Source: Thermodesulfobacterium geofontis OPF15
GTDB lineage: Bacteria; Desulfobacterota; Thermodesulfobacteria; Thermodesulfobacteriales; Thermodesulfobacteriaceae
Assembly: GCF_000215975.1 (NCBI RefSeq)
Contig: NC_015682.1
Span: 620,001-684,000 of the forward strand
Length of the DNA stretch: 64,000 nucleotides
Reading direction: 5' to 3'
The position numbers and the translations under genes were made by a program. Below are positions 1-64,000 of this stretch, piece by piece. How positions within the stretch are numbered: position 1 is the stretch's first letter; every line of letters begins with the position of its first letter. The notes beneath the pieces were generated by a model. That model was not told where the DNA came from, made no database searches, and saw only the letters and a program-made list of their open reading frames with translations.

Positions 1-1
1 G

Positions 2-1276
<1,275 letters not shown>

Positions 1277-1278
1277 AA

Positions 1279-1935
1279 ATGTTTACAGGGCTGGTAGAGG
1301 GAATTGGGAAAATAATTTCTTTACAGCCTTACAGAGGAGGACTTCTTGCTGAAATTTCTGCTTCTTTTTCTTTAAAAGATACAGATGTAGGTGATAGCAT
1401 AGCTGTTGATGGAATATGCTTAACTATTACAGAAATAAAAGGTTCCACCTTTAAAGCTCACATTTCTCCTGAAACCTTAAATAAAACCACTCTTCGCTAC
1501 AAAAATTCAGGAGACTTTGTTAATTTAGAAAGAGCCCTTAAATTTGGGGATCGTTTGGGTGGGCACTTAGTTTCTGGACATGTTGATGGAATAGGGAAAA
1601 TTGTCTCTATAACTCCTATAGAAGATTTTTGGAAACTTGTTGTAGAAATACCTTCTGAATTTACCCCCTATCTTGTTAAAAAAGGCTCCATTGCTATAGA
1701 CGGAGTTAGCTTAACTATTAATGATTTTAAAAATAATCTTTTAGAATTTATGTTAGTTCCACACACACTTAAAGTTACTACCTTATGTTTAAAAAAACCT
1801 GGAGATTTAGTAAATATAGAAATAGATATGATAGCTAAAATGGTCTATAAATGGCTTTCTCCTTATCTGGAAAGTCTTGAGTCTTCCAAAAGGGCTCTTA
1901 CCTTAGAGTTTCTTAAAGAACATGGCTTTCTATAA
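1279..1935 (+). CDS. ribE: Riboflavin synthase, alpha chain
   Basis: Catalyses dismutation of two 6,7-dimethyl-8-ribityllumazine molecules to riboflavin. It opens with the family-typical MFTGLVEGIG and contains two lumazine-binding repeats, the first with DGICLTI and SGHVDGIG and the second with DGVSLTI. A longer in-frame reading starts at 1258, but the ATG at 1279 is chosen because it gives the canonical N-terminus and sits behind a GGAAGAAGGA ribosome site at 1261-1270. Length is 218 residues, normal for the family. The gene directly follows ahcY and overlaps the next gene by 14 bases. Confidence 0.95.
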   Translation: MFTGLVEGIGKIISLQPYRGGLLAEISASFSLKDTDVGDSIAVDGICLTITEIKGSTFKAHISPETLNKTTLRYKNSGDFVNLERALKFGDRLGGHLVSGHVDGIGKIVSITPIEDFWKLVVEIPSEFTPYLVKKGSIAIDGVSLTINDFKNNLLEFMLVPHTLKVTTLCLKKPGDLVNIEIDMIAKMVYKWLSPYLESLESSKRALTLEFLKEHGFL

Positions 1936-3010
1936 AGTTTACTCTCATTTATTTTCTCTTCTCGAAGAAGGAATTAAAAATGAAGTTTTCCCAGGTGCTA
2001 TAGCTGGAATTTCTATTTCTGGTTCAAGGTATATAGTAGGAAGAGGTTATAAATCTTTATTTCCTTTTTTAGAGCCTCTTGAAGATGAGGATCTTTTTGA
2101 TCTTGCTTCACTAACTAAACCTCTTGCTCTTGCCTACACTTTCATTTATTTATTATCTAAAAACCCCAAAATTGAGCTTTTTAAACCTATAGGTGAATAT
2201 ATAGAACTCAACTCATCCTTAGCAAGAATTCCTATTTTTAGATTTTTAAATCATACTTCAGGACTTCCTCCTTGGTATCCTCTTTACAAAGAGGTTAAAG
2301 AGCCAAAAGAGAATAATTTAGAAATATATATCCAAAAAATTAATGATTTACCCCTTGAATATAAACCTGGTGAAAAATGTGTTTACTCAGATCTTGGCTA
2401 TTACCTTTTAACTTATCTACTTGAAAAGGTTTATGAAAAGTCTTTTTCTAACCTTTTTGAAGAAGCAAAAAATATTATTCCTTTTAGTAAGAAAGCTTTT
2501 TTAGATTTTAACCCTTTAGAAAAAGGATTTTCTCAGGAAAAAATTGTTCCTACCTCAGTTTGTCCTATAAATAAAAAGATTTTGAGAGGTGTTGTAGAAG
2601 ATGAAAATACAAGAGCTCTTAAAGGAGTTTCTGGAGTTGCAGGACTTTTTGGGAATATTTACGAAGTTTTAGATATTTTAGAAACCATACTTAGAGCATA
2701 TAAAGGTGAAGTTAAAGAACTTTCTTATGACTTAGTTAAAGAATTTTTAGACTTTAGAGAAAAAGATTTTTCTTTTTCTCTTGGGTTTATGTTACAAAGT
2801 TATAATGGTTATTCAGCAACTGGGGGGGTTTTTTCTGATAAAACAGTAGGTCATCTTGGATTCACAGGATGTTCATTTTTTATAGATTTAGAAAAAGATT
2901 TTATCGTAGTTTTACTTACTAATAGAGTTTATTTTGGAAGGACTAACCAAAAGATAAAAGATTTTAGAGTAAAATTTCACACTTTACTAAGTTCCTTAGC
3001 TCTTAAGTAG
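1922..3010 (+). CDS. Serine hydrolase of the beta-lactamase/penicillin-binding family
   Basis: A 362-residue protein of the class C beta-lactamase-like (Pfam Beta-lactamase) family, which is mainly esterases and D-Ala-D-Ala peptidases. The catalytic SxxK is S63-L-T-K66, the tyrosine motif is Y155-S-D157 in place of YxN, and an HLGFTG segment near the C-terminus occupies the KTG position. No signal peptide is visible, so it is probably cytoplasmic. The start overlaps the end of ribE by 14 bases, implying co-translation. The 3' end overlaps the convergent proC. Substrate is unknown; antibiotic resistance should not be assumed. Confidence 0.8.
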   Translation: MAFYKVYSHLFSLLEEGIKNEVFPGAIAGISISGSRYIVGRGYKSLFPFLEPLEDEDLFDLASLTKPLALAYTFIYLLSKNPKIELFKPIGEYIELNSSLARIPIFRFLNHTSGLPPWYPLYKEVKEPKENNLEIYIQKINDLPLEYKPGEKCVYSDLGYYLLTYLLEKVYEKSFSNLFEEAKNIIPFSKKAFLDFNPLEKGFSQEKIVPTSVCPINKKILRGVVEDENTRALKGVSGVAGLFGNIYEVLDILETILRAYKGEVKELSYDLVKEFLDFREKDFSFSLGFMLQSYNGYSATGGVFSDKTVGHLGFTGCSFFIDLEKDFIVVLLTNRVYFGRTNQKIKDFRVKFHTLLSSLALK

Positions 3011-3795
3011 GCTTTATAAATTCCAGAAATTATTATTCCAGGAAGTCCTTTTTCATAAAATTCTTGCATAGCAGTAATTGTTGTTCCTGCTGGTGAAGTA
3101 ACCATGCTTTTTATTTCATAGGGATTTTTTCCTGTTTCAAGCATAAGTTTTGCTGTTCCAAAAACTGTTTGCAAAACAAGTTTTTCTGCTATGTATCTTG
3201 GTAGACCAGTTCTTACTCCTCCATCAATAAGGGCTTCTATAAAAAGGGCTACATAAGCAGGTCCGCTTCCAGAAAGAGAGGTAATTGCATCCATGAGATT
3301 TTCTTCTACTAATATAGTTTCTCCAATAGCTGAGAAAATAGTTTCTGCTATTTTCAAATCTTCATCAGTTGCAAAAGATCCTTTAGAAATACCACTTATA
3401 GCTTGATGAACTAAAGCACATGTATTAGGCATAATTCTTATTACTTTTGTTTGGGGAGGAAGTATCTTTTCATAAAAATTTATAGGGATACCTGCAGCTA
3501 TTGTGAGAATCAAATGTTTTTCGGTATTTATATATGGAGCTATCTCTTCTAAAACTTTTTTCATAACTTGAGGTTTAACTGCTAAAAGAATAAGCTCATT
3601 TTTTTTAACTACTTCTACATTTGATTTGGTAGTATTGATTTTGTAAGATTTTTCCAAGTATTTTCTTCTTTCTTCAACAGGTTCAGAAACAAGGATATTT
3701 TCAGAATTAAATAAATTCTTTTTAAGAAAGCCTTTTATAAGAGCTTCAGCCATTTGTCCTCCACCAATAATCCCTATTTTTTTAATTTCATTCAT
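2977..3795 (-). CDS. proC: Pyrroline-5-carboxylate reductase
   Basis: Last step of proline synthesis, reducing 1-pyrroline-5-carboxylate with NAD(P)H. The 272-residue protein starts with IGIIGGGQMAEALIKG, the dinucleotide-binding loop, and contains the family signature around SLSGSGPAYVALFIEAL and the C-terminal TSPAGTTITAMQ. The ATG is preceded by an AGGAGGA ribosome site just upstream (about 3799-3805). It is transcribed after the PiT gene with an 18-base gap and overlaps the convergent serine hydrolase by 34 bases at the 3' end. Confidence 0.96.
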   Translation of the reverse strand: MNEIKKIGIIGGGQMAEALIKGFLKKNLFNSENILVSEPVEERRKYLEKSYKINTTKSNVEVVKKNELILLAVKPQVMKKVLEEIAPYINTEKHLILTIAAGIPINFYEKILPPQTKVIRIMPNTCALVHQAISGISKGSFATDEDLKIAETIFSAIGETILVEENLMDAITSLSGSGPAYVALFIEALIDGGVRTGLPRYIAEKLVLQTVFGTAKLMLETGKNPYEIKSMVTSPAGTTITAMQEFYEKGLPGIIISGIYKAYLRAKELSKV

Positions 3796-3812
3796 AGCAG
3801 TCCTCCTCCTTT

Positions 3813-4754
3813 TTATAAAATTTTTAATACGATTTTAGTAATTAAAAAAGAAAGAGAAAAGGTAAGAAAAAGGGAAATTCCCCAATTTAAAATTATTTTT
3901 TTAATAAGCTCAAGTTTAACTGTTTTTAAACCTTTTGTCATTCCTACCCCAGTTATAGCTCCTATCATACAATAGGTAGTAGAAATAGGCATACCTAAGA
4001 GGGTAAAAGAAAAAAGAGTAATTCCTGCACTTATTTGGGCTACAAAACCTGAAAAGGGATCAAGAGGTGCAATTCCTTTACCTACTGTTTCAATAACTCT
4101 ATGGCTTAAAAGATAAGCTCCTAAAAATACTAAAAAAGAGGAAATAAAAAAGATTAGAAAAAAGTTTATGTAGATGTTAGAATAAATAAGAGGTCCAAGA
4201 ACTGTTGCTACTTCATTAGCTCCGGTATTGTAAGAAATAAGAGAGGCACTAATAAGTAAAAATATCTTTAAAAACCTTTCTATTTTAAAAAAAGCTAATT
4301 TTAAAAAGAATTTTTCAACAATTTTATAGAGAAAAAAGGATACAAAGAGAGCAGTGATAGGGGAGGTAATCCAGGACAAAAAAATTTTAATTAAAGAAAT
4401 GAAATTAATAGTAGAATTTTCTGCCAAGGCATTTCCAACAAGACTTCCTATAATAATTTGATGAGTAGAAAGAGGAAGTTTTTTCCAGTTAGAAAGAATT
4501 ATTAATATGGCAGAAATAAGAAAAGAAAAGCCCAATGTTTTGGAAGGGGTTTCTACTAAATTTTTGCCAACTGTTTCCATTACACGATCTCCATTTAGCC
4601 AAATTCCAAAAAATACAAGGATTCCAAAAAGAAAAATTGCTCTTTTTAGCTTTATAACACCTGCACCTATAGAAATACTTAAAGCATTACTTGCATCATT
4701 TGAACCTATAGCAAAGGCAATGAGAAAACTAGCTAAAAGAGCAAGTTCTCTCAT
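3813..4754 (-). CDS. PiT-family inorganic phosphate transporter
   Basis: Integral membrane permease that takes up phosphate (often as a metal-phosphate complex) with a cation. The 313-residue sequence is almost entirely hydrophobic helices and has the two PiT signature repeats: GSNDASNA near the N-terminus and the inverted counterpart NTGANEVATVLGP in the second half. It follows a DUF47 gene by 8 bases, the usual pairing for PiT systems. At 313 residues it is at the short end of the family, like archaeal and thermophile homologues. Confidence 0.9.
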   Translation of the reverse strand: MRELALLASFLIAFAIGSNDASNALSISIGAGVIKLKRAIFLFGILVFFGIWLNGDRVMETVGKNLVETPSKTLGFSFLISAILIILSNWKKLPLSTHQIIIGSLVGNALAENSTINFISLIKIFLSWITSPITALFVSFFLYKIVEKFFLKLAFFKIERFLKIFLLISASLISYNTGANEVATVLGPLIYSNIYINFFLIFFISSFLVFLGAYLLSHRVIETVGKGIAPLDPFSGFVAQISAGITLFSFTLLGMPISTTYCMIGAITGVGMTKGLKTVKLELIKKIILNWGISLFLTFSLSFLITKIVLKIL

Positions 4755-4762
4755 GATAGAAT

Positions 4763-5407
4763 TTATTTGAGACTAATGTCAAGAATATAAAGATAATCAC
4801 TTGCATCTTCAATTACATCACTAATTTTGACCAAAGCTTCTATAAAGTCAGAAATATTTTTTCCTTCCCAAAAATTAGTAATTTCTTTTTGACGAATTTT
4901 ATTTGTTAAATCAAGTTTTAATTCATCAACCTTTTTTTCATAGATTCTAATAGCTAAGTTTTTCTCTCTTAAATTATCTTTTTTTAAAAGAGATTCAAAG
5001 GATTTATATAAAATTTCAGCCATCTCAATATTAATATTAGCAATTTTTACTACATCATCTTTGATATCTTTATAAAAATCTTTATTAATATATCTAAACT
5101 CAAAAGCACAGGTTTTTAAAAAATCAAAGGCTTTTTCTGTTATTTCAATAAATGTACAGAGGTTAGGTCTTATATAAGGTAAGAAAGCCCCTTCATAAAT
5201 AGTGGAGATAATTTCTCTTCTTACAAAATCAGCCTCTCTTTCCAAATTTTCTATACAGTAACTTCTTTCTAAATCTTCAGTAAGTAAAAGGGTTTTCAAA
5301 CATTCTTGAGTAGAAATAAAGATTCTTAGATAATTCTGTATATTCTCAAGGGTTTTTTTCTCTAATTTCTCTCCGCCAAATATTTTTTCTAACATAAAAA
5401 ACTCCAT
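4763..5407 (-). CDS. DUF47 (PhoU-like) family protein, probable phosphate-uptake regulator
   Basis: A 214-residue, predicted all-helical cytosolic protein of the DUF47/PhoU-like family. Such proteins accompany PiT transporters and are thought to control them. Visible features are a charged helical N-terminus, alternating Lys/Glu helices and a C-terminal DVIEDASDYLYILDISL segment typical of DUF47. It lies one base after the CBS gene and eight bases before the PiT gene, so the three form one operon. A second possible start is the Met at residue 5. Confidence 0.82.
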   Translation of the reverse strand: MEFFMLEKIFGGEKLEKKTLENIQNYLRIFISTQECLKTLLLTEDLERSYCIENLEREADFVRREIISTIYEGAFLPYIRPNLCTFIEITEKAFDFLKTCAFEFRYINKDFYKDIKDDVVKIANINIEMAEILYKSFESLLKKDNLREKNLAIRIYEKKVDELKLDLTNKIRQKEITNFWEGKNISDFIEALVKISDVIEDASDYLYILDISLK

Positions 5408-5408
5408 T

Positions 5409-5807
5409 TTAAGTTTTAGCCCTTTCTATAAGGATATGATACATTATGTCAAAAAATGACACAACTCCTATAATTTTATTTCCTTCTTTAACAAATACTC
5501 TTGCAATATTATTTTTTTCCATAAGTCCATAAATATCTTCTATAGAGGCATCCTTAGAAACTGCAATAACAGGTTTCGAAGCTATTTCCCCTATTCTTAT
5601 TTTATGAGGGTCTAATTTTTTAGTAAGTACTTTAAAAATTATATTTCTTACTGTAACTACTCCATATTCATCTTTTTCATCTTTTGGTAAAACAAGAAGT
5701 GACCTTATTCTTCTATCGATCATTTTTTCTATAGCAGAATAAACTGAATCATCAGAAGAAATAGTTTCCAGTTTAGTATTCATAATTTCAGAAATCTTTT
5801 TTGACAT
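5409..5807 (-). CDS. Stand-alone CBS-domain pair protein
   Basis: A 132-residue protein made of two CBS domains (one Bateman module), seen as KISEIMNTKLETISSDDSV followed by RIRSLLVLP and a second repeat ASKPVIAVSKDASIEDIYGLM. Such modules usually bind adenosyl nucleotides. It heads the DUF47-PiT operon, so it may tie phosphate uptake to energy state; that link is inference. The ATG has a strong AGGAGGAGAG ribosome site. A TATAAT-like box on the minus strand (5854 to 5849) could be its promoter, though the -35 is poor. Confidence 0.82.
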   Translation of the reverse strand: MSKKISEIMNTKLETISSDDSVYSAIEKMIDRRIRSLLVLPKDEKDEYGVVTVRNIIFKVLTKKLDPHKIRIGEIASKPVIAVSKDASIEDIYGLMEKNNIARVFVKEGNKIIGVVSFFDIMYHILIERAKT

Positions 5808-5916
5808 CTCTCTCCTCCTAAAAATAAAGTTTGGTTTTAAAAATTATTATTATATATAATTTTCGGATAAATTAAAAGTTGTAAAAATGTAATTTTAGAA
5901 TATTTTAAAAACACTT

Positions 5917-7125
5917 ATGGAGATACATAAGCTTTTTGAAAAAGTTAAAGAATTGGTAAAATCTGCTGGTAGTGTACTAAAAGAGATGTATGATTCTACT
6001 TATGAAATTTATCATAAAGGTAAAATTGATCTTGTAACTACTGCAGATATTAAATCTGAGGAGGTTCTTAAAAAAGGTTTAAAAGAGCTTACTCCGGATA
6101 TTCCAGTAATTGGAGAAGAAAGTTTTTCAGAAAAAGAAAAATTTAAAAGTTCTTATTGTTGGATGGTTGATCCTTTAGATGGAACTACTAATTTTGCTCA
6201 TAATCTTCCTTGGTTTGCTATTTCTGTTGCCCTTTTAAAGGAAAAAGAGCCCATTTTAGGTATAATTTATAATCCCATAATAGATGAATTTTTTTATGCT
6301 ATAAAAGGAGAAGGTGCTTATCTTAATGAAAAACCTATTAAAGTTTCTACGAAAGAAAAACTCATTGATTCCCTTCTTTGTACAGGTTTTCCTGTTTCTA
6401 AAATTTTAGATTCTCCAGATCTTTTTATACCTCTTTTTGAAGAATTTATGAAAAGATGTCAAGGGGTGAGAAGATTTGGTTCTGCTGCTCTTGATCTTGC
6501 TTATGTTGCTTGTGGAAGATATGAAGGTTTTTGGGAACCTTATTTAAAACCATGGGATACTTCAGCAGGGGTTTTATTAGTTAAAGAAGCCGGAGGAGAA
6601 GTTACTGATTACTTTGGCAATCCCTACCACCCTTTTTTAAACACTATAGTTGCCTCTAACGGAAAAATTCATCAACAAATGATAGAACTTACTTCTAAAT
6701 ATCATCCTGAATATTATAAACCTCGTAAAAATCCTCTTCCTACAGTAGACATAATTATAGAAGTGGAAGATAAAATAGTGTTAATTTATAGAAAAAATTA
6801 TCCTTTTGGTTGGGCTATTCCTGGCGGATTTGTGGATTATGGAGAAACTTTAGAATCCGCAGCTATTAGAGAAGCTAAAGAAGAAACCAATTTAGATATA
6901 GAACTTCTCTATCTTTTAGGATGTTATTCAGATCCTAAAAGGGATCCGAGATTTCACACTATAACTACTGTGTTTGTAGCTAAAGGTAAAGGAGAACTCA
7001 AAGCTAAAGATGATGCAAAGTTAGCAAAACTTTTTAAAATAGAAGAAATACCATGGGACGATTTAGCTTTCGATCACGCTAAAATCTTAAAAGATTATCT
7101 TAAAAGAAAAAAATATGGAATATAA
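5917..7125 (+). CDS. Inositol monophosphatase-family / Nudix hydrolase fusion
   Basis: Two enzymes in one 402-residue chain. Residues 1 to about 255 form an inositol-monophosphatase-type Mg-dependent phosphatase with G66-E67-E68, the DPLDGT metal motif (85-90) and the second motif PWDTSAG with Asp214. Residues about 275-398 form a Nudix hydrolase whose box runs from Gly304 through Glu310 to REAKEET (318-324). The box Gly after EE is replaced by Asn325. No RBS is evident. The two domains read as a continuous frame, so this is a true fusion. Substrates cannot be told from sequence. The next gene overlaps its end by 11 bases. Confidence 0.9.
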
Positions 7126-8083
7126 TACTTTGCTCAATTTATTTGAAAGGGAATTCAGAGAGAAGCTTAAAATTATAATAAGTAAAGTAGATGAAAAAAC
7201 AAAGGTTCTTTTGGAAGAATTTTTTAAAAATATAGAGTTAGAGATAAAGTTTGTAGAAGATCTTGAAGAGGTAGTAGAAATAATTTTGCAAGATCCCCTT
7301 TATCAAATAGTAATTTTTTCTCTTTCTGAAAAAAATAAAGATTTTTCAGCCTTTATAGAAAAGCTCAAGGACATAAGGGCTTATGTTAAAATATTTATTA
7401 TTATAGATTATTCTGAAGAAAAAGATTTAGGAAATTATTTTGAAGAAGGAGCAGATGAAGTAATATTAAAACCTTTTACTTTAAATGAATTTAAAGCAAG
7501 ATTTTTTAAATTGTTAAAAGAGCATTACTTAGATATAAAACTTCAGAAATTTATAGTGGAAGATCCTCTTACCCAAGTTTATAACAGAAGATATTTTGAT
7601 GAGGCAATAAAAGAGGAAATTTATAAGGCTTTAAGACAAGGATATCCTTTGAGCTTAATTATGATAGATCTTGATAATTTTAAATGGTATAATGATACTT
7701 TTGGTCATCAAGAAGGAGATAAACTTTTAAAAAGCTTTGGAGAAGTTTTATGGAAAAATGTAAGAAACAAAATAGATAAAGTCTGCAGATATGGAGGAGA
7801 TGAATTTGTAATTATTTTGCCTTATACTTTTTGGAAAAATGCGGTTTTAATAGCAGAAAGAATTTGCAAAGCCTGGGAAGAAAAAAAGGTTAGGTCCGTT
7901 ACTTTATCTATAGGAATAGCTCAATTAATCGAAAGGGGAAGTTTAGAAGAATCAATTTCAGATCTAATAAATAGAGCAGACAAAGCAATGTATTCTGCTA
8001 AAAAATTTGAAAAAAATGTTTGGGTAGTTGATAAGGAAACTTCTAAGCTATTTTTAAACGAAGAATTTCAAGGTGAGGGTTAA
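7115..8083 (+). CDS. Diguanylate cyclase (GGDEF) with degenerate receiver-like N-terminus
   Basis: The 322-residue protein has an N-terminal receiver-like domain (about 1-135) and a GGDEF domain (about 148-310). The cyclase domain has [12 protein letters not shown] at its start, the substrate/metal segment [12 protein letters not shown] (183-194) and an intact GGDEF at 227-231, so c-di-GMP synthesis is likely. The inhibitory RxxD site five residues upstream reads NKID, so product inhibition may be lost. The receiver part keeps K119-P120 but shows no obvious phosphoacceptor Asp. It is translationally coupled to the phosphatase/Nudix gene and overlaps the convergent RNase gene by 41 bases. Confidence 0.88.
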
Positions 8084-10028
8084 CCTTTTCAATTTTTACC
8101 ATAATTTCATCCCCAGGATTTAAAATTCCTTTAAATCCCATAACTTCCCCTATTACATTATAATCAACTAAATATACCTTTGCTTTCTTATTTTGCACTT
8201 CTAAAACTAAACCCCTTAAGGGCTTGTCTTGCATATAGATTTTAAGATATTTTAGAAGAAAATACTTTATCCTTTTATTTTGAATTTGGGTAGCTCTTTG
8301 CAGATTTTCACTTAATTCTGGAAGTAATTTAATAATAACCTCTTCTGGTAAAGGTGATTTTTTAAGCAAAAAGGTTTTAAGTTGATACTGTATTAAAAGA
8401 TCTAAAAATCTTCTTATAGGAGAGGTCAATGTAGTATAGTATTCTAAACCAAGCCCAAAATGATAGGCTGGTGAGAGACGTAATTCTGATTTTGCTAAAT
8501 ATTTTAATTGCAGAAGTTTTAAGTAAAGATTTTCTTCTCTATTTTCTATTATTTCTAAAGGTTTTGGTTGAGAACGATAAATAGCAGGGATTTGATTTTG
8601 ATATAAAAATTCTGCAGCTAAAGTATTTACTAATATCATTGCTTCAGCAATTAGATGTCTTGAAGGAGTCATTTCTACCTTTTTTACAACAATTTTACCA
8701 TCTGGTCTTACTCTAACTTGAACCTCAGGTAAAAAGACTGCATAAAATTCCTTTTCTTCTCTTTTTTTCTTAAAATGCATAAAAATTTCATAAATTTTTT
8801 GCCAAAAAGGATCTTTTGTTAAGAGTTCATCTACCTTTTCATAGGTGAGTCTTTCTTTCACTTCTATAAGAGATAAAAAGGGTTCAAAGGAAAGAATATT
8901 GTAAGATTTATCTAAGGATATTTTAAAGGTTAGACTGCCTTTAAGTTCTCCCTTTTTCAGACTAAATTTTTCATGAGAAAGAGAAAAAGGTAACATAGGA
9001 TAAATTCCATCAGGAAGATAGAGAGTACAGGCTCTTTCCAATGCCCCTTCCCATAAAGCCGAACCTGGTTTTAAAAAGTCGGCTACTTCTGCAATATGAA
9101 CATAGAGAATATATTTATCTTCTTTTTCTTCAAAGCTTAAAGCATCATCAAAATCCTGTGTTTCTTCTGCATCAACAGTAACTGTATAAAGATGGGTAAG
9201 GTCTTCTCTTTCTTCTTTTGAGATCTCGGTTTTAACTATTAATTCAGCTTCTTTTAATTCTTTTTCTGAAAAGGAAGTTGGATAATGGGTTTTTAAAATT
9301 TCTAAATTTTCATCTTCATTAAAAATTTTAGCTTCTACAAGAAGGTTAAAAACTTTGTAAGGTTCAGTTATATTTAAGCGTTTTAAAACTTCATAAGCTA
9401 ATCTTCCAGAGGGAGTCTGGGTTTCCCAAAGCACATACTCCTTTAAAGCAGATATCCAAAAATCTATAATTTCTTGCGGGAAGGATTCTATATTTTTTAA
9501 CTGAAGAGCTTTTATAAATTCTTCTCCCTCACTTAATTTTTTCAGTTTTTCCAATTCTTTTTTTCTTTGAAGAATTAATCTTTCTACTTCTTCCTTAGAA
9601 ATTATTTGTAATAGGTTTGGTCCTTTTAATCTGAAATAAGTTCTATCTTCCAGAGCCTTTCTAACAAATCCTGCTATTTCATCTTCTGTAGGTATTCTTC
9701 CCAGAAGTAATTCTGCTGCATCTTTAATATGAATATCTTCTACTTCCTCTACTAAAATTTCCCAAATTTCTTCCAAATTAAATCTATTTTTTATTTCTTC
9801 TCTTTTTTCATTTTTTTCTTTTACAAGGGCTATAATTTGATTTAAGTCATTTAAAGGAGTAGGTTTTTCTTCAAAACAAACAAGAGACGAGAAATTTATA
9901 AGTTCTTCTTTCCCTGAGGGCAAAACAAGATGAAGTCTTTTTTCTTTAATATCCTTTATATAAGTGGTAATTATTTTTTCTTTATAAAAAATTTCTGCGA
10001 ATCTTTTTTTAAGATACTCAAGGTTCAT
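8043..10028 (-). CDS. RNB-domain ribonuclease (RNase II/R family)
   Basis: A 3'-to-5' exoribonuclease of the RNase II family by its RNB catalytic domain, recognised by DAEETQDFDDALS with clustered Asp residues that bind Mg, followed by YVHIAEVADFL, and by the downstream Arg-rich LTSPIRRFLDLL. The C-terminus (about 600-661) looks like an S1-type RNA-binding barrel. A TTG two codons earlier (10034) is possible, but the ATG at 10028 is preferred. It overlaps the end of hisA by 11 bases. The N-terminal 270 residues are helical and match no domain I can name, so assignment to RNase II versus RNase R is open. Confidence 0.85.
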   Translation of the reverse strand: MNLEYLKKRFAEIFYKEKIITTYIKDIKEKRLHLVLPSGKEELINFSSLVCFEEKPTPLNDLNQIIALVKEKNEKREEIKNRFNLEEIWEILVEEVEDIHIKDAAELLLGRIPTEDEIAGFVRKALEDRTYFRLKGPNLLQIISKEEVERLILQRKKELEKLKKLSEGEEFIKALQLKNIESFPQEIIDFWISALKEYVLWETQTPSGRLAYEVLKRLNITEPYKVFNLLVEAKIFNEDENLEILKTHYPTSFSEKELKEAELIVKTEISKEEREDLTHLYTVTVDAEETQDFDDALSFEEKEDKYILYVHIAEVADFLKPGSALWEGALERACTLYLPDGIYPMLPFSLSHEKFSLKKGELKGSLTFKISLDKSYNILSFEPFLSLIEVKERLTYEKVDELLTKDPFWQKIYEIFMHFKKKREEKEFYAVFLPEVQVRVRPDGKIVVKKVEMTPSRHLIAEAMILVNTLAAEFLYQNQIPAIYRSQPKPLEIIENREENLYLKLLQLKYLAKSELRLSPAYHFGLGLEYYTTLTSPIRRFLDLLIQYQLKTFLLKKSPLPEEVIIKLLPELSENLQRATQIQNKRIKYFLLKYLKIYMQDKPLRGLVLEVQNKKAKVYLVDYNVIGEVMGFKGILNPGDEIMVKIEKVNPHLEILRLKIA

Positions 10029-10746
10029 CAGCAATTTTTAGAGCATCTTTAAGATCTAAAGATCCTTCATAAAGAGCTCTACCTATAATTGCTCCAAAAA
10101 GACCCTTTTTTTCTAAATTTTTAAGATTTTTAATATCTTCTATAGTTGAAATTCCGCCTGCTATTATAAGGGGATGTGTTGAGACATCAAGAGCTTTTTC
10201 TAATCTTTCAAGTTCTAATCCTTGTTGTGTACCATCTCTTTCTATAAGAGTAAGAATAATAGCAAAAAGTTTAAGATCATTAAGTTTTTTAAAGAATTCT
10301 AAATAATCAATTTCAGATACTTCAAGCCAGCCTGAAATAGCAACTTTATTACCTTTCACATCTATACTAACTATTATCTGGTAAGGATATTTTTCTGTAA
10401 TTTCTTTTAGCCAATCAAAAGATAAGATAGCCTTTGTTCCAAGAATTACTTGAGAAATCCCATTTTTTAAATAAAAATAAATAGTGTCCTCATCTCTTAT
10501 ACCTCCTCCTACTTGAACAGGAACATGTAAAATTTTTGCTATTTCTACTATTAAATCTTTATGAATAGGTTTCCCTTCTTTTGCTCCGTCAAGATCAACA
10601 ATATGAATTCTTTTAGCCCCTTGCTTTTCAAAAAAGAGGGCATATTTTTTAGGATCTCCTCCATAAACCTTAACTTGATCATATTTTCCTTGGAACAATC
10701 TTACTACTTTATAGTTTTTTAAATCTATAGCAGGAATAATAAGCAC
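10018..10746 (-). CDS. hisA: Phosphoribosylformimino-5-aminoimidazole carboxamide ribotide isomerase
   Basis: Fourth step of histidine synthesis, isomerising ProFAR to PRFAR within a TIM barrel. The 242-residue protein opens with LIIPAIDLKNYKVVRLFQG, with catalytic Asp in AIDL, and carries HIVDLDGA, VQVGGGIRD and the C-terminal phosphate-binding AGGIST and GAIIGRALYEG. No other his genes are in the window. It lies six bases after a lipoprotein gene and overlaps the RNase gene, so it is probably co-transcribed with both. Confidence 0.95.
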   Translation of the reverse strand: MLIIPAIDLKNYKVVRLFQGKYDQVKVYGGDPKKYALFFEKQGAKRIHIVDLDGAKEGKPIHKDLIVEIAKILHVPVQVGGGIRDEDTIYFYLKNGISQVILGTKAILSFDWLKEITEKYPYQIIVSIDVKGNKVAISGWLEVSEIDYLEFFKKLNDLKLFAIILTLIERDGTQQGLELERLEKALDVSTHPLIIAGGISTIEDIKNLKNLEKKGLFGAIIGRALYEGSLDLKDALKIADEP

Positions 10747-10752
10747 TTTTAA

Positions 10753-11412
10753 CTATTTTAAAGGAAAAGTTTTAAATATTTTTATTAAACCTCTTTCAGC
10801 AAGTTCTTCAGCAGAAAGCCATTTAAGTTTACCGTATAATTTTATATTTAAAATATTTTCACTTAACGGTTTTTGAGTTTCATAGAATTCTTCCATCCAT
10901 AAAATTTTTCCTGTTTCTCCATCATAGAGAACAAGAGCAAAAGCTACACTTGCTGGTTCTACTATAGAAAAAGAACTCCCTTTTCTTTCTATAAATCTAT
11001 AAATTCTACCATATAAAACTCCTTGGGTATTAGTTTTTTTGCAGAGTTCTTTAATAATTTCTGCCGGATTTTTAGTTTCTTCCAGTATTTGAGAAATAAT
11101 ATTTTCAAATTCATTTTCAGAAAGAAAAATAAAATTATAATGGGATGAATAATTAGATAAAAATTTTTTTAATAATCTATTTAAAGTTTCTTTCGCGGAA
11201 GGTTCTACATAGCCAGAAATTACCTCTTTTACAGGACAATAGAAAAAACTCTCACTATTTTCTGAACAGATTTCAAAAGGTAAAACAAGAATAGAATTTA
11301 TATTTTTTGCAGTTTCATAAGGTAAATAAGTTGTTTTAGTTTTGCTACAACTATTCAAGCTTAAAAATAGGATAATAATTATAACAAAATATAATTTTTT
11401 AAAATCTTTCAT
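10753..11412 (-). CDS. Predicted lipoprotein, conserved, unknown function
   Basis: A 219-residue protein with a lipoprotein signal: a short basic start (MKDFKK), a hydrophobic stretch and the lipobox LNSC, so the mature protein would begin at Cys22 and be lipid-anchored. The rest reads as a mixed alpha/beta domain with ILVLPFE and TQGVLYGRIYRF, the pattern of GNA1162/CsgG-like periplasmic lipoproteins that have an ATP-less Rossmann-like fold. That family assignment is tentative. It appears to be the first gene of the hisA-RNase operon. Confidence 0.7.
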   Translation of the reverse strand: MKDFKKLYFVIIIILFLSLNSCSKTKTTYLPYETAKNINSILVLPFEICSENSESFFYCPVKEVISGYVEPSAKETLNRLLKKFLSNYSSHYNFIFLSENEFENIISQILEETKNPAEIIKELCKKTNTQGVLYGRIYRFIERKGSSFSIVEPASVAFALVLYDGETGKILWMEEFYETQKPLSENILNIKLYGKLKWLSAEELAERGLIKIFKTFPLK

Positions 11413-11565
11413 ATCTTAACCTCAGGCTCAAAGGATTTAAGTTAATATTATAGCATTTAATTTAGAATAGGAAATTTTTAAAATCTAAAAATTTGAAAAA
11501 TTGGAATTTTTTTTTAAAATTATGATTAATTTTAAAAATTTAAGTTAAATCTCTGAAGGTTGACC

Positions 11566-13665
11566 ATGCTTGATTTTATTTTTAAACCTAATTCTATTGC
11601 AGTTATTGGTGCTTCTGAAGATGAAAAGAAAATAGGACATGTAGTTTTTAGAAATTTAGTTAAGCAAGGATTTGAGGGAAAAGTTTATCCTGTAAATCCG
11701 AAAAGAGAAGAAATTCTTGGAATAAAATGTTACCCCTCAGTAAAAGATCTTCCTGAGAAAATAGACTTAGCTATAATAGTAATTCCTGCAAAAGGGGTTC
11801 CTTCAGTTATAAAGGACTGTGCATCCGCTGGAGTTAAAGGTTTAATTGTTATTACAGCTGGTTTTAGAGAGATTGGAGGAGAAGGTATAAAGCTTGAACA
11901 AGAAATTGTAGAGCTTGTAAAAAAATATGGAATTAGAATGGTAGGACCCAATTGCTTAGGAGTAATAAATACAATTAATAAAATGAATGCCACTTTTGCT
12001 TCAGAGTTACCTCCTTGTGGTAGAGTTTCATTTTTTTCTCAATCTGGTGCTTTGGGAGTTGCCTTAATTGATTGGGCTATAGAAAATAATTTTGGTTTTG
12101 GTAAATTTGTGAGTCTTGGTAACAAAGCAGATCTTAATGAAACAGATTTTTTAGAATATTTTGGAGAAGATCCAGAAACAGATATTATCCTTGGGTATAT
12201 TGAAGATATCAAAGATGGGAAAAGGTTTTTAGAAGTTGCTAAAAAAGTTTCTAAAATTAAACCGGTAATAATTATTAAAGCAGGAACAACTGAGGCAGGA
12301 GCAAAGGCAGCTTCATCTCACACTGGTGCTTTTGCTGGATTTGACAGAGCTTTTTCTGAAGCATTTAAAAAAGCAGGTATTATAAGAGTGAATTCTATCA
12401 AGGAATTATTTGAAACAGCAGAAATATTTAAATTAAATAAAATTCCCAAAGGAGATAGATTGCTTGTAATAACAAATGCAGGAGGACCAGGAATAATTGC
12501 TGCAGATACAGCTGATAAACTTGGAATAAAGCTTGATCCTATGAGCGAAGAATCAATTGAAGCTATAATAGATAAACTTCCTCCCACTGCTTCTTTATAT
12601 AATCCTATAGATATAATAGGAGATGCTACCTCAGAAAGATATAAAGTAGTTCTTGAACAAGCAATAAAAGATAGATACGTTGACGGGATATGTGTTATCC
12701 TCACCCCTCAAGCTGTAACTGATGTAGAAAATGTAGCTACAGAAATTGTAAGGATAAGTCAAAATACAGAAAAACCAGTATTTGCTTGTTTTATAGGTGG
12801 TAAAAAAGTTAGCTCTGCAATAAAAATTTTAAAATCTCAACAAATCCCTTGCTATTCTGATCCATCAGTAGCTATTTCATCTTATAAGAAGTTAATTGAT
12901 TTTAGTATAATTAAAAATAAAAAAGAACCAGAAATTCCCAAAATTGAAATATCATTAGAAAATAAAGAAAAGGTAAGGCTCATTTTAGAAATCCTTGAAA
13001 ATGCAGGTGTAAGCTCAGTAGGAGAAGAAAATGCTACAGAAATTTTATCCCTTTATGGATTTAATTTTCCAAAAAAAGCTTTAGCTAAAACTCCTGAGGA
13101 AGCAGTAGAAATTGCAGAAAAAATAGGGTATCCTGTAGTTTTGAAAGTCTCTTCTCCAAATATTTTACATAAAACAGATGTGGGAGGTGTTAAATTAAAT
13201 CTTAAAAATGCAGAAGAAGTTTATAACGCATTTGTAGATATTACTATCAATGTAAAAAGATTTATGCCTAATGCTTATATAAAAGGGGTGATGGTTTACG
13301 AAATGATAACAGGTGGGAAAGAAGTTATTTTGGGAGTTAGTTATGATACCACCTTTGGGCATATGCTTATGTTTGGATTAGGAGGTATATATGTAGAAGT
13401 TTTAAAAGATGTTTCTTTTAGAATAGCACCTCTTACAAAGGAAGAAGCTTATGAAATGGTAGAGGAAATAAAGGGAGCTAAAATATTGGAAGGTGTAAGA
13501 GGAGAACCACCTTATGATAAAGAAAATATAGTTGATAAAATTTTAAGACTTTCCCAATTGGTTACAGATTTTCCCATAATAAAAGAAATTGATATCAATC
13601 CTTATGTGGTAAAGCATCAAGGAGGGGTTGCACTTGATGCAAGAATGATAATAGGAAAACTATAA
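11566..13665 (+). CDS. Acyl-CoA synthetase, NDP-forming (fused alpha-beta acetyl-CoA synthetase type)
   Basis: Reversibly converts acyl-CoA, ADP and phosphate to acid, CoA and ATP, thus conserving energy from acetyl-CoA or other acyl-CoAs. In 699 residues it has an N-terminal CoA-binding domain (PNSIAVIGASEDEKKIGHVV), a succinyl-CoA-ligase-like domain with the phospho-histidine motif SSHTGAFAG (His252) and a C-terminal ATP-grasp domain from about 480. The ATG at 11566 is preferred to a TTG at 11560 because a GAAGG ribosome site at 11555-11559 would leave no spacer to the TTG. It is followed closely by a DRTGG protein gene. The preferred acid is not predictable. Confidence 0.9.
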   Translation: MLDFIFKPNSIAVIGASEDEKKIGHVVFRNLVKQGFEGKVYPVNPKREEILGIKCYPSVKDLPEKIDLAIIVIPAKGVPSVIKDCASAGVKGLIVITAGFREIGGEGIKLEQEIVELVKKYGIRMVGPNCLGVINTINKMNATFASELPPCGRVSFFSQSGALGVALIDWAIENNFGFGKFVSLGNKADLNETDFLEYFGEDPETDIILGYIEDIKDGKRFLEVAKKVSKIKPVIIIKAGTTEAGAKAASSHTGAFAGFDRAFSEAFKKAGIIRVNSIKELFETAEIFKLNKIPKGDRLLVITNAGGPGIIAADTADKLGIKLDPMSEESIEAIIDKLPPTASLYNPIDIIGDATSERYKVVLEQAIKDRYVDGICVILTPQAVTDVENVATEIVRISQNTEKPVFACFIGGKKVSSAIKILKSQQIPCYSDPSVAISSYKKLIDFSIIKNKKEPEIPKIEISLENKEKVRLILEILENAGVSSVGEENATEILSLYGFNFPKKALAKTPEEAVEIAEKIGYPVVLKVSSPNILHKTDVGGVKLNLKNAEEVYNAFVDITINVKRFMPNAYIKGVMVYEMITGGKEVILGVSYDTTFGHMLMFGLGGIYVEVLKDVSFRIAPLTKEEAYEMVEEIKGAKILEGVRGEPPYDKENIVDKILRLSQLVTDFPIIKEIDINPYVVKHQGGVALDARMIIGKL

Positions 13666-13686
13666 AAATTGCAGGAGGAAAATAAA

Positions 13687-14745
13687 ATGTTGCCTGTATT
13701 TTTAGTTTCTAATAAACCATTTACAGGGAAAAATTTAATAGCTTTGGGATTAGCTTTAAATTTAAAAGAAAGGGGCTATAAAGTTTCCTATATGAAGCTA
13801 ATAGGTAAATTTCCTTATAGAAAGGATAATCAAATTATAGATGAAGAGGCTTACTTTATTCATTCTATGTTAGAATCTCAAGACCCTGCAGAATATTGTT
13901 CTCCTTTTGTATGGACCTATCAAGTTCAATATAAACTTTTTGAAGGAGAAGATTTAAAAATAGAAGAAAAAATTTTTGAAATAATTAATAATCAAAAAGA
14001 TAAGGATATACTTTTTATAATTAGTGGAGATACCTTTTTTGAAGGTTATAGTTTGGGAATTGATTCTTTAAGCATCATAAAAAAATTAAAAACAAAAACT
14101 CTTGTAATTCAAACTTGGGAAGGAGAAACCTCAATTGACGATATTTTAGGAATAAAAGATTTAGCTTCTGATAACTTTTTAGGAGCGGTTTTAAATAAAG
14201 TTCCTCCAGAGCAATATTTTTATTTAAAAGAAACTGTGGTGCCCTTTCTTATAAATAAAGGAGTAAAGGTTTTTGGAGTGTTTAAAAAAGACAAATTCTT
14301 AGAATCTGTTACAGTGAGAAGATTATTAGAAATTGTAAACGGTGGGATTGTATGTGGAGAGGATAAATTGGATGAATTTGTAGAAAATTATCTTGTAGGA
14401 GCAATGGATCCTGGGCAGGCTTTACCATATTTTTTAAGAGTCCACAATAAAGCTGTGATTACAGGGGTTCACAGAACAGATATTCAGATCTTAGCTATGG
14501 AAACATCAACTAAATGTCTTATTTTGACTGGTGGTTTACATGCAGATGAAAATATAGTAAATATAGCTAAAAGTAAAGGAATACCTATAATTGTTACCTC
14601 TTTAGATACCTTCTCTGCAGTGGATAGGATTCAAAATATAATGGGAAAGGCTATACTTAAAGAAAAAGACAAAGCTCTAAAATTTAAAGAAATTTTGGCT
14701 AAGGAATTTGATATAGAAGGTTTTTTAAAAGAATTAAACCTTTAA
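13687..14745 (+). CDS. BioD-like/DRTGG-domain protein (phosphotransacetylase N-terminal-domain type)
   Basis: A 352-residue protein with an N-terminal P-loop NTPase-like domain of the dethiobiotin-synthetase type (FLVSNKPFTGKNLIALGLAL) and a C-terminal DRTGG domain, here HRTDIQ followed by CLILTGG. The same pair of domains forms the regulatory N-terminus of long phosphotransacetylases, but the catalytic acetyltransferase domain is absent. The P-loop Lys is present (FTGKN). The start at 13687 has an AGGAGG site at 13673-13678; an upstream TTG at 13669 would place that site inside the gene. Its position 21 bases after the NDP-forming acyl-CoA synthetase suggests it modulates acetyl-CoA flux. 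Confidence 0.82.
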   Translation: MLPVFLVSNKPFTGKNLIALGLALNLKERGYKVSYMKLIGKFPYRKDNQIIDEEAYFIHSMLESQDPAEYCSPFVWTYQVQYKLFEGEDLKIEEKIFEIINNQKDKDILFIISGDTFFEGYSLGIDSLSIIKKLKTKTLVIQTWEGETSIDDILGIKDLASDNFLGAVLNKVPPEQYFYLKETVVPFLINKGVKVFGVFKKDKFLESVTVRRLLEIVNGGIVCGEDKLDEFVENYLVGAMDPGQALPYFLRVHNKAVITGVHRTDIQILAMETSTKCLILTGGLHADENIVNIAKSKGIPIIVTSLDTFSAVDRIQNIMGKAILKEKDKALKFKEILAKEFDIEGFLKELNL

Positions 14746-14754
14746 AAATTAAAA

Positions 14755-16077
14755 ATGGTAAAGATTATTTCTGCCAAATGGATTTTATTTTCTTCAGAAG
14801 AAAGACCTCTTAAAAATGGGTGTATCGTTATAGAAAAGGATAGAATAATTGACTTAGGTTTAAAAGAAGAAATTATTTCTAAATATGAAAATTCTGAAGT
14901 AATAGATTTAGGAAATAAAATTTTATTTCCAGGCTTAGTTAATGCTCATACCCATGCTCCTATGAGTATTTTTAGAGGAATTGCAGAAGATTTACCTCTT
15001 ATGGTTTGGCTTAAAAACTACATTTTTCCTATTGAAGCAAAGCTTAAAGAAGAATGGGTTTACTGGGGAACAAAATTGTCCATTATTGAAATGATAAAGT
15101 CAGGAATTACAATGTTTTGTGATATGTACCTTTTTGAAAAGGAGGTTATAAGAGCAGTAGAAGAATCAGGTTTAAAAGCTTTAGTTGGAGAAGGAATTTT
15201 TGATTTTCCATCTCCCAGTTATGGGCCTTTAGAAAAGGGTTTTGAACTTACAAAAGAGCTTCTTAAAAATTTTAAAAATCATCCCCGAATTAAAATAGCT
15301 GTTTCTCCTCACACTTTATACACTTGCTCTCCAGAGACAGTTAAAAAATGTATTAAGCTTTCTGAAAAATATGATGCAAAAATGCATATACATTTATGTG
15401 AGACGAAAGAAGAAATTGAGGAAGTTAAAAGAAAGTATGGTAAAAAACCTGTAGAAATACTTAAGGAGCTTGGTGGAATCAATGAAAATTTAATAGCTGT
15501 GCACTGTGTAAAACTTGATGAAAAGGAAATTGAATTAATGGCAAATCATAAAGCTTCTATAGTTCACTGTCCTGAAAGCAATTTAAAACTTGGTTCAGGT
15601 ATTGCACCTCTTACTGAAATGTTAAAGACAGGAATTAAAGTAGGATTGGGAACAGATGGTCCTGCAAGTAACAATGATCTTGATATGTTTTCTGAGATGA
15701 GAACGGCTTGTTTAATACAAAAAGGGTTAAAAGAAGATCCAACAGTAATTAAAGCAGAAGATGTTTTTAAAATGGCAACCTTTTGGGGGGCTGAAATTTT
15801 AGGATTCTCTGATACAGGAAAACTTTTACCAGGATATAAAGCAGATCTTGCTGTTTTGGATTTATCTCATTATTCACTACAACCAGATTACAATCCCCTT
15901 GCTCTTTTAGTTTATAGTGCTAAAAGTGGATTCATTTCAGATCTTATGATAGATGGCAATTGGATAATGAGAAATTATAAAATAATTTCTATAAATGAAG
16001 AAGAGGTTATAGAAAAGGTAAAAGTTATCAAAAAAGAAATTCTTTTACTCCTCTCTCAAAATAACTATCTCTTTTAA
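14755..16077 (+). CDS. mtaD: Amidohydrolase, probable 5-methylthioadenosine/S-adenosylhomocysteine deaminase
   Basis: Zinc-dependent deaminase of the amidohydrolase superfamily with 440 residues. Metal ligands are visible as H65-T-H67 (NAHTHAPMS), a MHIHLCE segment, VHCVKL and the Asp of GTDGPASNN. The MtaD/SAH-deaminase group is suggested by FRGIAEDLPLMVWLKNYIFP and VHCPESNLKLGSG. Related enzymes include chlorohydrolases and guanine deaminases, so the exact substrate is open. Together with ahcY at the window start it would give two ways to clear S-adenosylhomocysteine. No strong ribosome site is seen, and the start is ten bases after the previous stop. Confidence 0.85.
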   Translation: MVKIISAKWILFSSEERPLKNGCIVIEKDRIIDLGLKEEIISKYENSEVIDLGNKILFPGLVNAHTHAPMSIFRGIAEDLPLMVWLKNYIFPIEAKLKEEWVYWGTKLSIIEMIKSGITMFCDMYLFEKEVIRAVEESGLKALVGEGIFDFPSPSYGPLEKGFELTKELLKNFKNHPRIKIAVSPHTLYTCSPETVKKCIKLSEKYDAKMHIHLCETKEEIEEVKRKYGKKPVEILKELGGINENLIAVHCVKLDEKEIELMANHKASIVHCPESNLKLGSGIAPLTEMLKTGIKVGLGTDGPASNNDLDMFSEMRTACLIQKGLKEDPTVIKAEDVFKMATFWGAEILGFSDTGKLLPGYKADLAVLDLSHYSLQPDYNPLALLVYSAKSGFISDLMIDGNWIMRNYKIISINEEEVIEKVKVIKKEILLLLSQNNYLF

Positions 16078-16078
16078 A

Positions 16079-16094
16079 TGTGAAAAATTTCTCT
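16079..16094 (+). promoter_or_regulatory. CRP/FNR-like site, copy 1 upstream of acs
   Basis: TGTGAAAAATTTCTCT fits TGTGA-N6-TCTCT, close to the CRP-family consensus TGTGA-N6-TCACA. It begins two bases after the mtaD stop codon. The same motif recurs 108 bases downstream inside a longer direct repeat (TTTAAATGTGAAAAATTT). Confidence 0.5.
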
Positions 16095-16186
16095 TGATAT
16101 TGAATACGTCAAAATAATTGAATAATTTAGTTTTGAATTTTAAAAAATTAGCAAAGGGGATAAGAAAAAATAATAAAAAATTTAAA

Positions 16187-16202
16187 TGTGAAAAATTTTC
16201 TT
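16187..16202 (+). promoter_or_regulatory. CRP/FNR-like site, copy 2 upstream of acs
   Basis: TGTGAAAAATTTTCTT, a second and less symmetric copy of the motif at 16079, located 47 bases upstream of the acs ATG. If transcription starts near 16236, the centre would sit near -41.5, the class II activator position. No convincing -35 box is seen, which fits activator dependence, but this is inference. Confidence 0.45.
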
Positions 16203-16249
16203 AAGTTTGAACCTAATTAAAATTAAATCTAAATAAGGAGGTAGAAAAG

Positions 16250-18325
16250 ATGGCAGGAGGAAAAGCTAAAGAAATTGAAAAAGAAATTGAAAAGGAGGCA
16301 CGAATTAGTGAAGCTGAAGTTGCAGTTCATTGGGGAGAAGAAGAATATATCGAACCTCCAGAGGAAATTAAAAGACAAGCTTACGTAACAGATCCAACTT
16401 TTAGAGAAAAATTTAAAGAAGAGAATTTTCCAGAATGTTTTCATATCTATGCTGATCTTTTAGATTGGGATAGATATTGGCATACGACTCTTGATACCTC
16501 TAATCCACCTTTTTGGAAATGGTTTGTAGGAGGGAAACTTAATGCCTGTTATAATTGTGTAGATCGCCACTTGAAAAAATATGGGAATAAAGCTGCAATA
16601 ATATGGGTTCCTGAACCTGAAGATGAACCAAAAAGAGTATTGACTTACTATGACTTATACTATCAAGTAAATGTGGTTGCTTCTGTATTACAATCTTTAG
16701 GGCTCAAAGCCGGTGATACAGTTACATTATATATGCCAATGGTTCCTGAATTACCAATTACTATGCTTGCTTGTGCGCGTTTAGGAATAATTCACTCTCA
16801 AGTTTTTTCAGGATTTAGCGGGCCTGCTTGTGCTGAAAGAATTATTGATGCAGAAAGTAAAGTATTAATTACTATAGATGGATATTGGAGAAATGGTAAA
16901 TGGATTGATCATAAAAAAAATGCTGATATAGCTGTTAATGTTGCTGCAGAAAGAGGACATAAAGTTGAAAAAGTTCTTATATGGCAAAGATATCGAGACA
17001 GATATAATTCTGAATCAAAACCTATTGAAGGAAGAGACTTTTTAATGAAAGACCTTTTAAAAGAACATAGAGGTAAAAAAGTACCTTATGTTCCTATGCC
17101 AGCAGAAGCACCACTTTTTATAATGTATACTTCTGGTTCTACAGGTAAACCTAAAGGATGTGTCCATTCTATAGGAGGATATTTAGCTTATGTAGCTGGT
17201 ACTTGTAAATATATACATGATATTCATCCTGAAGATATTCATTGGTGTATGGCTGATATTGGATGGATAACAGGTCATAGTTATATAGTTTATGGTCCTT
17301 TAGCTTTAGGAGCAACTGTATTAATATATGAGGGTGTTCCTACCTATCCTGATCCTGATAGACCTTGGAGAATTGCTGAAAGATATGGAGTTACAATTTT
17401 ACATACAGCTCCTACTGCTATTCGTTTACTTAAAAAATTAGGTAGTGATCCTTCAAAGTACGACTATAAATTTAGAATTTTAGTTACAGTTGGAGAACCT
17501 ATAGAACCTGAAGTTTGGAGATGGTATTATACAGCTGTAGGTAAAAAACAAGCAGTAGTTCTTGATACTTGGTGGCAAACAGAAACTGGAGGCTGGTTAT
17601 GTGCCCATTTACCAGGTGTAGAGCCAATGAAACTAGGAAGTACAGGTCCTGGTGCGTTAGGAATTTATCCTGTAATTTATGATGAAAACGGTAATGAAAT
17701 ACCTCCAGGTTCAGGTAAAGCAGGATACATTTGCATAAAAAATCCCTGGCCTGGAAGAATGCTTACTATATGGAAAAATCCAGAAAGAATGATAAAGGGT
17801 TATTATGAAAAATTCTGTAAAAATAAAGAAAGTAAAGACTGGCGTGACTGGCCTTATATAGCAGGTGATGCAGCTACATGTGATAAAAGAGGATATTTTA
17901 GAATTCTTGGAAGAATGGATGATATAATTAATGTGGCAGGGCACAGACTTGGTACAAAAGAAATTGAATCAGCAGCTCTTACTGTAGAAGGAGTTGCAGA
18001 AGCAGCAGTAGTTCCAAAAATAGATGAACTTAAAGGACATGTTCCTGATCTTTACATATCTCTTAAAGATGGTTATGAGCCTTCTCCTGAAATAGCAGAA
18101 AAAGTTAAAATGGCAGTTAGAAATATAATTGGTCCTATTGCAACTCCTGCCCATGTATACATAGTTCCTGATATGCCAAAAACTCGTTCAGGTAAAATTA
18201 TGCGTAGAGTACTTGCTTGTATATCAAATGGAAGAAAAGACTTTGGAGACCTTACAACACTTATAGATCCAAGTATAGTTGAAAAAATTTGGGAGATAGT
18301 ACACGGTGAAGGATTAACATTTTAA
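16250..18325 (+). CDS. acs: Acetyl-CoA synthetase, AMP-forming
   Basis: Activates acetate to acetyl-CoA through acetyl-AMP. The 691-residue protein has the ATP-binding loop YTSGSTGKPKG (293-303), the adenylate motif DTWWQTETGG, the hinge region ILGRMDDIINVAGHR and the C-terminal TRSGKIMRR whose Lys649 is the usual site of regulatory acetylation. Its N-terminus has about 20 extra charged, helical residues. An AAGGAGG ribosome site precedes the ATG. A strong terminator follows. Two CRP-like sites lie in the 172-base leader. Codon use resembles its neighbours. Confidence 0.96.
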   Translation: MAGGKAKEIEKEIEKEARISEAEVAVHWGEEEYIEPPEEIKRQAYVTDPTFREKFKEENFPECFHIYADLLDWDRYWHTTLDTSNPPFWKWFVGGKLNACYNCVDRHLKKYGNKAAIIWVPEPEDEPKRVLTYYDLYYQVNVVASVLQSLGLKAGDTVTLYMPMVPELPITMLACARLGIIHSQVFSGFSGPACAERIIDAESKVLITIDGYWRNGKWIDHKKNADIAVNVAAERGHKVEKVLIWQRYRDRYNSESKPIEGRDFLMKDLLKEHRGKKVPYVPMPAEAPLFIMYTSGSTGKPKGCVHSIGGYLAYVAGTCKYIHDIHPEDIHWCMADIGWITGHSYIVYGPLALGATVLIYEGVPTYPDPDRPWRIAERYGVTILHTAPTAIRLLKKLGSDPSKYDYKFRILVTVGEPIEPEVWRWYYTAVGKKQAVVLDTWWQTETGGWLCAHLPGVEPMKLGSTGPGALGIYPVIYDENGNEIPPGSGKAGYICIKNPWPGRMLTIWKNPERMIKGYYEKFCKNKESKDWRDWPYIAGDAATCDKRGYFRILGRMDDIINVAGHRLGTKEIESAALTVEGVAEAAVVPKIDELKGHVPDLYISLKDGYEPSPEIAEKVKMAVRNIIGPIATPAHVYIVPDMPKTRSGKIMRRVLACISNGRKDFGDLTTLIDPSIVEKIWEIVHGEGLTF

Positions 18326-18346
18326 AATCATCAAAAATTAAATCTC

Positions 18347-18376
18347 AAAGCCCCCTTTAATGGGGGCTTTTTTTAT
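18347..18376 (+). terminator. Rho-independent terminator after acs
   Basis: Nine-base-pair stem AAAGCCCCC / GGGGGCTTT with a six-base loop (TTTAAT), followed by a T-run at 18368-18374. It lies 21 bases after the acs stop and separates acs from the alcohol dehydrogenase gene. Confidence 0.93.
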
Positions 18377-18402
18377 TTAGATAGTAATTTATAATTAAAT
18401 CT

Positions 18403-19548
18403 GTGAAAGATTTTGAATTATGGATTCCTACTAAAGTTATCTTTGGCAAAAAAGCTCTAAAGCAGATTCCTAAAGAACTTTCCAGTTTTGGCAAAAAGGC
18501 TCTATGGGTTTATGGGAGAAGTTCTATAAAAATAACAGGGCTTTATAAAAAAATAAAAGAAATTTTAATTCAAGAAAATATAGAATTCATAGAACTTGGT
18601 GGAGTCAAATCTAATCCCTTTTTATCTAAAGTCTTAGAAGGGATAGAAATAGCTAAAAAACAAAAAGTAGATTTTATTTTAGCTGTAGGTGGAGGAAGTG
18701 TAATTGACACAGCAAAGGCTATTGCTTGTGGATATTATTATGAAGGAAATGTATGGGATTTTTTTGAGAAGAAAGCATATCCTGAAAAAGCTTTACCTAT
18801 AATTGTAGTTTTAACTATTGCAGGAACAGGCTCGGAACTCAATGAAGTAAGTGTGATTACTCATGATATAAAAAAAGTAAAACACTCCTTAAGAAGTCCT
18901 TTACTATTTCCTAAAGTATCCTTTTTAGATCCTACATTAACCTTTACAGTATCTCCAGAGCATACAGCTTATGGAGCAGTTGATGCCTTTTCTCATGTTT
19001 TTGAATTTTTTGTGAATAGAGAATACAAAAAAGATTCCTTGGTAGAAGATCTAATGATTGTAATTATGAAAAATATTATAAAATGGTCTAAAATTGCGCT
19101 TAAAGAACCTGATAATTATGAAGCAAGGGCAAATTTAATGTGGGCAAGCTCTTTAGCACTATGTGGATTAATAAAGGCAGGTATCGGAAGTTATAGGTTT
19201 CCTATACATGCTATAGAACATACTCTAAGCGGAGGTTATGATATACCTCATGGGTTAGGACTTGCTATTTTAATGCGAGCTTGGATGAAAATACATAGAA
19301 AAGATGAGATAATTAGAAAATTCTTTACTAAAGTATTTGATTTACCTATTCCAGAGAAAGGAATAGAATTTTTTGAGAATTGGCTAAGAGAGCTTAGAAT
19401 CCCAATGAGTTTAAAAGAAATTGGGATACCAAAAGAAGATATTGATACTTTAGTTGATAAAGCTTTTGAAATTTTTTTACTTTATGGTGCAGAAAAAGAA
19501 TATCCTAAGGAAAAAATAAGAGAAATATTAGAAACAGCTTTCTTTTAA
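18403..19548 (+). CDS. Iron-containing alcohol dehydrogenase
   Basis: NAD(P)-dependent group III alcohol dehydrogenase of 381 residues. Visible are the nucleotide-binding GGGSVIDTAKAIA, the TIAGTGSELN segment, and metal ligands in GAVDAFSHVFE (Asp and His), HAIEHTL and PHGLGLAI. The relatives include butanol/1,3-propanediol dehydrogenases, and the substrate is not predictable. The start is a GTG and begins a new unit after the acs terminator, with no clear ribosome site. It is probably co-transcribed with the following 2-hydroxyacid dehydrogenase, 21 bases away. Confidence 0.9.
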   Translation: MKDFELWIPTKVIFGKKALKQIPKELSSFGKKALWVYGRSSIKITGLYKKIKEILIQENIEFIELGGVKSNPFLSKVLEGIEIAKKQKVDFILAVGGGSVIDTAKAIACGYYYEGNVWDFFEKKAYPEKALPIIVVLTIAGTGSELNEVSVITHDIKKVKHSLRSPLLFPKVSFLDPTLTFTVSPEHTAYGAVDAFSHVFEFFVNREYKKDSLVEDLMIVIMKNIIKWSKIALKEPDNYEARANLMWASSLALCGLIKAGIGSYRFPIHAIEHTLSGGYDIPHGLGLAILMRAWMKIHRKDEIIRKFFTKVFDLPIPEKGIEFFENWLRELRIPMSLKEIGIPKEDIDTLVDKAFEIFLLYGAEKEYPKEKIREILETAFF

Positions 19549-19569
19549 AATTATAAATGGAGGTTTGAA

Positions 19570-20619
19570 ATGATTTGGAAAATAGGATTTTTTGAAATAG
19601 AAAAAGATTGGGAAAAGAACCTTTATCTTAAAAAATTTAAAGAAACTTTAAAAGAAAAAATTGAAGATACAGAAATTTATTTTTATGAAGAAACTTTAAA
19701 TGAAAATAATGTTAAAAGGTTTAGGGATTTAAATATAATAATAATTCATGCTGAATCAAAAATTAATTCAACAGTAGTAGAAAATTTGGTAGATACAAAA
19801 CTTTTAATTACCCGGACCACCGGAACAGATCATATAGATGTTTTAAGTTGTGAGAAAAAAGGAATTTTAGTAGCTAATTGCCCAGTTTATGCTTCTACCA
19901 CGGTAGCAGAACATACAGTTGCTTTAATGTTTGCTTTAGCAAGGAAATTAAAAATTGCTATAGATAAGAATAAAAAGTTAGATTTTTCAAGAGATGAACT
20001 AATGGGTATAGATCTTTTTGGCAAAACCGTAGGAATTATTGGAACAGGAAGAATAGGGAGTGAAATCGCAAGAATTGTTTATGGAATTGGTATGAAAATT
20101 TTAGCTACAGATGTTTCTCCTAATAATGAACTTGTGGAGAAATATAAAGTTAAATATGTAGATTTAGAAACTTTACTAAAAGAGTCTGACATTATTATAG
20201 TTATGGTTCCATATTATTCTCAGACTCATCATCTTATTAATAGAGAAAACATCAAACTTGTTAAGGAGGATGCTATTTTTATTAATACTGCCCGTGGACC
20301 TATAGTTGATATTGAAGCTTTAATATGGGCTTTAAAAAATAACAAACTTCAAGGCGGAATAGCGATGGATGTCTTTGAAGGTGAAAGGGTTCTTATGGAG
20401 TTTCAAAATAATTTAATTAATGGAGCATTTACTGCAGAGGAATATGAAAGGGCTCTAAAAACTTTAAGTTTATTAAATTATTCTAATATAATTTTTACTC
20501 CTCACATTGCTTATTATACTAAAGAGGCTATGGAAAGAGTGATAGATTGGGTTGTTGAAAATATTTCAAGATTTTTAGTATGTCAAGTATTACCCTTTCA
20601 ATATAAATTTTATTTTTGA
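19570..20619 (+). CDS. D-2-hydroxyacid dehydrogenase (D-lactate dehydrogenase-like)
   Basis: A 349-residue NAD-dependent enzyme of the D-isomer-specific 2-hydroxyacid dehydrogenase family. It has the Rossmann motif GIIGTGRIGSEIARI, the catalytic Arg region FINTARGPIVD, a Glu in the AMDVFEGE segment and a C-terminal TPHIAYYT that supplies the catalytic His. The bulky insertion after DVFEGE resembles D-lactate dehydrogenases more than phosphoglycerate dehydrogenases. A GGAGG site precedes the ATG. Together with the lactate permease 9 kb away this fits lactate metabolism, but the substrate is inferred. Confidence 0.85.
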   Translation: MIWKIGFFEIEKDWEKNLYLKKFKETLKEKIEDTEIYFYEETLNENNVKRFRDLNIIIIHAESKINSTVVENLVDTKLLITRTTGTDHIDVLSCEKKGILVANCPVYASTTVAEHTVALMFALARKLKIAIDKNKKLDFSRDELMGIDLFGKTVGIIGTGRIGSEIARIVYGIGMKILATDVSPNNELVEKYKVKYVDLETLLKESDIIIVMVPYYSQTHHLINRENIKLVKEDAIFINTARGPIVDIEALIWALKNNKLQGGIAMDVFEGERVLMEFQNNLINGAFTAEEYERALKTLSLLNYSNIIFTPHIAYYTKEAMERVIDWVVENISRFLVCQVLPFQYKFYF

Positions 20620-21272
20620 ACCTTCCATTCAGTGATTAAAAAATTATCTATAGTGAAATAATTTACTATTTTAAGTCTTAGAACTTTTTTAAGACTTTTG
20701 AAACCTTCTCCTCCGATTAAAGTAGGAACATTTTCTCCGCCTACCAAAACAGGGAGATGAATTATCCTTATTTCATCAATAAAGCCCTTTCTTGCTAATT
20801 CCCAATTTATTGAAGAACCACCTTCTACCATAAATTTTCTAATGCCTCTTTCATAAAGCATAGGAAGAAGTAAATCAAAATCAACTAAATCTTCTCCTGC
20901 TAAAATTACTTCAGCTCCAAGTGCTTTTATTTTTTCAATTCTTTCTTGAGGAGCCCTTTTTGTAGTAACAATAATAGTAGGAGCATCCTTTGAAAATATA
21001 TTTGCATTTAAAGGAACATTAGCAGTGGAACAGGGAATTACTCTTATAGGATTTTTTCCTTCTACATATCTTACAGTAAGACTTGGGTCATCAGTTCTTA
21101 CTGTTTCACAACCAACCATTATTGCATCTACTTGAGCTCTTATACTATGAAGATATTTATAAACTTCTTCTGTCATAAGACTCATTAATTCTTTACTTGA
21201 TGCTCCTCTATAAAGAGTAAGTTTTCCATCAATAGTTACTTCAGAAACTATAATAATATAAGGTCTATTCAT
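20610..21272 (-). CDS. RibD C-terminal-type reductase (2,5-diamino-6-ribosylamino-pyrimidinone phosphate reductase)
   Basis: A 220-residue stand-alone reductase of the RibD_C/dihydrofolate-reductase-like fold, the form used by archaea and fungi (RIB7 type) for the NADPH-dependent reduction in riboflavin synthesis. Key segments are the N-terminal VSEVTIDGKLT, the VDAIMVGCETVRTDDPSL core and KFMVEGGSSINWELARKG. The deaminase half of bacterial RibD is absent. The ATG at 21272 is preferred to a TTG at 21287 because GGGGAGA lies between them as a ribosome site. It overlaps the CDP-alcohol transferase by eight bases. The 3' end overlaps the convergent dehydrogenase by ten bases. Confidence 0.85.
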   Translation of the reverse strand: MNRPYIIIVSEVTIDGKLTLYRGASSKELMSLMTEEVYKYLHSIRAQVDAIMVGCETVRTDDPSLTVRYVEGKNPIRVIPCSTANVPLNANIFSKDAPTIIVTTKRAPQERIEKIKALGAEVILAGEDLVDFDLLLPMLYERGIRKFMVEGGSSINWELARKGFIDEIRIIHLPVLVGGENVPTLIGGEGFKSLKKVLRLKIVNYFTIDNFLITEWKVQK

Positions 21273-21891
21273 CAGAAATCTCCCCAAAATTTTTATAAAG
21301 ATAAACTAATCTATGTAAAAGAGAAAATAGAGTAAGAAGAGTTATTATTTTTATTCCATAACTTAAACCTATAGGTGCATTTAATTTTTCTAAAATAGTA
21401 AAGATAATAAGAAAAATATGAGTTTCAGGTCTTCCAAAAAATCCCACATTTTCTAAGGGATCTTTTATTTTTCCTTTTATTTTTACTTCATATCCTATTT
21501 CAGCGTAAACTACTGGTTTTATAAAAGAATGAAGCATAGTTGCAGTGATTGCTAAAATTGACCAAAAGGGATCAGCATAAAAGTATCCTACAACTCCAAG
21601 AACTAAACCATCTACCCATTTATCAGCAATCCAATCAAAAACTGCTCCAAATTTAGTAGGTTTACCAGAAAGTCTTGCTACAATTCCATCAGATAAATCA
21701 AAAATTCCTGAGGTTGCTAAAAGGGACATAGCAACAATTAAATTTCCATTATAATAAGCTAAAGCCGAAGCAGTTCCTATTAAAAGAGATAAAAAGGTAA
21801 TTAAATTAGCAGGAAAATGAAGTTTATATAAGAGGGTTCCAACAGGAGCATATATTTTTTCGAAATATTCTTTTTTCCCTGTTAAATTCAT
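21265..21891 (-). CDS. CDP-alcohol phosphatidyltransferase family protein
   Basis: A 208-residue integral membrane enzyme that moves a phosphatidyl (or similar) group from a CDP-lipid to an alcohol. The complete family motif D-x2-DG-x2-AR-x8-G-x3-D-x3-D is seen with Asp65, Asp68, Gly69, Arg73, Gly82, Asp86 and Asp90. About five to six membrane helices surround it. The acceptor (glycerol phosphate, inositol phosphate, serine) cannot be assigned. It is translationally coupled to the RibD-C reductase. Confidence 0.87.
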   Translation of the reverse strand: MNLTGKKEYFEKIYAPVGTLLYKLHFPANLITFLSLLIGTASALAYYNGNLIVAMSLLATSGIFDLSDGIVARLSGKPTKFGAVFDWIADKWVDGLVLGVVGYFYADPFWSILAITATMLHSFIKPVVYAEIGYEVKIKGKIKDPLENVGFFGRPETHIFLIIFTILEKLNAPIGLSYGIKIITLLTLFSLLHRLVYLYKNFGEISDE

Positions 21892-21985
21892 AATAAGAAA
21901 GTTTATAAAAATATACTAATTTATTCTACAAGTAAAAAAAGAAAAGTCAAGAAAAATTAGAGATAAGTTCTCAGTTAAGAATATT

Positions 21986-22369
21986 TTAAACTTCTACTCC
22001 TCTTTCTCTTAGCTCTTGTAACTTTCTTTCTCTACAGGTTTTACATCTAAATTCTGGTTGAGGGTCGCTTAATTTGTCATAATTTTTTGTTTTTACCAGT
22101 CTATATCCCTCGCATATTTCACCACAGTCAGCACATACGACATTTTCTTTAATTTGCCAAAGTGGATAAAATGCTGGTATTTTAAAATGGGATTTAAATA
22201 TAGCTTTATCTACAAACCAAAAAACATTGGCAAGAATAAACTGATTAAGTAAAAAGGCTGGGATAGTATGGATTCTTAAGTAATCACTTAATAAAAACTG
22301 TAACAAAGCTCCAGCAATGCCTGAAAGAAAAATCCAACGACCAAAAACATATACAAGCCAAGTTTTCAT
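21986..22369 (-). CDS. Small membrane protein with C-terminal zinc-ribbon-like cysteines, unknown
   Basis: I do not recognise this 127-residue protein. The N-terminal 70 residues contain two probable membrane helices (about 10-28 and 38-54). The C-terminal part has two CxxC pairs, CADC and CKTC, separated by about 25 residues, which would form a zinc ribbon on one membrane face. The tail is charged (RERKLQELRERGVEV). It is transcribed divergently from the TetR gene, with 136 bases between them, so it is a candidate target of that regulator. Confidence 0.6.
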   Translation of the reverse strand: MKTWLVYVFGRWIFLSGIAGALLQFLLSDYLRIHTIPAFLLNQFILANVFWFVDKAIFKSHFKIPAFYPLWQIKENVVCADCGEICEGYRLVKTKNYDKLSDPQPEFRCKTCRERKLQELRERGVEV

Positions 22370-22449
22370 ATTTTTAACCCCCTTTACTTTAATATAATAT
22401 AATATAATAAAAATTATACCAAGAAAAAGAGAAACTGATAAGCATACAC

Positions 22450-22478
22450 TTGACGAAAAGAAAAAATTATGAAATAAT
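22450..22478 (+). promoter_or_regulatory. Sigma-70-type promoter of the TetR gene
   Basis: TTGACG at 22450-22455 and AATAAT at 22473-22478 with 17-base spacing. The start codon follows 28 bases after the -10. Confidence 0.6.
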
Positions 22479-22488
22479 TTACAATTAA

Positions 22489-22500
22489 GTAAGTACTTAC
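22489..22500. promoter_or_regulatory. Palindromic candidate operator (TetR autoregulation)
   Basis: Perfect 12-base palindrome GTAAGTACTTAC placed just after the predicted -10 and five bases before the TetR start codon, where a bound repressor would block initiation. A role as TetR operator is inferred from position and symmetry. Confidence 0.5.
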
Positions 22501-22505
22501 AAACA

Positions 22506-23102
22506 ATGGCAGATAGAACTAAAGAAAAAATTTTAAATACTGCTTTAAAACTTTTTTCTCAAAAAGGTTATTTAGGTGCAACAACTAAAGAGATTGCTAA
22601 GTCCGCTGGAATAGCAGAAGTAACTTTATTTAGATATTTCCCTTCAAAATCTGCTTTGTTTGAGGAAGTAATTAATACCTATTCTTTTTTGCCCACTTTA
22701 AGAGAGACTCTTGAAAAAGTTAAAAATGAGCCCTGTGAAAAGGCACTTAAGATTATTGCTAAAGAATTTTTAAAAGTATTAGAAACTAAAAAGGATCTTA
22801 TAAAGATAATGCATTCCGAGATGCATAGATATCCAGAAGAGATTAAAAAAATACATGAAAATATAATAGAAAAAACTATAACAGTACTTTCTGATTATTT
22901 TAAAAATTTACAAGAGAATAAGATTTTACGTGAAATTAATACTGTTTTTGCAGCAAGAGCATTTTTAGGGATGTTTTTTTCTTATTTTTATGGAAAAGAA
23001 ATAAGGGAATGCTTAAATCTCAAAAAGGAGGATCCAGAAGAGGTAATAAATGCCTATATTGACCTATTTTTAAAAGGCATATTAAAGATAGCAAAGGAAT
23101 AA
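22506..23102 (+). CDS. TetR/AcrR family transcriptional regulator
   Basis: A 198-residue one-component regulator. The N-terminal helix-turn-helix is clear: ILNTALKLFSQKGYLGATTKEIAKSAG is typical and is followed by the recognition segment VTLFRYFPSKSALFEEV. The remainder is a helical ligand-binding domain with no identifiable ligand. Its own promoter and a 12-base palindrome lie directly upstream, suggesting autoregulation. Possible targets are itself and the divergent membrane protein gene. Confidence 0.9.
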   Translation: MADRTKEKILNTALKLFSQKGYLGATTKEIAKSAGIAEVTLFRYFPSKSALFEEVINTYSFLPTLRETLEKVKNEPCEKALKIIAKEFLKVLETKKDLIKIMHSEMHRYPEEIKKIHENIIEKTITVLSDYFKNLQENKILREINTVFAARAFLGMFFSYFYGKEIRECLNLKKEDPEEVINAYIDLFLKGILKIAKE

Positions 23103-23112
23103 GATAAAGATA

Positions 23113-23140
23113 TTGATAATGTGATTAGCTGTGTTATATT
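23113..23140 (+). promoter_or_regulatory. Probable promoter of the tRNA-Leu gene
   Basis: TTGATA (23113-23118) and TATATT (23135-23140) with 16-base spacing, ending 26 bases before the mature tRNA 5' end. Confidence 0.5.
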
Positions 23141-23166
23141 AATGAACGGGTTAAATTATAATTTTT

Positions 23167-23254
23167 GCCCGGGTGGCGGAATTAGGTAGACGCTGTGGAC
23201 TTAAAATCCACTGGAGGTAAAACCTCCGTGCCGGTTCGAGTCCGGCCCCGGGCA
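23167..23254 (+). tRNA. tRNA-Leu (anticodon UAA)
   Basis: The cloverleaf can be drawn by hand. The acceptor stem is GCCCGGG / CCCGGGC, with discriminator A at 23254. The anticodon stem is GTGGA / TCCAC with loop CTTAAAA, so the anticodon is TAA (23202-23204). A long class II variable arm GGAGG / CCTCC and a T-arm GCCGG-TTCGAGT-CCGGC follow. The CCA end is not encoded (the next bases are TTC). It is an island of high GC in an AT-rich setting, as expected for a structured RNA of a thermophile. Confidence 0.97.
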
Positions 23255-23335
23255 TTCTTAATTTAAAATCAAATTAAAAATTATCTTTCATCTTTTCAAA
23301 TTTTATCTTTTTAAAAAATTTTAATTCTTACCCTC
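23255..23335. other. AT-rich spacer between tRNA-Leu and the iorA promoter
   Basis: Together with the tRNA this makes a 303-base stretch without a protein gene. After the tRNA there is only a weak AT hairpin (TTAATTT / AAATTAA) without a proper T-run. I see no ORF or other element here. Confidence 0.5.
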
Positions 23336-23365
23336 TTTACTCCAATTATAAATATGTGTTAAAAT
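23336..23365 (+). promoter_or_regulatory. Probable promoter of iorA
   Basis: Extended -10 TGT-TAAAAT (TAAAAT at 23360-23365) with a weak -35 TTTACT at 23336-23341, 18-base spacing. The iorA ATG is 41 bases downstream. Confidence 0.45.
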
Positions 23366-23405
23366 TAAAAACTTCAAAAAATTCATTTTTTAAAGGGTGT
23401 AAAGT

Positions 23406-24956
23406 ATGGAAAAAGTTCTTATGCTTGGGGCAGAGGCTATAGCAAGAGGAGCAATAGAGGCAGGAATCTCTTATGCTACCTCTTATCCAGGTACACCAGC
23501 AACTCAAATTTTAGAATATATAGCCCTAAATACTGATATTCCCTGTGAATGGTCTATAAATGAAAAAGTAGCTCTTGAAGTAGCTTATGGAGTTAGCTTG
23601 ACAGGAAGAAGAGTTTTATGTTCTATGAAACACGTAGGGCTTAATGTAGCTGCAGATCCTTTTATAACTTTAAGTTATCTTGGAATAAGAGGGGGATTAG
23701 TAATTGCAGTAGGAGATGACCCTGGATCTTATTCATCTCAGAATGAACAAGATTCTCGATTTTATGCTTATTTTGCTAAAATTCCCTGTCTTGAGCCTTT
23801 TGATGGAGAAACAGCTAAATCTTATACAAAATTAGCCTTTGATATTTCAGAAGAGCTTGGATTACCTGTAATGATAAGAAGTCAAACCAGGCTTCTTCAT
23901 TGCTATAGTCCTGTAACTTTAGAAAATATTAAATCTCAAAAAAGTATAAATTTATTTAAAGATCCTCAGCATTTGATTGCTATTCCTGCTCATGTAATTC
24001 CTCTTCATAAAGAATTAAATGCAAAACAATCAAAAATATTAAAAATTCTTGAAAAATATAAATTTAATGAAATAATCCCTGGAAATGAAAAAATAGGAAT
24101 TATTGCTTGTGGACTCACCTTTACCTATGCTTTAGAGTTGAAAAAAAATATTCCTATTTTAAAAATTACTGCTTATCCTGTAGAAGAGGGACTTCTTAAA
24201 GAATTTTTGAGTAAAGTTGATGAAGTAATTGTTTTAGAGGAAGGATATCCCTTTTTAGAAAAAATAATCAGGTGTTTTCATCCTAAAGTAAAAGGGAAAC
24301 TTTCAGGGGATCTTCCTTCAGAAGGGGAGCTTGGGATAGATCCTATTTTAGAACTTTTTGGGAAAAAAAGAAAAGATCCTATTGCTTCTATCCCGAAAAG
24401 ACCTCCATTTTTATGTCCTGGGTGTCCCCATAGAGAATTTTATAAAGCACTTTTAGAAGCAAGACCTAATTTTGTCACAGGGGATATCGGATGTTATACC
24501 CTTGGTTGTTTACCTCCTCTTTCAGCACTTGATACTTGTCTTTGTATGGGAGCCAGTATAAGTAAAGCTGTAGGTATTGCAAAGCAAGGAATAAAAAGGG
24601 TAGCTGCTGTAATTGGTGATTCAACTTTTTGGCACTCAGGAATTCCAGCTTTAATTAATGCAGTTTATAATAAAGCTAATATTCTCGTTTGTATCCTTGA
24701 TAATTCTGTAGTAGCAATGACAGGACACCAACCTACTCCCCATCTGGGTTTAACAGCAAAAAGTGAAAAGACTAAAAAATTAGATTTAGTTGAAATTTGT
24801 AAAGCCTGTGGAGTTGATTCTGTATGTGAAATAGATCCTTTTAAAAAAGAAGAGATGATTTCTGCTTTAAAAAGAGGTCTTGATACACCAGGAGTTCATG
24901 TAGTAATTTCAAAGAGACCTTGTATATTTGTAGCTAAAAAATTTAAAGAGGTTTAA
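23406..24956 (+). CDS. iorA: Indolepyruvate:ferredoxin oxidoreductase, alpha subunit, lacking the ferredoxin domain
   Basis: Thiamine-diphosphate enzyme that interconverts aryl-pyruvates with aryl-acetyl-CoA using ferredoxin. In 516 residues it has the N-terminal pyrimidine-binding domain (ATSYPGTPATQILEYIA), a middle transketolase-C-like domain and the ThDP/Mg-binding domain with FLCPGCPHREFY and GDSTFWHSGIPALINAV. Usual IorA proteins are about 100 residues longer and end in two CxxCxxCxxxCP clusters. Here the frame stops after SKRPCIFVAKKFKEV, exactly where that ferredoxin domain should begin. The bases after the stop run into the convergent ACT gene, with no remnant of the clusters. The partner iorB is on the opposite strand 3.5 kb away. 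Confidence 0.9.
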   Translation: MEKVLMLGAEAIARGAIEAGISYATSYPGTPATQILEYIALNTDIPCEWSINEKVALEVAYGVSLTGRRVLCSMKHVGLNVAADPFITLSYLGIRGGLVIAVGDDPGSYSSQNEQDSRFYAYFAKIPCLEPFDGETAKSYTKLAFDISEELGLPVMIRSQTRLLHCYSPVTLENIKSQKSINLFKDPQHLIAIPAHVIPLHKELNAKQSKILKILEKYKFNEIIPGNEKIGIIACGLTFTYALELKKNIPILKITAYPVEEGLLKEFLSKVDEVIVLEEGYPFLEKIIRCFHPKVKGKLSGDLPSEGELGIDPILELFGKKRKDPIASIPKRPPFLCPGCPHREFYKALLEARPNFVTGDIGCYTLGCLPPLSALDTCLCMGASISKAVGIAKQGIKRVAAVIGDSTFWHSGIPALINAVYNKANILVCILDNSVVAMTGHQPTPHLGLTAKSEKTKKLDLVEICKACGVDSVCEIDPFKKEEMISALKRGLDTPGVHVVISKRPCIFVAKKFKEV

Positions 24957-24958
24957 TT

Positions 24959-25390
24959 TTATAAAGATTCTACAGTTTTGCTATCTAAAAGTTTTACGCC
25001 TTTTTTTTGGAGAAGATCTATGGTTTTATCAAGATTGTTTGTTCTTAAAACTACTAAAGCTTCTTCTCCCTTTTTTTCAACAAAAGCATACACATATTCC
25101 ACATTAATATCACCTTCATAAAGTATTTTTAAAACCTCAGCAAGTCCTCCAGGTTTATCTTTAACTCCTACTGCGAGAACATTAGTTATTTTAGTTGTAA
25201 AGCCTGCATCCTCCAGAGCTTTTTTAGCTTTTTCAGGATCATTTACAATCATTCGCAAGATACCAAATTCAGAGGTATCTGCAATGGAGAGAGCTCTAAT
25301 ATTTACATCTGCTTTTGCTAATGTATCTAAAGCCTCGTAAAGTCTTCCCTTTTTATTTTCTAAAAACACAGAAATTTGTTTAATTTTCAT
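24959..25390 (-). CDS. Tandem ACT-domain protein (copy 1)
   Basis: A 143-residue protein built of two ACT domains, small ligand-sensing folds that usually bind amino acids: IKQISVFLENKKGRLYEALD opens the first and VLAVGVKDKPGGLAEVLKIL opens the second. It has no enzymatic domain. It is the last gene of the iorB-paaK-ACT-paaK-ACT operon and resembles the ACT protein at 26736. A role in sensing aromatic amino acids or regulating the neighbouring enzymes is inferred from context. Confidence 0.85.
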   Translation of the reverse strand: MKIKQISVFLENKKGRLYEALDTLAKADVNIRALSIADTSEFGILRMIVNDPEKAKKALEDAGFTTKITNVLAVGVKDKPGGLAEVLKILYEGDINVEYVYAFVEKKGEEALVVLRTNNLDKTIDLLQKKGVKLLDSKTVESL

Positions 25391-25408
25391 AATTTTGCAT
25401 CCTCCTTT

Positions 25409-26713
25409 TTAAGTTAATCCTCTTTTATCAATAACTCTTTTTGCTTTTCCTTCGCTTCTTGGCAAACTTTTAGGTTCTACTAAAGTTACTTTTACTCTTA
25501 TTCCTACTGTTTCTTCAATTCTTTTTTCAAGTTTTCTTCTTAACTCTTCAATTTTTCTCACCTCATCTGAAAAAATTTCTTTAGACATCTCTACTTGGAC
25601 TTCTATTTCATCAAGATATTGCGGTCTGGTTAGAATAATTTGATAATGTGGTTCTACTCCTTGCACCTCAAGTATAGCTTTTTCAATTTGATAAGGAAAT
25701 AACATTACTCCTCTTACTTTAATCATATCATCAGTTCTTCCTCTTATTCTTTCAATTCTTATTGAGGTTCTTCCGCAAGAACAGATTCCGGGAATAAAAG
25801 CAGTAATATCTCTTGTTCTAAATCTTAACATAGGAACTCCTTTTTTAGTTAGGGTAGTGAGAACAAGTTCTCCTCTTTTTCCTTCAGGTAATATTTCTCC
25901 AGTTTCTGGATCAATTATTTCAGGATAAAAATGATCTTCCCATATATGAAGTCCTTCTTGAGCTGGACATTCATGAGCAACTCCAGGGCCAATTATTTCT
26001 GTTAGACCGTATACATTATAGGCTTTAATACCGAACCTTTTTTCTATCTCTTTTCTCATTTGTTCAGTCCACATCTCTGCACCAAAACTTCCAACTCTAA
26101 GTTTTAAACTTTGTGGATCTATTCCTAATTCATCTTTAGCATATTCGGCTAAATATAAAGCATAGGAAGGTGTACAAGCAAGAACAGTTGTTCCAAAATC
26201 ACGCATAAGTTCAATTTGTCTACGTGTATTTCCAGCAGATGTAGGAACAATAGTCGCACCAATAGCTAAAGCTCCATAATGGAAACCAAGTCCACCAGTA
26301 AATAATCCATATCCATAAGCAATTTGGATTATATCTTTTTTAGTAACTCCTATCATTGTAAGAGATCTTGCCATAACTTCTTTCCATACTTCTATGTCTT
26401 CTTTAGTGTATCCTATAACTACAGGTTTACCAGTTGTTCCACTTGAAGAATGTATTTCAACTATTTCAGATAAAGGCACTGCGAACATTCCAAAAGGATA
26501 AACCTCTCTCAAATCAGCTTTACTTGTAAAAGGAATATACTTTATATCTTCCAAAGTTCTTATATCTTCTGGTTTAAGACCTGCTTCTTTAAATTTTTTT
26601 TGATAATAAGGTATATGTTCATAGGCATACTTAACCACCTCTTTTATTCTTTTAAGTTGAAGTTCTCTTAGTTTTTCTCTGGGTAATGTTTCTATTTCTT
26701 TATTCCAAAACAT
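25409..26713 (-). CDS. paaK: Phenylacetate-CoA ligase family protein (copy 1)
   Basis: AMP-forming aryl-acid:CoA ligase of 434 residues. It begins with [18 protein letters not shown], characteristic of PaaK, and contains the ATP-binding loop [16 protein letters not shown], the [15 protein letters not shown] segment, the [20 protein letters not shown] region and the C-terminal SEGKAKRV with the catalytic Lys. Likely substrates are phenylacetate or indole-acetate type acids. Its neighbours are IorB and two ACT proteins, so it probably supplies or consumes aryl-acetyl-CoA for the indolepyruvate oxidoreductase. Confidence 0.92.
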
Positions 26714-26735
26714 TTATAATCCCCCTGCTGCCTTT

Positions 26736-27179
26736 TTAAAATTCATTTTTAATAAAATCAGATGATTTTAAAAATTTTACCTTTTCATCTTTTAATTTTT
26801 CCCATGTTTTTTCTAAATCCTCTACTTCAAAGACAAAATAAGCTTTCTTTCTTGTTTCAGCTACATAAACTAAAGCATTTTCTACATTTATATTTTTAGA
26901 ACTTATTAATTTTAATATCTCATAAAGTCCTCCTGGTCTATCTTCCAGTTCAATTCCTATAGCAGGGATTTTTGCTACTGTAAATCCTGCTTCTTTAAAT
27001 TTTTTATAAGCTTTTTCTGGCATATCTACAAGAAATTTTATTACACCAAAATCTTTTACACTTACTATAGAAAACCCAAGGATATTAATGTTTTCTTTTG
27101 CTAAAACTTCTGTTATTTTTTCAAGTTTGCCGGGTTTATTTTCAGCAAAAATACTTATGATATCCACATAATGATCCAT
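26736..27179 (-). CDS. Tandem ACT-domain protein (copy 2)
   Basis: A 147-residue protein with two ACT domains, seen from DIISIFAENKPGKLEKITEV and again from PAIGIELEDRPGGLYEIL. It is a paralogue of the ACT protein at 24959, and each follows a PaaK gene, so the PaaK-ACT pair has been duplicated within the operon. The two ligases may have diverged for different aryl acids, each with its own sensor; this is inference. Confidence 0.85.
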   Translation of the reverse strand: MDHYVDIISIFAENKPGKLEKITEVLAKENINILGFSIVSVKDFGVIKFLVDMPEKAYKKFKEAGFTVAKIPAIGIELEDRPGGLYEILKLISSKNINVENALVYVAETRKKAYFVFEVEDLEKTWEKLKDEKVKFLKSSDFIKNEF

Positions 27180-27194
27180 AAATAAATCCTCCTT

Positions 27195-28496
27195 TTAAAG
27201 GATTCTTTTGTCAATAACTCTTTTTGCTTTTCCTTCACTTATGGGAAGGGTGCCAGGTTCTACAAGTTCTACTTTAGGACGTACCTGGATAGCTTGTCTT
27301 AATTTTTCTGTTATATCCTCTTTTAATTTGAGAAGTCTTTCAATTCTTCCGTCAAAAAAGTCCCTATCTATTTCAACTTTAATAATCATTTCATCATAAC
27401 CTTCTAATATTATTTGATAATTTTGCGCAACTCCCTTAATACCCATAAGAACACTTTCAATTTGTTGAGGAAAAATATTTACACCTCTTACAATAAACAT
27501 ATCGTCAGCTCTACCTAAAGGACGTTCAATACGTACATGGGTTCTACCACAAGGGCAAGGTTCTGAAATAAGCCTTGTTAAATCTCTTGTACGATATCTA
27601 ATAATTGGCATAGCAGTTCTATCAAGAGTAGTAAGAACTAATTCTCCTATTTCTCCTTCTTTAACAGGTTCACCAGTTTCTGGATCAACTATTTCTACAT
27701 AAAAGGCATCTTCCCAAATATGAAGCCCCCTTTTTACAGGGCATTCAAAACCAACTCCAGGTCCGCCCATTTCTGAAAGACCATAGCAATTAAAAACGTC
27801 AATTTTTAACATCTCTTCAATTTTCTTACGAGTTTCTTCACTATAAGGTTCAGCTCCAAGATAAGCCCTTTTTAATTTTATATCTTTTCCTGGTTTTAGT
27901 CCCTTTTCTTGAATTATGGTAGCTATATAAAGCGCATAGCTAGGGGTCATATGAATACAAGTTGTTCCAAAAGTTTTCATAAGTTCTATTTGCCTTTCTG
28001 TATTTCCAGGTCCAGCTGGTATAACAAGCATTCCGAGAAGTTCAGCTCCATAATGCATTACCAGAGCACCAGTAAAAAGTCCATAAGTCATAGAATTTTG
28101 TAATATATCTTGAGAGCTTGCTCCACTCATAAAAAGAGCTCTTGCTATCAGTTTTGCTTGAGACCATATGTCTTTTTTACTAAAAAAGATAGCTTTAGGT
28201 TTGCCAGTTGTTCCACTTGAGGTATGTAAACGGATTATTTTTTCTAAGGGTTCTGCAAGTAAACCAAAAGGATAATCTACAAAAAGGTCTTCTTTGGTAG
28301 TAAACGGAAAATTTTTAAAATCTTCAAGACTTTTTAGATTTTCAGGTTTTACACCTACTTCTTTAAACTTATTTCTATAATAAGGTACTCGATTATAAAC
28401 CTTTTTAACAATTCTTTTTAATTTTTTAAGCTGTAAATTTTTTAGTTCTTCATGTGATAATAATTCAATTTCTGGATTGTAATATCTTTTTTGCAA
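27195..28496 (-). CDS. paaK: Phenylacetate-CoA ligase family protein (copy 2)
   Basis: Second PaaK paralogue, 433 residues when started at a TTG at 28496. The TTG is chosen because a GAGGAGGG ribosome site (28512 to 28504) lies seven bases before it and because the resulting N-terminus aligns with copy 1 (YYNPEIELLSHEELKNLQ). A longer reading from 28553 would add 19 non-homologous residues. It has the ATP loop [36 protein letters not shown] and the terminal SEGKAKRV. It overlaps the end of iorB by 32 bases, so the two are probably translationally coupled. Confidence 0.9.
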   Translation of the reverse strand: MQKRYYNPEIELLSHEELKNLQLKKLKRIVKKVYNRVPYYRNKFKEVGVKPENLKSLEDFKNFPFTTKEDLFVDYPFGLLAEPLEKIIRLHTSSGTTGKPKAIFFSKKDIWSQAKLIARALFMSGASSQDILQNSMTYGLFTGALVMHYGAELLGMLVIPAGPGNTERQIELMKTFGTTCIHMTPSYALYIATIIQEKGLKPGKDIKLKRAYLGAEPYSEETRKKIEEMLKIDVFNCYGLSEMGGPGVGFECPVKRGLHIWEDAFYVEIVDPETGEPVKEGEIGELVLTTLDRTAMPIIRYRTRDLTRLISEPCPCGRTHVRIERPLGRADDMFIVRGVNIFPQQIESVLMGIKGVAQNYQIILEGYDEMIIKVEIDRDFFDGRIERLLKLKEDITEKLRQAIQVRPKVELVEPGTLPISEGKAKRVIDKRIL

Positions 28497-29064
28497 AATT
28501 TCTTCCCTCCTCAAAGGCTTTAAGATTAAGATCAACGAATTTTTGGGGAACAAAATTAGTTAATACCTCTTTCCAAGTTTCAACCGAAAAGGGTAAAAAT
28601 AGAGATAATACTCCAAGAAGTATAGTATTTTCGATCTTAGTACTCCCCAGATTTTTAGCTAAATCTTCAGCTTTTATTTCCAATATTTTATATCCCTTCA
28701 TTCTTAATAGTTCTGAAACATTTTTAGGGTAAAAAGAAGGGTCAAGGGAAGGTGGAGGAATTTGTTTAAGATTTAATATAATCAATCCTTCATCTTTTAA
28801 AAAATGGGAATATCTTAAAGCCTCTATTTCTTCAAGGGCAAGCATAATGTGAGCCTCTCCTGTCGGGATAGAGGGAGAAAAAACCTTTTTTCCAAAACGT
28901 ACCTGCCCGATTACAGACCCCCCTCTTTGAGCCATTCCGTGTATCTCACTCTCTTTAACATCAAAACCACTTTTAAAAGCACACCAAGCTATTATTCTAC
29001 TTGCAAGAACAATTCCTTGTCCACCTGTTCCTACAAGTATTAAATTGGTAACTTGGTTCTCCAT
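28465..29064 (-). CDS. iorB: Indolepyruvate:ferredoxin oxidoreductase, beta subunit
   Basis: The 199-residue gamma-type (POR_N/catalytic gamma) subunit of IOR, beginning ENQVTNLILVGTGGQGIVLASRI, followed by ESEIHGMAQRGGSVIGQVRFG, both diagnostic. The ATG at 29064 is chosen. An upstream in-frame start at 29109 would lie before the predicted transcription start and adds residues unlike the family. It heads the operon iorB-paaK-ACT-paaK-ACT. Its alpha partner iorA is on the other strand and converges on the operon end. Confidence 0.92.
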   Translation of the reverse strand: MENQVTNLILVGTGGQGIVLASRIIAWCAFKSGFDVKESEIHGMAQRGGSVIGQVRFGKKVFSPSIPTGEAHIMLALEEIEALRYSHFLKDEGLIILNLKQIPPPSLDPSFYPKNVSELLRMKGYKILEIKAEDLAKNLGSTKIENTILLGVLSLFLPFSVETWKEVLTNFVPQKFVDLNLKAFEEGRNFAKKILQSRN

Positions 29065-29091
29065 AATTTTAAAAGTTTTTAAAAATAATTG

Positions 29092-29120
29092 AACAAATTT
29101 ATATAGCATAATAATTTGTT
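29092..29120. promoter_or_regulatory. Inverted repeat, candidate operator of the iorB operon
   Basis: AACAAATT (29092-29099) and AATTTGTT (29113-29120), a perfect 8-base inverted repeat with a 13-base spacer. The two arms flank the predicted minus-strand -10 box, the expected place for a repressor. The identity of the regulator is unknown. Confidence 0.5.
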
Positions 29121-29127
29121 ACGTCAA
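29100..29127 (-). promoter_or_regulatory. Promoter of the iorB-paaK operon
   Basis: Reading the minus strand, TTGACG (29127 to 29122) and TATATA (29105 to 29100) are 16 bases apart, with a TGC extension before the -10. Transcription would start near 29093 and leave a leader of about 28 bases. Confidence 0.6.
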
Positions 29128-29161
29128 TATAATTTTATAATCAAAAAATTTTTTAAAATTC

Positions 29162-29189
29162 TTGCAAATAAATGGGATTTTCTTATAAT
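29162..29189 (+). promoter_or_regulatory. Promoter of the lactate permease gene
   Basis: TTGCAA (29162-29167) and a consensus TATAAT (29184-29189), 16-base spacing. Confidence 0.6.
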
Positions 29190-29202
29190 CTCTTTTCATT
29201 GA

Positions 29203-29218
29203 TGTAAAAAATTTAACA
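29203..29218. promoter_or_regulatory. Possible CRP/FNR-type palindrome in the lactate permease leader
   Basis: TGTAAAAAATTTAACA, of the form TGTNA-N6-TNACA, located just after the predicted transcription start. Being A/T only except for the G and C at its ends, it could arise by chance in this genome. Confidence 0.25.
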
Positions 29219-29239
29219 TAAAGTTGTAGGAGGTGAATT

Positions 29240-30829
29240 ATGGATTTTTTCTTGGCCATGCTTCCTATATTACTTAGTATCATAGGAATGATATTTTTTT
29301 ATCGTTCAGGAGCTTTTGTTTCTGTAGTTGGTTGGATACTTGCATTAATTTTAGCAGTTTATTATTTTCATACTCCTTGGGAAGTAGCGTTAGGAGCAAG
29401 TTTAATAGGTATAATTAAAGCTCTTGGGATAACTCTTGCAATTACTTTTACTATGTTTTTAATCTTTCTTATGAAAGAAACAGGAGCTTTAGGTAAAATT
29501 ATTGAATACATTAAGGGGATTGCCAAAGATAAAGAGGAACAAACTTTATTTTTAGGAATGGGATTTGGTTCTCTTTCCACCTCTCTTGGCATGGTTACTC
29601 CTGCTATGTTCCCTCCTATTTTCAGAATGCTTGGTTTTTCTTCTATTTCTGCTATTGCTATAAGTATTCTTTGTTATGATCCTCTCACCTCTTTTGCTTT
29701 ATTTTCTATTCCTATTACTGTACCTGCTGAGGTTGCTTTTAAGGTATTCCATATCCAGCCTGCAGGAATTGAAAATCTTCAAGAATTTATTTGGGACTTT
29801 ACTTTTAAAATTACAACCTTTTTGCCCCCTCTCTCGATTTCTTTTGCATTTATAATGTTATGGGTTGTCGGTGGGAAAGAAGCAATTGTTAAACACTGGA
29901 AACCTGCTCTTGGTTCAGGACTTGTTTTATCATTATCAGCTTTAACTATGGCTTGGTTAAGGATTTTACCTGTAGAGGTAATTGGTATTTTTTCTGGATT
30001 TCTTACTATGCTTTTTGTTAATGTATATTATCGCAGTAAAAATAACTATATCAATAAAGTAAAAATTAACAAAGAAATTTTTAAAGCTTTCCTTCCCTTT
30101 TTTCTGTTAATTCTTTTTTCCACAGTGGTAAATATTCCAAGTGTTAAAAATTTTCTTTCAAACATTTTAGGTTCCTACGAGATTATAAGAGTTTTTGCAG
30201 ATAAAAAAGAAGACTTAAATATCATGGCAAATGTTTGGTTTTGGATTTTAGTAGTATCAATCATTTCAATCTTTATCTTAAAACCTTCCTTAGATACTAT
30301 GAAAAGGGTTTTAAAAATTTGGAGTACCCGTATAGGGGGTCCTTTTATAGCTCATTCTCTGTTTTTTGCTGTAGCTTTTATAATGGCTTGGTCAGGAATG
30401 GAGGTAATAGATGGAAAACTTGTCCCAGGTCCTTATTTTAAAGAATATAACATGAACATTATAATAGCCTTTACTTTGGCTAATCTTTTTGGGCAAGCCT
30501 ATCCTCTTGTAGTTCCTTTTATTGGTTTAATAGGGGCTTTTGTTGGAGGAAGTGAGACCGCATCAAATGTTCTTTTTGCTAAAATTCAGTGGGAAACAAC
30601 CCTTTTTACCTTAGGAGCACCTGCATTTATGTGGATTTTTGCGGCCCATGCTGTTGGTGGAGGTATTGCCTCAGCTATTACTCCATCAAAAATTACTAAC
30701 GCAGCTGCAACTATAGGAGTGAGCGGAAAAGAAGAAGGTAAATTTATAAAAATTGTTTTAATACCTATTTTAATAATTACTTTTATAACCGGGTTTATTT
30801 TGATGCTTTATTTAAAAATTTTTGGTTAA
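29240..30829 (+). CDS. L-lactate permease family transporter
   Basis: A 529-residue membrane protein of the LctP/LldP family, which imports L-lactate (and glycolate) with protons. It has about 12-14 hydrophobic helices and family segments such as LGMGFGSLSTSLGMVTPAMF and the C-terminal AHAVGGGIASAITPSKI. A TAGGAGGTG ribosome site precedes the ATG and a good promoter lies upstream. It stands alone between divergent iorB and the FmdB gene. Lactate is a typical electron donor for sulfate reducers, which fits the suspected lineage. Confidence 0.9.
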   Translation: MDFFLAMLPILLSIIGMIFFYRSGAFVSVVGWILALILAVYYFHTPWEVALGASLIGIIKALGITLAITFTMFLIFLMKETGALGKIIEYIKGIAKDKEEQTLFLGMGFGSLSTSLGMVTPAMFPPIFRMLGFSSISAIAISILCYDPLTSFALFSIPITVPAEVAFKVFHIQPAGIENLQEFIWDFTFKITTFLPPLSISFAFIMLWVVGGKEAIVKHWKPALGSGLVLSLSALTMAWLRILPVEVIGIFSGFLTMLFVNVYYRSKNNYINKVKINKEIFKAFLPFFLLILFSTVVNIPSVKNFLSNILGSYEIIRVFADKKEDLNIMANVWFWILVVSIISIFILKPSLDTMKRVLKIWSTRIGGPFIAHSLFFAVAFIMAWSGMEVIDGKLVPGPYFKEYNMNIIIAFTLANLFGQAYPLVVPFIGLIGAFVGGSETASNVLFAKIQWETTLFTLGAPAFMWIFAAHAVGGGIASAITPSKITNAAATIGVSGKEEGKFIKIVLIPILIITFITGFILMLYLKIFG

Positions 30830-30852
30830 ATTTTAAAGTTTGAAAAATTTTA

Positions 30853-30880
30853 TTGAGTTTTAAAGGATTTATGTTAAAAT
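30853..30880 (+). promoter_or_regulatory. Promoter of the FmdB-type gene
   Basis: TTGAGT (30853-30858) and an extended -10 TGT-TAAAAT (TAAAAT 30875-30880) with 16-base spacing; the ATG is at 30913. Confidence 0.5.
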
Positions 30881-30912
30881 AATTTAAAATATTTTTCTAA
30901 AGGTTTCTTAAA

Positions 30913-31161
30913 ATGCCTATATATGAATTTAAATGTCAAGATTGTGGAGCTGAATTTGAGGTATTTTTAAAAAATAAAGAGGAACTTTCTGAAGTTAAAT
31001 GTAAATCTTGTGAAAGTAAAAATATTAAGAGACTTATGAGTGTAGTTAATTCTATAATAAGTGATTCTGGAAGTTCTTCAGACAAGCCAAGGGTTTCAGA
31101 AACTTACTCATGTCCAACTGGAACCTGTACTCATTTAGAACTTCCAGGATATGAGAAGTAA
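30913..31161 (+). CDS. FmdB-family zinc-ribbon protein
   Basis: An 82-residue protein that opens with MPIYEFKCQDCGAEFE, the FmdB/CxxC_CxxC_SSSS regulatory-protein signature, with a second CKSCES pair at about 36-41 forming a zinc ribbon. A further CPTGTC sits in the C-terminal tail. Family members are small presumed regulators; one was named for formamidase expression but most have no known role. It has its own promoter, with no operon partners on the plus strand. Confidence 0.88.
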   Translation: MPIYEFKCQDCGAEFEVFLKNKEELSEVKCKSCESKNIKRLMSVVNSIISDSGSSSDKPRVSETYSCPTGTCTHLELPGYEK

Positions 31162-31165
31162 ATTT

Positions 31166-31759
31166 TTAAGTTTCTTTACTTATTTCTTCAAGAGCTTTTT
31201 CTACAATTTCAGCAAGTTCTCTTGCTCCTAATCCTTTATAAATTTTTAAAGCTATTTCATAGGCTTCTTTAGCAGTTTTATAATCATTTTTATGACGGTA
31301 TACATCCCCAATTCCTACCATTGTTCTTGCAGCTCTATGAGCGTCTCTATATTTTTCAGCAATTTCCAAATTTCTATATAAATAGGGAAGCATTTTTTCA
31401 TAATCTCTTTTTTCTCTATAAATTTTGATTATTTTTTCTGCTATGATAGCAGTACTTATTTCATCTTCAAAATTTTCACAAATATCTAAACAAGCTTTGT
31501 AGGATTTTAAAGCCTTTTCTAAATTTCCCCTCATACTATAAAGATCACCTAAAAAATCTAAAATATTAGCCATTTCTTTATAAGCATTATTTTCTTGAAA
31601 TATTTCTAAAGCGGATTCTAAAAGAGAGATAGTATCAAGAATACGTCCATTTTTCCAGTTTTGATAAGCTTTTGCACAAATTTCATAGGCAGATTTTAGA
31701 CTTTCTGGAATACTTGCAAAATTAAAAAAAAATTCTTTTTCAAGGATTGTTTTGTCCAT
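31166..31759 (-). CDS. Tetratricopeptide-repeat protein
   Basis: A 197-residue protein composed mostly of TPR-like helix pairs, for example GDLYSMRGNLEKALKSYKAC and GDVYRHKNDYKTAKEAYEIA, spaced about 40 residues as in LGN/NPH-type TPRs. No signal peptide. TPR proteins act as interaction scaffolds. It is the last gene of a three-gene operon with a DVU0298-type protein and a second TPR protein. Partners are unknown. Confidence 0.85.
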   Translation of the reverse strand: MDKTILEKEFFFNFASIPESLKSAYEICAKAYQNWKNGRILDTISLLESALEIFQENNAYKEMANILDFLGDLYSMRGNLEKALKSYKACLDICENFEDEISTAIIAEKIIKIYREKRDYEKMLPYLYRNLEIAEKYRDAHRAARTMVGIGDVYRHKNDYKTAKEAYEIALKIYKGLGARELAEIVEKALEEISKET

Positions 31760-31760
31760 T

Positions 31761-32816
31761 TTAGCCTTCCTTTTTAATGTTTTCTATCAAATCTTTTAAA
31801 AAAACCCTTTCAAAAGAAAAGGTTTCATAATTAAAAAATTCAAAATCTTTTTCTAAATCAAGGGTGTTTAAATAAGAAAGAATTTCTTTAGAATTTAGTT
31901 TTTCAAAGATCTTAAGGATAAGTCCTTGTATTTCAGGTGGGCTACCTTCAAGGTAATTTAAAAGTTTTAAGTAACTATGCTGTTTTAATACTTGTGGATT
32001 TTTTTCTGCAACTCTATAAAGTGCGTAAAGTACATAAGGACGATATTCAGGATAATTCATAAAAGCTAAAAGATTTTTTATAAAAATAGAAAATCTATCC
32101 TCAGTATTTCTTATTATTTCACCTACTGCTTCTAAAGCTCCCCATGCAGAGGCTGCTGAATCTGCAGAGGCGTATATTAATCTTTTTAAAAGGTCAAGCA
32201 CCTTTTCTGGATAAATGTTAACAAGAACTTTGGCTACTTCTCCAAGAGCTACAACAACTTTTTTTCTAAAGGTAATTTCAGGGTGGTAAAGCAATTTTTG
32301 TAAAATATTTAAATTAAGAGGTTCAGCAACATGATAAGCTATGAGTAAAGAGATTTTCCCATTTTCTATCAAATCTTTCATTTCATTTTTATTTAATTTT
32401 CTTTTTTCAACTTTTGGTATTTCTTTTTCTTGATTAGATCTTTCCAATAATTTTTTTAACTTAAGCTCTTTTGCGGATCTTATTTCATCAACAAGTTTTA
32501 AAAAGCAAAGCACTCCTCTTCTTTTTTCTGAAGGAGGCATTATTGAATGGGAGGGTAAATCGTAATTTTCAATCCAGATTTCTTTATAATCCTCATTATA
32601 TTCTAAATTCCAAGCTAAATCCCAATCTCCAGCACAGGCAATAAGAAGTGCCTCAACAAAGGCAGTTCCTCGATTAAATCCAGTTACATCACAAACATAT
32701 ACACTTCCACATTCACAAATTCCTGCTTCCAAATCAGAAAAGCCTACGGATAAATAGGTAGGTTTAGCAATTACTCTTCCACAAAAGGGACAAGTAGGTG
32801 GACTATAAAGTTTCAT
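31761..32816 (-). CDS. DVU0298-family protein with HEAT-like repeats
   Basis: A 351-residue protein. The N-terminus carries a zinc-type pair CPFCGR (9-14), then ECGSVYVCDVTGFNRGTAFVEAL, which I recognise as the DVU0298 family first described from Desulfovibrio. From about residue 150 on come HEAT-like helical repeats (EITFRKKVVVALGEVAKVLV and similar). Function unknown; it lies between two TPR genes, and all three could form one scaffold complex. The start overlaps the upstream TPR gene by 14 bases. Confidence 0.75.
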   Translation of the reverse strand: MKLYSPPTCPFCGRVIAKPTYLSVGFSDLEAGICECGSVYVCDVTGFNRGTAFVEALLIACAGDWDLAWNLEYNEDYKEIWIENYDLPSHSIMPPSEKRRGVLCFLKLVDEIRSAKELKLKKLLERSNQEKEIPKVEKRKLNKNEMKDLIENGKISLLIAYHVAEPLNLNILQKLLYHPEITFRKKVVVALGEVAKVLVNIYPEKVLDLLKRLIYASADSAASAWGALEAVGEIIRNTEDRFSIFIKNLLAFMNYPEYRPYVLYALYRVAEKNPQVLKQHSYLKLLNYLEGSPPEIQGLILKIFEKLNSKEILSYLNTLDLEKDFEFFNYETFSFERVFLKDLIENIKKEG

Positions 32817-33411
32817 TTATCATCCTTTCAAGTTCAGGATTTACAGGATATCCCATTTCTTTAGCTAAGTTTAAATTTTTTAGGGCAGATTCTTTATCTT
32901 TTAAATAATAATAAGCTACAGCAAGATTGTTATAAATAACTGCATTTTCAGGTGCAAAGGTCTTAGCTTTTTCTAAAGCTGATATAGCTTCTTTAAATAA
33001 ACCCTTTTCAATTAAAATAGTTGAAAGATTTATCCAAGATTCTGCAAAAGTTTCATTTATCTCGAGAGCTTTTCTATAACATTTTTCAGCTTCATCAAGA
33101 TTTCCAAGCTCAAATTCAATTAATCCAAGATTATTCCATGCTTCAACTGAGTTAGGATAATATTTAAGTGTAAAAGTGAAAGCTTTTTTTGCCTCTTCAA
33201 GTTCACCTTCTTGGGCTAATAAAATACCTAAATTTATCATTGCCTCAAAATGGAAAGGATCTAATTTAAGTACCCTTTTAAAAGCTTCTTTTGCTTCTTG
33301 AAATTTTCCCAAATTGAAGTAAGCTATAGCCAATTTATGTTGTGCAAAAACTGAATGAGGGTTTTCCATGGCTTCTTTTTCTAAAGCTTTTAAAGCTTCT
33401 TCTGTAATCAT
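32803..33411 (-). CDS. Tetratricopeptide-repeat protein
   Basis: A 202-residue protein with four or more canonical TPR units, for example AYFNLGKFQEAKEAFKRVL followed by NLGLIEFELGNLDEAEKCY and YNNLAVAYYYLKDKESALKN. No signal peptide or membrane segment. It is the first gene of the TPR-DVU0298-TPR operon, with an AGGAGG ribosome site just upstream. It is divergent from mltG. Confidence 0.9.
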   Translation of the reverse strand: MITEEALKALEKEAMENPHSVFAQHKLAIAYFNLGKFQEAKEAFKRVLKLDPFHFEAMINLGILLAQEGELEEAKKAFTFTLKYYPNSVEAWNNLGLIEFELGNLDEAEKCYRKALEINETFAESWINLSTILIEKGLFKEAISALEKAKTFAPENAVIYNNLAVAYYYLKDKESALKNLNLAKEMGYPVNPELERMINETL

Positions 33412-33450
33412 ATTTAACCTCCTTGAAGTATTTAAAAGATAACATCAAAA

Positions 33451-35269
<1,819 letters not shown>

Positions 35270-35274
35270 TTATC

Positions 35275-37599
35275 ATGTTAAAAGAATATCCAGAAGAAGT
35301 TTTATTTTCTATAAAAAAGCCTTCAAGATATTTAGGAAAGGAGCCCTTTTTTCCTTATAAAGATTGGGAAAAAACTAAATTAAAAATTTGTCTTGGTTAT
35401 CCTGATCTTTATGAAGTAGGAAGATCTCATCTTGGAATAAACATACTTGCAGGGATTATTAATGAGATACCTGAGTATTTATGTGATCTTGTATATGCAG
35501 TTTCTCCAGATATGGAAGCTGAACTAAAAAAAAGAAAGATACCCCTTCTTAGTTATAATTATAGAAAACCTTTAAAAGAATTTGATGTGATCGGATTAAG
35601 TTATGCTTATGAACTTTTAATAACAGGAATATTTCAAATTCTTGAACTTTCTTATATACCCTTTAAAGCAGAAGAAAGAAAAGTTTCAGATCCAGTTGTT
35701 TTAGGTGGCGGTCCCTGTTGCGGAAATCCAGAACCTATAGCTTCTTTGTTTGATGCTATAGTAATAGGAGATGGAGAAGAGGTTGTTCTTGAGATTTTAA
35801 AAGTAATAGAAAATTGGAAAAAAGAAAAACTTGATAGAGAAACTTTATGGGAAAATTTAAAAAATATTGAAGGTGTCTATGTTCCCATTTTTAAAAATTC
35901 TGTAAAAAGAAGAATTTATCTTTTTAAAAACTCTATTCCCTTTTTATATTCTATTCCAGTTATTCCTCTTTCTCATGATAGAGTTTCTCTTGAAATTTCG
36001 AGAGGTTGTACAAGGGCTTGTCGATTTTGTTCTGCTGGATTTTATTATCGCCCGGTAAGAGAGAAAACTTCCGAAGAAATTGTTTCTTTTGCTAAAAAAG
36101 CTTTTGAGCTAACAGGCTATAGAGAAGCATCTTTAATGAGCCTTTCTGCAGGTGATTATTCTTCACTTGAGAAACTGATCGATCTTTTGGAAAGAGAATT
36201 TTATGCTTATTCTCAGAGAGAATACGTATTTTCTCTTCCCTCTCTTAGAGTAGGAAGTTTAAATCCTAAGATACTTAATTTTTTGAAAAAGGGTAGAACC
36301 TCAACCATAACCTTGGCTATTGAAGCTGCTTCAGAGAGATTAAGAAGAGTAATTAATAAAAAAATTGAAATAGAAGAATTGTATAAAGATTTAGAACTTG
36401 CTTTTAAATTTGGTTTTAAAAAGATAAAGCTTTATTTCATGATAGGGCTTCCTACTGAAGAAGAAAAAGATTTAGAAGAAATAGTAAAATTTTATAAGAA
36501 TTTGAAAAGGACTTTTAAAGGGCTTGAGATTACTATTTCAACTTCAATTTTTGTTCCTAAACCTCATACACCCTTTCAGTGGGAAAGGCAAATAACTATA
36601 GAAGAAGCTTTGGAAAAGATAAAATATCTTAAAAGTGAATTAAAGAAAAATTTTAAATCTCATCAACCTGAACAAAGTTTTCTTGAAGGTATCATAGCAA
36701 GAGGGGATAGGAGACTTTATTTTTATCTTGAAGAGGTTTTTAAAAGAGGTGCCCGTTTAGATTCTTGGAAAGAGTATTTTAATTTTTCTTTGTGGGAAAC
36801 TACAGCTTATGAGCTTTGTTTAGAGCTTAAAGATTATCTAAGAGAAAGGGATTTAAAGGAAGAACTTCCTTGGGAACATATTGATTTGGGTATAAAAAAA
36901 GAATTTCTTTTAAAGGAGAAAGAAAAAGCTTATCAAGAAATTTATACAGAAGATTGCAGATGGGGTTCTTGTAGTAATTGCGGAGTTTGTAAGGGGGAGA
37001 TTAAAAATTATCTAAGTGAAAAAGAGGAGGGAGAAAAAAAATTAGTAACTATTTCCAATATTATTAAAAATCCTGATGAAACCTTTTGGTATGAAATTTA
37101 TTATGATAAAATAGGGGTTTCCAAATTTCTTTCTCAGCTTGAGATATTAAGGTTAATAGAGCTTGTATTAAGAAGAAAAAAAATACCTCTTTCTTATACT
37201 CAAGGATTTAATCCAAAACCTAAGTTTGTATGTGGGCCTGCACTTCCCGTTGGTATTGAAGCAAAAAATGAATTCTTAGGATTGGGATTAAGAGAAAAGG
37301 TCTCTGAAGAATCCCTAAAAGGAATAGAAATTTATGAAGGACTTATTCTTAAGGAAGTTAAATTTAGAGGCAAAGAAAAACCCTCTCCTCCTATAAGAAA
37401 AACTTATTATTTACTATATCCTCTTAAAGAAATTTCTTTTGAACTCAAATCTACAAAAAATTTAGAACTTAAATTTTTAGGCTCCTTTTATACTGCAATA
37501 CCCTATAAAAATGAAATTTCTTTTTTAAAGCTTCTTAAAGAAGAGTTTAATATAGACGAGCCTTTCAAATATTTTCGCATAATCAAATCCTATATTTAA
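35275..37599 (+). CDS. Radical SAM protein, TIGR03960/TIGR03936 fusion
   Basis: A 774-residue chain of two parts. The first (about 1-560) has a B12-binding-like N-terminus (LGGGPCCGNPEP, 143-153) and a radical SAM core with the cluster motif C245-x3-C249-x2-C252 in GCTRACRFCSAG. The C-terminal part (about 600-774) is a DUF2344-type domain with YTQGFNPKPKF. A Cys cluster (CRWGSCSNCGVCKG) joins the two. The fusion is common in bacteria and often sits near RNase G. Its reaction is not established, and a role in RNA or ribosome modification is only suspected. Confidence 0.85.
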   Translation: MLKEYPEEVLFSIKKPSRYLGKEPFFPYKDWEKTKLKICLGYPDLYEVGRSHLGINILAGIINEIPEYLCDLVYAVSPDMEAELKKRKIPLLSYNYRKPLKEFDVIGLSYAYELLITGIFQILELSYIPFKAEERKVSDPVVLGGGPCCGNPEPIASLFDAIVIGDGEEVVLEILKVIENWKKEKLDRETLWENLKNIEGVYVPIFKNSVKRRIYLFKNSIPFLYSIPVIPLSHDRVSLEISRGCTRACRFCSAGFYYRPVREKTSEEIVSFAKKAFELTGYREASLMSLSAGDYSSLEKLIDLLEREFYAYSQREYVFSLPSLRVGSLNPKILNFLKKGRTSTITLAIEAASERLRRVINKKIEIEELYKDLELAFKFGFKKIKLYFMIGLPTEEEKDLEEIVKFYKNLKRTFKGLEITISTSIFVPKPHTPFQWERQITIEEALEKIKYLKSELKKNFKSHQPEQSFLEGIIARGDRRLYFYLEEVFKRGARLDSWKEYFNFSLWETTAYELCLELKDYLRERDLKEELPWEHIDLGIKKEFLLKEKEKAYQEIYTEDCRWGSCSNCGVCKGEIKNYLSEKEEGEKKLVTISNIIKNPDETFWYEIYYDKIGVSKFLSQLEILRLIELVLRRKKIPLSYTQGFNPKPKFVCGPALPVGIEAKNEFLGLGLREKVSEESLKGIEIYEGLILKEVKFRGKEKPSPPIRKTYYLLYPLKEISFELKSTKNLELKFLGSFYTAIPYKNEISFLKLLKEEFNIDEPFKYFRIIKSYI

Positions 37600-37630
37600 T
37601 TTTTATTTTTAACCCAATTTTAAATAAATT

Positions 37631-37646
37631 TGTGAAAAAAATCTCT
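37631..37646 (+). promoter_or_regulatory. CRP/FNR-like site, copy 1 upstream of the MFS-CBS gene
   Basis: TGTGAAAAAAATCTCT, matching the acs copy 1 pattern TGTGA-N6-TCTCT exactly in its fixed positions. It lies 102 bases before a second copy. Confidence 0.5.
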
Positions 37647-37732
37647 TTGTATTTAAATCCTTAAAATATTGTAGTATTCAAAATAAATGATCACTGAAGA
37701 AAACCTTTGATAAAAATTATAATTGATATTAA

Positions 37733-37748
37733 TGTGAAAAAAATCACT
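37733..37748 (+). promoter_or_regulatory. CRP/FNR-like site, copy 2 upstream of the MFS-CBS gene
   Basis: TGTGAAAAAAATCACT, one base away from the CRP consensus TGTGA-N6-TCACA, located 61 bases before the MFS-CBS start codon. The same paired arrangement occurs before acs. Confidence 0.55.
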
Positions 37749-37809
37749 AAATATTTAAAAATTTGGTTCAGTGGAAAAAATGACAGAAATTAACTAAAGG
37801 AGGTGTCCT

Positions 37810-39888
37810 ATGAAGCAAGAAGAAGCAAAATTTAGAGATGTTTTACCTGTTGCCATAGTTTCTTGGACAGGAGCATTATTAGAATGGCTTGATTTTTATA
37901 CTTATGCTATTCTTGCTAAGGTTTTAGCAAATATTTACTTCCCCAGTCATGACCCAATAGCGAGTTTACTTGCTGCGTTTGCTGCTCTTGCTATTGGTTT
38001 TTTATTTAGACCTCTTGGAGCTCTTATGTTTGGGAAAATTGGAGATCAGTTTGGGCGTAAAGTAAGTTTCTTAACTGCTATTACTATGATGATGATTGGA
38101 ACACTTGGGATTGCAATTCTTCCAGGATATGCTACTTTGGGGGTTATTGCTTCTATTGGAATATTTATTTTAAGAATTATTCAAGGGTTAGCTCTTGGAG
38201 GAGGTTATGGTGCTGCTATTACTTATCTTGGAGAATTTACTCCTGATCATTTAAGAGGATTAATTACAGGGTTTCTTTTTACAACACCTGCTTTTGGTAT
38301 GGCTATAGCTGGTAATTTAGCTTCAATCCTTCAGAATTATTTTGGTCTTGAAGCTTTTCAAGCTTATGGATGGAGATGGTGTTTTGTCATAGCAGGTCTT
38401 GTAGTTTTTATTGTTGCTCTTATTATTCAAATTCTTTATAAAGAGACCCCAGTTTTTACTGCTTTGAAGCAGATAAGAAGAGTTACCAGTGCACCGATTA
38501 AAGAACTTTTTACCAATAAATACTATTTATGGTTATTTCTATTAGCTTGGATTGGAGTAATTGGAGCACATGGACCAATATGGTATACAAATCAACTTTA
38601 TATTAAATACTACATGGAAAAATTTGGAATTACCCCGGGAGATTCAGGAAAAATTCTTGCCTATGCTACCTATGTTGTTCTTTGGACTTATCTATTTTTT
38701 GGTTGGATTTCCGATAAAATTGGAAGAAGACCTATTCTGCTTTTTGGAATTTATGGTAATGCTCTTCTTTTTCCTATAACTTTCTATCTTATAAAAAATT
38801 ATGTGAATCCTCCTGATTATACCATGCTTTTCATCTTAACAGCAGCTGGGACCTTTATGAATGGTATAGGTTATAGCGGAGCTATGTCAGCTATGTTACT
38901 TGAGTTATTCCCTGCAAAAATTAGAACTACAGCAATTGGTTTTACATATAACATGGGGTATGGAGTTTTTGGAGGTTTAACACCATTTATGATTACTCTT
39001 CTTTATAAGTTTACTAATAACCTATATTTATCAATAATTATTTGGTCAACTATTGTTCCTATGATAATGGGATTACTTTATCTTTTTAAAGGATGGGAAA
39101 CAAAGGGAGTCAGAATTTGGGAGGAACTTTCAGCAGAAAAATTTGCTCACAAAGCACTTATATTGCCAAGCAATATAAGTATTGGAGAAGCTATGAAAGA
39201 AATGCAAAAAGAAGGTCATCGTATTGCGATAGTTACTGAAAATGGGAAATATCTTGGAATTGTTGAAGAAAGATCTCTTCTTAAATCTTTAATTGCTGGT
39301 TATACTATAAAAAGTCCTCTTAAAGAAGTAGTTATTGATGTAGATGCTGTAATAGATTCAGCAAGAATTATAGATGCTATTGTATTAATTCAACAAACAG
39401 GAGTAAAAGGTGTAGCAGTAGTAGATAAAAATGGAAATATTTTAGGATATATTGATCCACGTTTTGTTTTTAATGAAGTAGCTATTATTAGTGCAGGGAT
39501 TAAAAAACCCTTTACTGAGCGCATTAAAGTTAAAGAGTTTATGAATCCGCCAATTACAGTAAAGGATAATACTTTGGTTATTGAAGTAACTAAAATTATG
39601 AGTGAAAAAGACATTGGATTCTTACCTGTTATAAGTTCTGATACAGGTAAACTTGTTGGGGTTATTTCAGAGAAGGATCTTATGAGCATTCTTTGTTGTG
39701 ATATTACTAATAAAGATAAACCTGTAAAAGAATTTATGATTAAAGATGTGATTACTATTTCGCCTGATAGTACTCTAAAAGAAGCATTAGAAAAATTTAT
39801 TGATCATAAAATAAGACATCTTCCTGTAGTTAAAGATGATAGAGTTGTAGGTGTAGTGTCAGTTAAGGATGTTTTAAAACTCATCTAA
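37810..39888 (+). CDS. MFS (metabolite:H+ symporter-type) transporter fused to CBS domains
   Basis: A 692-residue fusion. Residues 1 to about 440 are a 12-helix major facilitator of the MHS type, with WTGALLEWLDFYTYAI, the loop motif GDQFGRKVSFL between helices 2 and 3 and the repeat SDKIGRRPILLFG. Residues about 448-692 hold four CBS motifs, that is two Bateman modules (for example FMNPPITVKDNTL and FMIKDVITISPDSTL). CBS tails gate transport by nucleotide binding in other systems. MHS substrates are mono- and dicarboxylates or related solutes. The leader shares paired CRP-like sites with acs, so acetate or another acid to be activated is a reasonable guess. AAGGAGG ribosome site; terminator follows. 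Confidence 0.88.
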   Translation: MKQEEAKFRDVLPVAIVSWTGALLEWLDFYTYAILAKVLANIYFPSHDPIASLLAAFAALAIGFLFRPLGALMFGKIGDQFGRKVSFLTAITMMMIGTLGIAILPGYATLGVIASIGIFILRIIQGLALGGGYGAAITYLGEFTPDHLRGLITGFLFTTPAFGMAIAGNLASILQNYFGLEAFQAYGWRWCFVIAGLVVFIVALIIQILYKETPVFTALKQIRRVTSAPIKELFTNKYYLWLFLLAWIGVIGAHGPIWYTNQLYIKYYMEKFGITPGDSGKILAYATYVVLWTYLFFGWISDKIGRRPILLFGIYGNALLFPITFYLIKNYVNPPDYTMLFILTAAGTFMNGIGYSGAMSAMLLELFPAKIRTTAIGFTYNMGYGVFGGLTPFMITLLYKFTNNLYLSIIIWSTIVPMIMGLLYLFKGWETKGVRIWEELSAEKFAHKALILPSNISIGEAMKEMQKEGHRIAIVTENGKYLGIVEERSLLKSLIAGYTIKSPLKEVVIDVDAVIDSARIIDAIVLIQQTGVKGVAVVDKNGNILGYIDPRFVFNEVAIISAGIKKPFTERIKVKEFMNPPITVKDNTLVIEVTKIMSEKDIGFLPVISSDTGKLVGVISEKDLMSILCCDITNKDKPVKEFMIKDVITISPDSTLKEALEKFIDHKIRHLPVVKDDRVVGVVSVKDVLKLI

Positions 39889-39900
39889 GTTTTAATCTCT

Positions 39901-39936
39901 GTAAAGGGGCTTTAAGGCCCCTTTACTTTTGTTTTT
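39901..39936 (+). terminator. Rho-independent terminator after the MFS-CBS gene
   Basis: Perfect 10-base stem GTAAAGGGGC / GCCCCTTTAC around the loop TTTAAG, followed by a T-rich run broken by one G. It begins 12 bases after the stop codon. Confidence 0.93.
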
Positions 39937-40003
39937 AGCTTTAGATTATTGCTAATTTTCAAAGTTTTGGTATGTTTAGGGAAAATTTTTATAAAATCAA
40001 AAT

Positions 40004-41272
40004 ATGCCTGAATGTTTACCTTTCTGTGCCTGGAGATATAATCCTGAGAAAGTAAAAATAGAAGAGGTTGTAGCTCCACCTTATGATATTGTCTCAGAAA
40101 AAGAAATAGAAGAGTTTAAGAAAAAAAGTCCTTATAATATATTCCATTTAGAACTTCCGGAAGATTATAATAAAGCAAAAGAATTACTTGAAAACTGGAA
40201 AAGATCTAAAGTTCTTATTAGAGATGAGTTCCCTACTATCTATTTTTACGAACTTGAGTTTATATACCAAGAAAAAACTTTTATAAGAAAAGGCTTTATT
40301 CTTTTAGTAAAGCTTAGCCCATTTGAGGAGGGGAAAATTCTTCCTCATGAAAAAACTTATCCCAAGGTAACTACTGATAGGTTTGAATTGCTTAAAGCTA
40401 CCCAATTTCAGTTTAGTCAAATTTTTGCCCTTTATGAAGACCCTCAGCTTAAAACTATCAAAAACGTAAATACGAAACATAAAGAACTTCTTTATGAAAT
40501 AAAACAAAAAAATGAAACACATAGATTATATAAAATTTTTGATAAGGAATTTATAAAAGAGCTTTTAAAATTTTTAAAAAATAGAAATTTTTATATTGCT
40601 GATGGGCATCATCGTTATGAAACAGCCTTAAAATTTAGAGAATATATGGAAAATATTTATGGAAGAGACCCTTATAAAGATTATAATTACACAACTATTT
40701 ATATCTGCCCTATAGAAGATGAAAATTTGCTTATGTTCCCCACCCATAGAGTCTATTATTTTGAAAATTCAGAAGAGGTGATAAAAAAGTTTTTTCAGTT
40801 TGCTAAAATAAAAAAAAGCTTAGAAATAGATAAAAATTATAATTTTAATCATTTTTTTGAAAAAGCTTCTTGTGAATGGGCTATCCTTTTTGGAAAAGAG
40901 ATAAAGGTTTTTACTTTAAAAGAAGAAATCTTTGAAGCTATAAAAAAAGAAGACTCTCTTTTTTCTGAAATACCCCTTTATAACTTTTTGCAAATTCTTG
41001 AAAAAATCCTTAATATAAAAGAAGAGGACTTAAAAGAAAAGGGAAAAGTAAAATTTATTTCTCAAAAAGATGAGTTGATAGAAGAAGTTAAGAAAGGAGC
41101 TTTGGGAGTAGTATTTCCTTTTATTTCACCTGTCATTTTAAAAAAGGTTGCTCAGGCAAAAAAATTAATGCCCCATAAATGTACCTATTTTTATCCAAAA
41201 ATTTTAACAGGGTTAATATTAAATGAAGTAAGCGGTAAAAGCTTAAAATATAATGAAAATTTCTATGAGTAA
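40004..41272 (+). CDS. DUF1015 family protein
   Basis: A 422-residue cytosolic protein of DUF1015. The N-terminal FCAWRYNPEKV with APPYDIVSE, then LPHEKTYPKVTTDR and FYIADGHHRYETAL, are the family's conserved blocks, the last suggesting a nucleotide or metal site. The biochemical role is unknown, although some members sit with amino-acid metabolism genes. It is the first gene of a run through hemL, with small overlaps or gaps, so probably one operon. The next gene overlaps its end by 20 bases. Confidence 0.85.
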   Translation: MPECLPFCAWRYNPEKVKIEEVVAPPYDIVSEKEIEEFKKKSPYNIFHLELPEDYNKAKELLENWKRSKVLIRDEFPTIYFYELEFIYQEKTFIRKGFILLVKLSPFEEGKILPHEKTYPKVTTDRFELLKATQFQFSQIFALYEDPQLKTIKNVNTKHKELLYEIKQKNETHRLYKIFDKEFIKELLKFLKNRNFYIADGHHRYETALKFREYMENIYGRDPYKDYNYTTIYICPIEDENLLMFPTHRVYYFENSEEVIKKFFQFAKIKKSLEIDKNYNFNHFFEKASCEWAILFGKEIKVFTLKEEIFEAIKKEDSLFSEIPLYNFLQILEKILNIKEEDLKEKGKVKFISQKDELIEEVKKGALGVVFPFISPVILKKVAQAKKLMPHKCTYFYPKILTGLILNEVSGKSLKYNENFYE

Positions 41273-41786
41273 CGGAAGCATTGAATACTTTACAAAATTA
41301 AAAGGACTTTATGAAAGTTTTTTTAGGGAAAAGCTAAAAGAAGACAAATTTATTGGGGAAAAACTTTCTAAACTTTTAAAGGCTATTAATAATTCAAAAA
41401 GAGTTTTTACAGAAACCGGTTCTTTTGATTTTTGTGCTAAATGTGCGAAATCTGGAGAAAAATGTTGTCAAGCTGGTTTAGAATGGAAGCTTCATAAAGA
41501 GGAATTTTTTATAAATCTTTTGTTAGCCGAAAAAATAGGGATTTCTATAGAGTTTAATTTAGAAAGACCGGAAGATTGTTTATTTTTAGGAGAAAAAGGA
41601 TGCAGTCTAATTTTTACTCCGCTTTTTTGTAGAAACTTTTTTTGTGATAAACTTTCTAAATTTTTAGGGCATGAAAGACTGGTGAAAATTCAGCAAACCA
41701 TGGAAGATGAAGCAATATTTGGTTTTGAACTTTCAAATTACATAAATAGAAAATATTTAATACCTTATTTTAATTTGATGAGGTAA
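41253..41786 (+). CDS. Cysteine-cluster protein, possible metal-binding, unknown
   Basis: A 177-residue soluble protein that I cannot name. It has a first cluster C-x2-C-x6-CC (CAKCAKSGEKCC, about 62-73) and further cysteines in EDCLFLGEKGC and FCRNFFC, the layout of the YkgJ-type metal-chelating cluster but poorly conserved. Two start Met codons are possible (residues 1 and 5). It overlaps DUF1015 and is five bases before the epimerase gene, so it is co-transcribed with both. Confidence 0.6.
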   Translation: MKISMSNGSIEYFTKLKGLYESFFREKLKEDKFIGEKLSKLLKAINNSKRVFTETGSFDFCAKCAKSGEKCCQAGLEWKLHKEEFFINLLLAEKIGISIEFNLERPEDCLFLGEKGCSLIFTPLFCRNFFCDKLSKFLGHERLVKIQQTMEDEAIFGFELSNYINRKYLIPYFNLMR

Positions 41787-41791
41787 AAAAA

Positions 41792-42763
41792 ATGGGATAT
41801 TATCTTGTTACAGGAGTAGCTGGATTTATAGGATGGAGGGTAGGAGAGTTTTTATTAAAAGAGGGTAAGGCGGTTTTAGGAGTTGATAACCTTAATGATG
41901 CCTATGATGTTACTCTTAAATATTGGAGACTAAATGAACTTAAAAAATCTGAAAATTTTAAATTTTATCAAATTGATATAACCAATTTTCAAGCATTGAA
42001 GACTATTTTTGAAACTTATTCTATTTCAGCTGTTATTCATTTAGCAGCAAGAGCAGGGGTAAGGGCAAGTCTTGAAAATCCATGGGTTTATGTTGATTCT
42101 AATATTACAGGAACATTAAATCTTCTTGAACTTATGAAAGATTTTGGAGTAAAAAAACTGGTACTTGCTTCAACTTCTTCAATTTATGCAGGGCAATCCC
42201 CACCTTTTCACGAAGATCTAAAAGTAGATACCCCACTTTCTCCTTATGCAGCTACCAAAAAAGGAGCTGAACTTCTTTCTTACACTTATCATCATCTTTA
42301 TGGACTGGATATTTCAGTAGTTAGATATTTTACAGTTTATGGACCAGCAGGAAGACCAGATATGAGTATTTTTAGGTTTATTAAATGGATTTATGAAGAA
42401 AAGCCAATTAAAATTTTTGGAGATGGAACCCAGGCAAGAGATTTTACCTATATAGATGATATTGCAAGAGGAACTATTGCCTCTTTAAAACCTCTGGGAT
42501 ATGAAATTATTAACTTGGGAGGAGGAAAAAATCCTATTTCTATAAACCAAATAATTGAAATTTTAGAAAGACTTATAGGTAAAAAAGCAAAAAGAGAGTA
42601 TTTAAATTTTCACAAAGCTGATGTGAAAGTTACTTGGGCAGATATTAGTAAAGCTAAAAAACTTCTAAATTGGGAACCAGAAATTAGCATAGAAGAAGGT
42701 CTTAAAAGAACTGTAAATTGGAGCAAAGAAAATATAGAGCTTATTAAAAGTATAAAGGTTTAA
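41792..42763 (+). CDS. NAD-dependent sugar-nucleotide epimerase (UDP-glucuronate 4-epimerase-like)
   Basis: A 323-residue extended short-chain dehydrogenase. The N-terminus has GVAGFIGWRVGEFLL and GVDNLNDAYDVTLK, a pattern specific to UDP-glucuronate/galacturonate 4-epimerases. The catalytic triad is visible as Ser in ASTSSIYAG and Tyr-x3-Lys in YAATKKG. GDGTQARDFTYIDDIARG binds the nucleotide sugar. It would supply UDP-galacturonate for lipopolysaccharide or other surface sugars. There are no glycosyltransferases nearby. Confidence 0.88.
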   Translation: MGYYLVTGVAGFIGWRVGEFLLKEGKAVLGVDNLNDAYDVTLKYWRLNELKKSENFKFYQIDITNFQALKTIFETYSISAVIHLAARAGVRASLENPWVYVDSNITGTLNLLELMKDFGVKKLVLASTSSIYAGQSPPFHEDLKVDTPLSPYAATKKGAELLSYTYHHLYGLDISVVRYFTVYGPAGRPDMSIFRFIKWIYEEKPIKIFGDGTQARDFTYIDDIARGTIASLKPLGYEIINLGGGKNPISINQIIEILERLIGKKAKREYLNFHKADVKVTWADISKAKKLLNWEPEISIEEGLKRTVNWSKENIELIKSIKV

Positions 42764-42764
42764 A

Positions 42765-43328
42765 ATGAAAAAGTTAGAAAGTCTTTGTTATTTTGCTAAT
42801 TATCTTTCCAAAATGGGGTTAATTGTTGGTTCGGAGGGTAATATTTCTATAAGAGATAAAGAAGGATTTTGGATTACTCCCTCTGGTAAAATAAAGGAAA
42901 ATCTTAAACCAAAAGAAATTGCCTTTGTAAATTGGGAGGGGGAATTTTTAAAAGGTATTCCTTCTTCTGAATGGGGTATGCATTTAGAAATTTATCGTAA
43001 AAATTCATCTGCTCATGCTATTGTACATTCTCATCCAACATACCTTTTAGTGCTTAATCTTTTAGGATTTACATTCAAAAACTTTTCTCTTTTTGAAGCA
43101 CAATATTTTTTTAAAGAAAAAATTAAAATAATACCACCTCTTCCTCCGGGTTCTTTTGAATTGTGGGATAAGGTTTCAGAAGAAAGTATTAATTCTAAGG
43201 TGCTTATTCTTAGTAATCATGGTCTTGTAGTATGGGAGAAGGATTTAGAAACAGCTGTTAATCTTAGTATAATTTTTGAAAAGCTTTGTAAAATAGAGTA
43301 TTTTAAAAAACTTGTAGAGGAGGTTTAG
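42765..43328 (+). CDS. Class II aldolase/adducin family protein
   Basis: A 187-residue zinc-dependent enzyme of the fuculose-phosphate/ribulose-phosphate aldolase-epimerase family. It has VGSEGNISIRDKEGFWITPSG for phosphate binding, the zinc ligands in VHSHPTYLL and a third His in LSNHGLVVW. Members also include methylthioribulose-1-phosphate dehydratase, so the substrate is open. It starts one base after the epimerase stop and precedes hemL by three bases. Confidence 0.88.
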   Translation: MKKLESLCYFANYLSKMGLIVGSEGNISIRDKEGFWITPSGKIKENLKPKEIAFVNWEGEFLKGIPSSEWGMHLEIYRKNSSAHAIVHSHPTYLLVLNLLGFTFKNFSLFEAQYFFKEKIKIIPPLPPGSFELWDKVSEESINSKVLILSNHGLVVWEKDLETAVNLSIIFEKLCKIEYFKKLVEEV

Positions 43329-43331
43329 GGG

Positions 43332-45646
<2,315 letters not shown>

Positions 45647-45648
45647 TC

Positions 45649-45677
45649 ATTATAGCTTTATTTTAATTATCTTTCAA
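45649..45677 (-). promoter_or_regulatory. Promoter of ilvC
   Basis: On the minus strand, TTGAAA (45677 to 45672) and consensus TATAAT (45654 to 45649) with 17-base spacing, 35 bases before the ilvC ATG. The short leader leaves no room for a leader-peptide attenuator or T-box. Confidence 0.75.
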
Positions 45678-45786
45678 GTGAAAATTGTTTGAGATTTTAA
45701 CTTTAATTATTTGAGAAAAAAATAAAAAGTTAAAGGATTTAAACCCTCCACAATATCTAAAAATTTTTTAAAAAATTTAAAATTGA

Positions 45787-46137
45787 TTATTTTTTAACTT
45801 TTTTAATACTTTCTGCTACAAGTTTACCCTCTTTTTCTACATATTTTACTTCGACCGTATCTCCCTTATTAATTCCTTTTAATTGCTTTTCAGTTGCACT
45901 AATTTTGATTTCCTTTTTTTCTTTTTCACATTTTATAGTTAAAGTTTTATCAGCTGTATCAACAGCTACTACCTCACCAGTAACACTTTTAATTTCTTCT
46001 TTTTTTACCTCTTTTTTAACTACCTTTTCCTTAGCTGGAGGCTGTTGAGCTCCTTTTTCTGCAGGAGTTTGAGCAAAAATAGGTGAGGTTGTTAAAACAA
46101 CTCCTAAAGCTGTTAAGGTTACTAAAAGCTTTTTCAT
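45787..46137 (-). CDS. Small exported protein downstream of a two-component system, unknown
   Basis: A 116-residue protein with a clear Sec signal peptide (MKKLLVTLTALGVVLTTSPIFAQ, cleavage near AQ). After a Lys/Glu/Pro-rich linker comes a compact beta-rich domain, VTGEVVAVDTADKTLTIKC, followed by KGDTVEVKYVEKEGKLVAESI, resembling an OB-like or DUF5666-type fold. A longer frame from 46182 is rejected because GGGGGGTGG lies just before the ATG at 46137. It lies downstream of the NtrC-type regulator on the same strand, behind a sigma-54-like promoter, and is therefore its likely target. The role is perhaps in envelope or metal stress. Confidence 0.7.
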   Translation of the reverse strand: MKKLLVTLTALGVVLTTSPIFAQTPAEKGAQQPPAKEKVVKKEVKKEEIKSVTGEVVAVDTADKTLTIKCEKEKKEIKISATEKQLKGINKGDTVEVKYVEKEGKLVAESIKKVKK

Positions 46138-46177
46138 ATTACCACCCCCCTTATTAATTAGTTTTTTAATTTTAAAA

Positions 46178-46193
46178 ATCAAATTTTATGCCA
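46178..46193 (-). promoter_or_regulatory. Sigma-54-like promoter of the small exported protein
   Basis: Minus strand TGGCAT (46193 to 46188), five bases, then TTGAT (46182 to 46178). The GG and the -12 dinucleotide have the exact sigma-54 spacing of TGGCAC-N5-TTGC; the final C is A here. Transcription would start near 46167, 30 bases before the ATG. The adjacent gene encodes a sigma-54 activator, which raises the likelihood. Confidence 0.5.
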
Positions 46194-46238
46194 GATTAAA
46201 AAGTAGATTTTTTAAGATATGATTTATTAATGATTTTC

Positions 46239-47624
46239 TCATTTGGGAAAATTTTCCCATTTGGGTAAATTTTTTAGAAGTCCATATTTTTTTAATCTAT
46301 ACCAAAAGGTTTTATAACTCATATTTAAAATCTTGGCAGCTCTTGCAATAACAAAATTAGATTTAATTAATGCCTTTTTAAGTAATTCTTTTTCTAACTC
46401 TTTATAATCTATTCCTTCTTCAGGTATTTCAATTTCAAATATACTTTTAGGATTAGAAAGTTTTAATTCATCTGCAATATCTTTGAATTTGATTTTATCG
46501 CCTTCGCAAATAATAATTGCCTTTTCAATAACTGATTCTAATTCTCTTATATTTCCAGGCCAATGATAATTAAGTAAAGCTTGCATTGCTTTTTCTTCAA
46601 TGCCTTTAATTTCTTTTCCGAATTCTTTTGAATACTTTTCTATAAAATATTTTACAAGTTCAGGTATATCTTCTTTTCTTTCTCTAAGAGGAGGTATTTC
46701 TATAGTTACAACCTTTAATCTATAATATAGATCTTCTCTAAATTTCTTTTTTTGAACCTCTTCAAGAAGATTTTTATTTGTAGCTGCGATTATTCTTACA
46801 TCTACTTTTATAGTTTCTTTGCCACCAATTCTTCTTATTTCTTTTTCTTGAAGTACTCTAAGTAATTTTGATTGGGTAATTAATGGAAGTTCAGCAACTT
46901 CGTCAAGAAAAAGGGTTCCTTTATTTGCTGCTTCTATAAGACCTATTTTTCTTGTATTTGCTCCAGTGAAAGCTCCAGGTTCATATCCAAAAAGTTCAGA
47001 TTCTATAAGGGTTTCGGGAATAGCTGCACAATTTATTGCAATAAAGGGATTGTCCTTTCTTGGAGAATTATGATGAATCGCCCTTGCTATAAGCTCCTTC
47101 CCAGTTCCACTTTCTCCACATATAAGCACTGTTGCATTAGTTGGAGCAACCTTCTTTACTATTTCAATAACTTGAAGCATTTTTTTTGATTTCCCAACTA
47201 CACCATCTATTTTAAATTTCTCATAAAGTTCACTTTTAAGACGATAAACCTCTTTTACAAGATTAATTTTTTCTTCTGCTCTTTTAATAGTTAAAAGAAG
47301 GACCTCTTTATTAATCGGTTTCGTTAAGTAATCAAAAGCTCCTTTCTTTATCGCTTCAACTGCTGAAGGAATACTTCCAAAGGCAGTAATTATTATTACA
47401 GCAGGTTTAAAGGGTTCTTCTGGAAGGTCATTTAAAATATCCATTCCATCTTCATTTTGTAATTTTAAATCAGTGAGAATAATCTCTGGATGATATTGAG
47501 AAATTATTTTTCTTGCCTCTTCTAAAGAACTTGCAGAAAAGACATTATAACCTGCTTCTTTAAGTATTGTTGATAAAAGTTCTTTCTGTAAATGCTCGTC
47601 TTCTATTACTAAAATAGAAGTCAT
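46239..47624 (-). CDS. NtrC-type sigma-54-dependent response regulator
   Basis: A 461-residue three-domain activator. The receiver has the phosphoacceptor Asp52 in ILTDLKLQNEDG and the TKP switch at 101-103. The AAA+ domain has Walker A GESGTGKE (170-177) and the sigma-54 contact loop GAFTGA (217-222). The C-terminal Fis-type helix-turn-helix includes IARAAKILNMSYKTFWYRLK. It would activate sigma-54 RNA polymerase after phosphorylation by the kinase encoded just upstream, whose gene end it overlaps by four bases. A 16-base palindrome lies within its own last codons. Confidence 0.95.
   Translation of the reverse strand: MTSILVIEDEHLQKELLSTILKEAGYNVFSASSLEEARKIISQYHPEIILTDLKLQNEDGMDILNDLPEEPFKPAVIIITAFGSIPSAVEAIKKGAFDYLTKPINKEVLLLTIKRAEEKINLVKEVYRLKSELYEKFKIDGVVGKSKKMLQVIEIVKKVAPTNATVLICGESGTGKELIARAIHHNSPRKDNPFIAINCAAIPETLIESELFGYEPGAFTGANTRKIGLIEAANKGTLFLDEVAELPLITQSKLLRVLQEKEIRRIGGKETIKVDVRIIAATNKNLLEEVQKKKFREDLYYRLKVVTIEIPPLRERKEDIPELVKYFIEKYSKEFGKEIKGIEEKAMQALLNYHWPGNIRELESVIEKAIIICEGDKIKFKDIADELKLSNPKSIFEIEIPEEGIDYKELEKELLKKALIKSNFVIARAAKILNMSYKTFWYRLKKYGLLKNLPKWENFPK
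46244..46259. promoter_or_regulatory. 16-base palindrome, candidate enhancer site of the NtrC-type regulator
   Basis: Perfect palindrome TGGGAAAATTTTCCCA within the 3' end of the regulator gene, followed after TT by another TGGG half-site (46262-46265). Its centre is about 85 bases upstream of the predicted sigma-54 transcription start, a usual enhancer distance. No spacer loop or T-run, so it is not a terminator. Confidence 0.5.
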
Positions 47625-49042
47625 AATTGAAGTGGTAGATAAATTTTAACTTCACTACCTTGTCCTAATTTACTTAAAAATTCTATTTTTCCTTTGTGTT
47701 CTTCAATTATTTTTTTTGCTAAAGGTAGTCCAATTCCAAGTCCTCCCTTTTTAGTAGAGAAAAAGGGTTCAAAAATTTTTTCTTTAATTTCCTCAGGCAC
47801 CCCCTCCCCTGTGTCTTTGATTTTAATTAATAAATTATTATTTTCTAACTGAGTTTCAATAAATAAATTTTTTACTAAAGAATTTTCCATTGCTTGTAAA
47901 GCATTTGTAATTATATTTAAAAGACAACTTTTTATTAAGTCTGTATCCAAATTTAGAACCAAATTATTATCAATATTGTAATTGGTAATAATACTTACAC
48001 CTTTTTGTTGAGCTGATATCTCAATTAACGAGATTACATCATTTATTATTTCTAAAATATTAACCGGTTTTTTGTTTAGTTTTAAAGGTTTTGTATATTC
48101 TAAATATTCTGTAATTAAATTATTAATTCTATATATTTCCTGTTTCATATTTTGTAAAAGGTTTAAATAATCTTTGTTTAGATTTTCGTTTTTTAATTTA
48201 TCTAATAAATAGTCTATACTTAAATTTATAAAATTAAGAGGATTTCTTATTTCATGAGCAATTGTCTTACTAAGTTGTCCAAAAGTTATGAGATGTTCAG
48301 CTTCCCTTAATCTTTCTTGGAACATTTTATTTTCTCTAAGTTTCTGGATCATAAAGTTAAAACTTTCTGCTATTTTTCCTATTTCATCTTTTCTATTAAT
48401 ATTTACTTCGCAATCCAAATCTCCTTTAGCAATCCTTATAGCTATCTCACTTAAGGTTTCTATGGGCTTAGTATATTTTATAGAAATAACGTAAATAAAG
48501 ATAATACCTAATAAAAAGATAATAAAGGTTACAACCATCCTTTTTAGAGCATTAGTTTTTAAAATTTCTGAAAAATTTTCCTTGTTTATTTTTAAATAAA
48601 TATACCCATATTGAATATTTTGAGCAGTTATGGGAACTATTACACTATAAGCATCTTCTTCTTCAGATACTGGTTCTCCAAGTTCTGCTTTAATAATTAA
48701 TTCTTTCTTTTTATGAGTTATCTTTTCTCCTATCTTTTGGGGATTAGTGCTTGCAATAATTTGCTGAGTATTACTTATTATAGAAATTTCTTTTACTCCC
48801 TTTGTTTTCAGGGTATTTAGATAATTTATTAGTTTATATGGATTATTTCCTGTAACTTCTGCAACTCCAATTTGGATTGCCTTAGTAAGTTCTGCAGTAT
48901 TACGTTCAATTTCTTTTATAAGTCTTTTTTCAGTTTGTGTATAGAAGATATAAAGAGTTAACATTAAAATAAAATTGAGGGATAAAAGAAGAAGAATTAA
49001 ACTCCATTTTAAAGAAAATTTTTCTATAAGTTTTAAAAACAT
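47621..49042 (-). CDS. Membrane sensor histidine kinase
   Basis: A 473-residue kinase with a membrane helix at about 13-35, an extracytoplasmic sensor domain (36-165) of single-Cache/double-Cache-like appearance (ITHKKKELIIKAELGEPV), a second helix at 168-188, a HAMP linker (190-240), the phosphoacceptor His263 in TIAHEIRNPLNFI and an ATPase domain with NALQAM, DTGEGVPEE and GGLGIGLPLAKKI. The ligand is unknown. It is the first gene of a two-component operon with the NtrC-type regulator; a GAGGGG ribosome site precedes the ATG. Confidence 0.94.
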   Translation of the reverse strand: MFLKLIEKFSLKWSLILLLLSLNFILMLTLYIFYTQTEKRLIKEIERNTAELTKAIQIGVAEVTGNNPYKLINYLNTLKTKGVKEISIISNTQQIIASTNPQKIGEKITHKKKELIIKAELGEPVSEEEDAYSVIVPITAQNIQYGYIYLKINKENFSEILKTNALKRMVVTFIIFLLGIIFIYVISIKYTKPIETLSEIAIRIAKGDLDCEVNINRKDEIGKIAESFNFMIQKLRENKMFQERLREAEHLITFGQLSKTIAHEIRNPLNFINLSIDYLLDKLKNENLNKDYLNLLQNMKQEIYRINNLITEYLEYTKPLKLNKKPVNILEIINDVISLIEISAQQKGVSIITNYNIDNNLVLNLDTDLIKSCLLNIITNALQAMENSLVKNLFIETQLENNNLLIKIKDTGEGVPEEIKEKIFEPFFSTKKGGLGIGLPLAKKIIEEHKGKIEFLSKLGQGSEVKIYLPLQL

Positions 49043-49149
49043 AAAAATCCCCTCATTTATAAATTTTAATTACAAATGGGAATATGAAAAGTGTTTCTCT
49101 GCGAGAGAACTTGCTACCGTGAAAATTAGTGTTAATATTTGAACTCATT

Positions 49150-49737
49150 ATGAAAAAGCTGATAAAATATAAAGACTGGATTTTGGCTATTTTTATTTTA
49201 AGCATATTTTTCTTCTATTCAGACAAAAAAATAGTTTTGATTTTAAAAGAAACAATGTTTTATTATAAGGAATTTGAAGTTTTTAAGGAAATCTTTAGCA
49301 AAATAGTTGAAACTTTTCATAAAATTTTTTTATTTTTACTTATTGTGTTTAGTTTATATCTTTATTTTTTTAAAAATAAAAAATTAGGTAAAAGTTTGAT
49401 TTTGAGTATGATAATTGCGGGTATCTTTTCTCAAATAAAATTTTTGATTGGTAGAGCAAGACCAAAAATTACATATGATGCTTTATCGTTTGTTGGTCCC
49501 AATTTAACATATAATTATGCCTCATTTCCTTCGGGGCATGTGTTTTTTCTTTTTTTTATAAGTAAAATTCTTTCTTCAGAGTATCCTAAAGGGAAAGGCT
49601 TTTTTTATGGATTAGCAATTTTAGTTGCCCTTCAAAGAGTATTAGTATTTGCTCATTTTCCTTCAGATGTAATAGGAGGAGCCTTTTTAGGATATAAATT
49701 AGGGGAATTCTTACATAAAAAACTTTTTAAAGCTTAA
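49150..49737 (+). CDS. PAP2-family membrane phosphatase
   Basis: A 195-residue membrane protein with about five helices and the complete acid-phosphatase motif: KFLIGRARP, SFPSGH and RVLVFAHFPSD. Such enzymes remove phosphate from phosphatidate or undecaprenyl pyrophosphate. A GTG at 49129 would add seven residues; the ATG at 49150 is preferred because it gives a basic KKLIKYKD start before the first helix. The 3' end overlaps the convergent gene by 11 bases. Confidence 0.88.
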   Translation: MKKLIKYKDWILAIFILSIFFFYSDKKIVLILKETMFYYKEFEVFKEIFSKIVETFHKIFLFLLIVFSLYLYFFKNKKLGKSLILSMIIAGIFSQIKFLIGRARPKITYDALSFVGPNLTYNYASFPSGHVFFLFFISKILSSEYPKGKGFFYGLAILVALQRVLVFAHFPSDVIGGAFLGYKLGEFLHKKLFKA

Positions 49738-50716
49738 ATTTCCGAAAAATATAGGTTCTGACTATTTCTTCAGCCTCTAAATAATTTTTTATAAAAAATA
49801 AAGATTTATAAAGAATTTTACAATCCTCAAAGGAAAGTTTATTTACCATATTTATAGCTGAGATTTCTCTTGTAGCATGAGGAAATGGGTCCTCTGGTGT
49901 AGGAATAATTTCTTCTTTGGGAATGATTTTAATATAAATAAGAGACCTTGCTGCTAAAAGATCTTCTATCTGGGGATTTTCCTTTCTTTTTAAAATATAT
50001 CTTAAAGTAAGAAGCTCTCCCGGAGGAAAAATCCAAGGTTTATTAAACTTAGGTTTTAAAAAATCTTCTAATAAAAATTTGTGGGAAATTTTCCAGGTTC
50101 CCTTTAAATAAATGTGCAATAATTTTTTGAAATAAATATGAATAGTCCCAGATTCTATATAGATTTTTCCTTTTGGAGGTAAAATCTTTAATATAGCTTT
50201 AGCCCTTAGATAATCTCTTAAGCGAAATCTCTCTGCATCAGCTTTAGAAAAATCCTTTACTGTAGAAATAATCTTTGAGAAATCATCACCTACGGAAGCT
50301 TCGTAAAACTCAATAAGTTTTCCCACAGCTTTATTTTCTCTTAGATAAACTTCTTTAATTTCCGGATCTTCTAATAGATTTTCAAGATTCCCTTCTTTTT
50401 CTCCTACATTTTGTAATTTGCTTACTATTTCCAAATAAGGTTCTACCTGTAAAATAACTTTACCTTGGTTATAAAGACTTTTCATTAAAAGTAGAGTCTC
50501 TTTTACAAATTCAGGAAACCAAAAATCTGAACTCTTTAAATATTCTTCTAAAGAAACCTTATTCTCTAAAAAATCATAAAATAAAGGATTTTTTGGTTCT
50601 TCAAGAATAATAAAATCGTGTTCCTGCATAAGTTTTTGAGCAAAAGGAAGAGTTTCTATACGATGAGGAGAAAAGGCAATAGTAAGAAGGTTTTCACAAG
50701 AATTAATTTTTTTCAT
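49727..50716 (-). CDS. Conserved hypothetical protein, unknown
   Basis: I do not recognise this 329-residue soluble protein. The N-terminus (LLTIAFSPHRIETLPFAQKL) and IILEEPKNPLFYDFLENKVSLEEY resemble the alternating pattern of Tiki/TraB/ChaN-like proteins, where a His and a Glu take part in catalysis, but the match is weak. KGKIYIESGTIHIYF forms a later beta-hairpin. No signal peptide, membrane helix or cysteine cluster. It overlaps the dtd stop by 14 bases and is the last gene of the fabD-kor-dtd operon. Confidence 0.5.
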   Translation of the reverse strand: MKKINSCENLLTIAFSPHRIETLPFAQKLMQEHDFIILEEPKNPLFYDFLENKVSLEEYLKSSDFWFPEFVKETLLLMKSLYNQGKVILQVEPYLEIVSKLQNVGEKEGNLENLLEDPEIKEVYLRENKAVGKLIEFYEASVGDDFSKIISTVKDFSKADAERFRLRDYLRAKAILKILPPKGKIYIESGTIHIYFKKLLHIYLKGTWKISHKFLLEDFLKPKFNKPWIFPPGELLTLRYILKRKENPQIEDLLAARSLIYIKIIPKEEIIPTPEDPFPHATREISAINMVNKLSFEDCKILYKSLFFIKNYLEAEEIVRTYIFRKFKL

Positions 50717-51161
50717 TTTTGTAAGGATATTCTAAGTAAAGAGTAACAGGCCCATCATTTATTAAATGAACTTCCATATAAGCTCCAAAAACCCCCTCTT
50801 TTACTGAAATCCCTTTATTTTTTATTTTTTCATAAAGGATTTTTAATAACTTTTCTGCTTTTTCAGGTTCACTTGCAAGGTGAAAGGTGGGGCGAGTGCC
50901 TTTTTTAAGCAACCCACATACAGTGAAATTGGAAACTAAAAGGATTTCACCCTTAATGTCTTTTACACTTAAATTAAATTTTCCATTTTCATCTGGAAAA
51001 ATTCTTAAATTAACTATTTTTTTAGCTATCCAGTCAAGTACTTTTTCGTCATCTTCTTTTTCTACACATATGAGTACCAAAAGTCCATATCCTATTTCAG
51101 AAATTATTTTAGATTCTACTAATATAGAAGCTTTCTTAACCCTTTGAATAACAGCTTTCAT
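50703..51161 (-). CDS. dtd: D-aminoacyl-tRNA deacylase
   Basis: Removes D-amino acids and glycine wrongly attached to tRNA. The 152-residue protein begins MKAVIQRVKKASILVE, has the catalytic-site segment SNFTVCG (SQFTL in most) and the Gly-cisPro motif GPVTLYLEYP near the C-terminus. Length is normal. It overlaps the end of the oxidoreductase gamma gene by four bases, an unrelated function carried in the same operon. Confidence 0.95.
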   Translation of the reverse strand: MKAVIQRVKKASILVESKIISEIGYGLLVLICVEKEDDEKVLDWIAKKIVNLRIFPDENGKFNLSVKDIKGEILLVSNFTVCGLLKKGTRPTFHLASEPEKAEKLLKILYEKIKNKGISVKEGVFGAYMEVHLINDGPVTLYLEYPYKNEKN

Positions 51162-51724
51162 TTATAATTTTCTTTAATATATTTTGCTCCTAATTCAAAA
51201 GCCTTTAAATTTGGTTCAAAAAATTGTGCTTTAGTATTTTTTAAAATTTCCTTTAAGGCTGATATAAATGTATTTTTGCTAAATATTTTAGTAATTTCGT
51301 AAAAAGCTCCTACAGCACAAAGATTTGCTAAAAGTGGTGTATTAAGACTTTCGGCAAGTGAAGTTACCGGTACAAAATAAAAATCATAAATTTTTTTTAA
51401 ATTTTCTAAATCCTTAATTTCTTCTGGTTTTACCAAATCAGAATTAATGATTGCTTTTCCTCCTTTTTTAAGCTTGGGTATAAATTTTAAAAAAGAAGGA
51501 TAATTCATAATAATTAAAAAGGAGGGTGAATATACAAGAGGAGAGGCGATTTCATTTTTAGAAATAATTACTGTACAATTACAAGTTCCTCCTCTCATTT
51601 CTGGTCCGTAAACAGGGAGATAAGTTACTTCATAACCTTCTCTCATAGCAGCAAGGGCAATAAGATTTCCTGCAAAAAGAACTCCCTGTCCTCCGAATCC
51701 AGAAATTATAAGATCTATTCTCAA
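51158..51724 (-). CDS. 2-oxoacid:ferredoxin oxidoreductase, gamma subunit
   Basis: A 188-residue gamma subunit (POR_gamma) of a ferredoxin-dependent 2-oxoacid oxidoreductase. The opening DLIISGFGGQGVLFAGNLIALAA and VTYLPVYGPEMRGGTCNCTVI are typical of KorC/VorC-type subunits. It overlaps the beta gene by four bases. The complex converts a 2-oxoacid, CoA and oxidised ferredoxin to acyl-CoA, CO2 and reduced ferredoxin, or the reverse. Confidence 0.93.
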   Translation of the reverse strand: MRIDLIISGFGGQGVLFAGNLIALAAMREGYEVTYLPVYGPEMRGGTCNCTVIISKNEIASPLVYSPSFLIIMNYPSFLKFIPKLKKGGKAIINSDLVKPEEIKDLENLKKIYDFYFVPVTSLAESLNTPLLANLCAVGAFYEITKIFSKNTFISALKEILKNTKAQFFEPNLKAFELGAKYIKENYK

Positions 51725-52482
51725 GACTCCTCTCCTTTTAGAAATTTTTCTACTTCATCTTTAAAGGTTCCAAGAGGGAAATATTTAGCAAGTTTATCAA
51801 CTTCTTTATTAGCAGTTACAGGATCCATTTTCCAATTTACAGGGCATGAAGAAAGGATTTCTATATATCCAAAACCAAGACCATAAATCTGTGCAAGGAA
51901 AGCTTTTTTAAAAGCTTTTTTAGTCTCCAAAACCCTCTTAGGGGTGTTTACAGCAAATCTTCCAGAAAAGGCAACCCCTTCTAAGTTTGCAAAAATTTCG
52001 GCTAATTTAGGAGGATATCCATAAAGATTTGGATCTCTTCCTTCTGGTGTAGTGGTAGTTTTTTGTCCAGGCAGTGTGGTAGGAGAAAGTTGTCCTCCTG
52101 TCATACCATAAACTGTGTTATTTATCATTATAGCAGTAATTTTTTCTCCTCTTAAAGCTGAATGAAAACTTTCATTAAATCCAATAGCTGCAAAATCTCC
52201 GTCTCCTTGATAAGTAAATACTATAAGTTCTGGTTTCGCCCTTTTTATTCCTGTTGCAACTGCACATGCTCTTCCATGAGGAGCCTCTAAAATATCCACA
52301 TCTATATAAAAATATAAAAAACAAGCACATCCTATAGAAGCAATACCTACACTCTTTTCCTGTATATTTAATTCATCTATAACTTCACATAATAGTCTAT
52401 GCGCTATACTATGGTGACAGCCAGGGCAATAATGAAAAAGGTTCTTTTTTAAACTTTTTGGGAACTTGAAGGCTTTATACAT
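51721..52482 (-). CDS. 2-oxoacid:ferredoxin oxidoreductase, beta subunit
   Basis: The thiamine-diphosphate-binding subunit, 253 residues. It has the cluster motif CPGCHH (18-23), GDGDFAAIGFNESFHSALRG for Mg-ThDP binding and NNTVYGMTGGQLSPTT, a signature of the 2-oxoglutarate/2-oxoisovalerate group. The start overlaps the alpha gene end by 34 bases in another frame, suggesting tight coupling. The PTTLPGQKTTTTPEGR sequence is common to Kor and Vor proteins. Confidence 0.93.
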   Translation of the reverse strand: MYKAFKFPKSLKKNLFHYCPGCHHSIAHRLLCEVIDELNIQEKSVGIASIGCACFLYFYIDVDILEAPHGRACAVATGIKRAKPELIVFTYQGDGDFAAIGFNESFHSALRGEKITAIMINNTVYGMTGGQLSPTTLPGQKTTTTPEGRDPNLYGYPPKLAEIFANLEGVAFSGRFAVNTPKRVLETKKAFKKAFLAQIYGLGFGYIEILSSCPVNWKMDPVTANKEVDKLAKYFPLGTFKDEVEKFLKGEES

Positions 52483-53531
52483 TTTTTAATCCTCTTTTCT
52501 AATTCTTCAGGAAAAGGTATAACACTTGGTGGAAAGAAAAGTGAAATTACTTCAGCTTTCCCATCCACTGATAGTTTTACATCCTCTACCATTTGTCCAC
52601 AGTTAAGTTCAGCTACAATAAATTTTTTGGGTTTTTTTTCATTTTTTAAGAGAGCTTTAATAGCCTTTGAAGGAAAAGGAAAAAGGGTAATAGGTCTAAA
52701 AAAACCTACAGGATATCCCTTCTTTTTTAAATTAATACAAGTTTCTTTTGCTATTCTTGCCATAGAACCAAAAGCCACTACTATTACTTGGTCTTCTTCT
52801 TCAATTTTTGCTTCATAGAGCACATCTTTTTCCATTTTTTTATATTTTTTCATTAAATTTAAATTTCTCTCTTTTAACTCTTGTGAGCTTAAAAAGAGAC
52901 TCCTTATAATTCTACTTGGTCTATTTTTAGCTCCAGTTAATGCCCAGGTTTCATTTGGATACTTTTTTATTTTTAATTTTTTTAAAACTACTGGTTCTTT
53001 CATTTGTCCTAAAACAGCATCAGAAAGGATCATTACAGGATTTCTATATTTTTCTGCCAATTCAAAGGCTTTAGCAGTTAATTCATAAGCTTCTTGAGCA
53101 TTATAAGGTGCTAAAACTAAAAAATGAAAATCTCCATGTCCTGAGCCTTTTACTGCTTGAAAATAATCTCCTTGTGAGGCTTCTATACCACCAAGACCTG
53201 GTCCCCCTCTCATCACATTGACAATTACTGCAGGCAGTTCTTGAGCAGCTATATAAGAAAAAGTTTCGCACATAAGAGATATACCAGGGCTTGAGGAGCT
53301 TGTCATTGCTCTTGTTCCAGTAGCACAGGCACCAAGTAGCATATTTATAGCAGCAATTTCACTTTCTGCCTGCAAAAAAACACCTCCTCTTTTAGGAAGC
53401 TCTCTTGCCATAATTTCAGGGATTTCATTTTGGGGTGTTATAGGATATCCAAAATAACATTTACAATCTGCTTCTAAAGCACCAAGAGCTATAGCTTCAA
53501 CTCCTTTGGCTAAGATTTTTTTAACTTTCAT
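52449..53531 (-). CDS. 2-oxoacid:ferredoxin oxidoreductase, alpha subunit (Vor/Kor type)
   Basis: The 360-residue alpha subunit with the pyrimidine-binding domain first and the transketolase-C domain last. FGYPITPQNEIPEIMA and TSSSSPGISLMCETF resemble VorB, the 3-methyl-2-oxobutanoate oxidoreductase subunit, and GPGLGGIEASQGDYFQAVKG is shared with 2-oxoglutarate enzymes. So the substrate is a branched-chain 2-oxoacid or 2-oxoglutarate. Its ATG overlaps the stop of the small ferredoxin subunit gene (ATGA). Confidence 0.92.
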   Translation of the reverse strand: MKVKKILAKGVEAIALGALEADCKCYFGYPITPQNEIPEIMARELPKRGGVFLQAESEIAAINMLLGACATGTRAMTSSSSPGISLMCETFSYIAAQELPAVIVNVMRGGPGLGGIEASQGDYFQAVKGSGHGDFHFLVLAPYNAQEAYELTAKAFELAEKYRNPVMILSDAVLGQMKEPVVLKKLKIKKYPNETWALTGAKNRPSRIIRSLFLSSQELKERNLNLMKKYKKMEKDVLYEAKIEEEDQVIVVAFGSMARIAKETCINLKKKGYPVGFFRPITLFPFPSKAIKALLKNEKKPKKFIVAELNCGQMVEDVKLSVDGKAEVISLFFPPSVIPFPEELEKRIKKCIKPSSSQKV

Positions 53532-53737
53532 TCTTGCCCCTCTTCTACAAAAACCACATCAGGACACATAAGATAACATATTCCACACATATTACATCTT
53601 TCAGGATATTTAGCATAGACTACTCTATAACCTTGAAAATTTCTTTTAGAAGAAAAATCTAAGACTTTTTTAGGACAGAAATGTATACAAAGACCGCAAG
53701 ATTTGCAACGCTCCTCAAGAATCTTTATTTTAAAAAT
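53528..53737 (-). CDS. 2-oxoacid:ferredoxin oxidoreductase, delta (ferredoxin) subunit with non-standard start
   Basis: A small 2[4Fe-4S] ferredoxin of about 66-69 residues between fabD and the alpha subunit, read by hand. Two clusters are clear: CKSCGLCIHFCP and CNMCGICYLMCP. The frame ends with EEGQE and a TGA overlapping the alpha-subunit ATG. In this frame there is no ATG, GTG or TTG between the preceding in-frame stop and the first cluster. A GGGGGAGG ribosome site (53748 to 53741) is followed by an ATT at 53737 (spacer 3) and an ATA at 53728 (spacer 12), so initiation must use a rare codon, or the sequence has an error. The coordinate given is the ATT. Confidence 0.85.
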   Translation of the reverse strand: MFKIKILEERCKSCGLCIHFCPKKVLDFSSKRNFQGYRVVYAKYPERCNMCGICYLMCPDVVFVEEGQE

Positions 53738-53748
53738 TTCCTCCCCCT

Positions 53749-54684
53749 TTAAAAATTCTTAAGAAAATTTTCTAAGGTTTCAAAATTTTCTACATTATAA
53801 CATTTAAAATCTTTTCCTTCTAAAATTTGAGAGATGAGACCAGAAAGTACTTTTTTAGGACCTACTTCTACAAAAATTTTAACTCCCTTATTATACATAT
53901 ATTCTACACAATCAATCCAGCGCACAGGAGAAGTGATTTGCTTTTTCATTAATTCTTTAATAGTTTCTCCTGATCTTTCTTCTTTACCAGTTATATTACT
54001 TACAAAAGGAATTTGCGGATCGTTCCAATTAAGAGAATTTAGTATTTTACTAAAAGCAACTTCAGCTTCTTTCATCAAAGGGCTATGAAATCCAGCACTT
54101 ACTTTTAATTTTATTACTTTTTTTGCTCCTAAATTTTTAGCTTTTTCTGCTATTTCATCCACAGCAGGGACTTTTCCACTTATTACAAATTGCTTTGGTG
54201 AGTTATAATTAGAAATAACTACTGTATCTTCTTTAGATTCTACCAATTTTTCAAGTTTATTTAGAGGGAAATCTATAATAGCGTACATAGCTGAAGAACT
54301 TTTTTTTCCTTCCAAATCCATTAATTTTCCTCGTTCTTTAACAGCCAATAAAACATCTTCTAAAGAAAGAACTTTAGATGCATAAAGGGCGCTATATTCT
54401 CCTAAGCTATGTCCTGCAACAAAAGAAACAGGTATATCTTTTTTCTCTAATTCAAGCTTTAAAACTTCATAACAGGCAATATTAGTTATAGTAAGTGAAA
54501 CCTGAAGATTTACCGTTTGAGTTAATTCTTCAAAGGGTCCTTCAAAACAAAGACGTTTTAAAGGGAGGTTTGTTATTTCTTCCCCTTTATCAAAGAGATT
54601 TTTAATAAATTCAAATTTATCAAAAAATTCCTTCCCCATTCCTATATATTGTGAACCTTGACCAGGAAAAACTAAAGCAATCAT
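53749..54684 (-). CDS. fabD: Malonyl-CoA:acyl-carrier-protein transacylase
   Basis: Charges acyl carrier protein with malonate for fatty-acid synthesis. The 311-residue protein opens with ALVFPGQGSQYIGMGKEF and has the nucleophile Ser in GHSLGEYSAL, plus GFHSPLMKEA with the catalytic His. No other fab genes are nearby. It overlaps the upstream GcvH-like gene by four bases and precedes the oxidoreductase operon, with only 11 bases to the delta-subunit start region. Confidence 0.95.
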   Translation of the reverse strand: MIALVFPGQGSQYIGMGKEFFDKFEFIKNLFDKGEEITNLPLKRLCFEGPFEELTQTVNLQVSLTITNIACYEVLKLELEKKDIPVSFVAGHSLGEYSALYASKVLSLEDVLLAVKERGKLMDLEGKKSSSAMYAIIDFPLNKLEKLVESKEDTVVISNYNSPKQFVISGKVPAVDEIAEKAKNLGAKKVIKLKVSAGFHSPLMKEAEVAFSKILNSLNWNDPQIPFVSNITGKEERSGETIKELMKKQITSPVRWIDCVEYMYNKGVKIFVEVGPKKVLSGLISQILEGKDFKCYNVENFETLENFLKNF

Positions 54685-55115
54685 TCTTCCTCTTCTTCAA
54701 CTACTTTTTCTTCTGGCAATTCTTCTACCATTTCCAAAAATTTAATTTCATAATCTTCGGGAGGAAGAAGCTCTTCAAGTTCAGATGGGTTAAGAAGTTC
54801 TGCATCAATAAGCCACCCTTCTGTATAAGGGTCTTCATTTAAAATGTCTATATCATCTAAAACCTTTTCATTTACTGCTACAATTTTCCCAGAAACAGGC
54901 ATAATTAGATCAAAAACCTCTTCTACAGTCTCAATACTTCCAAAAATTTCGTCTTTTTCAAAGATTTCTTCCTCTTCAGGTAAATCTATGTCTATTATTT
55001 CTGAATTTTTTAATTTAAAATAATCTGTAAGCCCGATTCTTACTATCTTTTTCTTTTTTTTCTTTATCCAAAGATGACTTTCTGAATAAAGCCTATCTTC
55101 TGGTATTTTAAACAT
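54681..55115 (-). CDS. GcvH-like protein without the lipoylated lysine
   Basis: A 144-residue protein with the fold of the glycine-cleavage H protein: an N-terminal SHLWI (YTKEHEWI in GcvH), RIGLTDYF, then GSIETVEEVFDLIMPVSGK and NEDPYTEGWLID. The Lys that carries lipoate in the ESVK segment is replaced by Glu65 (ETVEE), so it cannot be lipoylated there. The C-terminus has a highly acidic tail (EEKVVEEEEE). It heads the fabD-korDABC operon. Possible roles are a structural or assembly factor; no glycine-cleavage genes are in the window. Confidence 0.8.
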   Translation of the reverse strand: MFKIPEDRLYSESHLWIKKKKKKIVRIGLTDYFKLKNSEIIDIDLPEEEEIFEKDEIFGSIETVEEVFDLIMPVSGKIVAVNEKVLDDIDILNEDPYTEGWLIDAELLNPSELEELLPPEDYEIKFLEMVEELPEEKVVEEEEE

Positions 55116-55178
55116 CTAAACCTCCTCCGTAAAAAACATTTTAATGTTTTATAAACAGTTTTTTAAAAATGACAAGAT

Positions 55179-55469
55179 TTAAGGAGAAAATTTCTTAAGA
55201 ATTTTTTCTTTTAATTTTTGATTTAAATTATAGGCCCAAGCTAATACTATAGCTACAGCCTTATAAAGTTCTGGTGGGATTGGCTTGTTTATTTCTAATT
55301 TATAAAGTTCTTTTACTAATTTAGAATCCTTTTTTATAGGGATATTATGATTTTTGGCAATTTTTAAAATTAGCTCAGCCAGATATCCTTCTCCTTTTGC
55401 AACGACCTTAGGAGCTTCTTTTTCAGGATTATACTTTAATGCAACTGCAAGTTTTTCTTCTTTTTCCAT
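55179..55469 (-). CDS. FlhB cytoplasmic-tail homologue (FlhX type)
   Basis: A 96-residue protein corresponding only to the C-terminal cytoplasmic domain of flagellar export protein Flh[21 protein letters not shown], followed by [15 protein letters not shown] and [19 protein letters not shown]. The autocleavage motif NPTH reads N14-P-E-K17. No membrane region is present. FlhB-like short proteins substitute for part of FlhB in some bacteria; no flagellar genes are visible nearby. Confidence 0.88.
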
Positions 55470-55573
55470 CTTTATTTTAGTTTACATTTTTATATGAGTG
55501 TGCTATAATCTTATTTAATTTAAGCTGTAATAATAATTTTCGGCAAAATTTGAAAGTTGTAAAGGAGGTGTTT

Positions 55574-56680
55574 ATGAAGCTTACTTTGTCTGTTATAAAG
55601 GCAGATATAGGAGGTTTCGTAGGACATTCTTCGGTTCATAAAGATGTAATTGAAAAAGTAAAGGAAGTAGCTGAAGATGGTAAGGACAAAGGGATTATTA
55701 GAGATGTATCTATTCTTGTTTGTGGAGATGATATTGCCTTAGTAATGACTCATACAAAGGGAGTAGATTCCTCAGAGGTGCATGAACTTGCTTGGAATGC
55801 TTTTAAAGAGGGAACAGAGGTTGCTAAAAAGCTAAAAATGTATGGAGCAGGGCAGGATCTTTTAGCAGATGCTTTTTCTGGTAACATTAAAGGTATGGGT
55901 CCAGGGGTTGCGGAAATGGAATTTGTTGAGAGAAAAAGTGAACCAGTAGTTATATTTTTTGCTGATAAAACAGCTCCAAGTGCTTGGAATTTACCTTTAT
56001 ATGAAATATTTGCTGATCCTATGAATACAGCTGGGCTTGTAATAGATCCCTCTATGCATGATGGGTTTATTTTTGATGTTATGGATGTGTATACAGGAAT
56101 GGGTATTATGCTTAAGGCACCTGAAGAACTTTACGATCTATTAGTTTTTATTGGAGCAACAAGTAGATATGTAGTAAGAGCAGTATATAGAAAATCAGAT
56201 GGAGAGATTGCAGCTTCTGCTTCAACCCAAAGACTTTCTCTTATGGCAGGAAGATATGTAGGAAAAGACGATCCAGTGCTTATAGTAAGAGCTCAGGCAG
56301 GTTTCCCAGCAGTGGGAGAGATTTTAGAACCCTTTGCTCGTCCTTGGTTGGTTGAGGGATGGATGAGAGGTTCTCACACAGGTCCTCTTATGCCTGTTTC
56401 TTTCAAAAACGCAAAACCTACCCGTTTTGATGGTCCACCTCGTGTTATTGCTGCTGGTTATCAAATAACTGATGGATATCTTATTGGGCCTTCTGATTTA
56501 TTTGATGATCCTGCTTTTGATGAAGCTCGGCGACAATGTAATGTTATGGCTGATATACTTAGAAGACAAGGAATTTTTGAACCTCATAGATTACCTCCTG
56601 AAGAAATGGAATATACTACACTTCCTAAGGTATTAGAAAAATTAAAAGATAGATTTAAACTTGTAGAAGCTAAAAAATAA
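55574..56680 (+). CDS. fbp: Fructose-1,6-bisphosphate aldolase/phosphatase (bifunctional)
   Basis: Archaeal-type enzyme that both condenses triose phosphates and dephosphorylates the product, driving gluconeogenesis. The 368-residue protein starts KLTLSVIKADIGGFVGHSS and has metal-binding GDDIAL and FFADKTAPSAWN. Tyr228 and Lys231 (YVGK) correspond in position to the catalytic Tyr229 and Schiff-base Lys232 of the Thermoproteus enzyme. The ATG at 55574 follows AAGGAGGTG (55562-55570); an upstream TTG at 55550 would swallow this ribosome site. Typical of archaea and deep thermophilic bacteria. A YkgJ-type gene begins at its stop codon. Confidence 0.96.
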   Translation: MKLTLSVIKADIGGFVGHSSVHKDVIEKVKEVAEDGKDKGIIRDVSILVCGDDIALVMTHTKGVDSSEVHELAWNAFKEGTEVAKKLKMYGAGQDLLADAFSGNIKGMGPGVAEMEFVERKSEPVVIFFADKTAPSAWNLPLYEIFADPMNTAGLVIDPSMHDGFIFDVMDVYTGMGIMLKAPEELYDLLVFIGATSRYVVRAVYRKSDGEIAASASTQRLSLMAGRYVGKDDPVLIVRAQAGFPAVGEILEPFARPWLVEGWMRGSHTGPLMPVSFKNAKPTRFDGPPRVIAAGYQITDGYLIGPSDLFDDPAFDEARRQCNVMADILRRQGIFEPHRLPPEEMEYTTLPKVLEKLKDRFKLVEAKK

Positions 56681-57408
56681 TGGAACCCTATGTTTTTGAT
56701 CCTAAGGAATACAGTTTAGAAGACGAAATTAAATTTCATTGTTATAAAGGAATTGTTTGTTTTAATAAATGTTGCTATGATGTTAAACTTGTTCTTTCTC
56801 CTTATGAATTTTTAAGATTAAGAAAAGCCCTTTCTCTTGGAGTAGAAGAATTTATTGAAACTTATGGAGAATTTTATCTTGGAGAAGTAACTCAACTTCC
56901 TGTTATTTCTATAAACATGGATCCAATTTCTTTCGCTTGCCCTTTTTTAGATGAAAAAGAGGGATGTAAAATTTATAAAGATAGACCAGCTTCTTGTCGG
57001 CTCTACCCACTTGCCAGATATTTAGTAAAAAATGAAAAGGGAGAAAAAGAAGAAGTATTTAAAATAATAAGAGAAACTCACTGTAAAGGGCACTATGAAG
57101 ATCGACCTATTAAAATAAAAGATTATCTTAAGGAACAAGAATTAGAACCTTATTTATATTTTAACGATCTTTGGGGAGAAATAGTAATAAAAAGACAAAA
57201 ATTTGCTGATACTCCTTTAACCGGAGATATGCTTGATATGATATTTTTGATAGCCTATAATCTTCCAGAATTTAGAAAAAGTATAAAAGAAGAGGAAATT
57301 AAAGGATTCCCAAAGGAGTTTGCAGACTTACCTGATGAAGAACTTTTGGAAAAGGGCTTAATTTTTATAAGAGACAAAATATTAACTGAAGAAAATCTTA
57401 ATTGGTAA
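56680..57408 (+). CDS. YkgJ-family cysteine-cluster protein
   Basis: A 242-residue cytosolic protein with the Zn/Fe-chelating cysteine cluster of the YkgJ family: CFNKCCYD near residue 28, then ACPFLDEKEGCKIYKDRPASCRLYP. The reaction is unknown, and a metal-bound role is presumed from the cysteines. The C-terminal half is helical. It overlaps the preceding fructose-bisphosphate aldolase/phosphatase gene by one base, a coupling that is worth noting, and is followed by an ExbD-type gene after nine bases. Confidence 0.82.
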   Translation: MEPYVFDPKEYSLEDEIKFHCYKGIVCFNKCCYDVKLVLSPYEFLRLRKALSLGVEEFIETYGEFYLGEVTQLPVISINMDPISFACPFLDEKEGCKIYKDRPASCRLYPLARYLVKNEKGEKEEVFKIIRETHCKGHYEDRPIKIKDYLKEQELEPYLYFNDLWGEIVIKRQKFADTPLTGDMLDMIFLIAYNLPEFRKSIKEEEIKGFPKEFADLPDEELLEKGLIFIRDKILTEENLNW

Positions 57409-57417
57409 AATTAAATT

Positions 57418-57816
57418 ATGAAAATAGGTAAAGATCTGCAAGGAGAAATTAATATTATTCCCCTTGTAGATATAGTTCTTGTTATTCTTATTATTTTTAT
57501 GATTACTGCTCCTCTTTTAACTTCAGGTATTGAGGTGGAACTTCCCAAAACCAAAGATACACCAATTACTCAAAAAGAGGAACAGCCTTTAAAAATCACT
57601 ATTACTAAGGAAGGGAAAATAAAACTCTACGGAGAAGAAATAACCTTAAATAGTTTAGTCCTTTGGATTGCTGAAGCAAAAAGGAATAACTTGATAAAAG
57701 AGATTCAAATTGAAGCAGATAAAAATTGTCCCTATGGAATTGTAGCTAAGGTTCTTTCTGAACTTAAAAAAGCTGGTATTGAAGAATTGGGGTTACTAAC
57801 CCAACCTGAAAGTTAA
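57418..57816 (+). CDS. ExbD/TolR-family proton-channel component
   Basis: A 132-residue protein with one N-terminal membrane helix containing the catalytic Asp of INIIPLVDIVLVILIIFM and a C-terminal periplasmic domain (IQIEADKNCPYG...). ExbD/TolR proteins work with a MotA/TolQ/ExbB partner and with TonB/TolA to transduce proton-motive force. The following gene is TonB/TolA-like; no ExbB/TolQ gene is adjacent in the window. Confidence 0.92.
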   Translation: MKIGKDLQGEINIIPLVDIVLVILIIFMITAPLLTSGIEVELPKTKDTPITQKEEQPLKITITKEGKIKLYGEEITLNSLVLWIAEAKRNNLIKEIQIEADKNCPYGIVAKVLSELKKAGIEELGLLTQPES

Positions 57817-57820
57817 ATTT

Positions 57821-58567
57821 ATGTTTACTAAATATGATGTCTTTTCTTACTTTTTATCCATTCTGATTAATATTTTCTTTTTGTTATTATTTTTTTCAGC
57901 TCTTAATCTTAAAATGTCTAAGGAAGAAAAAATAAAAATAAAAGTTTTCTCATCTGTGGAAAGTCTTGGAGAATTTGAAAGTTTTCCAAAAAAAGAGGAA
58001 ATGCAAAAAGAAAAAATTGCAACTCCAATTGCAACTCCTTATAAAGCAATTCCTCATAAGGAAATCTCTAAGGAAAATAAAATTTTTGAAGAAAAGATTT
58101 TAAAGGAAAGATTAGCAAGTATTAAAGGTAGGATATCTAAGAGAAATTCTGAATCAGATTATAATCTTTCTGAAAAGGAAATTAAAGAACTTGAAGAAAA
58201 AATGATAGCCTTTCAAAAAAGGGGAACTTTTCAAAATACCCCTCCTGGTACTTCCTCGGTTGGCACTCCTTCTGGTAGCAAAACTTTAGGGCTTGAATAT
58301 CTTCTTTTAGTAAAAAGGAAATTACAAAATAACTTTGAAGTGCCCATTTATTTAAGAGGTCAAAGGGATTTAAGTGCGATAGTAGAAATGGAAATATCTT
58401 CAGAAGGGAAAATACTGCATTACCAATTTATAAAAAAATCTGAAAATCCAGATTTTAATAAAGCAATAGAAAGGTGTTTAAAAATTTCATCTCCTTTACC
58501 TGTAAACGAAAATGTTAAAATAATAGTTGAATTTAAAGGAGAAGGTATAGGAAAAATAAAAAAATAG
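57821..58567 (+). CDS. TonB/TolA-like periplasm-spanning protein
   Basis: A 248-residue protein with one membrane helix (about 9-30), a charged, helical Lys/Glu-rich linker (30-165) and a C-terminal globular domain (SAIVEMEISSEGKILHYQFI and FNKAIERCLKI) of TonB/TolA C-terminal type. It would bridge to the outer membrane, coupled to the upstream ExbD/TolR protein. Placement and linker favour TolA over TonB, but sequence alone does not decide. Confidence 0.82.
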   Translation: MFTKYDVFSYFLSILINIFFLLLFFSALNLKMSKEEKIKIKVFSSVESLGEFESFPKKEEMQKEKIATPIATPYKAIPHKEISKENKIFEEKILKERLASIKGRISKRNSESDYNLSEKEIKELEEKMIAFQKRGTFQNTPPGTSSVGTPSGSKTLGLEYLLLVKRKLQNNFEVPIYLRGQRDLSAIVEMEISSEGKILHYQFIKKSENPDFNKAIERCLKISSPLPVNENVKIIVEFKGEGIGKIKK

Positions 58568-58577
58568 GAGTTTAAAA

Positions 58578-59777
58578 ATGATTAAATTAGCAGAAAGAGT
58601 AAAAAATCTTAAACCTTCTGCTACACTTGCAGTTGATGCTAAGGCAAAAGCACTTAAAGAAGCAGGAATTGAAGTAATTAATCTTTCTGCAGGAGAGCCA
58701 GATTTTGATACTCCTGAGTATATAAAATCTGCTGCTAAAAAAGCTCTTGATGATGGGATGACTAAATATGTAGCAACTCCTGGACTTTTAAGTTTAAGAA
58801 AGGCTATTTGTGAGAGACTTAAAATAGATTATGGATTTAACTATACTCCTGAAGAAGTTCTTGTAACTACAGGGGCAAAACAAGCCATATTTAATTTTTT
58901 ATTAGCAGTAGTGAATAAAGGAGATGAAGTTTTAATTCTTTCTCCTTATTGGGTTTCCTATCCTGCTATGGTGGAAATTGCTGAAGGGATTCCTAAAATA
59001 ATATCTTCCTCAATAGAAAAAAATTTTGAACCAGATATTTCAGAAATAGAAAAAAATATCACTTCAAAAACTGTAGGGATTATAATAAATAGTCCTTCTA
59101 ATCCAACTGGGCTAATTTATTCAGAAGAATTTTTGAGAGGAATTGCAGAACTTGCTAAAAAATATGATCTTTGGATTTTAAGTGATGACATTTATGATAA
59201 ATTGAGATTTGATTTTAAACCTCCCCAAAATATCCTTTCTATTGCTCCTGAGCTAAGAGACAGAGTTTTTATGGTAAATGGAGTATCTAAAACTTATGCT
59301 ATGACTGGTTGGAGGATAGGTTGGTTAATAGGTCCTAAAGAGATAATTAAAGTTTGTTCAAATATTCAAGGGCAAAGCACTTCCCATGCTACAAGTTTTG
59401 CTCAAAAAGCAGCAGAAATTGCTCTCACTTCTCCTCAAGATGAAGTAGAAAGAATGTGCAAAATTTTTGCTCAAAGAGCTCAACTTTTATCTCAAATTTT
59501 AAGAGAAATACCTGGAATTGAATTTATACCTCCTCAAGGGGCTTTTTATTTATTTGCCAAGGTATCAGCTTATTATAACAAAAAAACTCCAGAAGGTAAA
59601 GAAATAAAAGATTCTATCAGTTTTTCAGAGTATCTACTTGATTCAGCTAAGGTTGCAGTAGTTCCTGGTTCTGCCTTTGGAGATGATGAATTTGTCAGAA
59701 TCTCTTTTGCAAATTCAGAAGAAAATCTCAAAAAAGCAATTTCTGAAATTAAAAAAGCTTTAGAAAAACTTAATTAA
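58578..59777 (+). CDS. Aspartate aminotransferase (class I/II)
   Basis: PLP-dependent aminotransferase, 399 residues, of the thermostable aspartate/prephenate aminotransferase group. It opens KLAERVKNLKPSATLAVDAKAK, and has LSAGEPDFDTPEYI, SPSNPTG, the PLP-Lys in NGVSKTYAMTGWRIGW and VRISFANS near the C-terminus. It could also act on prephenate or aromatic 2-oxoacids. Ten bases separate it from the TonB/TolA gene. Confidence 0.93.
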   Translation: MIKLAERVKNLKPSATLAVDAKAKALKEAGIEVINLSAGEPDFDTPEYIKSAAKKALDDGMTKYVATPGLLSLRKAICERLKIDYGFNYTPEEVLVTTGAKQAIFNFLLAVVNKGDEVLILSPYWVSYPAMVEIAEGIPKIISSSIEKNFEPDISEIEKNITSKTVGIIINSPSNPTGLIYSEEFLRGIAELAKKYDLWILSDDIYDKLRFDFKPPQNILSIAPELRDRVFMVNGVSKTYAMTGWRIGWLIGPKEIIKVCSNIQGQSTSHATSFAQKAAEIALTSPQDEVERMCKIFAQRAQLLSQILREIPGIEFIPPQGAFYLFAKVSAYYNKKTPEGKEIKDSISFSEYLLDSAKVAVVPGSAFGDDEFVRISFANSEENLKKAISEIKKALEKLN

Positions 59778-59781
59778 ATTT

Positions 59782-60201
59782 TTAATTTGGGCAAACCAAT
59801 CTTTTTTCTTCCTTAACAAGCTTTCCATATTCGTAATATTGAACTGTAACCCATTCGCAATTTCCTTGAGATTTTACAGGTTTAGCATAAACTTTTTGAA
59901 TTCTATCTTCACTTTCGTAAGTAACTGGTTTTTTTGTGGTAGCTGCTTCTTTGGCTGCTTTATCCATAATATAGCCAGCTGTTCCGCCGATTAAGGTTCC
60001 TACAGCAGCTCCTACTACTACTCCTCTCCAGCGATTATTTTTATCTATAAGAGCACCAAGAGCAGCTCCAGCAACTGCACCAATTGCTGCTCCTTCTTTA
60101 GTCTTTTCTCCTGTTTCAGGCATACAACCTGTGAATATAGTAAAAGAAAAAATAACTATTACTAAAAGCCCAATTAATCTTTTCCAGAGTAACTTTCCCA
60201 T
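59782..60201 (-). CDS. Glycine-zipper lipoprotein
   Basis: A 139-residue predicted lipoprotein: basic start MGKLLWKR, hydrophobic core and lipobox FTGC (Cys26). The mature part has a glycine zipper (AAIGAVAGAALGALI and VVVGAAVGTLIGGTAGYIM), like SlyB/YmgG-type outer-membrane lipoproteins. The C-terminal segment (NCEWVTVQYYEYGKLVKEE) is specific to it. Possibly an envelope-stability factor; the function is not known. Confidence 0.85.
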   Translation of the reverse strand: MGKLLWKRLIGLLVIVIFSFTIFTGCMPETGEKTKEGAAIGAVAGAALGALIDKNNRWRGVVVGAAVGTLIGGTAGYIMDKAAKEAATTKKPVTYESEDRIQKVYAKPVKSQGNCEWVTVQYYEYGKLVKEEKRLVCPN

Positions 60202-60312
60202 CTTTATCCCTCCTTTAATTCTTTATAATTTATTATCCCTCTTTTTCTTCCAAAATCAAGTATTAATTTAGTTAAAGCAAGGCTTTAAAATTAATTAACT
60301 TAGATTAAATTA

Positions 60313-60933
60313 GTGAGGATGGGATTTATTCTTCAAATTCTTAGTCAAATACTTTTCTTTTTTGAGAAAAGTGGCTATTTAGGGGTGTTTTTTTTAATGG
60401 CTTTGGAATCAACCTTGGTTCCCATTCCAAGTGAGATAATAATTCCCCCTGCAGCATATTTAGCCTACAAAGGCAGTTTATCACTTACAGGGGTTATTTT
60501 ATCTGGGGTTTTAGGTAGTTTAGCAGGTTCTCTATTTAACTATTTTATCGCTTTAAAAATAGGTCGCCCTGTAATTGTTTATTTTATAAAAAAATATGGA
60601 AAATTTTTCTTGATTACAGAAAAAGCTTTTTATAAGGTAGAAAATTTTTGGGACAATCACGGGCACATAAGCACTTTTGTAGGAAGGCTTTTACCCGGGT
60701 TTAGGCATGTAATTTCTATTCCTGCTGGTTTTGCTAAAATGAATTTATATCTTTTTTCCTTTTTTACTACCCTTGGAGCAGGAATTTGGTGTTGCTTTTT
60801 AGCCTTTTGTGGCTACTTTTTTGGCAAAAATGAAATGCTATTAAAAGAATATCTACATAAGGGCTCTTTTGGATTGATAATTTTCTGTGTTATTCTAATA
60901 GCCTTTTATATAAAATTTAAACTTAAAAAATGA
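60313..60933 (+). CDS. DedA-family membrane protein
   Basis: A 206-residue membrane protein of the DedA/SNARE-associated family, linked to undecaprenyl-phosphate or phospholipid flipping and to proton-motive-force maintenance. It has SGYLGVFFLMALESTLVPIPSE, the central re-entrant-type region, then TFVGRLLPGFRHVISIPAG. The reading could start at GTG 60313 or ATG 60319; neither has a strong ribosome site. Confidence 0.9.
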   Translation: MRMGFILQILSQILFFFEKSGYLGVFFLMALESTLVPIPSEIIIPPAAYLAYKGSLSLTGVILSGVLGSLAGSLFNYFIALKIGRPVIVYFIKKYGKFFLITEKAFYKVENFWDNHGHISTFVGRLLPGFRHVISIPAGFAKMNLYLFSFFTTLGAGIWCCFLAFCGYFFGKNEMLLKEYLHKGSFGLIIFCVILIAFYIKFKLKK

Positions 60934-60934
60934 A

Positions 60935-61597
60935 CTATTTTTCTTGATAAACATTAACTATTTTTGAATCTCGAGGGGGAACAAAGGCAAACAGGCTGTT
61001 TTCTAAATTAAGATTATATTCCAAATTTTTAAATACTATTTTTATTTTCTCCCCTACAGTATTTATAAAATAGAATTCTTTTACCTCTCCTGTATCAAGA
61101 TTTACAGTTAGGACTATCTTTTCTATATGAGGGTCTTTTTTAAGGGGAAGAAAAGAGATTCTCCAGGTATTTTTGCTTAAAATTTCATAACTTTCAAGCT
61201 TCAAATCTTTTTTAATACTTCCTCTTCCATTCATAAATCCAAGTGCAAGCTGAGAGGAGATCATCTTTCCTGACGGATAAATTAAAACCTCTTTTTCCTT
61301 TGGATAATAAACAAAAACTTTGACCCCATCTGAGATAATTAAAAACCTTTCAGGTTTTTCGTATTCCCAGCGAAATTTTCCTGGCTTTTTAATTAATAAT
61401 TTACCAGTTCTTATTTCTTTGCTTCCATCTAAGAAAATGGTTTCTTGTATAAAATTTGTTTTTAAGGTCTTTATATTTTCGTAAAAAAACTGAATTTTTT
61501 CTAAAACCTCATTTACGTCTTGAGCTTTTAAAGAATTAAAATTGCTTACGAGGGCCAATAACAGGACGAGGACGAACACCATCACTCGGACCAACAA
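60935..61597 (-). CDS. lolA: Outer-membrane lipoprotein carrier protein
   Basis: Periplasmic chaperone that carries lipoproteins from the inner to the outer membrane. The 220-residue protein has an N-terminal signal peptide (hydrophobic VFVLVLLLALV) and the LolA fold with LKTNFIQETI and FRWEYEKPERFLIISDG. It begins inside the end of ftsK (62-base overlap, other frame). The TTG start sits behind GGAGGAGGAGGG, which is also coding for ftsK. Alternative start ATG at 61582 is possible. Confidence 0.88.
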   Translation of the reverse strand: MLVRVMVFVLVLLLALVSNFNSLKAQDVNEVLEKIQFFYENIKTLKTNFIQETIFLDGSKEIRTGKLLIKKPGKFRWEYEKPERFLIISDGVKVFVYYPKEKEVLIYPSGKMISSQLALGFMNGRGSIKKDLKLESYEILSKNTWRISFLPLKKDPHIEKIVLTVNLDTGEVKEFYFINTVGEKIKIVFKNLEYNLNLENSLFAFVPPRDSKIVNVYQEK

Positions 61598-63548
61598 TTC
61601 CCTCCTCCTCCATTTTTTCTACTAATCTTGCAGCTCTATTATAACCTATTTTTAATTTTCTTTGAAGCATAGAGACAGAAATTTTACCATATTTATAAGC
61701 AATTCTTAAAGCCTCTTCATAAAGTTCATCTTCAAAACTTTCACTTTTTTCTAAAATTTTATCCTCTTCTTCATAACTTTTAAAATCTGCCAAATATTCT
61801 GGTTCACCAAAGGCTTTCAAATATTCTACAATATTTTTTATTTCTTTTTCTGAAATAAAGGGTGCGTGGATTCTTTCTAAATGGGAAGAACCTGGTGGCA
61901 TAAAGAGCATATCTCCTGCTCCAAGAAGTCTTTCAGCACCATGTGTATCAAGTATAGTTCTTGAATCAACTTTAGAAGTAACTTGAAAGGAAATACGTGC
62001 TGGGAAATTAACTTTTATAGTTCCAGTAATTACATCAACTGATGGTCTTTGAGTAGCCACTAAAAGGTGTATTCCTGCTGCTCTTGCCATTTGAGCAAGC
62101 CTTGTAAGAAGTGTTTCTACCTCTTTTAAAGAAATAAGCATAAGATCTGCTAATTCATCAATAATTAACACAATATAGGGCAATTTTTCTTCAAAATTTT
62201 CATTATAAGACTCAAGATTTCTTGCCCCCACTTCTTCAAAAATAGCATATCTTCTTTCCATCTCATTAACCAACCATCTTAAAGCTTTAGTTGCGGTTTT
62301 AGGATCCAAAACTACAGGATGAAGTAAATAGGGAATTCCCTCATATACTGAAAGTTCAATTCTTTTTGGATCTATCATTAGAAATTTAACTTCCTGAGGG
62401 GTGCTTTTATAAATAAGACTTAAAATTACGCTATGAAGAAAGATGCTTTTCCCTGAGCCAGTGCTTCCTGCTATCAAAAGATGAGGAAGCCTTCTTAAAT
62501 CAGTTATAACAGGGTTTCCTGAAATATCCTTCCCAAGGGCAATAGTTAAGGGGGAGTCAGAATTTTTAAAAGCTTGGCTTTGAAGAATTTCTTTTAGATA
62601 AACCAGCTCTCTTTTAGGATTTGAAATCTCAATTCCCACTACATCTTTTCCAGGGATAGGTGCTATAATTCTTACGCTCTTTGCTGAAAGTCCTAAAGCA
62701 AGATCATCTGCTAAACTGAGAATTCTACTCAGTTTTATTCCAGGAGCAGGTTTAAATTCAAAAACTGTAATTACTGGGCCAGGATTAATTCCCACAATTT
62801 CGCCTTCAACCCCAAATTCTTTTAACTTTGATACTAAAATAAGTGCCCTTTCTTTAAGTTCTTCAGGTCTTACATGATGAGAAAATTTAGGAATATCATT
62901 TAAAAGCTCTAAGGGAGGAGGGATGATTTTTTTTGTTTCCCTTGCTTTTAAAACCTTTTCAGGTTCTAAAGATTTAGTAGGTTCTAAGGGCTGACTAACT
63001 TTTTCTATTTCTGAGTCTTTTTTAAATTTTGAAATTTTTTTCATTTTATCAGATAAATTTTTGGGAATCCCGAAGCCAAGAAATAAGATTAAGATAAGAA
63101 AGAATCCAAGTAATAAAAAGAATCCAGGTAAACCTAAATAATAAATTATTAAAGAGGAAAACTCGCCTATTAAGCCTCCATTAAGAGGATATTTTCCTAA
63201 AAGATAGGTAGTTTTTAAACCGGTATTTTGAAATAAAAAAGAGGAAATTAAAGAAAGTAAGACAAGAGTAAGTAAAAAAATGCTAACTATTCTTTTTAAA
63301 GAAATTTCTATAAAATATGCTAAAAGGCTAAATAAAAGAAATGGGGGGATAAGGAGAGCGAAAAAGCCAAATAAAAAAAAGGCTAATGATGCTAAGTAGG
63401 CACCTAAGAGACCTCCCAGATTTTTAACTTCTTCAGCTCCAGAAACACCTATTCCAGGATCATAGGGATTATAAGAATAAATTGAGATGGTAACAAATAG
63501 GATTCCCAAAAATAAGCTTATATAAATTAGTCCCTTTTTAAAAAACAT
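61536..63548 (-). CDS. ftsK: DNA translocase FtsK
   Basis: A 670-residue FtsK/SpoIIIE DNA pump that segregates chromosome termini at division. It has four or five N-terminal membrane helices, a short linker, the alpha/beta motor with Walker A IAGSTGSGKS and Walker B IVLIIDELADLM, and the C-terminal winged-helix gamma domain (ISVSMLQRKLKIGYNRAARL). The linker is shorter than in E. coli FtsK. It overlaps lolA, a pairing common in bacteria (ftsK-lolA). Confidence 0.96.
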   Translation of the reverse strand: MFFKKGLIYISLFLGILFVTISIYSYNPYDPGIGVSGAEEVKNLGGLLGAYLASLAFFLFGFFALLIPPFLLFSLLAYFIEISLKRIVSIFLLTLVLLSLISSFLFQNTGLKTTYLLGKYPLNGGLIGEFSSLIIYYLGLPGFFLLLGFFLILILFLGFGIPKNLSDKMKKISKFKKDSEIEKVSQPLEPTKSLEPEKVLKARETKKIIPPPLELLNDIPKFSHHVRPEELKERALILVSKLKEFGVEGEIVGINPGPVITVFEFKPAPGIKLSRILSLADDLALGLSAKSVRIIAPIPGKDVVGIEISNPKRELVYLKEILQSQAFKNSDSPLTIALGKDISGNPVITDLRRLPHLLIAGSTGSGKSIFLHSVILSLIYKSTPQEVKFLMIDPKRIELSVYEGIPYLLHPVVLDPKTATKALRWLVNEMERRYAIFEEVGARNLESYNENFEEKLPYIVLIIDELADLMLISLKEVETLLTRLAQMARAAGIHLLVATQRPSVDVITGTIKVNFPARISFQVTSKVDSRTILDTHGAERLLGAGDMLFMPPGSSHLERIHAPFISEKEIKNIVEYLKAFGEPEYLADFKSYEEEDKILEKSESFEDELYEEALRIAYKYGKISVSMLQRKLKIGYNRAARLVEKMEEEGIVGPSDGVRPRPVIGPRKQF

Positions 63549-63620
63549 ACTTTAGCAATTAATTTTAGTATAAATTAGCCTAAATATCAACTAATCTGCA
63601 AAGCAACCTTAAATTGTTAT

Positions 63621-63690
63621 TTTTTAAAAATTTTCTTAAAATTTTAAAAAATTTAAAAAAAAATTTAAAAAAAAATTTAAAAAATTTAAA
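63621..63690. repeat. Low-complexity A/T tract with phased AAATTT units
   Basis: Seventy bases containing one C and no G. TTT triplets occur at 63652, 63664, 63676 and 63685, spaced 12, 12 and 9 bases apart and embedded in A-runs, close to helical periodicity. Such DNA is probably curved. It lies about 40 bases upstream of a promoter. Confidence 0.6.
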
Positions 63691-63732
63691 CGTATTTAGC
63701 ATTTAAATTCCAAAAATAGCTAAAAATTTTTA

Positions 63733-63760
63733 TTGACAATTTTTATGATTTTATAATAAT
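63733..63760 (+). promoter_or_regulatory. Promoter of the partial gene at the window end
   Basis: Consensus TTGACA (63733-63738) with AATAAT at 63755-63760, 16-base spacing. Confidence 0.6.
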
Positions 63761-63790
63761 GATACTATATTTAGATTAAGGGAGAAAAAC

Positions 63791-64000
63791 TTGACAGAAT
63801 TTTCAAAGATTAGCTCAATTCTTAAGAATTCGCTTTTTTTGTCAAAGTCGTTATTTAAGACCTTTGGTTTAGTTTTAATTTTAGTAATTAGTTTAGTAAT
63901 TAATGCTTATTCACAGGAGGGGGGTAAGGGAGCTGGAGGTAGTGTTCAAGGAAGAAAAACAATCCTTGATTTTAAGCAAGAGCTAAAGCTAACAGAAGAT
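63791..64000 (+). CDS. Exported protein, partial (cut by window end)
   Basis: An open frame begins with TTG at 63791, six bases after AAGGGAG (63778-63784), and stays open to the window edge (70 codons read by hand). The N-terminus TEFSKISSILKN is followed by a hydrophobic segment GLVLILVISLVINAYS and a likely signal-peptidase site before QEGGKG. The mature start is Gly-rich, then QGRKTILDFKQELKLTED, which resembles LTxxQ-type periplasmic proteins (Spy/CpxP/ZraP), but only the start is visible. Confidence 0.6.
   Translation, partial: MTEFSKISSILKNSLFLSKSLFKTFGLVLILVISLVINAYSQEGGKGAGGSVQGRKTILDFKQELKLTED

Follow-up and report, generated by a model that had tools for sequence, protein, structure and literature searches.

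The window, the 64,000-nucleotide stretch of DNA analysed here (bases 620001-684000 of the 1.63 Mb single-contig genome of Thermodesulfobacterium geofontis OPF15), carries at 23406..24956 (+) a 516-aa IorA-like alpha subunit with a complete ThDP core and without the C-terminal 2[4Fe-4S] ferredoxin domain. A tRNA-Leu (taa) gene lies about 150 bases upstream (23166-23255, +), and beyond iorA the opposite strand carries, in order, an ACT-domain pair protein convergent with iorA (PF19571; 24959..25390, -), a PaaK-like AMP-forming CoA ligase (25409..26713, -), a second ACT-domain pair protein recognized by Pfam (26736..27179, -), a second PaaK-like AMP-forming CoA ligase (27195..28553, -), and a 214-aa IorB-like beta subunit (28465..29109, -). 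Both ligases (567.6 and 476.7 bits against TIGR02155, cut-off 646.3) and IorB (178.2 bits against TIGR03334, cut-off 205.8) miss the cut-offs of their best NCBIfam equivalogs, and IorB carries the POR-type domain of a partner subunit (PF01558, 134.3 bits vs. 27.4). iorA and iorB do not share an operon in this genome, each is present as one close copy, and we infer that their products pair. A second, tailed IorA in the genome was sought and rejected, as the other three protein matches were weak; the IOR_alpha profile gave nine matches genome-wide, the next best at 69.2 bits vs. 583. Adjoining iorB is a lactate-permease-like transporter gene (29240-30829, +), as also seen in L075 and L076; an aryl acid as its substrate is a guess.

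The IorA frame ends in SKRPCIFVAKKFKEV followed by the stop codon, ten residues after its last conserved cysteine, C506. A profile search matched it to positions 2-538 of the 595 in TIGR03336 (IOR_alpha; 583.2 bits, E 5e-175, under the curated cut-off of 650.9), leaving unmatched the final 57 positions that make up the C-terminal ferredoxin domain (about 540-595). Pfam placed a sole domain above cut-off, TPP_enzyme_C (PF02775, 88.2 bits vs. 21.9), with POR_N and TPP_enzyme_N matches below cut-off and no Fer4 domain. These results bear out the sequence-only reading that the frame stops after the ThDP domain without cluster motifs. That no remnant precedes the convergent gene also held: two bases separate the iorA stop from the stop of the ACT gene, whose end at 24959 leaves no room for a tail remnant 3' of iorA, and no CxxCxxC motif occurs in any of the six frames of 24951-25420. 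Nor is an equivalent ferredoxin domain found in IorB, which has one cysteine and no Fe-S motif.

We next consider how widely this architecture is shared. Sixty genomes, including 41 of the order Thermodesulfobacteriales (G000-G040), were searched with the IOR_alpha profile, and loci were read individually, save the form-C gene of G026, known from the profile-search table only. A tail-less IorA was found in 36 of the 41 genomes of the order, as one of two forms that are about 40% identical and never occur together: form A (24 genomes, mostly 560-570 aa, with iorA adjoining iorB) and form B, the window's kind (12 genomes, 516-529 aa). The sequence-only reading had proposed checking whether the tail is missing across the group, and it is, in two separate clades. 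The remaining five genomes (G005, G009, G011, G012, and G015) have no complete IorA, with G012 showing the 3' end of a tailed IorA at a contig edge. A tailed form C was additionally observed in the form-B genomes G004, G008, G024, and G026; these four tailed proteins score 548.5-567.3 bits, also under the IOR_alpha cut-off. The convergent six-gene unit was found in 10 of the 12 form-B genomes, counting G018 (iorB just past the locus end), G004 (complete in a second record), and G029 (5' end of iorA cut by the contig); in G014 the unit is cut by a contig end, and in G007 the genes around iorA differ and iorB sits on another contig.

A wider search covered 395 genomes of the phylum, 308 of which had a match at E <= 1e-80; among those listed, all 144 matches from outside the order were stop-to-stop frames of 573-698 aa, long enough to hold a tail. 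Among 77 named loci, several of them from genomes already among the 60, 19 were tail-less, 56 extended by 56 or more residues past the matched core, and L131 and L149 were cut by contig ends. The 19 comprise 15 loci of the form-B kind together with L133, L135, L136, and L141. Records of the form-B kind come from Thermodesulfobacterium, Caldimicrobium and relatives, from Thermodesulfovibrionales/Nitrospirota, where the same convergent unit is complete in L082, L085, L087, and L089 and cut in L086, and from one Altiarchaeota record (L088), in which iorA adjoins iorB. The Nitrospirota clusters also carry an extra ACT-pair gene past iorB, 51% identical to ACT1 (L085:14533-14964, L087:14281-14712, and L089:13867-14298).

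To compare tail lengths, 112 IorA proteins were aligned, with eight loci left out (seven partial or split frames, and the complete tailed L101, left out without good reason). The number of residues past position 508 is bimodal, at 6-23 in 45 proteins and at least 59 in 67 (the latter including L034 and L074, which are the same gene); the window's IorA has 8. Because tail length is bimodal over these 112 proteins, the absence of the ferredoxin tail is neither chance nor sequencing error, and we regard it as genuine. The 45 tail-less proteins comprise 24 of form A, 17 of form B, and 4 of a third clade.

Trees were built without the tail columns, a quick one from 85 of the 112 proteins (27 rows, mostly near-duplicates, being dropped beforehand) and a careful one, also used for the AU test, from 54 rows (31 more being dropped as long, odd, or near-duplicate). 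Both require three changes of tail state, a count that cannot separate loss from gain; tailed proteins are scattered over the tree, and we therefore infer losses. In the careful tree, form A groups with tailed relatives (support 100/100) and form B beside another clade of tailed IorA (97/97). A single tail-less ancestor of forms A and B was rejected (p-AU 9.6e-5), as was a grouping of both with the third clade (p-AU 9.7e-5). Since A and B form separate clades, the tail-less state arose at least twice in the order, and the third tail-less origin, as placed by the tree, is a clade that unites Asgard-archaeal records with a single deltaproteobacterial MAG. On this evidence the absence of the domain is clade-wide and arose more than once. 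Form A occurs in all three families of the order and form B in one, and this distribution, together with their mutual exclusion, suggests that B replaced A in part of one family. A broader idea, which we offer tentatively and regard as rather doubtful, is that IOR-type enzymes shed the ferredoxin domain repeatedly (three times in this sample), that within this order one tail-less lineage was swapped for an independently tail-less one, and that in such hosts the tail is dispensable or even disfavoured, perhaps in a carboxylating enzyme fed at its proximal cluster by a strongly reduced ferredoxin pool.

The remaining core is conserved. Four cysteines, C337, C340, C363, and C506, are retained by all 45 tail-less proteins; among tailed proteins, C337 and C340 are present in 67 of 67, and C363 and C506 in 66 of 67 (L143 lacking them). 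A ThDP-domain profile built from 26 proteins aligns these four with C12, C15, C46, and C197 of StOFOR1 beta (5b48_B, E 1.3e-8), C46 and C197 being residues that we take to be cluster ligands, and likewise with their counterparts in StOFOR2 beta and Helicobacter pylori OGOR beta. In a plain BLAST, the window's own OFOR beta subunit also aligned at the CPGC loop, but its C52 fell opposite the poorly conserved C368 instead of C363, and the alignment stopped short of C506; we preferred the profile alignment for cysteine assignment. At the sequence level, then, IorA holds the superfamily's four proximal-cluster cysteines (CxGC plus two), with the CPGC loop (C337 and C340; 24414..24425, +) likely supplying the first two ligands of a proximal [4Fe-4S] cluster.

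A predicted structure of IorA, built from a 42-row alignment, reached pLDDT 91.2 and pTM 0.90, with confidence dropping around 101-111 and 321-330 and over the final six residues. Over residues 1-516 the model fits the PFOR of Desulfovibrio africanus (1b0p_A; Z 29.1, 492 aligned, rmsd 2.9) and 7plm_A (Z 29.1, 500 aligned), and over residues 2-516 the Moorella PFOR (6cio; Z 29.3). Together with PF02775, the 1b0p_A fit gives IorA a ThDP core with the PFOR fold. Identity to the D. africanus and Moorella PFORs is 16-17%, and they differ in being single chains whose domain V, the superfamily's counterpart of the missing ferredoxin domain, holds two more clusters. Over residues 1-320 the top fold match was 2-oxoglutarate:ferredoxin oxidoreductase from Magnetococcus marinus (6n2n, Z 30.9, 18% identity over 311 residues), tied within Z 1 with 5c4i, 4wbx, and 9bt4. 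A Foldseek list of PDB entries placed an OFOR subunit first and continued mostly with acetohydroxyacid synthases and the like at rmsd of about 20-23; our fold conclusions rest on the 1b0p_A-type fits instead. No molecule named indolepyruvate oxidoreductase appeared among the PDB sequence matches.

Where, then, would electrons leave? The sequence-only reading held that they must exit through a separately encoded ferredoxin. That the carrier is a separate molecule stands; the need for one is not distinctive, because OFORs with an internal ferredoxin domain also hand electrons to external ferredoxin, according to PMC5020499. What would set the tail-less IorA apart is an exit at the proximal [4Fe-4S] site. 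OFORs without an internal ferredoxin domain are described in Yan et al. 2016 (PMC5020499), including StOFOR1, which reduces soluble ferredoxin with a Km of 2-3 uM, and StOFOR2, whose modelled ferredoxin sits at the sole cluster's CxGC loop, at a distance of 14 A. We consider it quite probable that the window's protein is likewise the alpha subunit of a 2-oxoacid:ferredoxin oxidoreductase without domain V, with a single proximal cluster at which soluble ferredoxin docks directly, and by analogy such docking is the simplest reading. ThDP would activate the 2-oxoacid, the sole proximal [4Fe-4S] cluster would receive the electrons, and a soluble ferredoxin would dock where the tail would otherwise sit, likely at the CPGC loop, in line with the StOFOR2 model.

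Candidate carriers would be two small ferredoxins encoded elsewhere in the genome. A Fer4_7 search gave 36 matches, including, apart from the window's delta-type frame described below, two short stand-alone proteins, one of 62 aa with two cluster motifs (C1:1200885-1201070) and one of 65 aa (C1:1260718-1260912). The former was detected in 24 of 24 form-A and 8 of 12 form-B genomes (E <= 1e-9), the latter in 11 of 24 and 9 of 12 (E <= 1e-6), such that at least one is present in all 36 genomes with a tail-less IorA. One of the two is also present in four of the five genomes of the order without a tail-less IorA, and they are therefore not tied to it. The co-occurring ferredoxin that the sequence-only reading suggested looking for thus exists but is not specific, and no ferredoxin restricted to genomes with a tail-less IorA emerged. 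The frame before the 62-aa ferredoxin gene presumably encodes cobyrinate diamide synthase.

An alternative that we consider unlikely is that the tail now exists as a ferredoxin subunit of its own, dedicated to IorAB and permanently bound to it, as with the delta subunits of other OFORs. Split subunits of this kind exist (PMC13285125), a delta-type 2[4Fe-4S] frame (about 53528-53758) accompanies another OFOR cluster within the window itself, and the 62-aa protein found in all form-A and two-thirds of form-B genomes is a dicluster ferredoxin; its gene, however, lies elsewhere in the genome and is present also in genomes without IorA. Moreover, no conserved ferredoxin gene was found within some kilobases of iorA and iorB with the motif C..C..C...C, which misses other cluster types: ORFs with this motif, of 161 and 163 aa, occurred at 2 of 11 form-B loci, and others of 314-326 aa at 4 of 24 form-A loci; the one form-A ORF run through Pfam is a CCG/Fer4_8 protein. 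L063 has an additional 248-aa ORF with the motif.

Still less likely, in our view very much so, is that another carrier (NAD(P)H via a flavoprotein, or flavodoxin) has taken the place of ferredoxin. Its support comes from the third tail-less clade (Jordarchaeia and Freyarchaeota records plus one deltaproteobacterial MAG), in which L133 (L133:7872-11984), L135 (L135:2753-6844), L136, and L141 have a separate GltD-like gene (Fer4_20 + Pyr_redox_2; by Pfam in L135 and by similarity in the other three) between iorA and iorB; there, judging from gene content, a different carrier looks real. No such gene was found in the 24 form-A loci, the 17 form-B loci, or positions 17001-36000 of the window, whereas it was recovered in five of five control loci, and the different carrier offered as an option by the sequence-only reading accordingly finds no support here. 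Separately, in Dehalococcoidales/Chloroflexi records IorA is fused to a GltD-like module (Fer4_20 + Pyr_redox_2) in L129:7965-11267 and L151:7953-11015, flanked in L129 by the ThDP core and a cysteine-rich ferredoxin-like end, and long IorA frames also occur in L108 and L010; the fusion suggests an NAD(P)H-linked IOR.

It is scarcely credible that IorA has given up oxidoreductase chemistry to act as a non-oxidative ThDP enzyme, a decarboxylase: its ThDP domain weakly resembles phosphonopyruvate and sulfopyruvate decarboxylases, but the IorB gene is retained and the four cysteines are invariant in the 45 tail-less proteins, which a plain decarboxylase would have no need of. An error of sequencing or assembly, a frameshift artefact, or a gene that broke only recently can be dismissed almost outright. 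The only support for this is the TIGR03336 score under the cut-off, while form-B relatives from other assemblies (68-85% identity) stop no more than a few residues from the same point, no downstream frame holds an Fe-S motif, and the catalytic motifs are retained.

We also compared the window's IorA with known systems. It shares with IorAB of Pyrococcus and Methanothermobacter (TIGR03336/TIGR03334) the core domains, ThDP motifs, conserved cysteines, and POR-type beta subunit, and differs in lacking the C-terminal 2[4Fe-4S] domain and in having both alpha and beta under the curated cut-offs. By the strict test it is thus not a TIGR03336 member, falling short on two features (score and ferredoxin domain), yet it is placed inside the IorA tree. 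Single-cluster OFORs (Sulfolobus tokodaii StOFOR1/2, Halobacterium POR/KOR, and Hydrogenobacter thermophilus KorAB) likewise lack domain V and, according to PMC5020499, use a sole proximal cluster and an external ferredoxin acceptor; the window's IorA has the aligning cysteines, and as in that type neither its alpha nor its beta subunit holds an internal ferredoxin domain. In contrast to them, IOR has both ThDP-binding parts in one chain, which is a different subunit split, and it has other substrates and belongs to another branch of the superfamily. IorA is a member of the OFOR superfamily whose anatomy points to the single-cluster way of working. Form C (L052, L053, and L054; genomes G024, G004, and G008), co-resident with form B and with the gene order iorA-iorB-paaK, differs from form B in its ferredoxin tail and its deep, separate branch.

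Regarding the pathway, iorA on this reading encodes a whole alpha subunit of an IorAB-type 2-oxoacid:ferredoxin oxidoreductase, with arylpyruvate as its probable substrate; curated models do not certify the substrate class, as IorA and IorB fall below the TIGR03336 and TIGR03334 cut-offs. Given the neighbouring ACT-pair proteins and PaaK-like AMP-forming ligases, two of each, the enzyme probably interconverts arylacetate and arylpyruvate. According to PMC13285125, where an IOR is encoded next to an AMP-forming arylacetate-CoA ligase (Bacteroides being an example), it may take part in making aromatic amino acids, a role argued from the tendency of these ligases towards CoA-ester formation. The ligase and ACT-pair genes of the window agree with this, and the direction here is perhaps also the amino-acid-making one. 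An essential role in phenylalanine synthesis was weakened as a candidate, since the genome encodes a prephenate dehydratase and this synthesis need not depend on IorA. The tailed relatives L096, L100, and L074 have PaaK and ACT neighbours too, and it therefore seems that the tail has changed and the pathway has not.

Collectively, these findings make the ferredoxin domain, usually counted as part of IorA, optional. The tail-less IorA departs modestly from a known class of enzyme and likely follows the ordinary chemistry of its superfamily, and no report of one was found in the literature searched, most subscription journals lying outside its scope. Forms B and C in the same genomes offer a natural pair for assessing how two extra clusters affect speed, direction, and partner choice. 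Caution is also warranted in annotation, where a tail-less IorA can score under the IOR_alpha cut-off.

Finally, two further Fe-S loci were observed. The second OFOR cluster of the window (51158-53758, -) consists of alpha, beta, and gamma genes plus the delta-type frame, for which the stretch read shows no ATG close to the 5' end. In G000, two Fe-S genes about 0.95 Mb apart (C1:502551-502877 and 1449256-1449582) have identical match scores and frame lengths, and possibly represent a duplicated segment.
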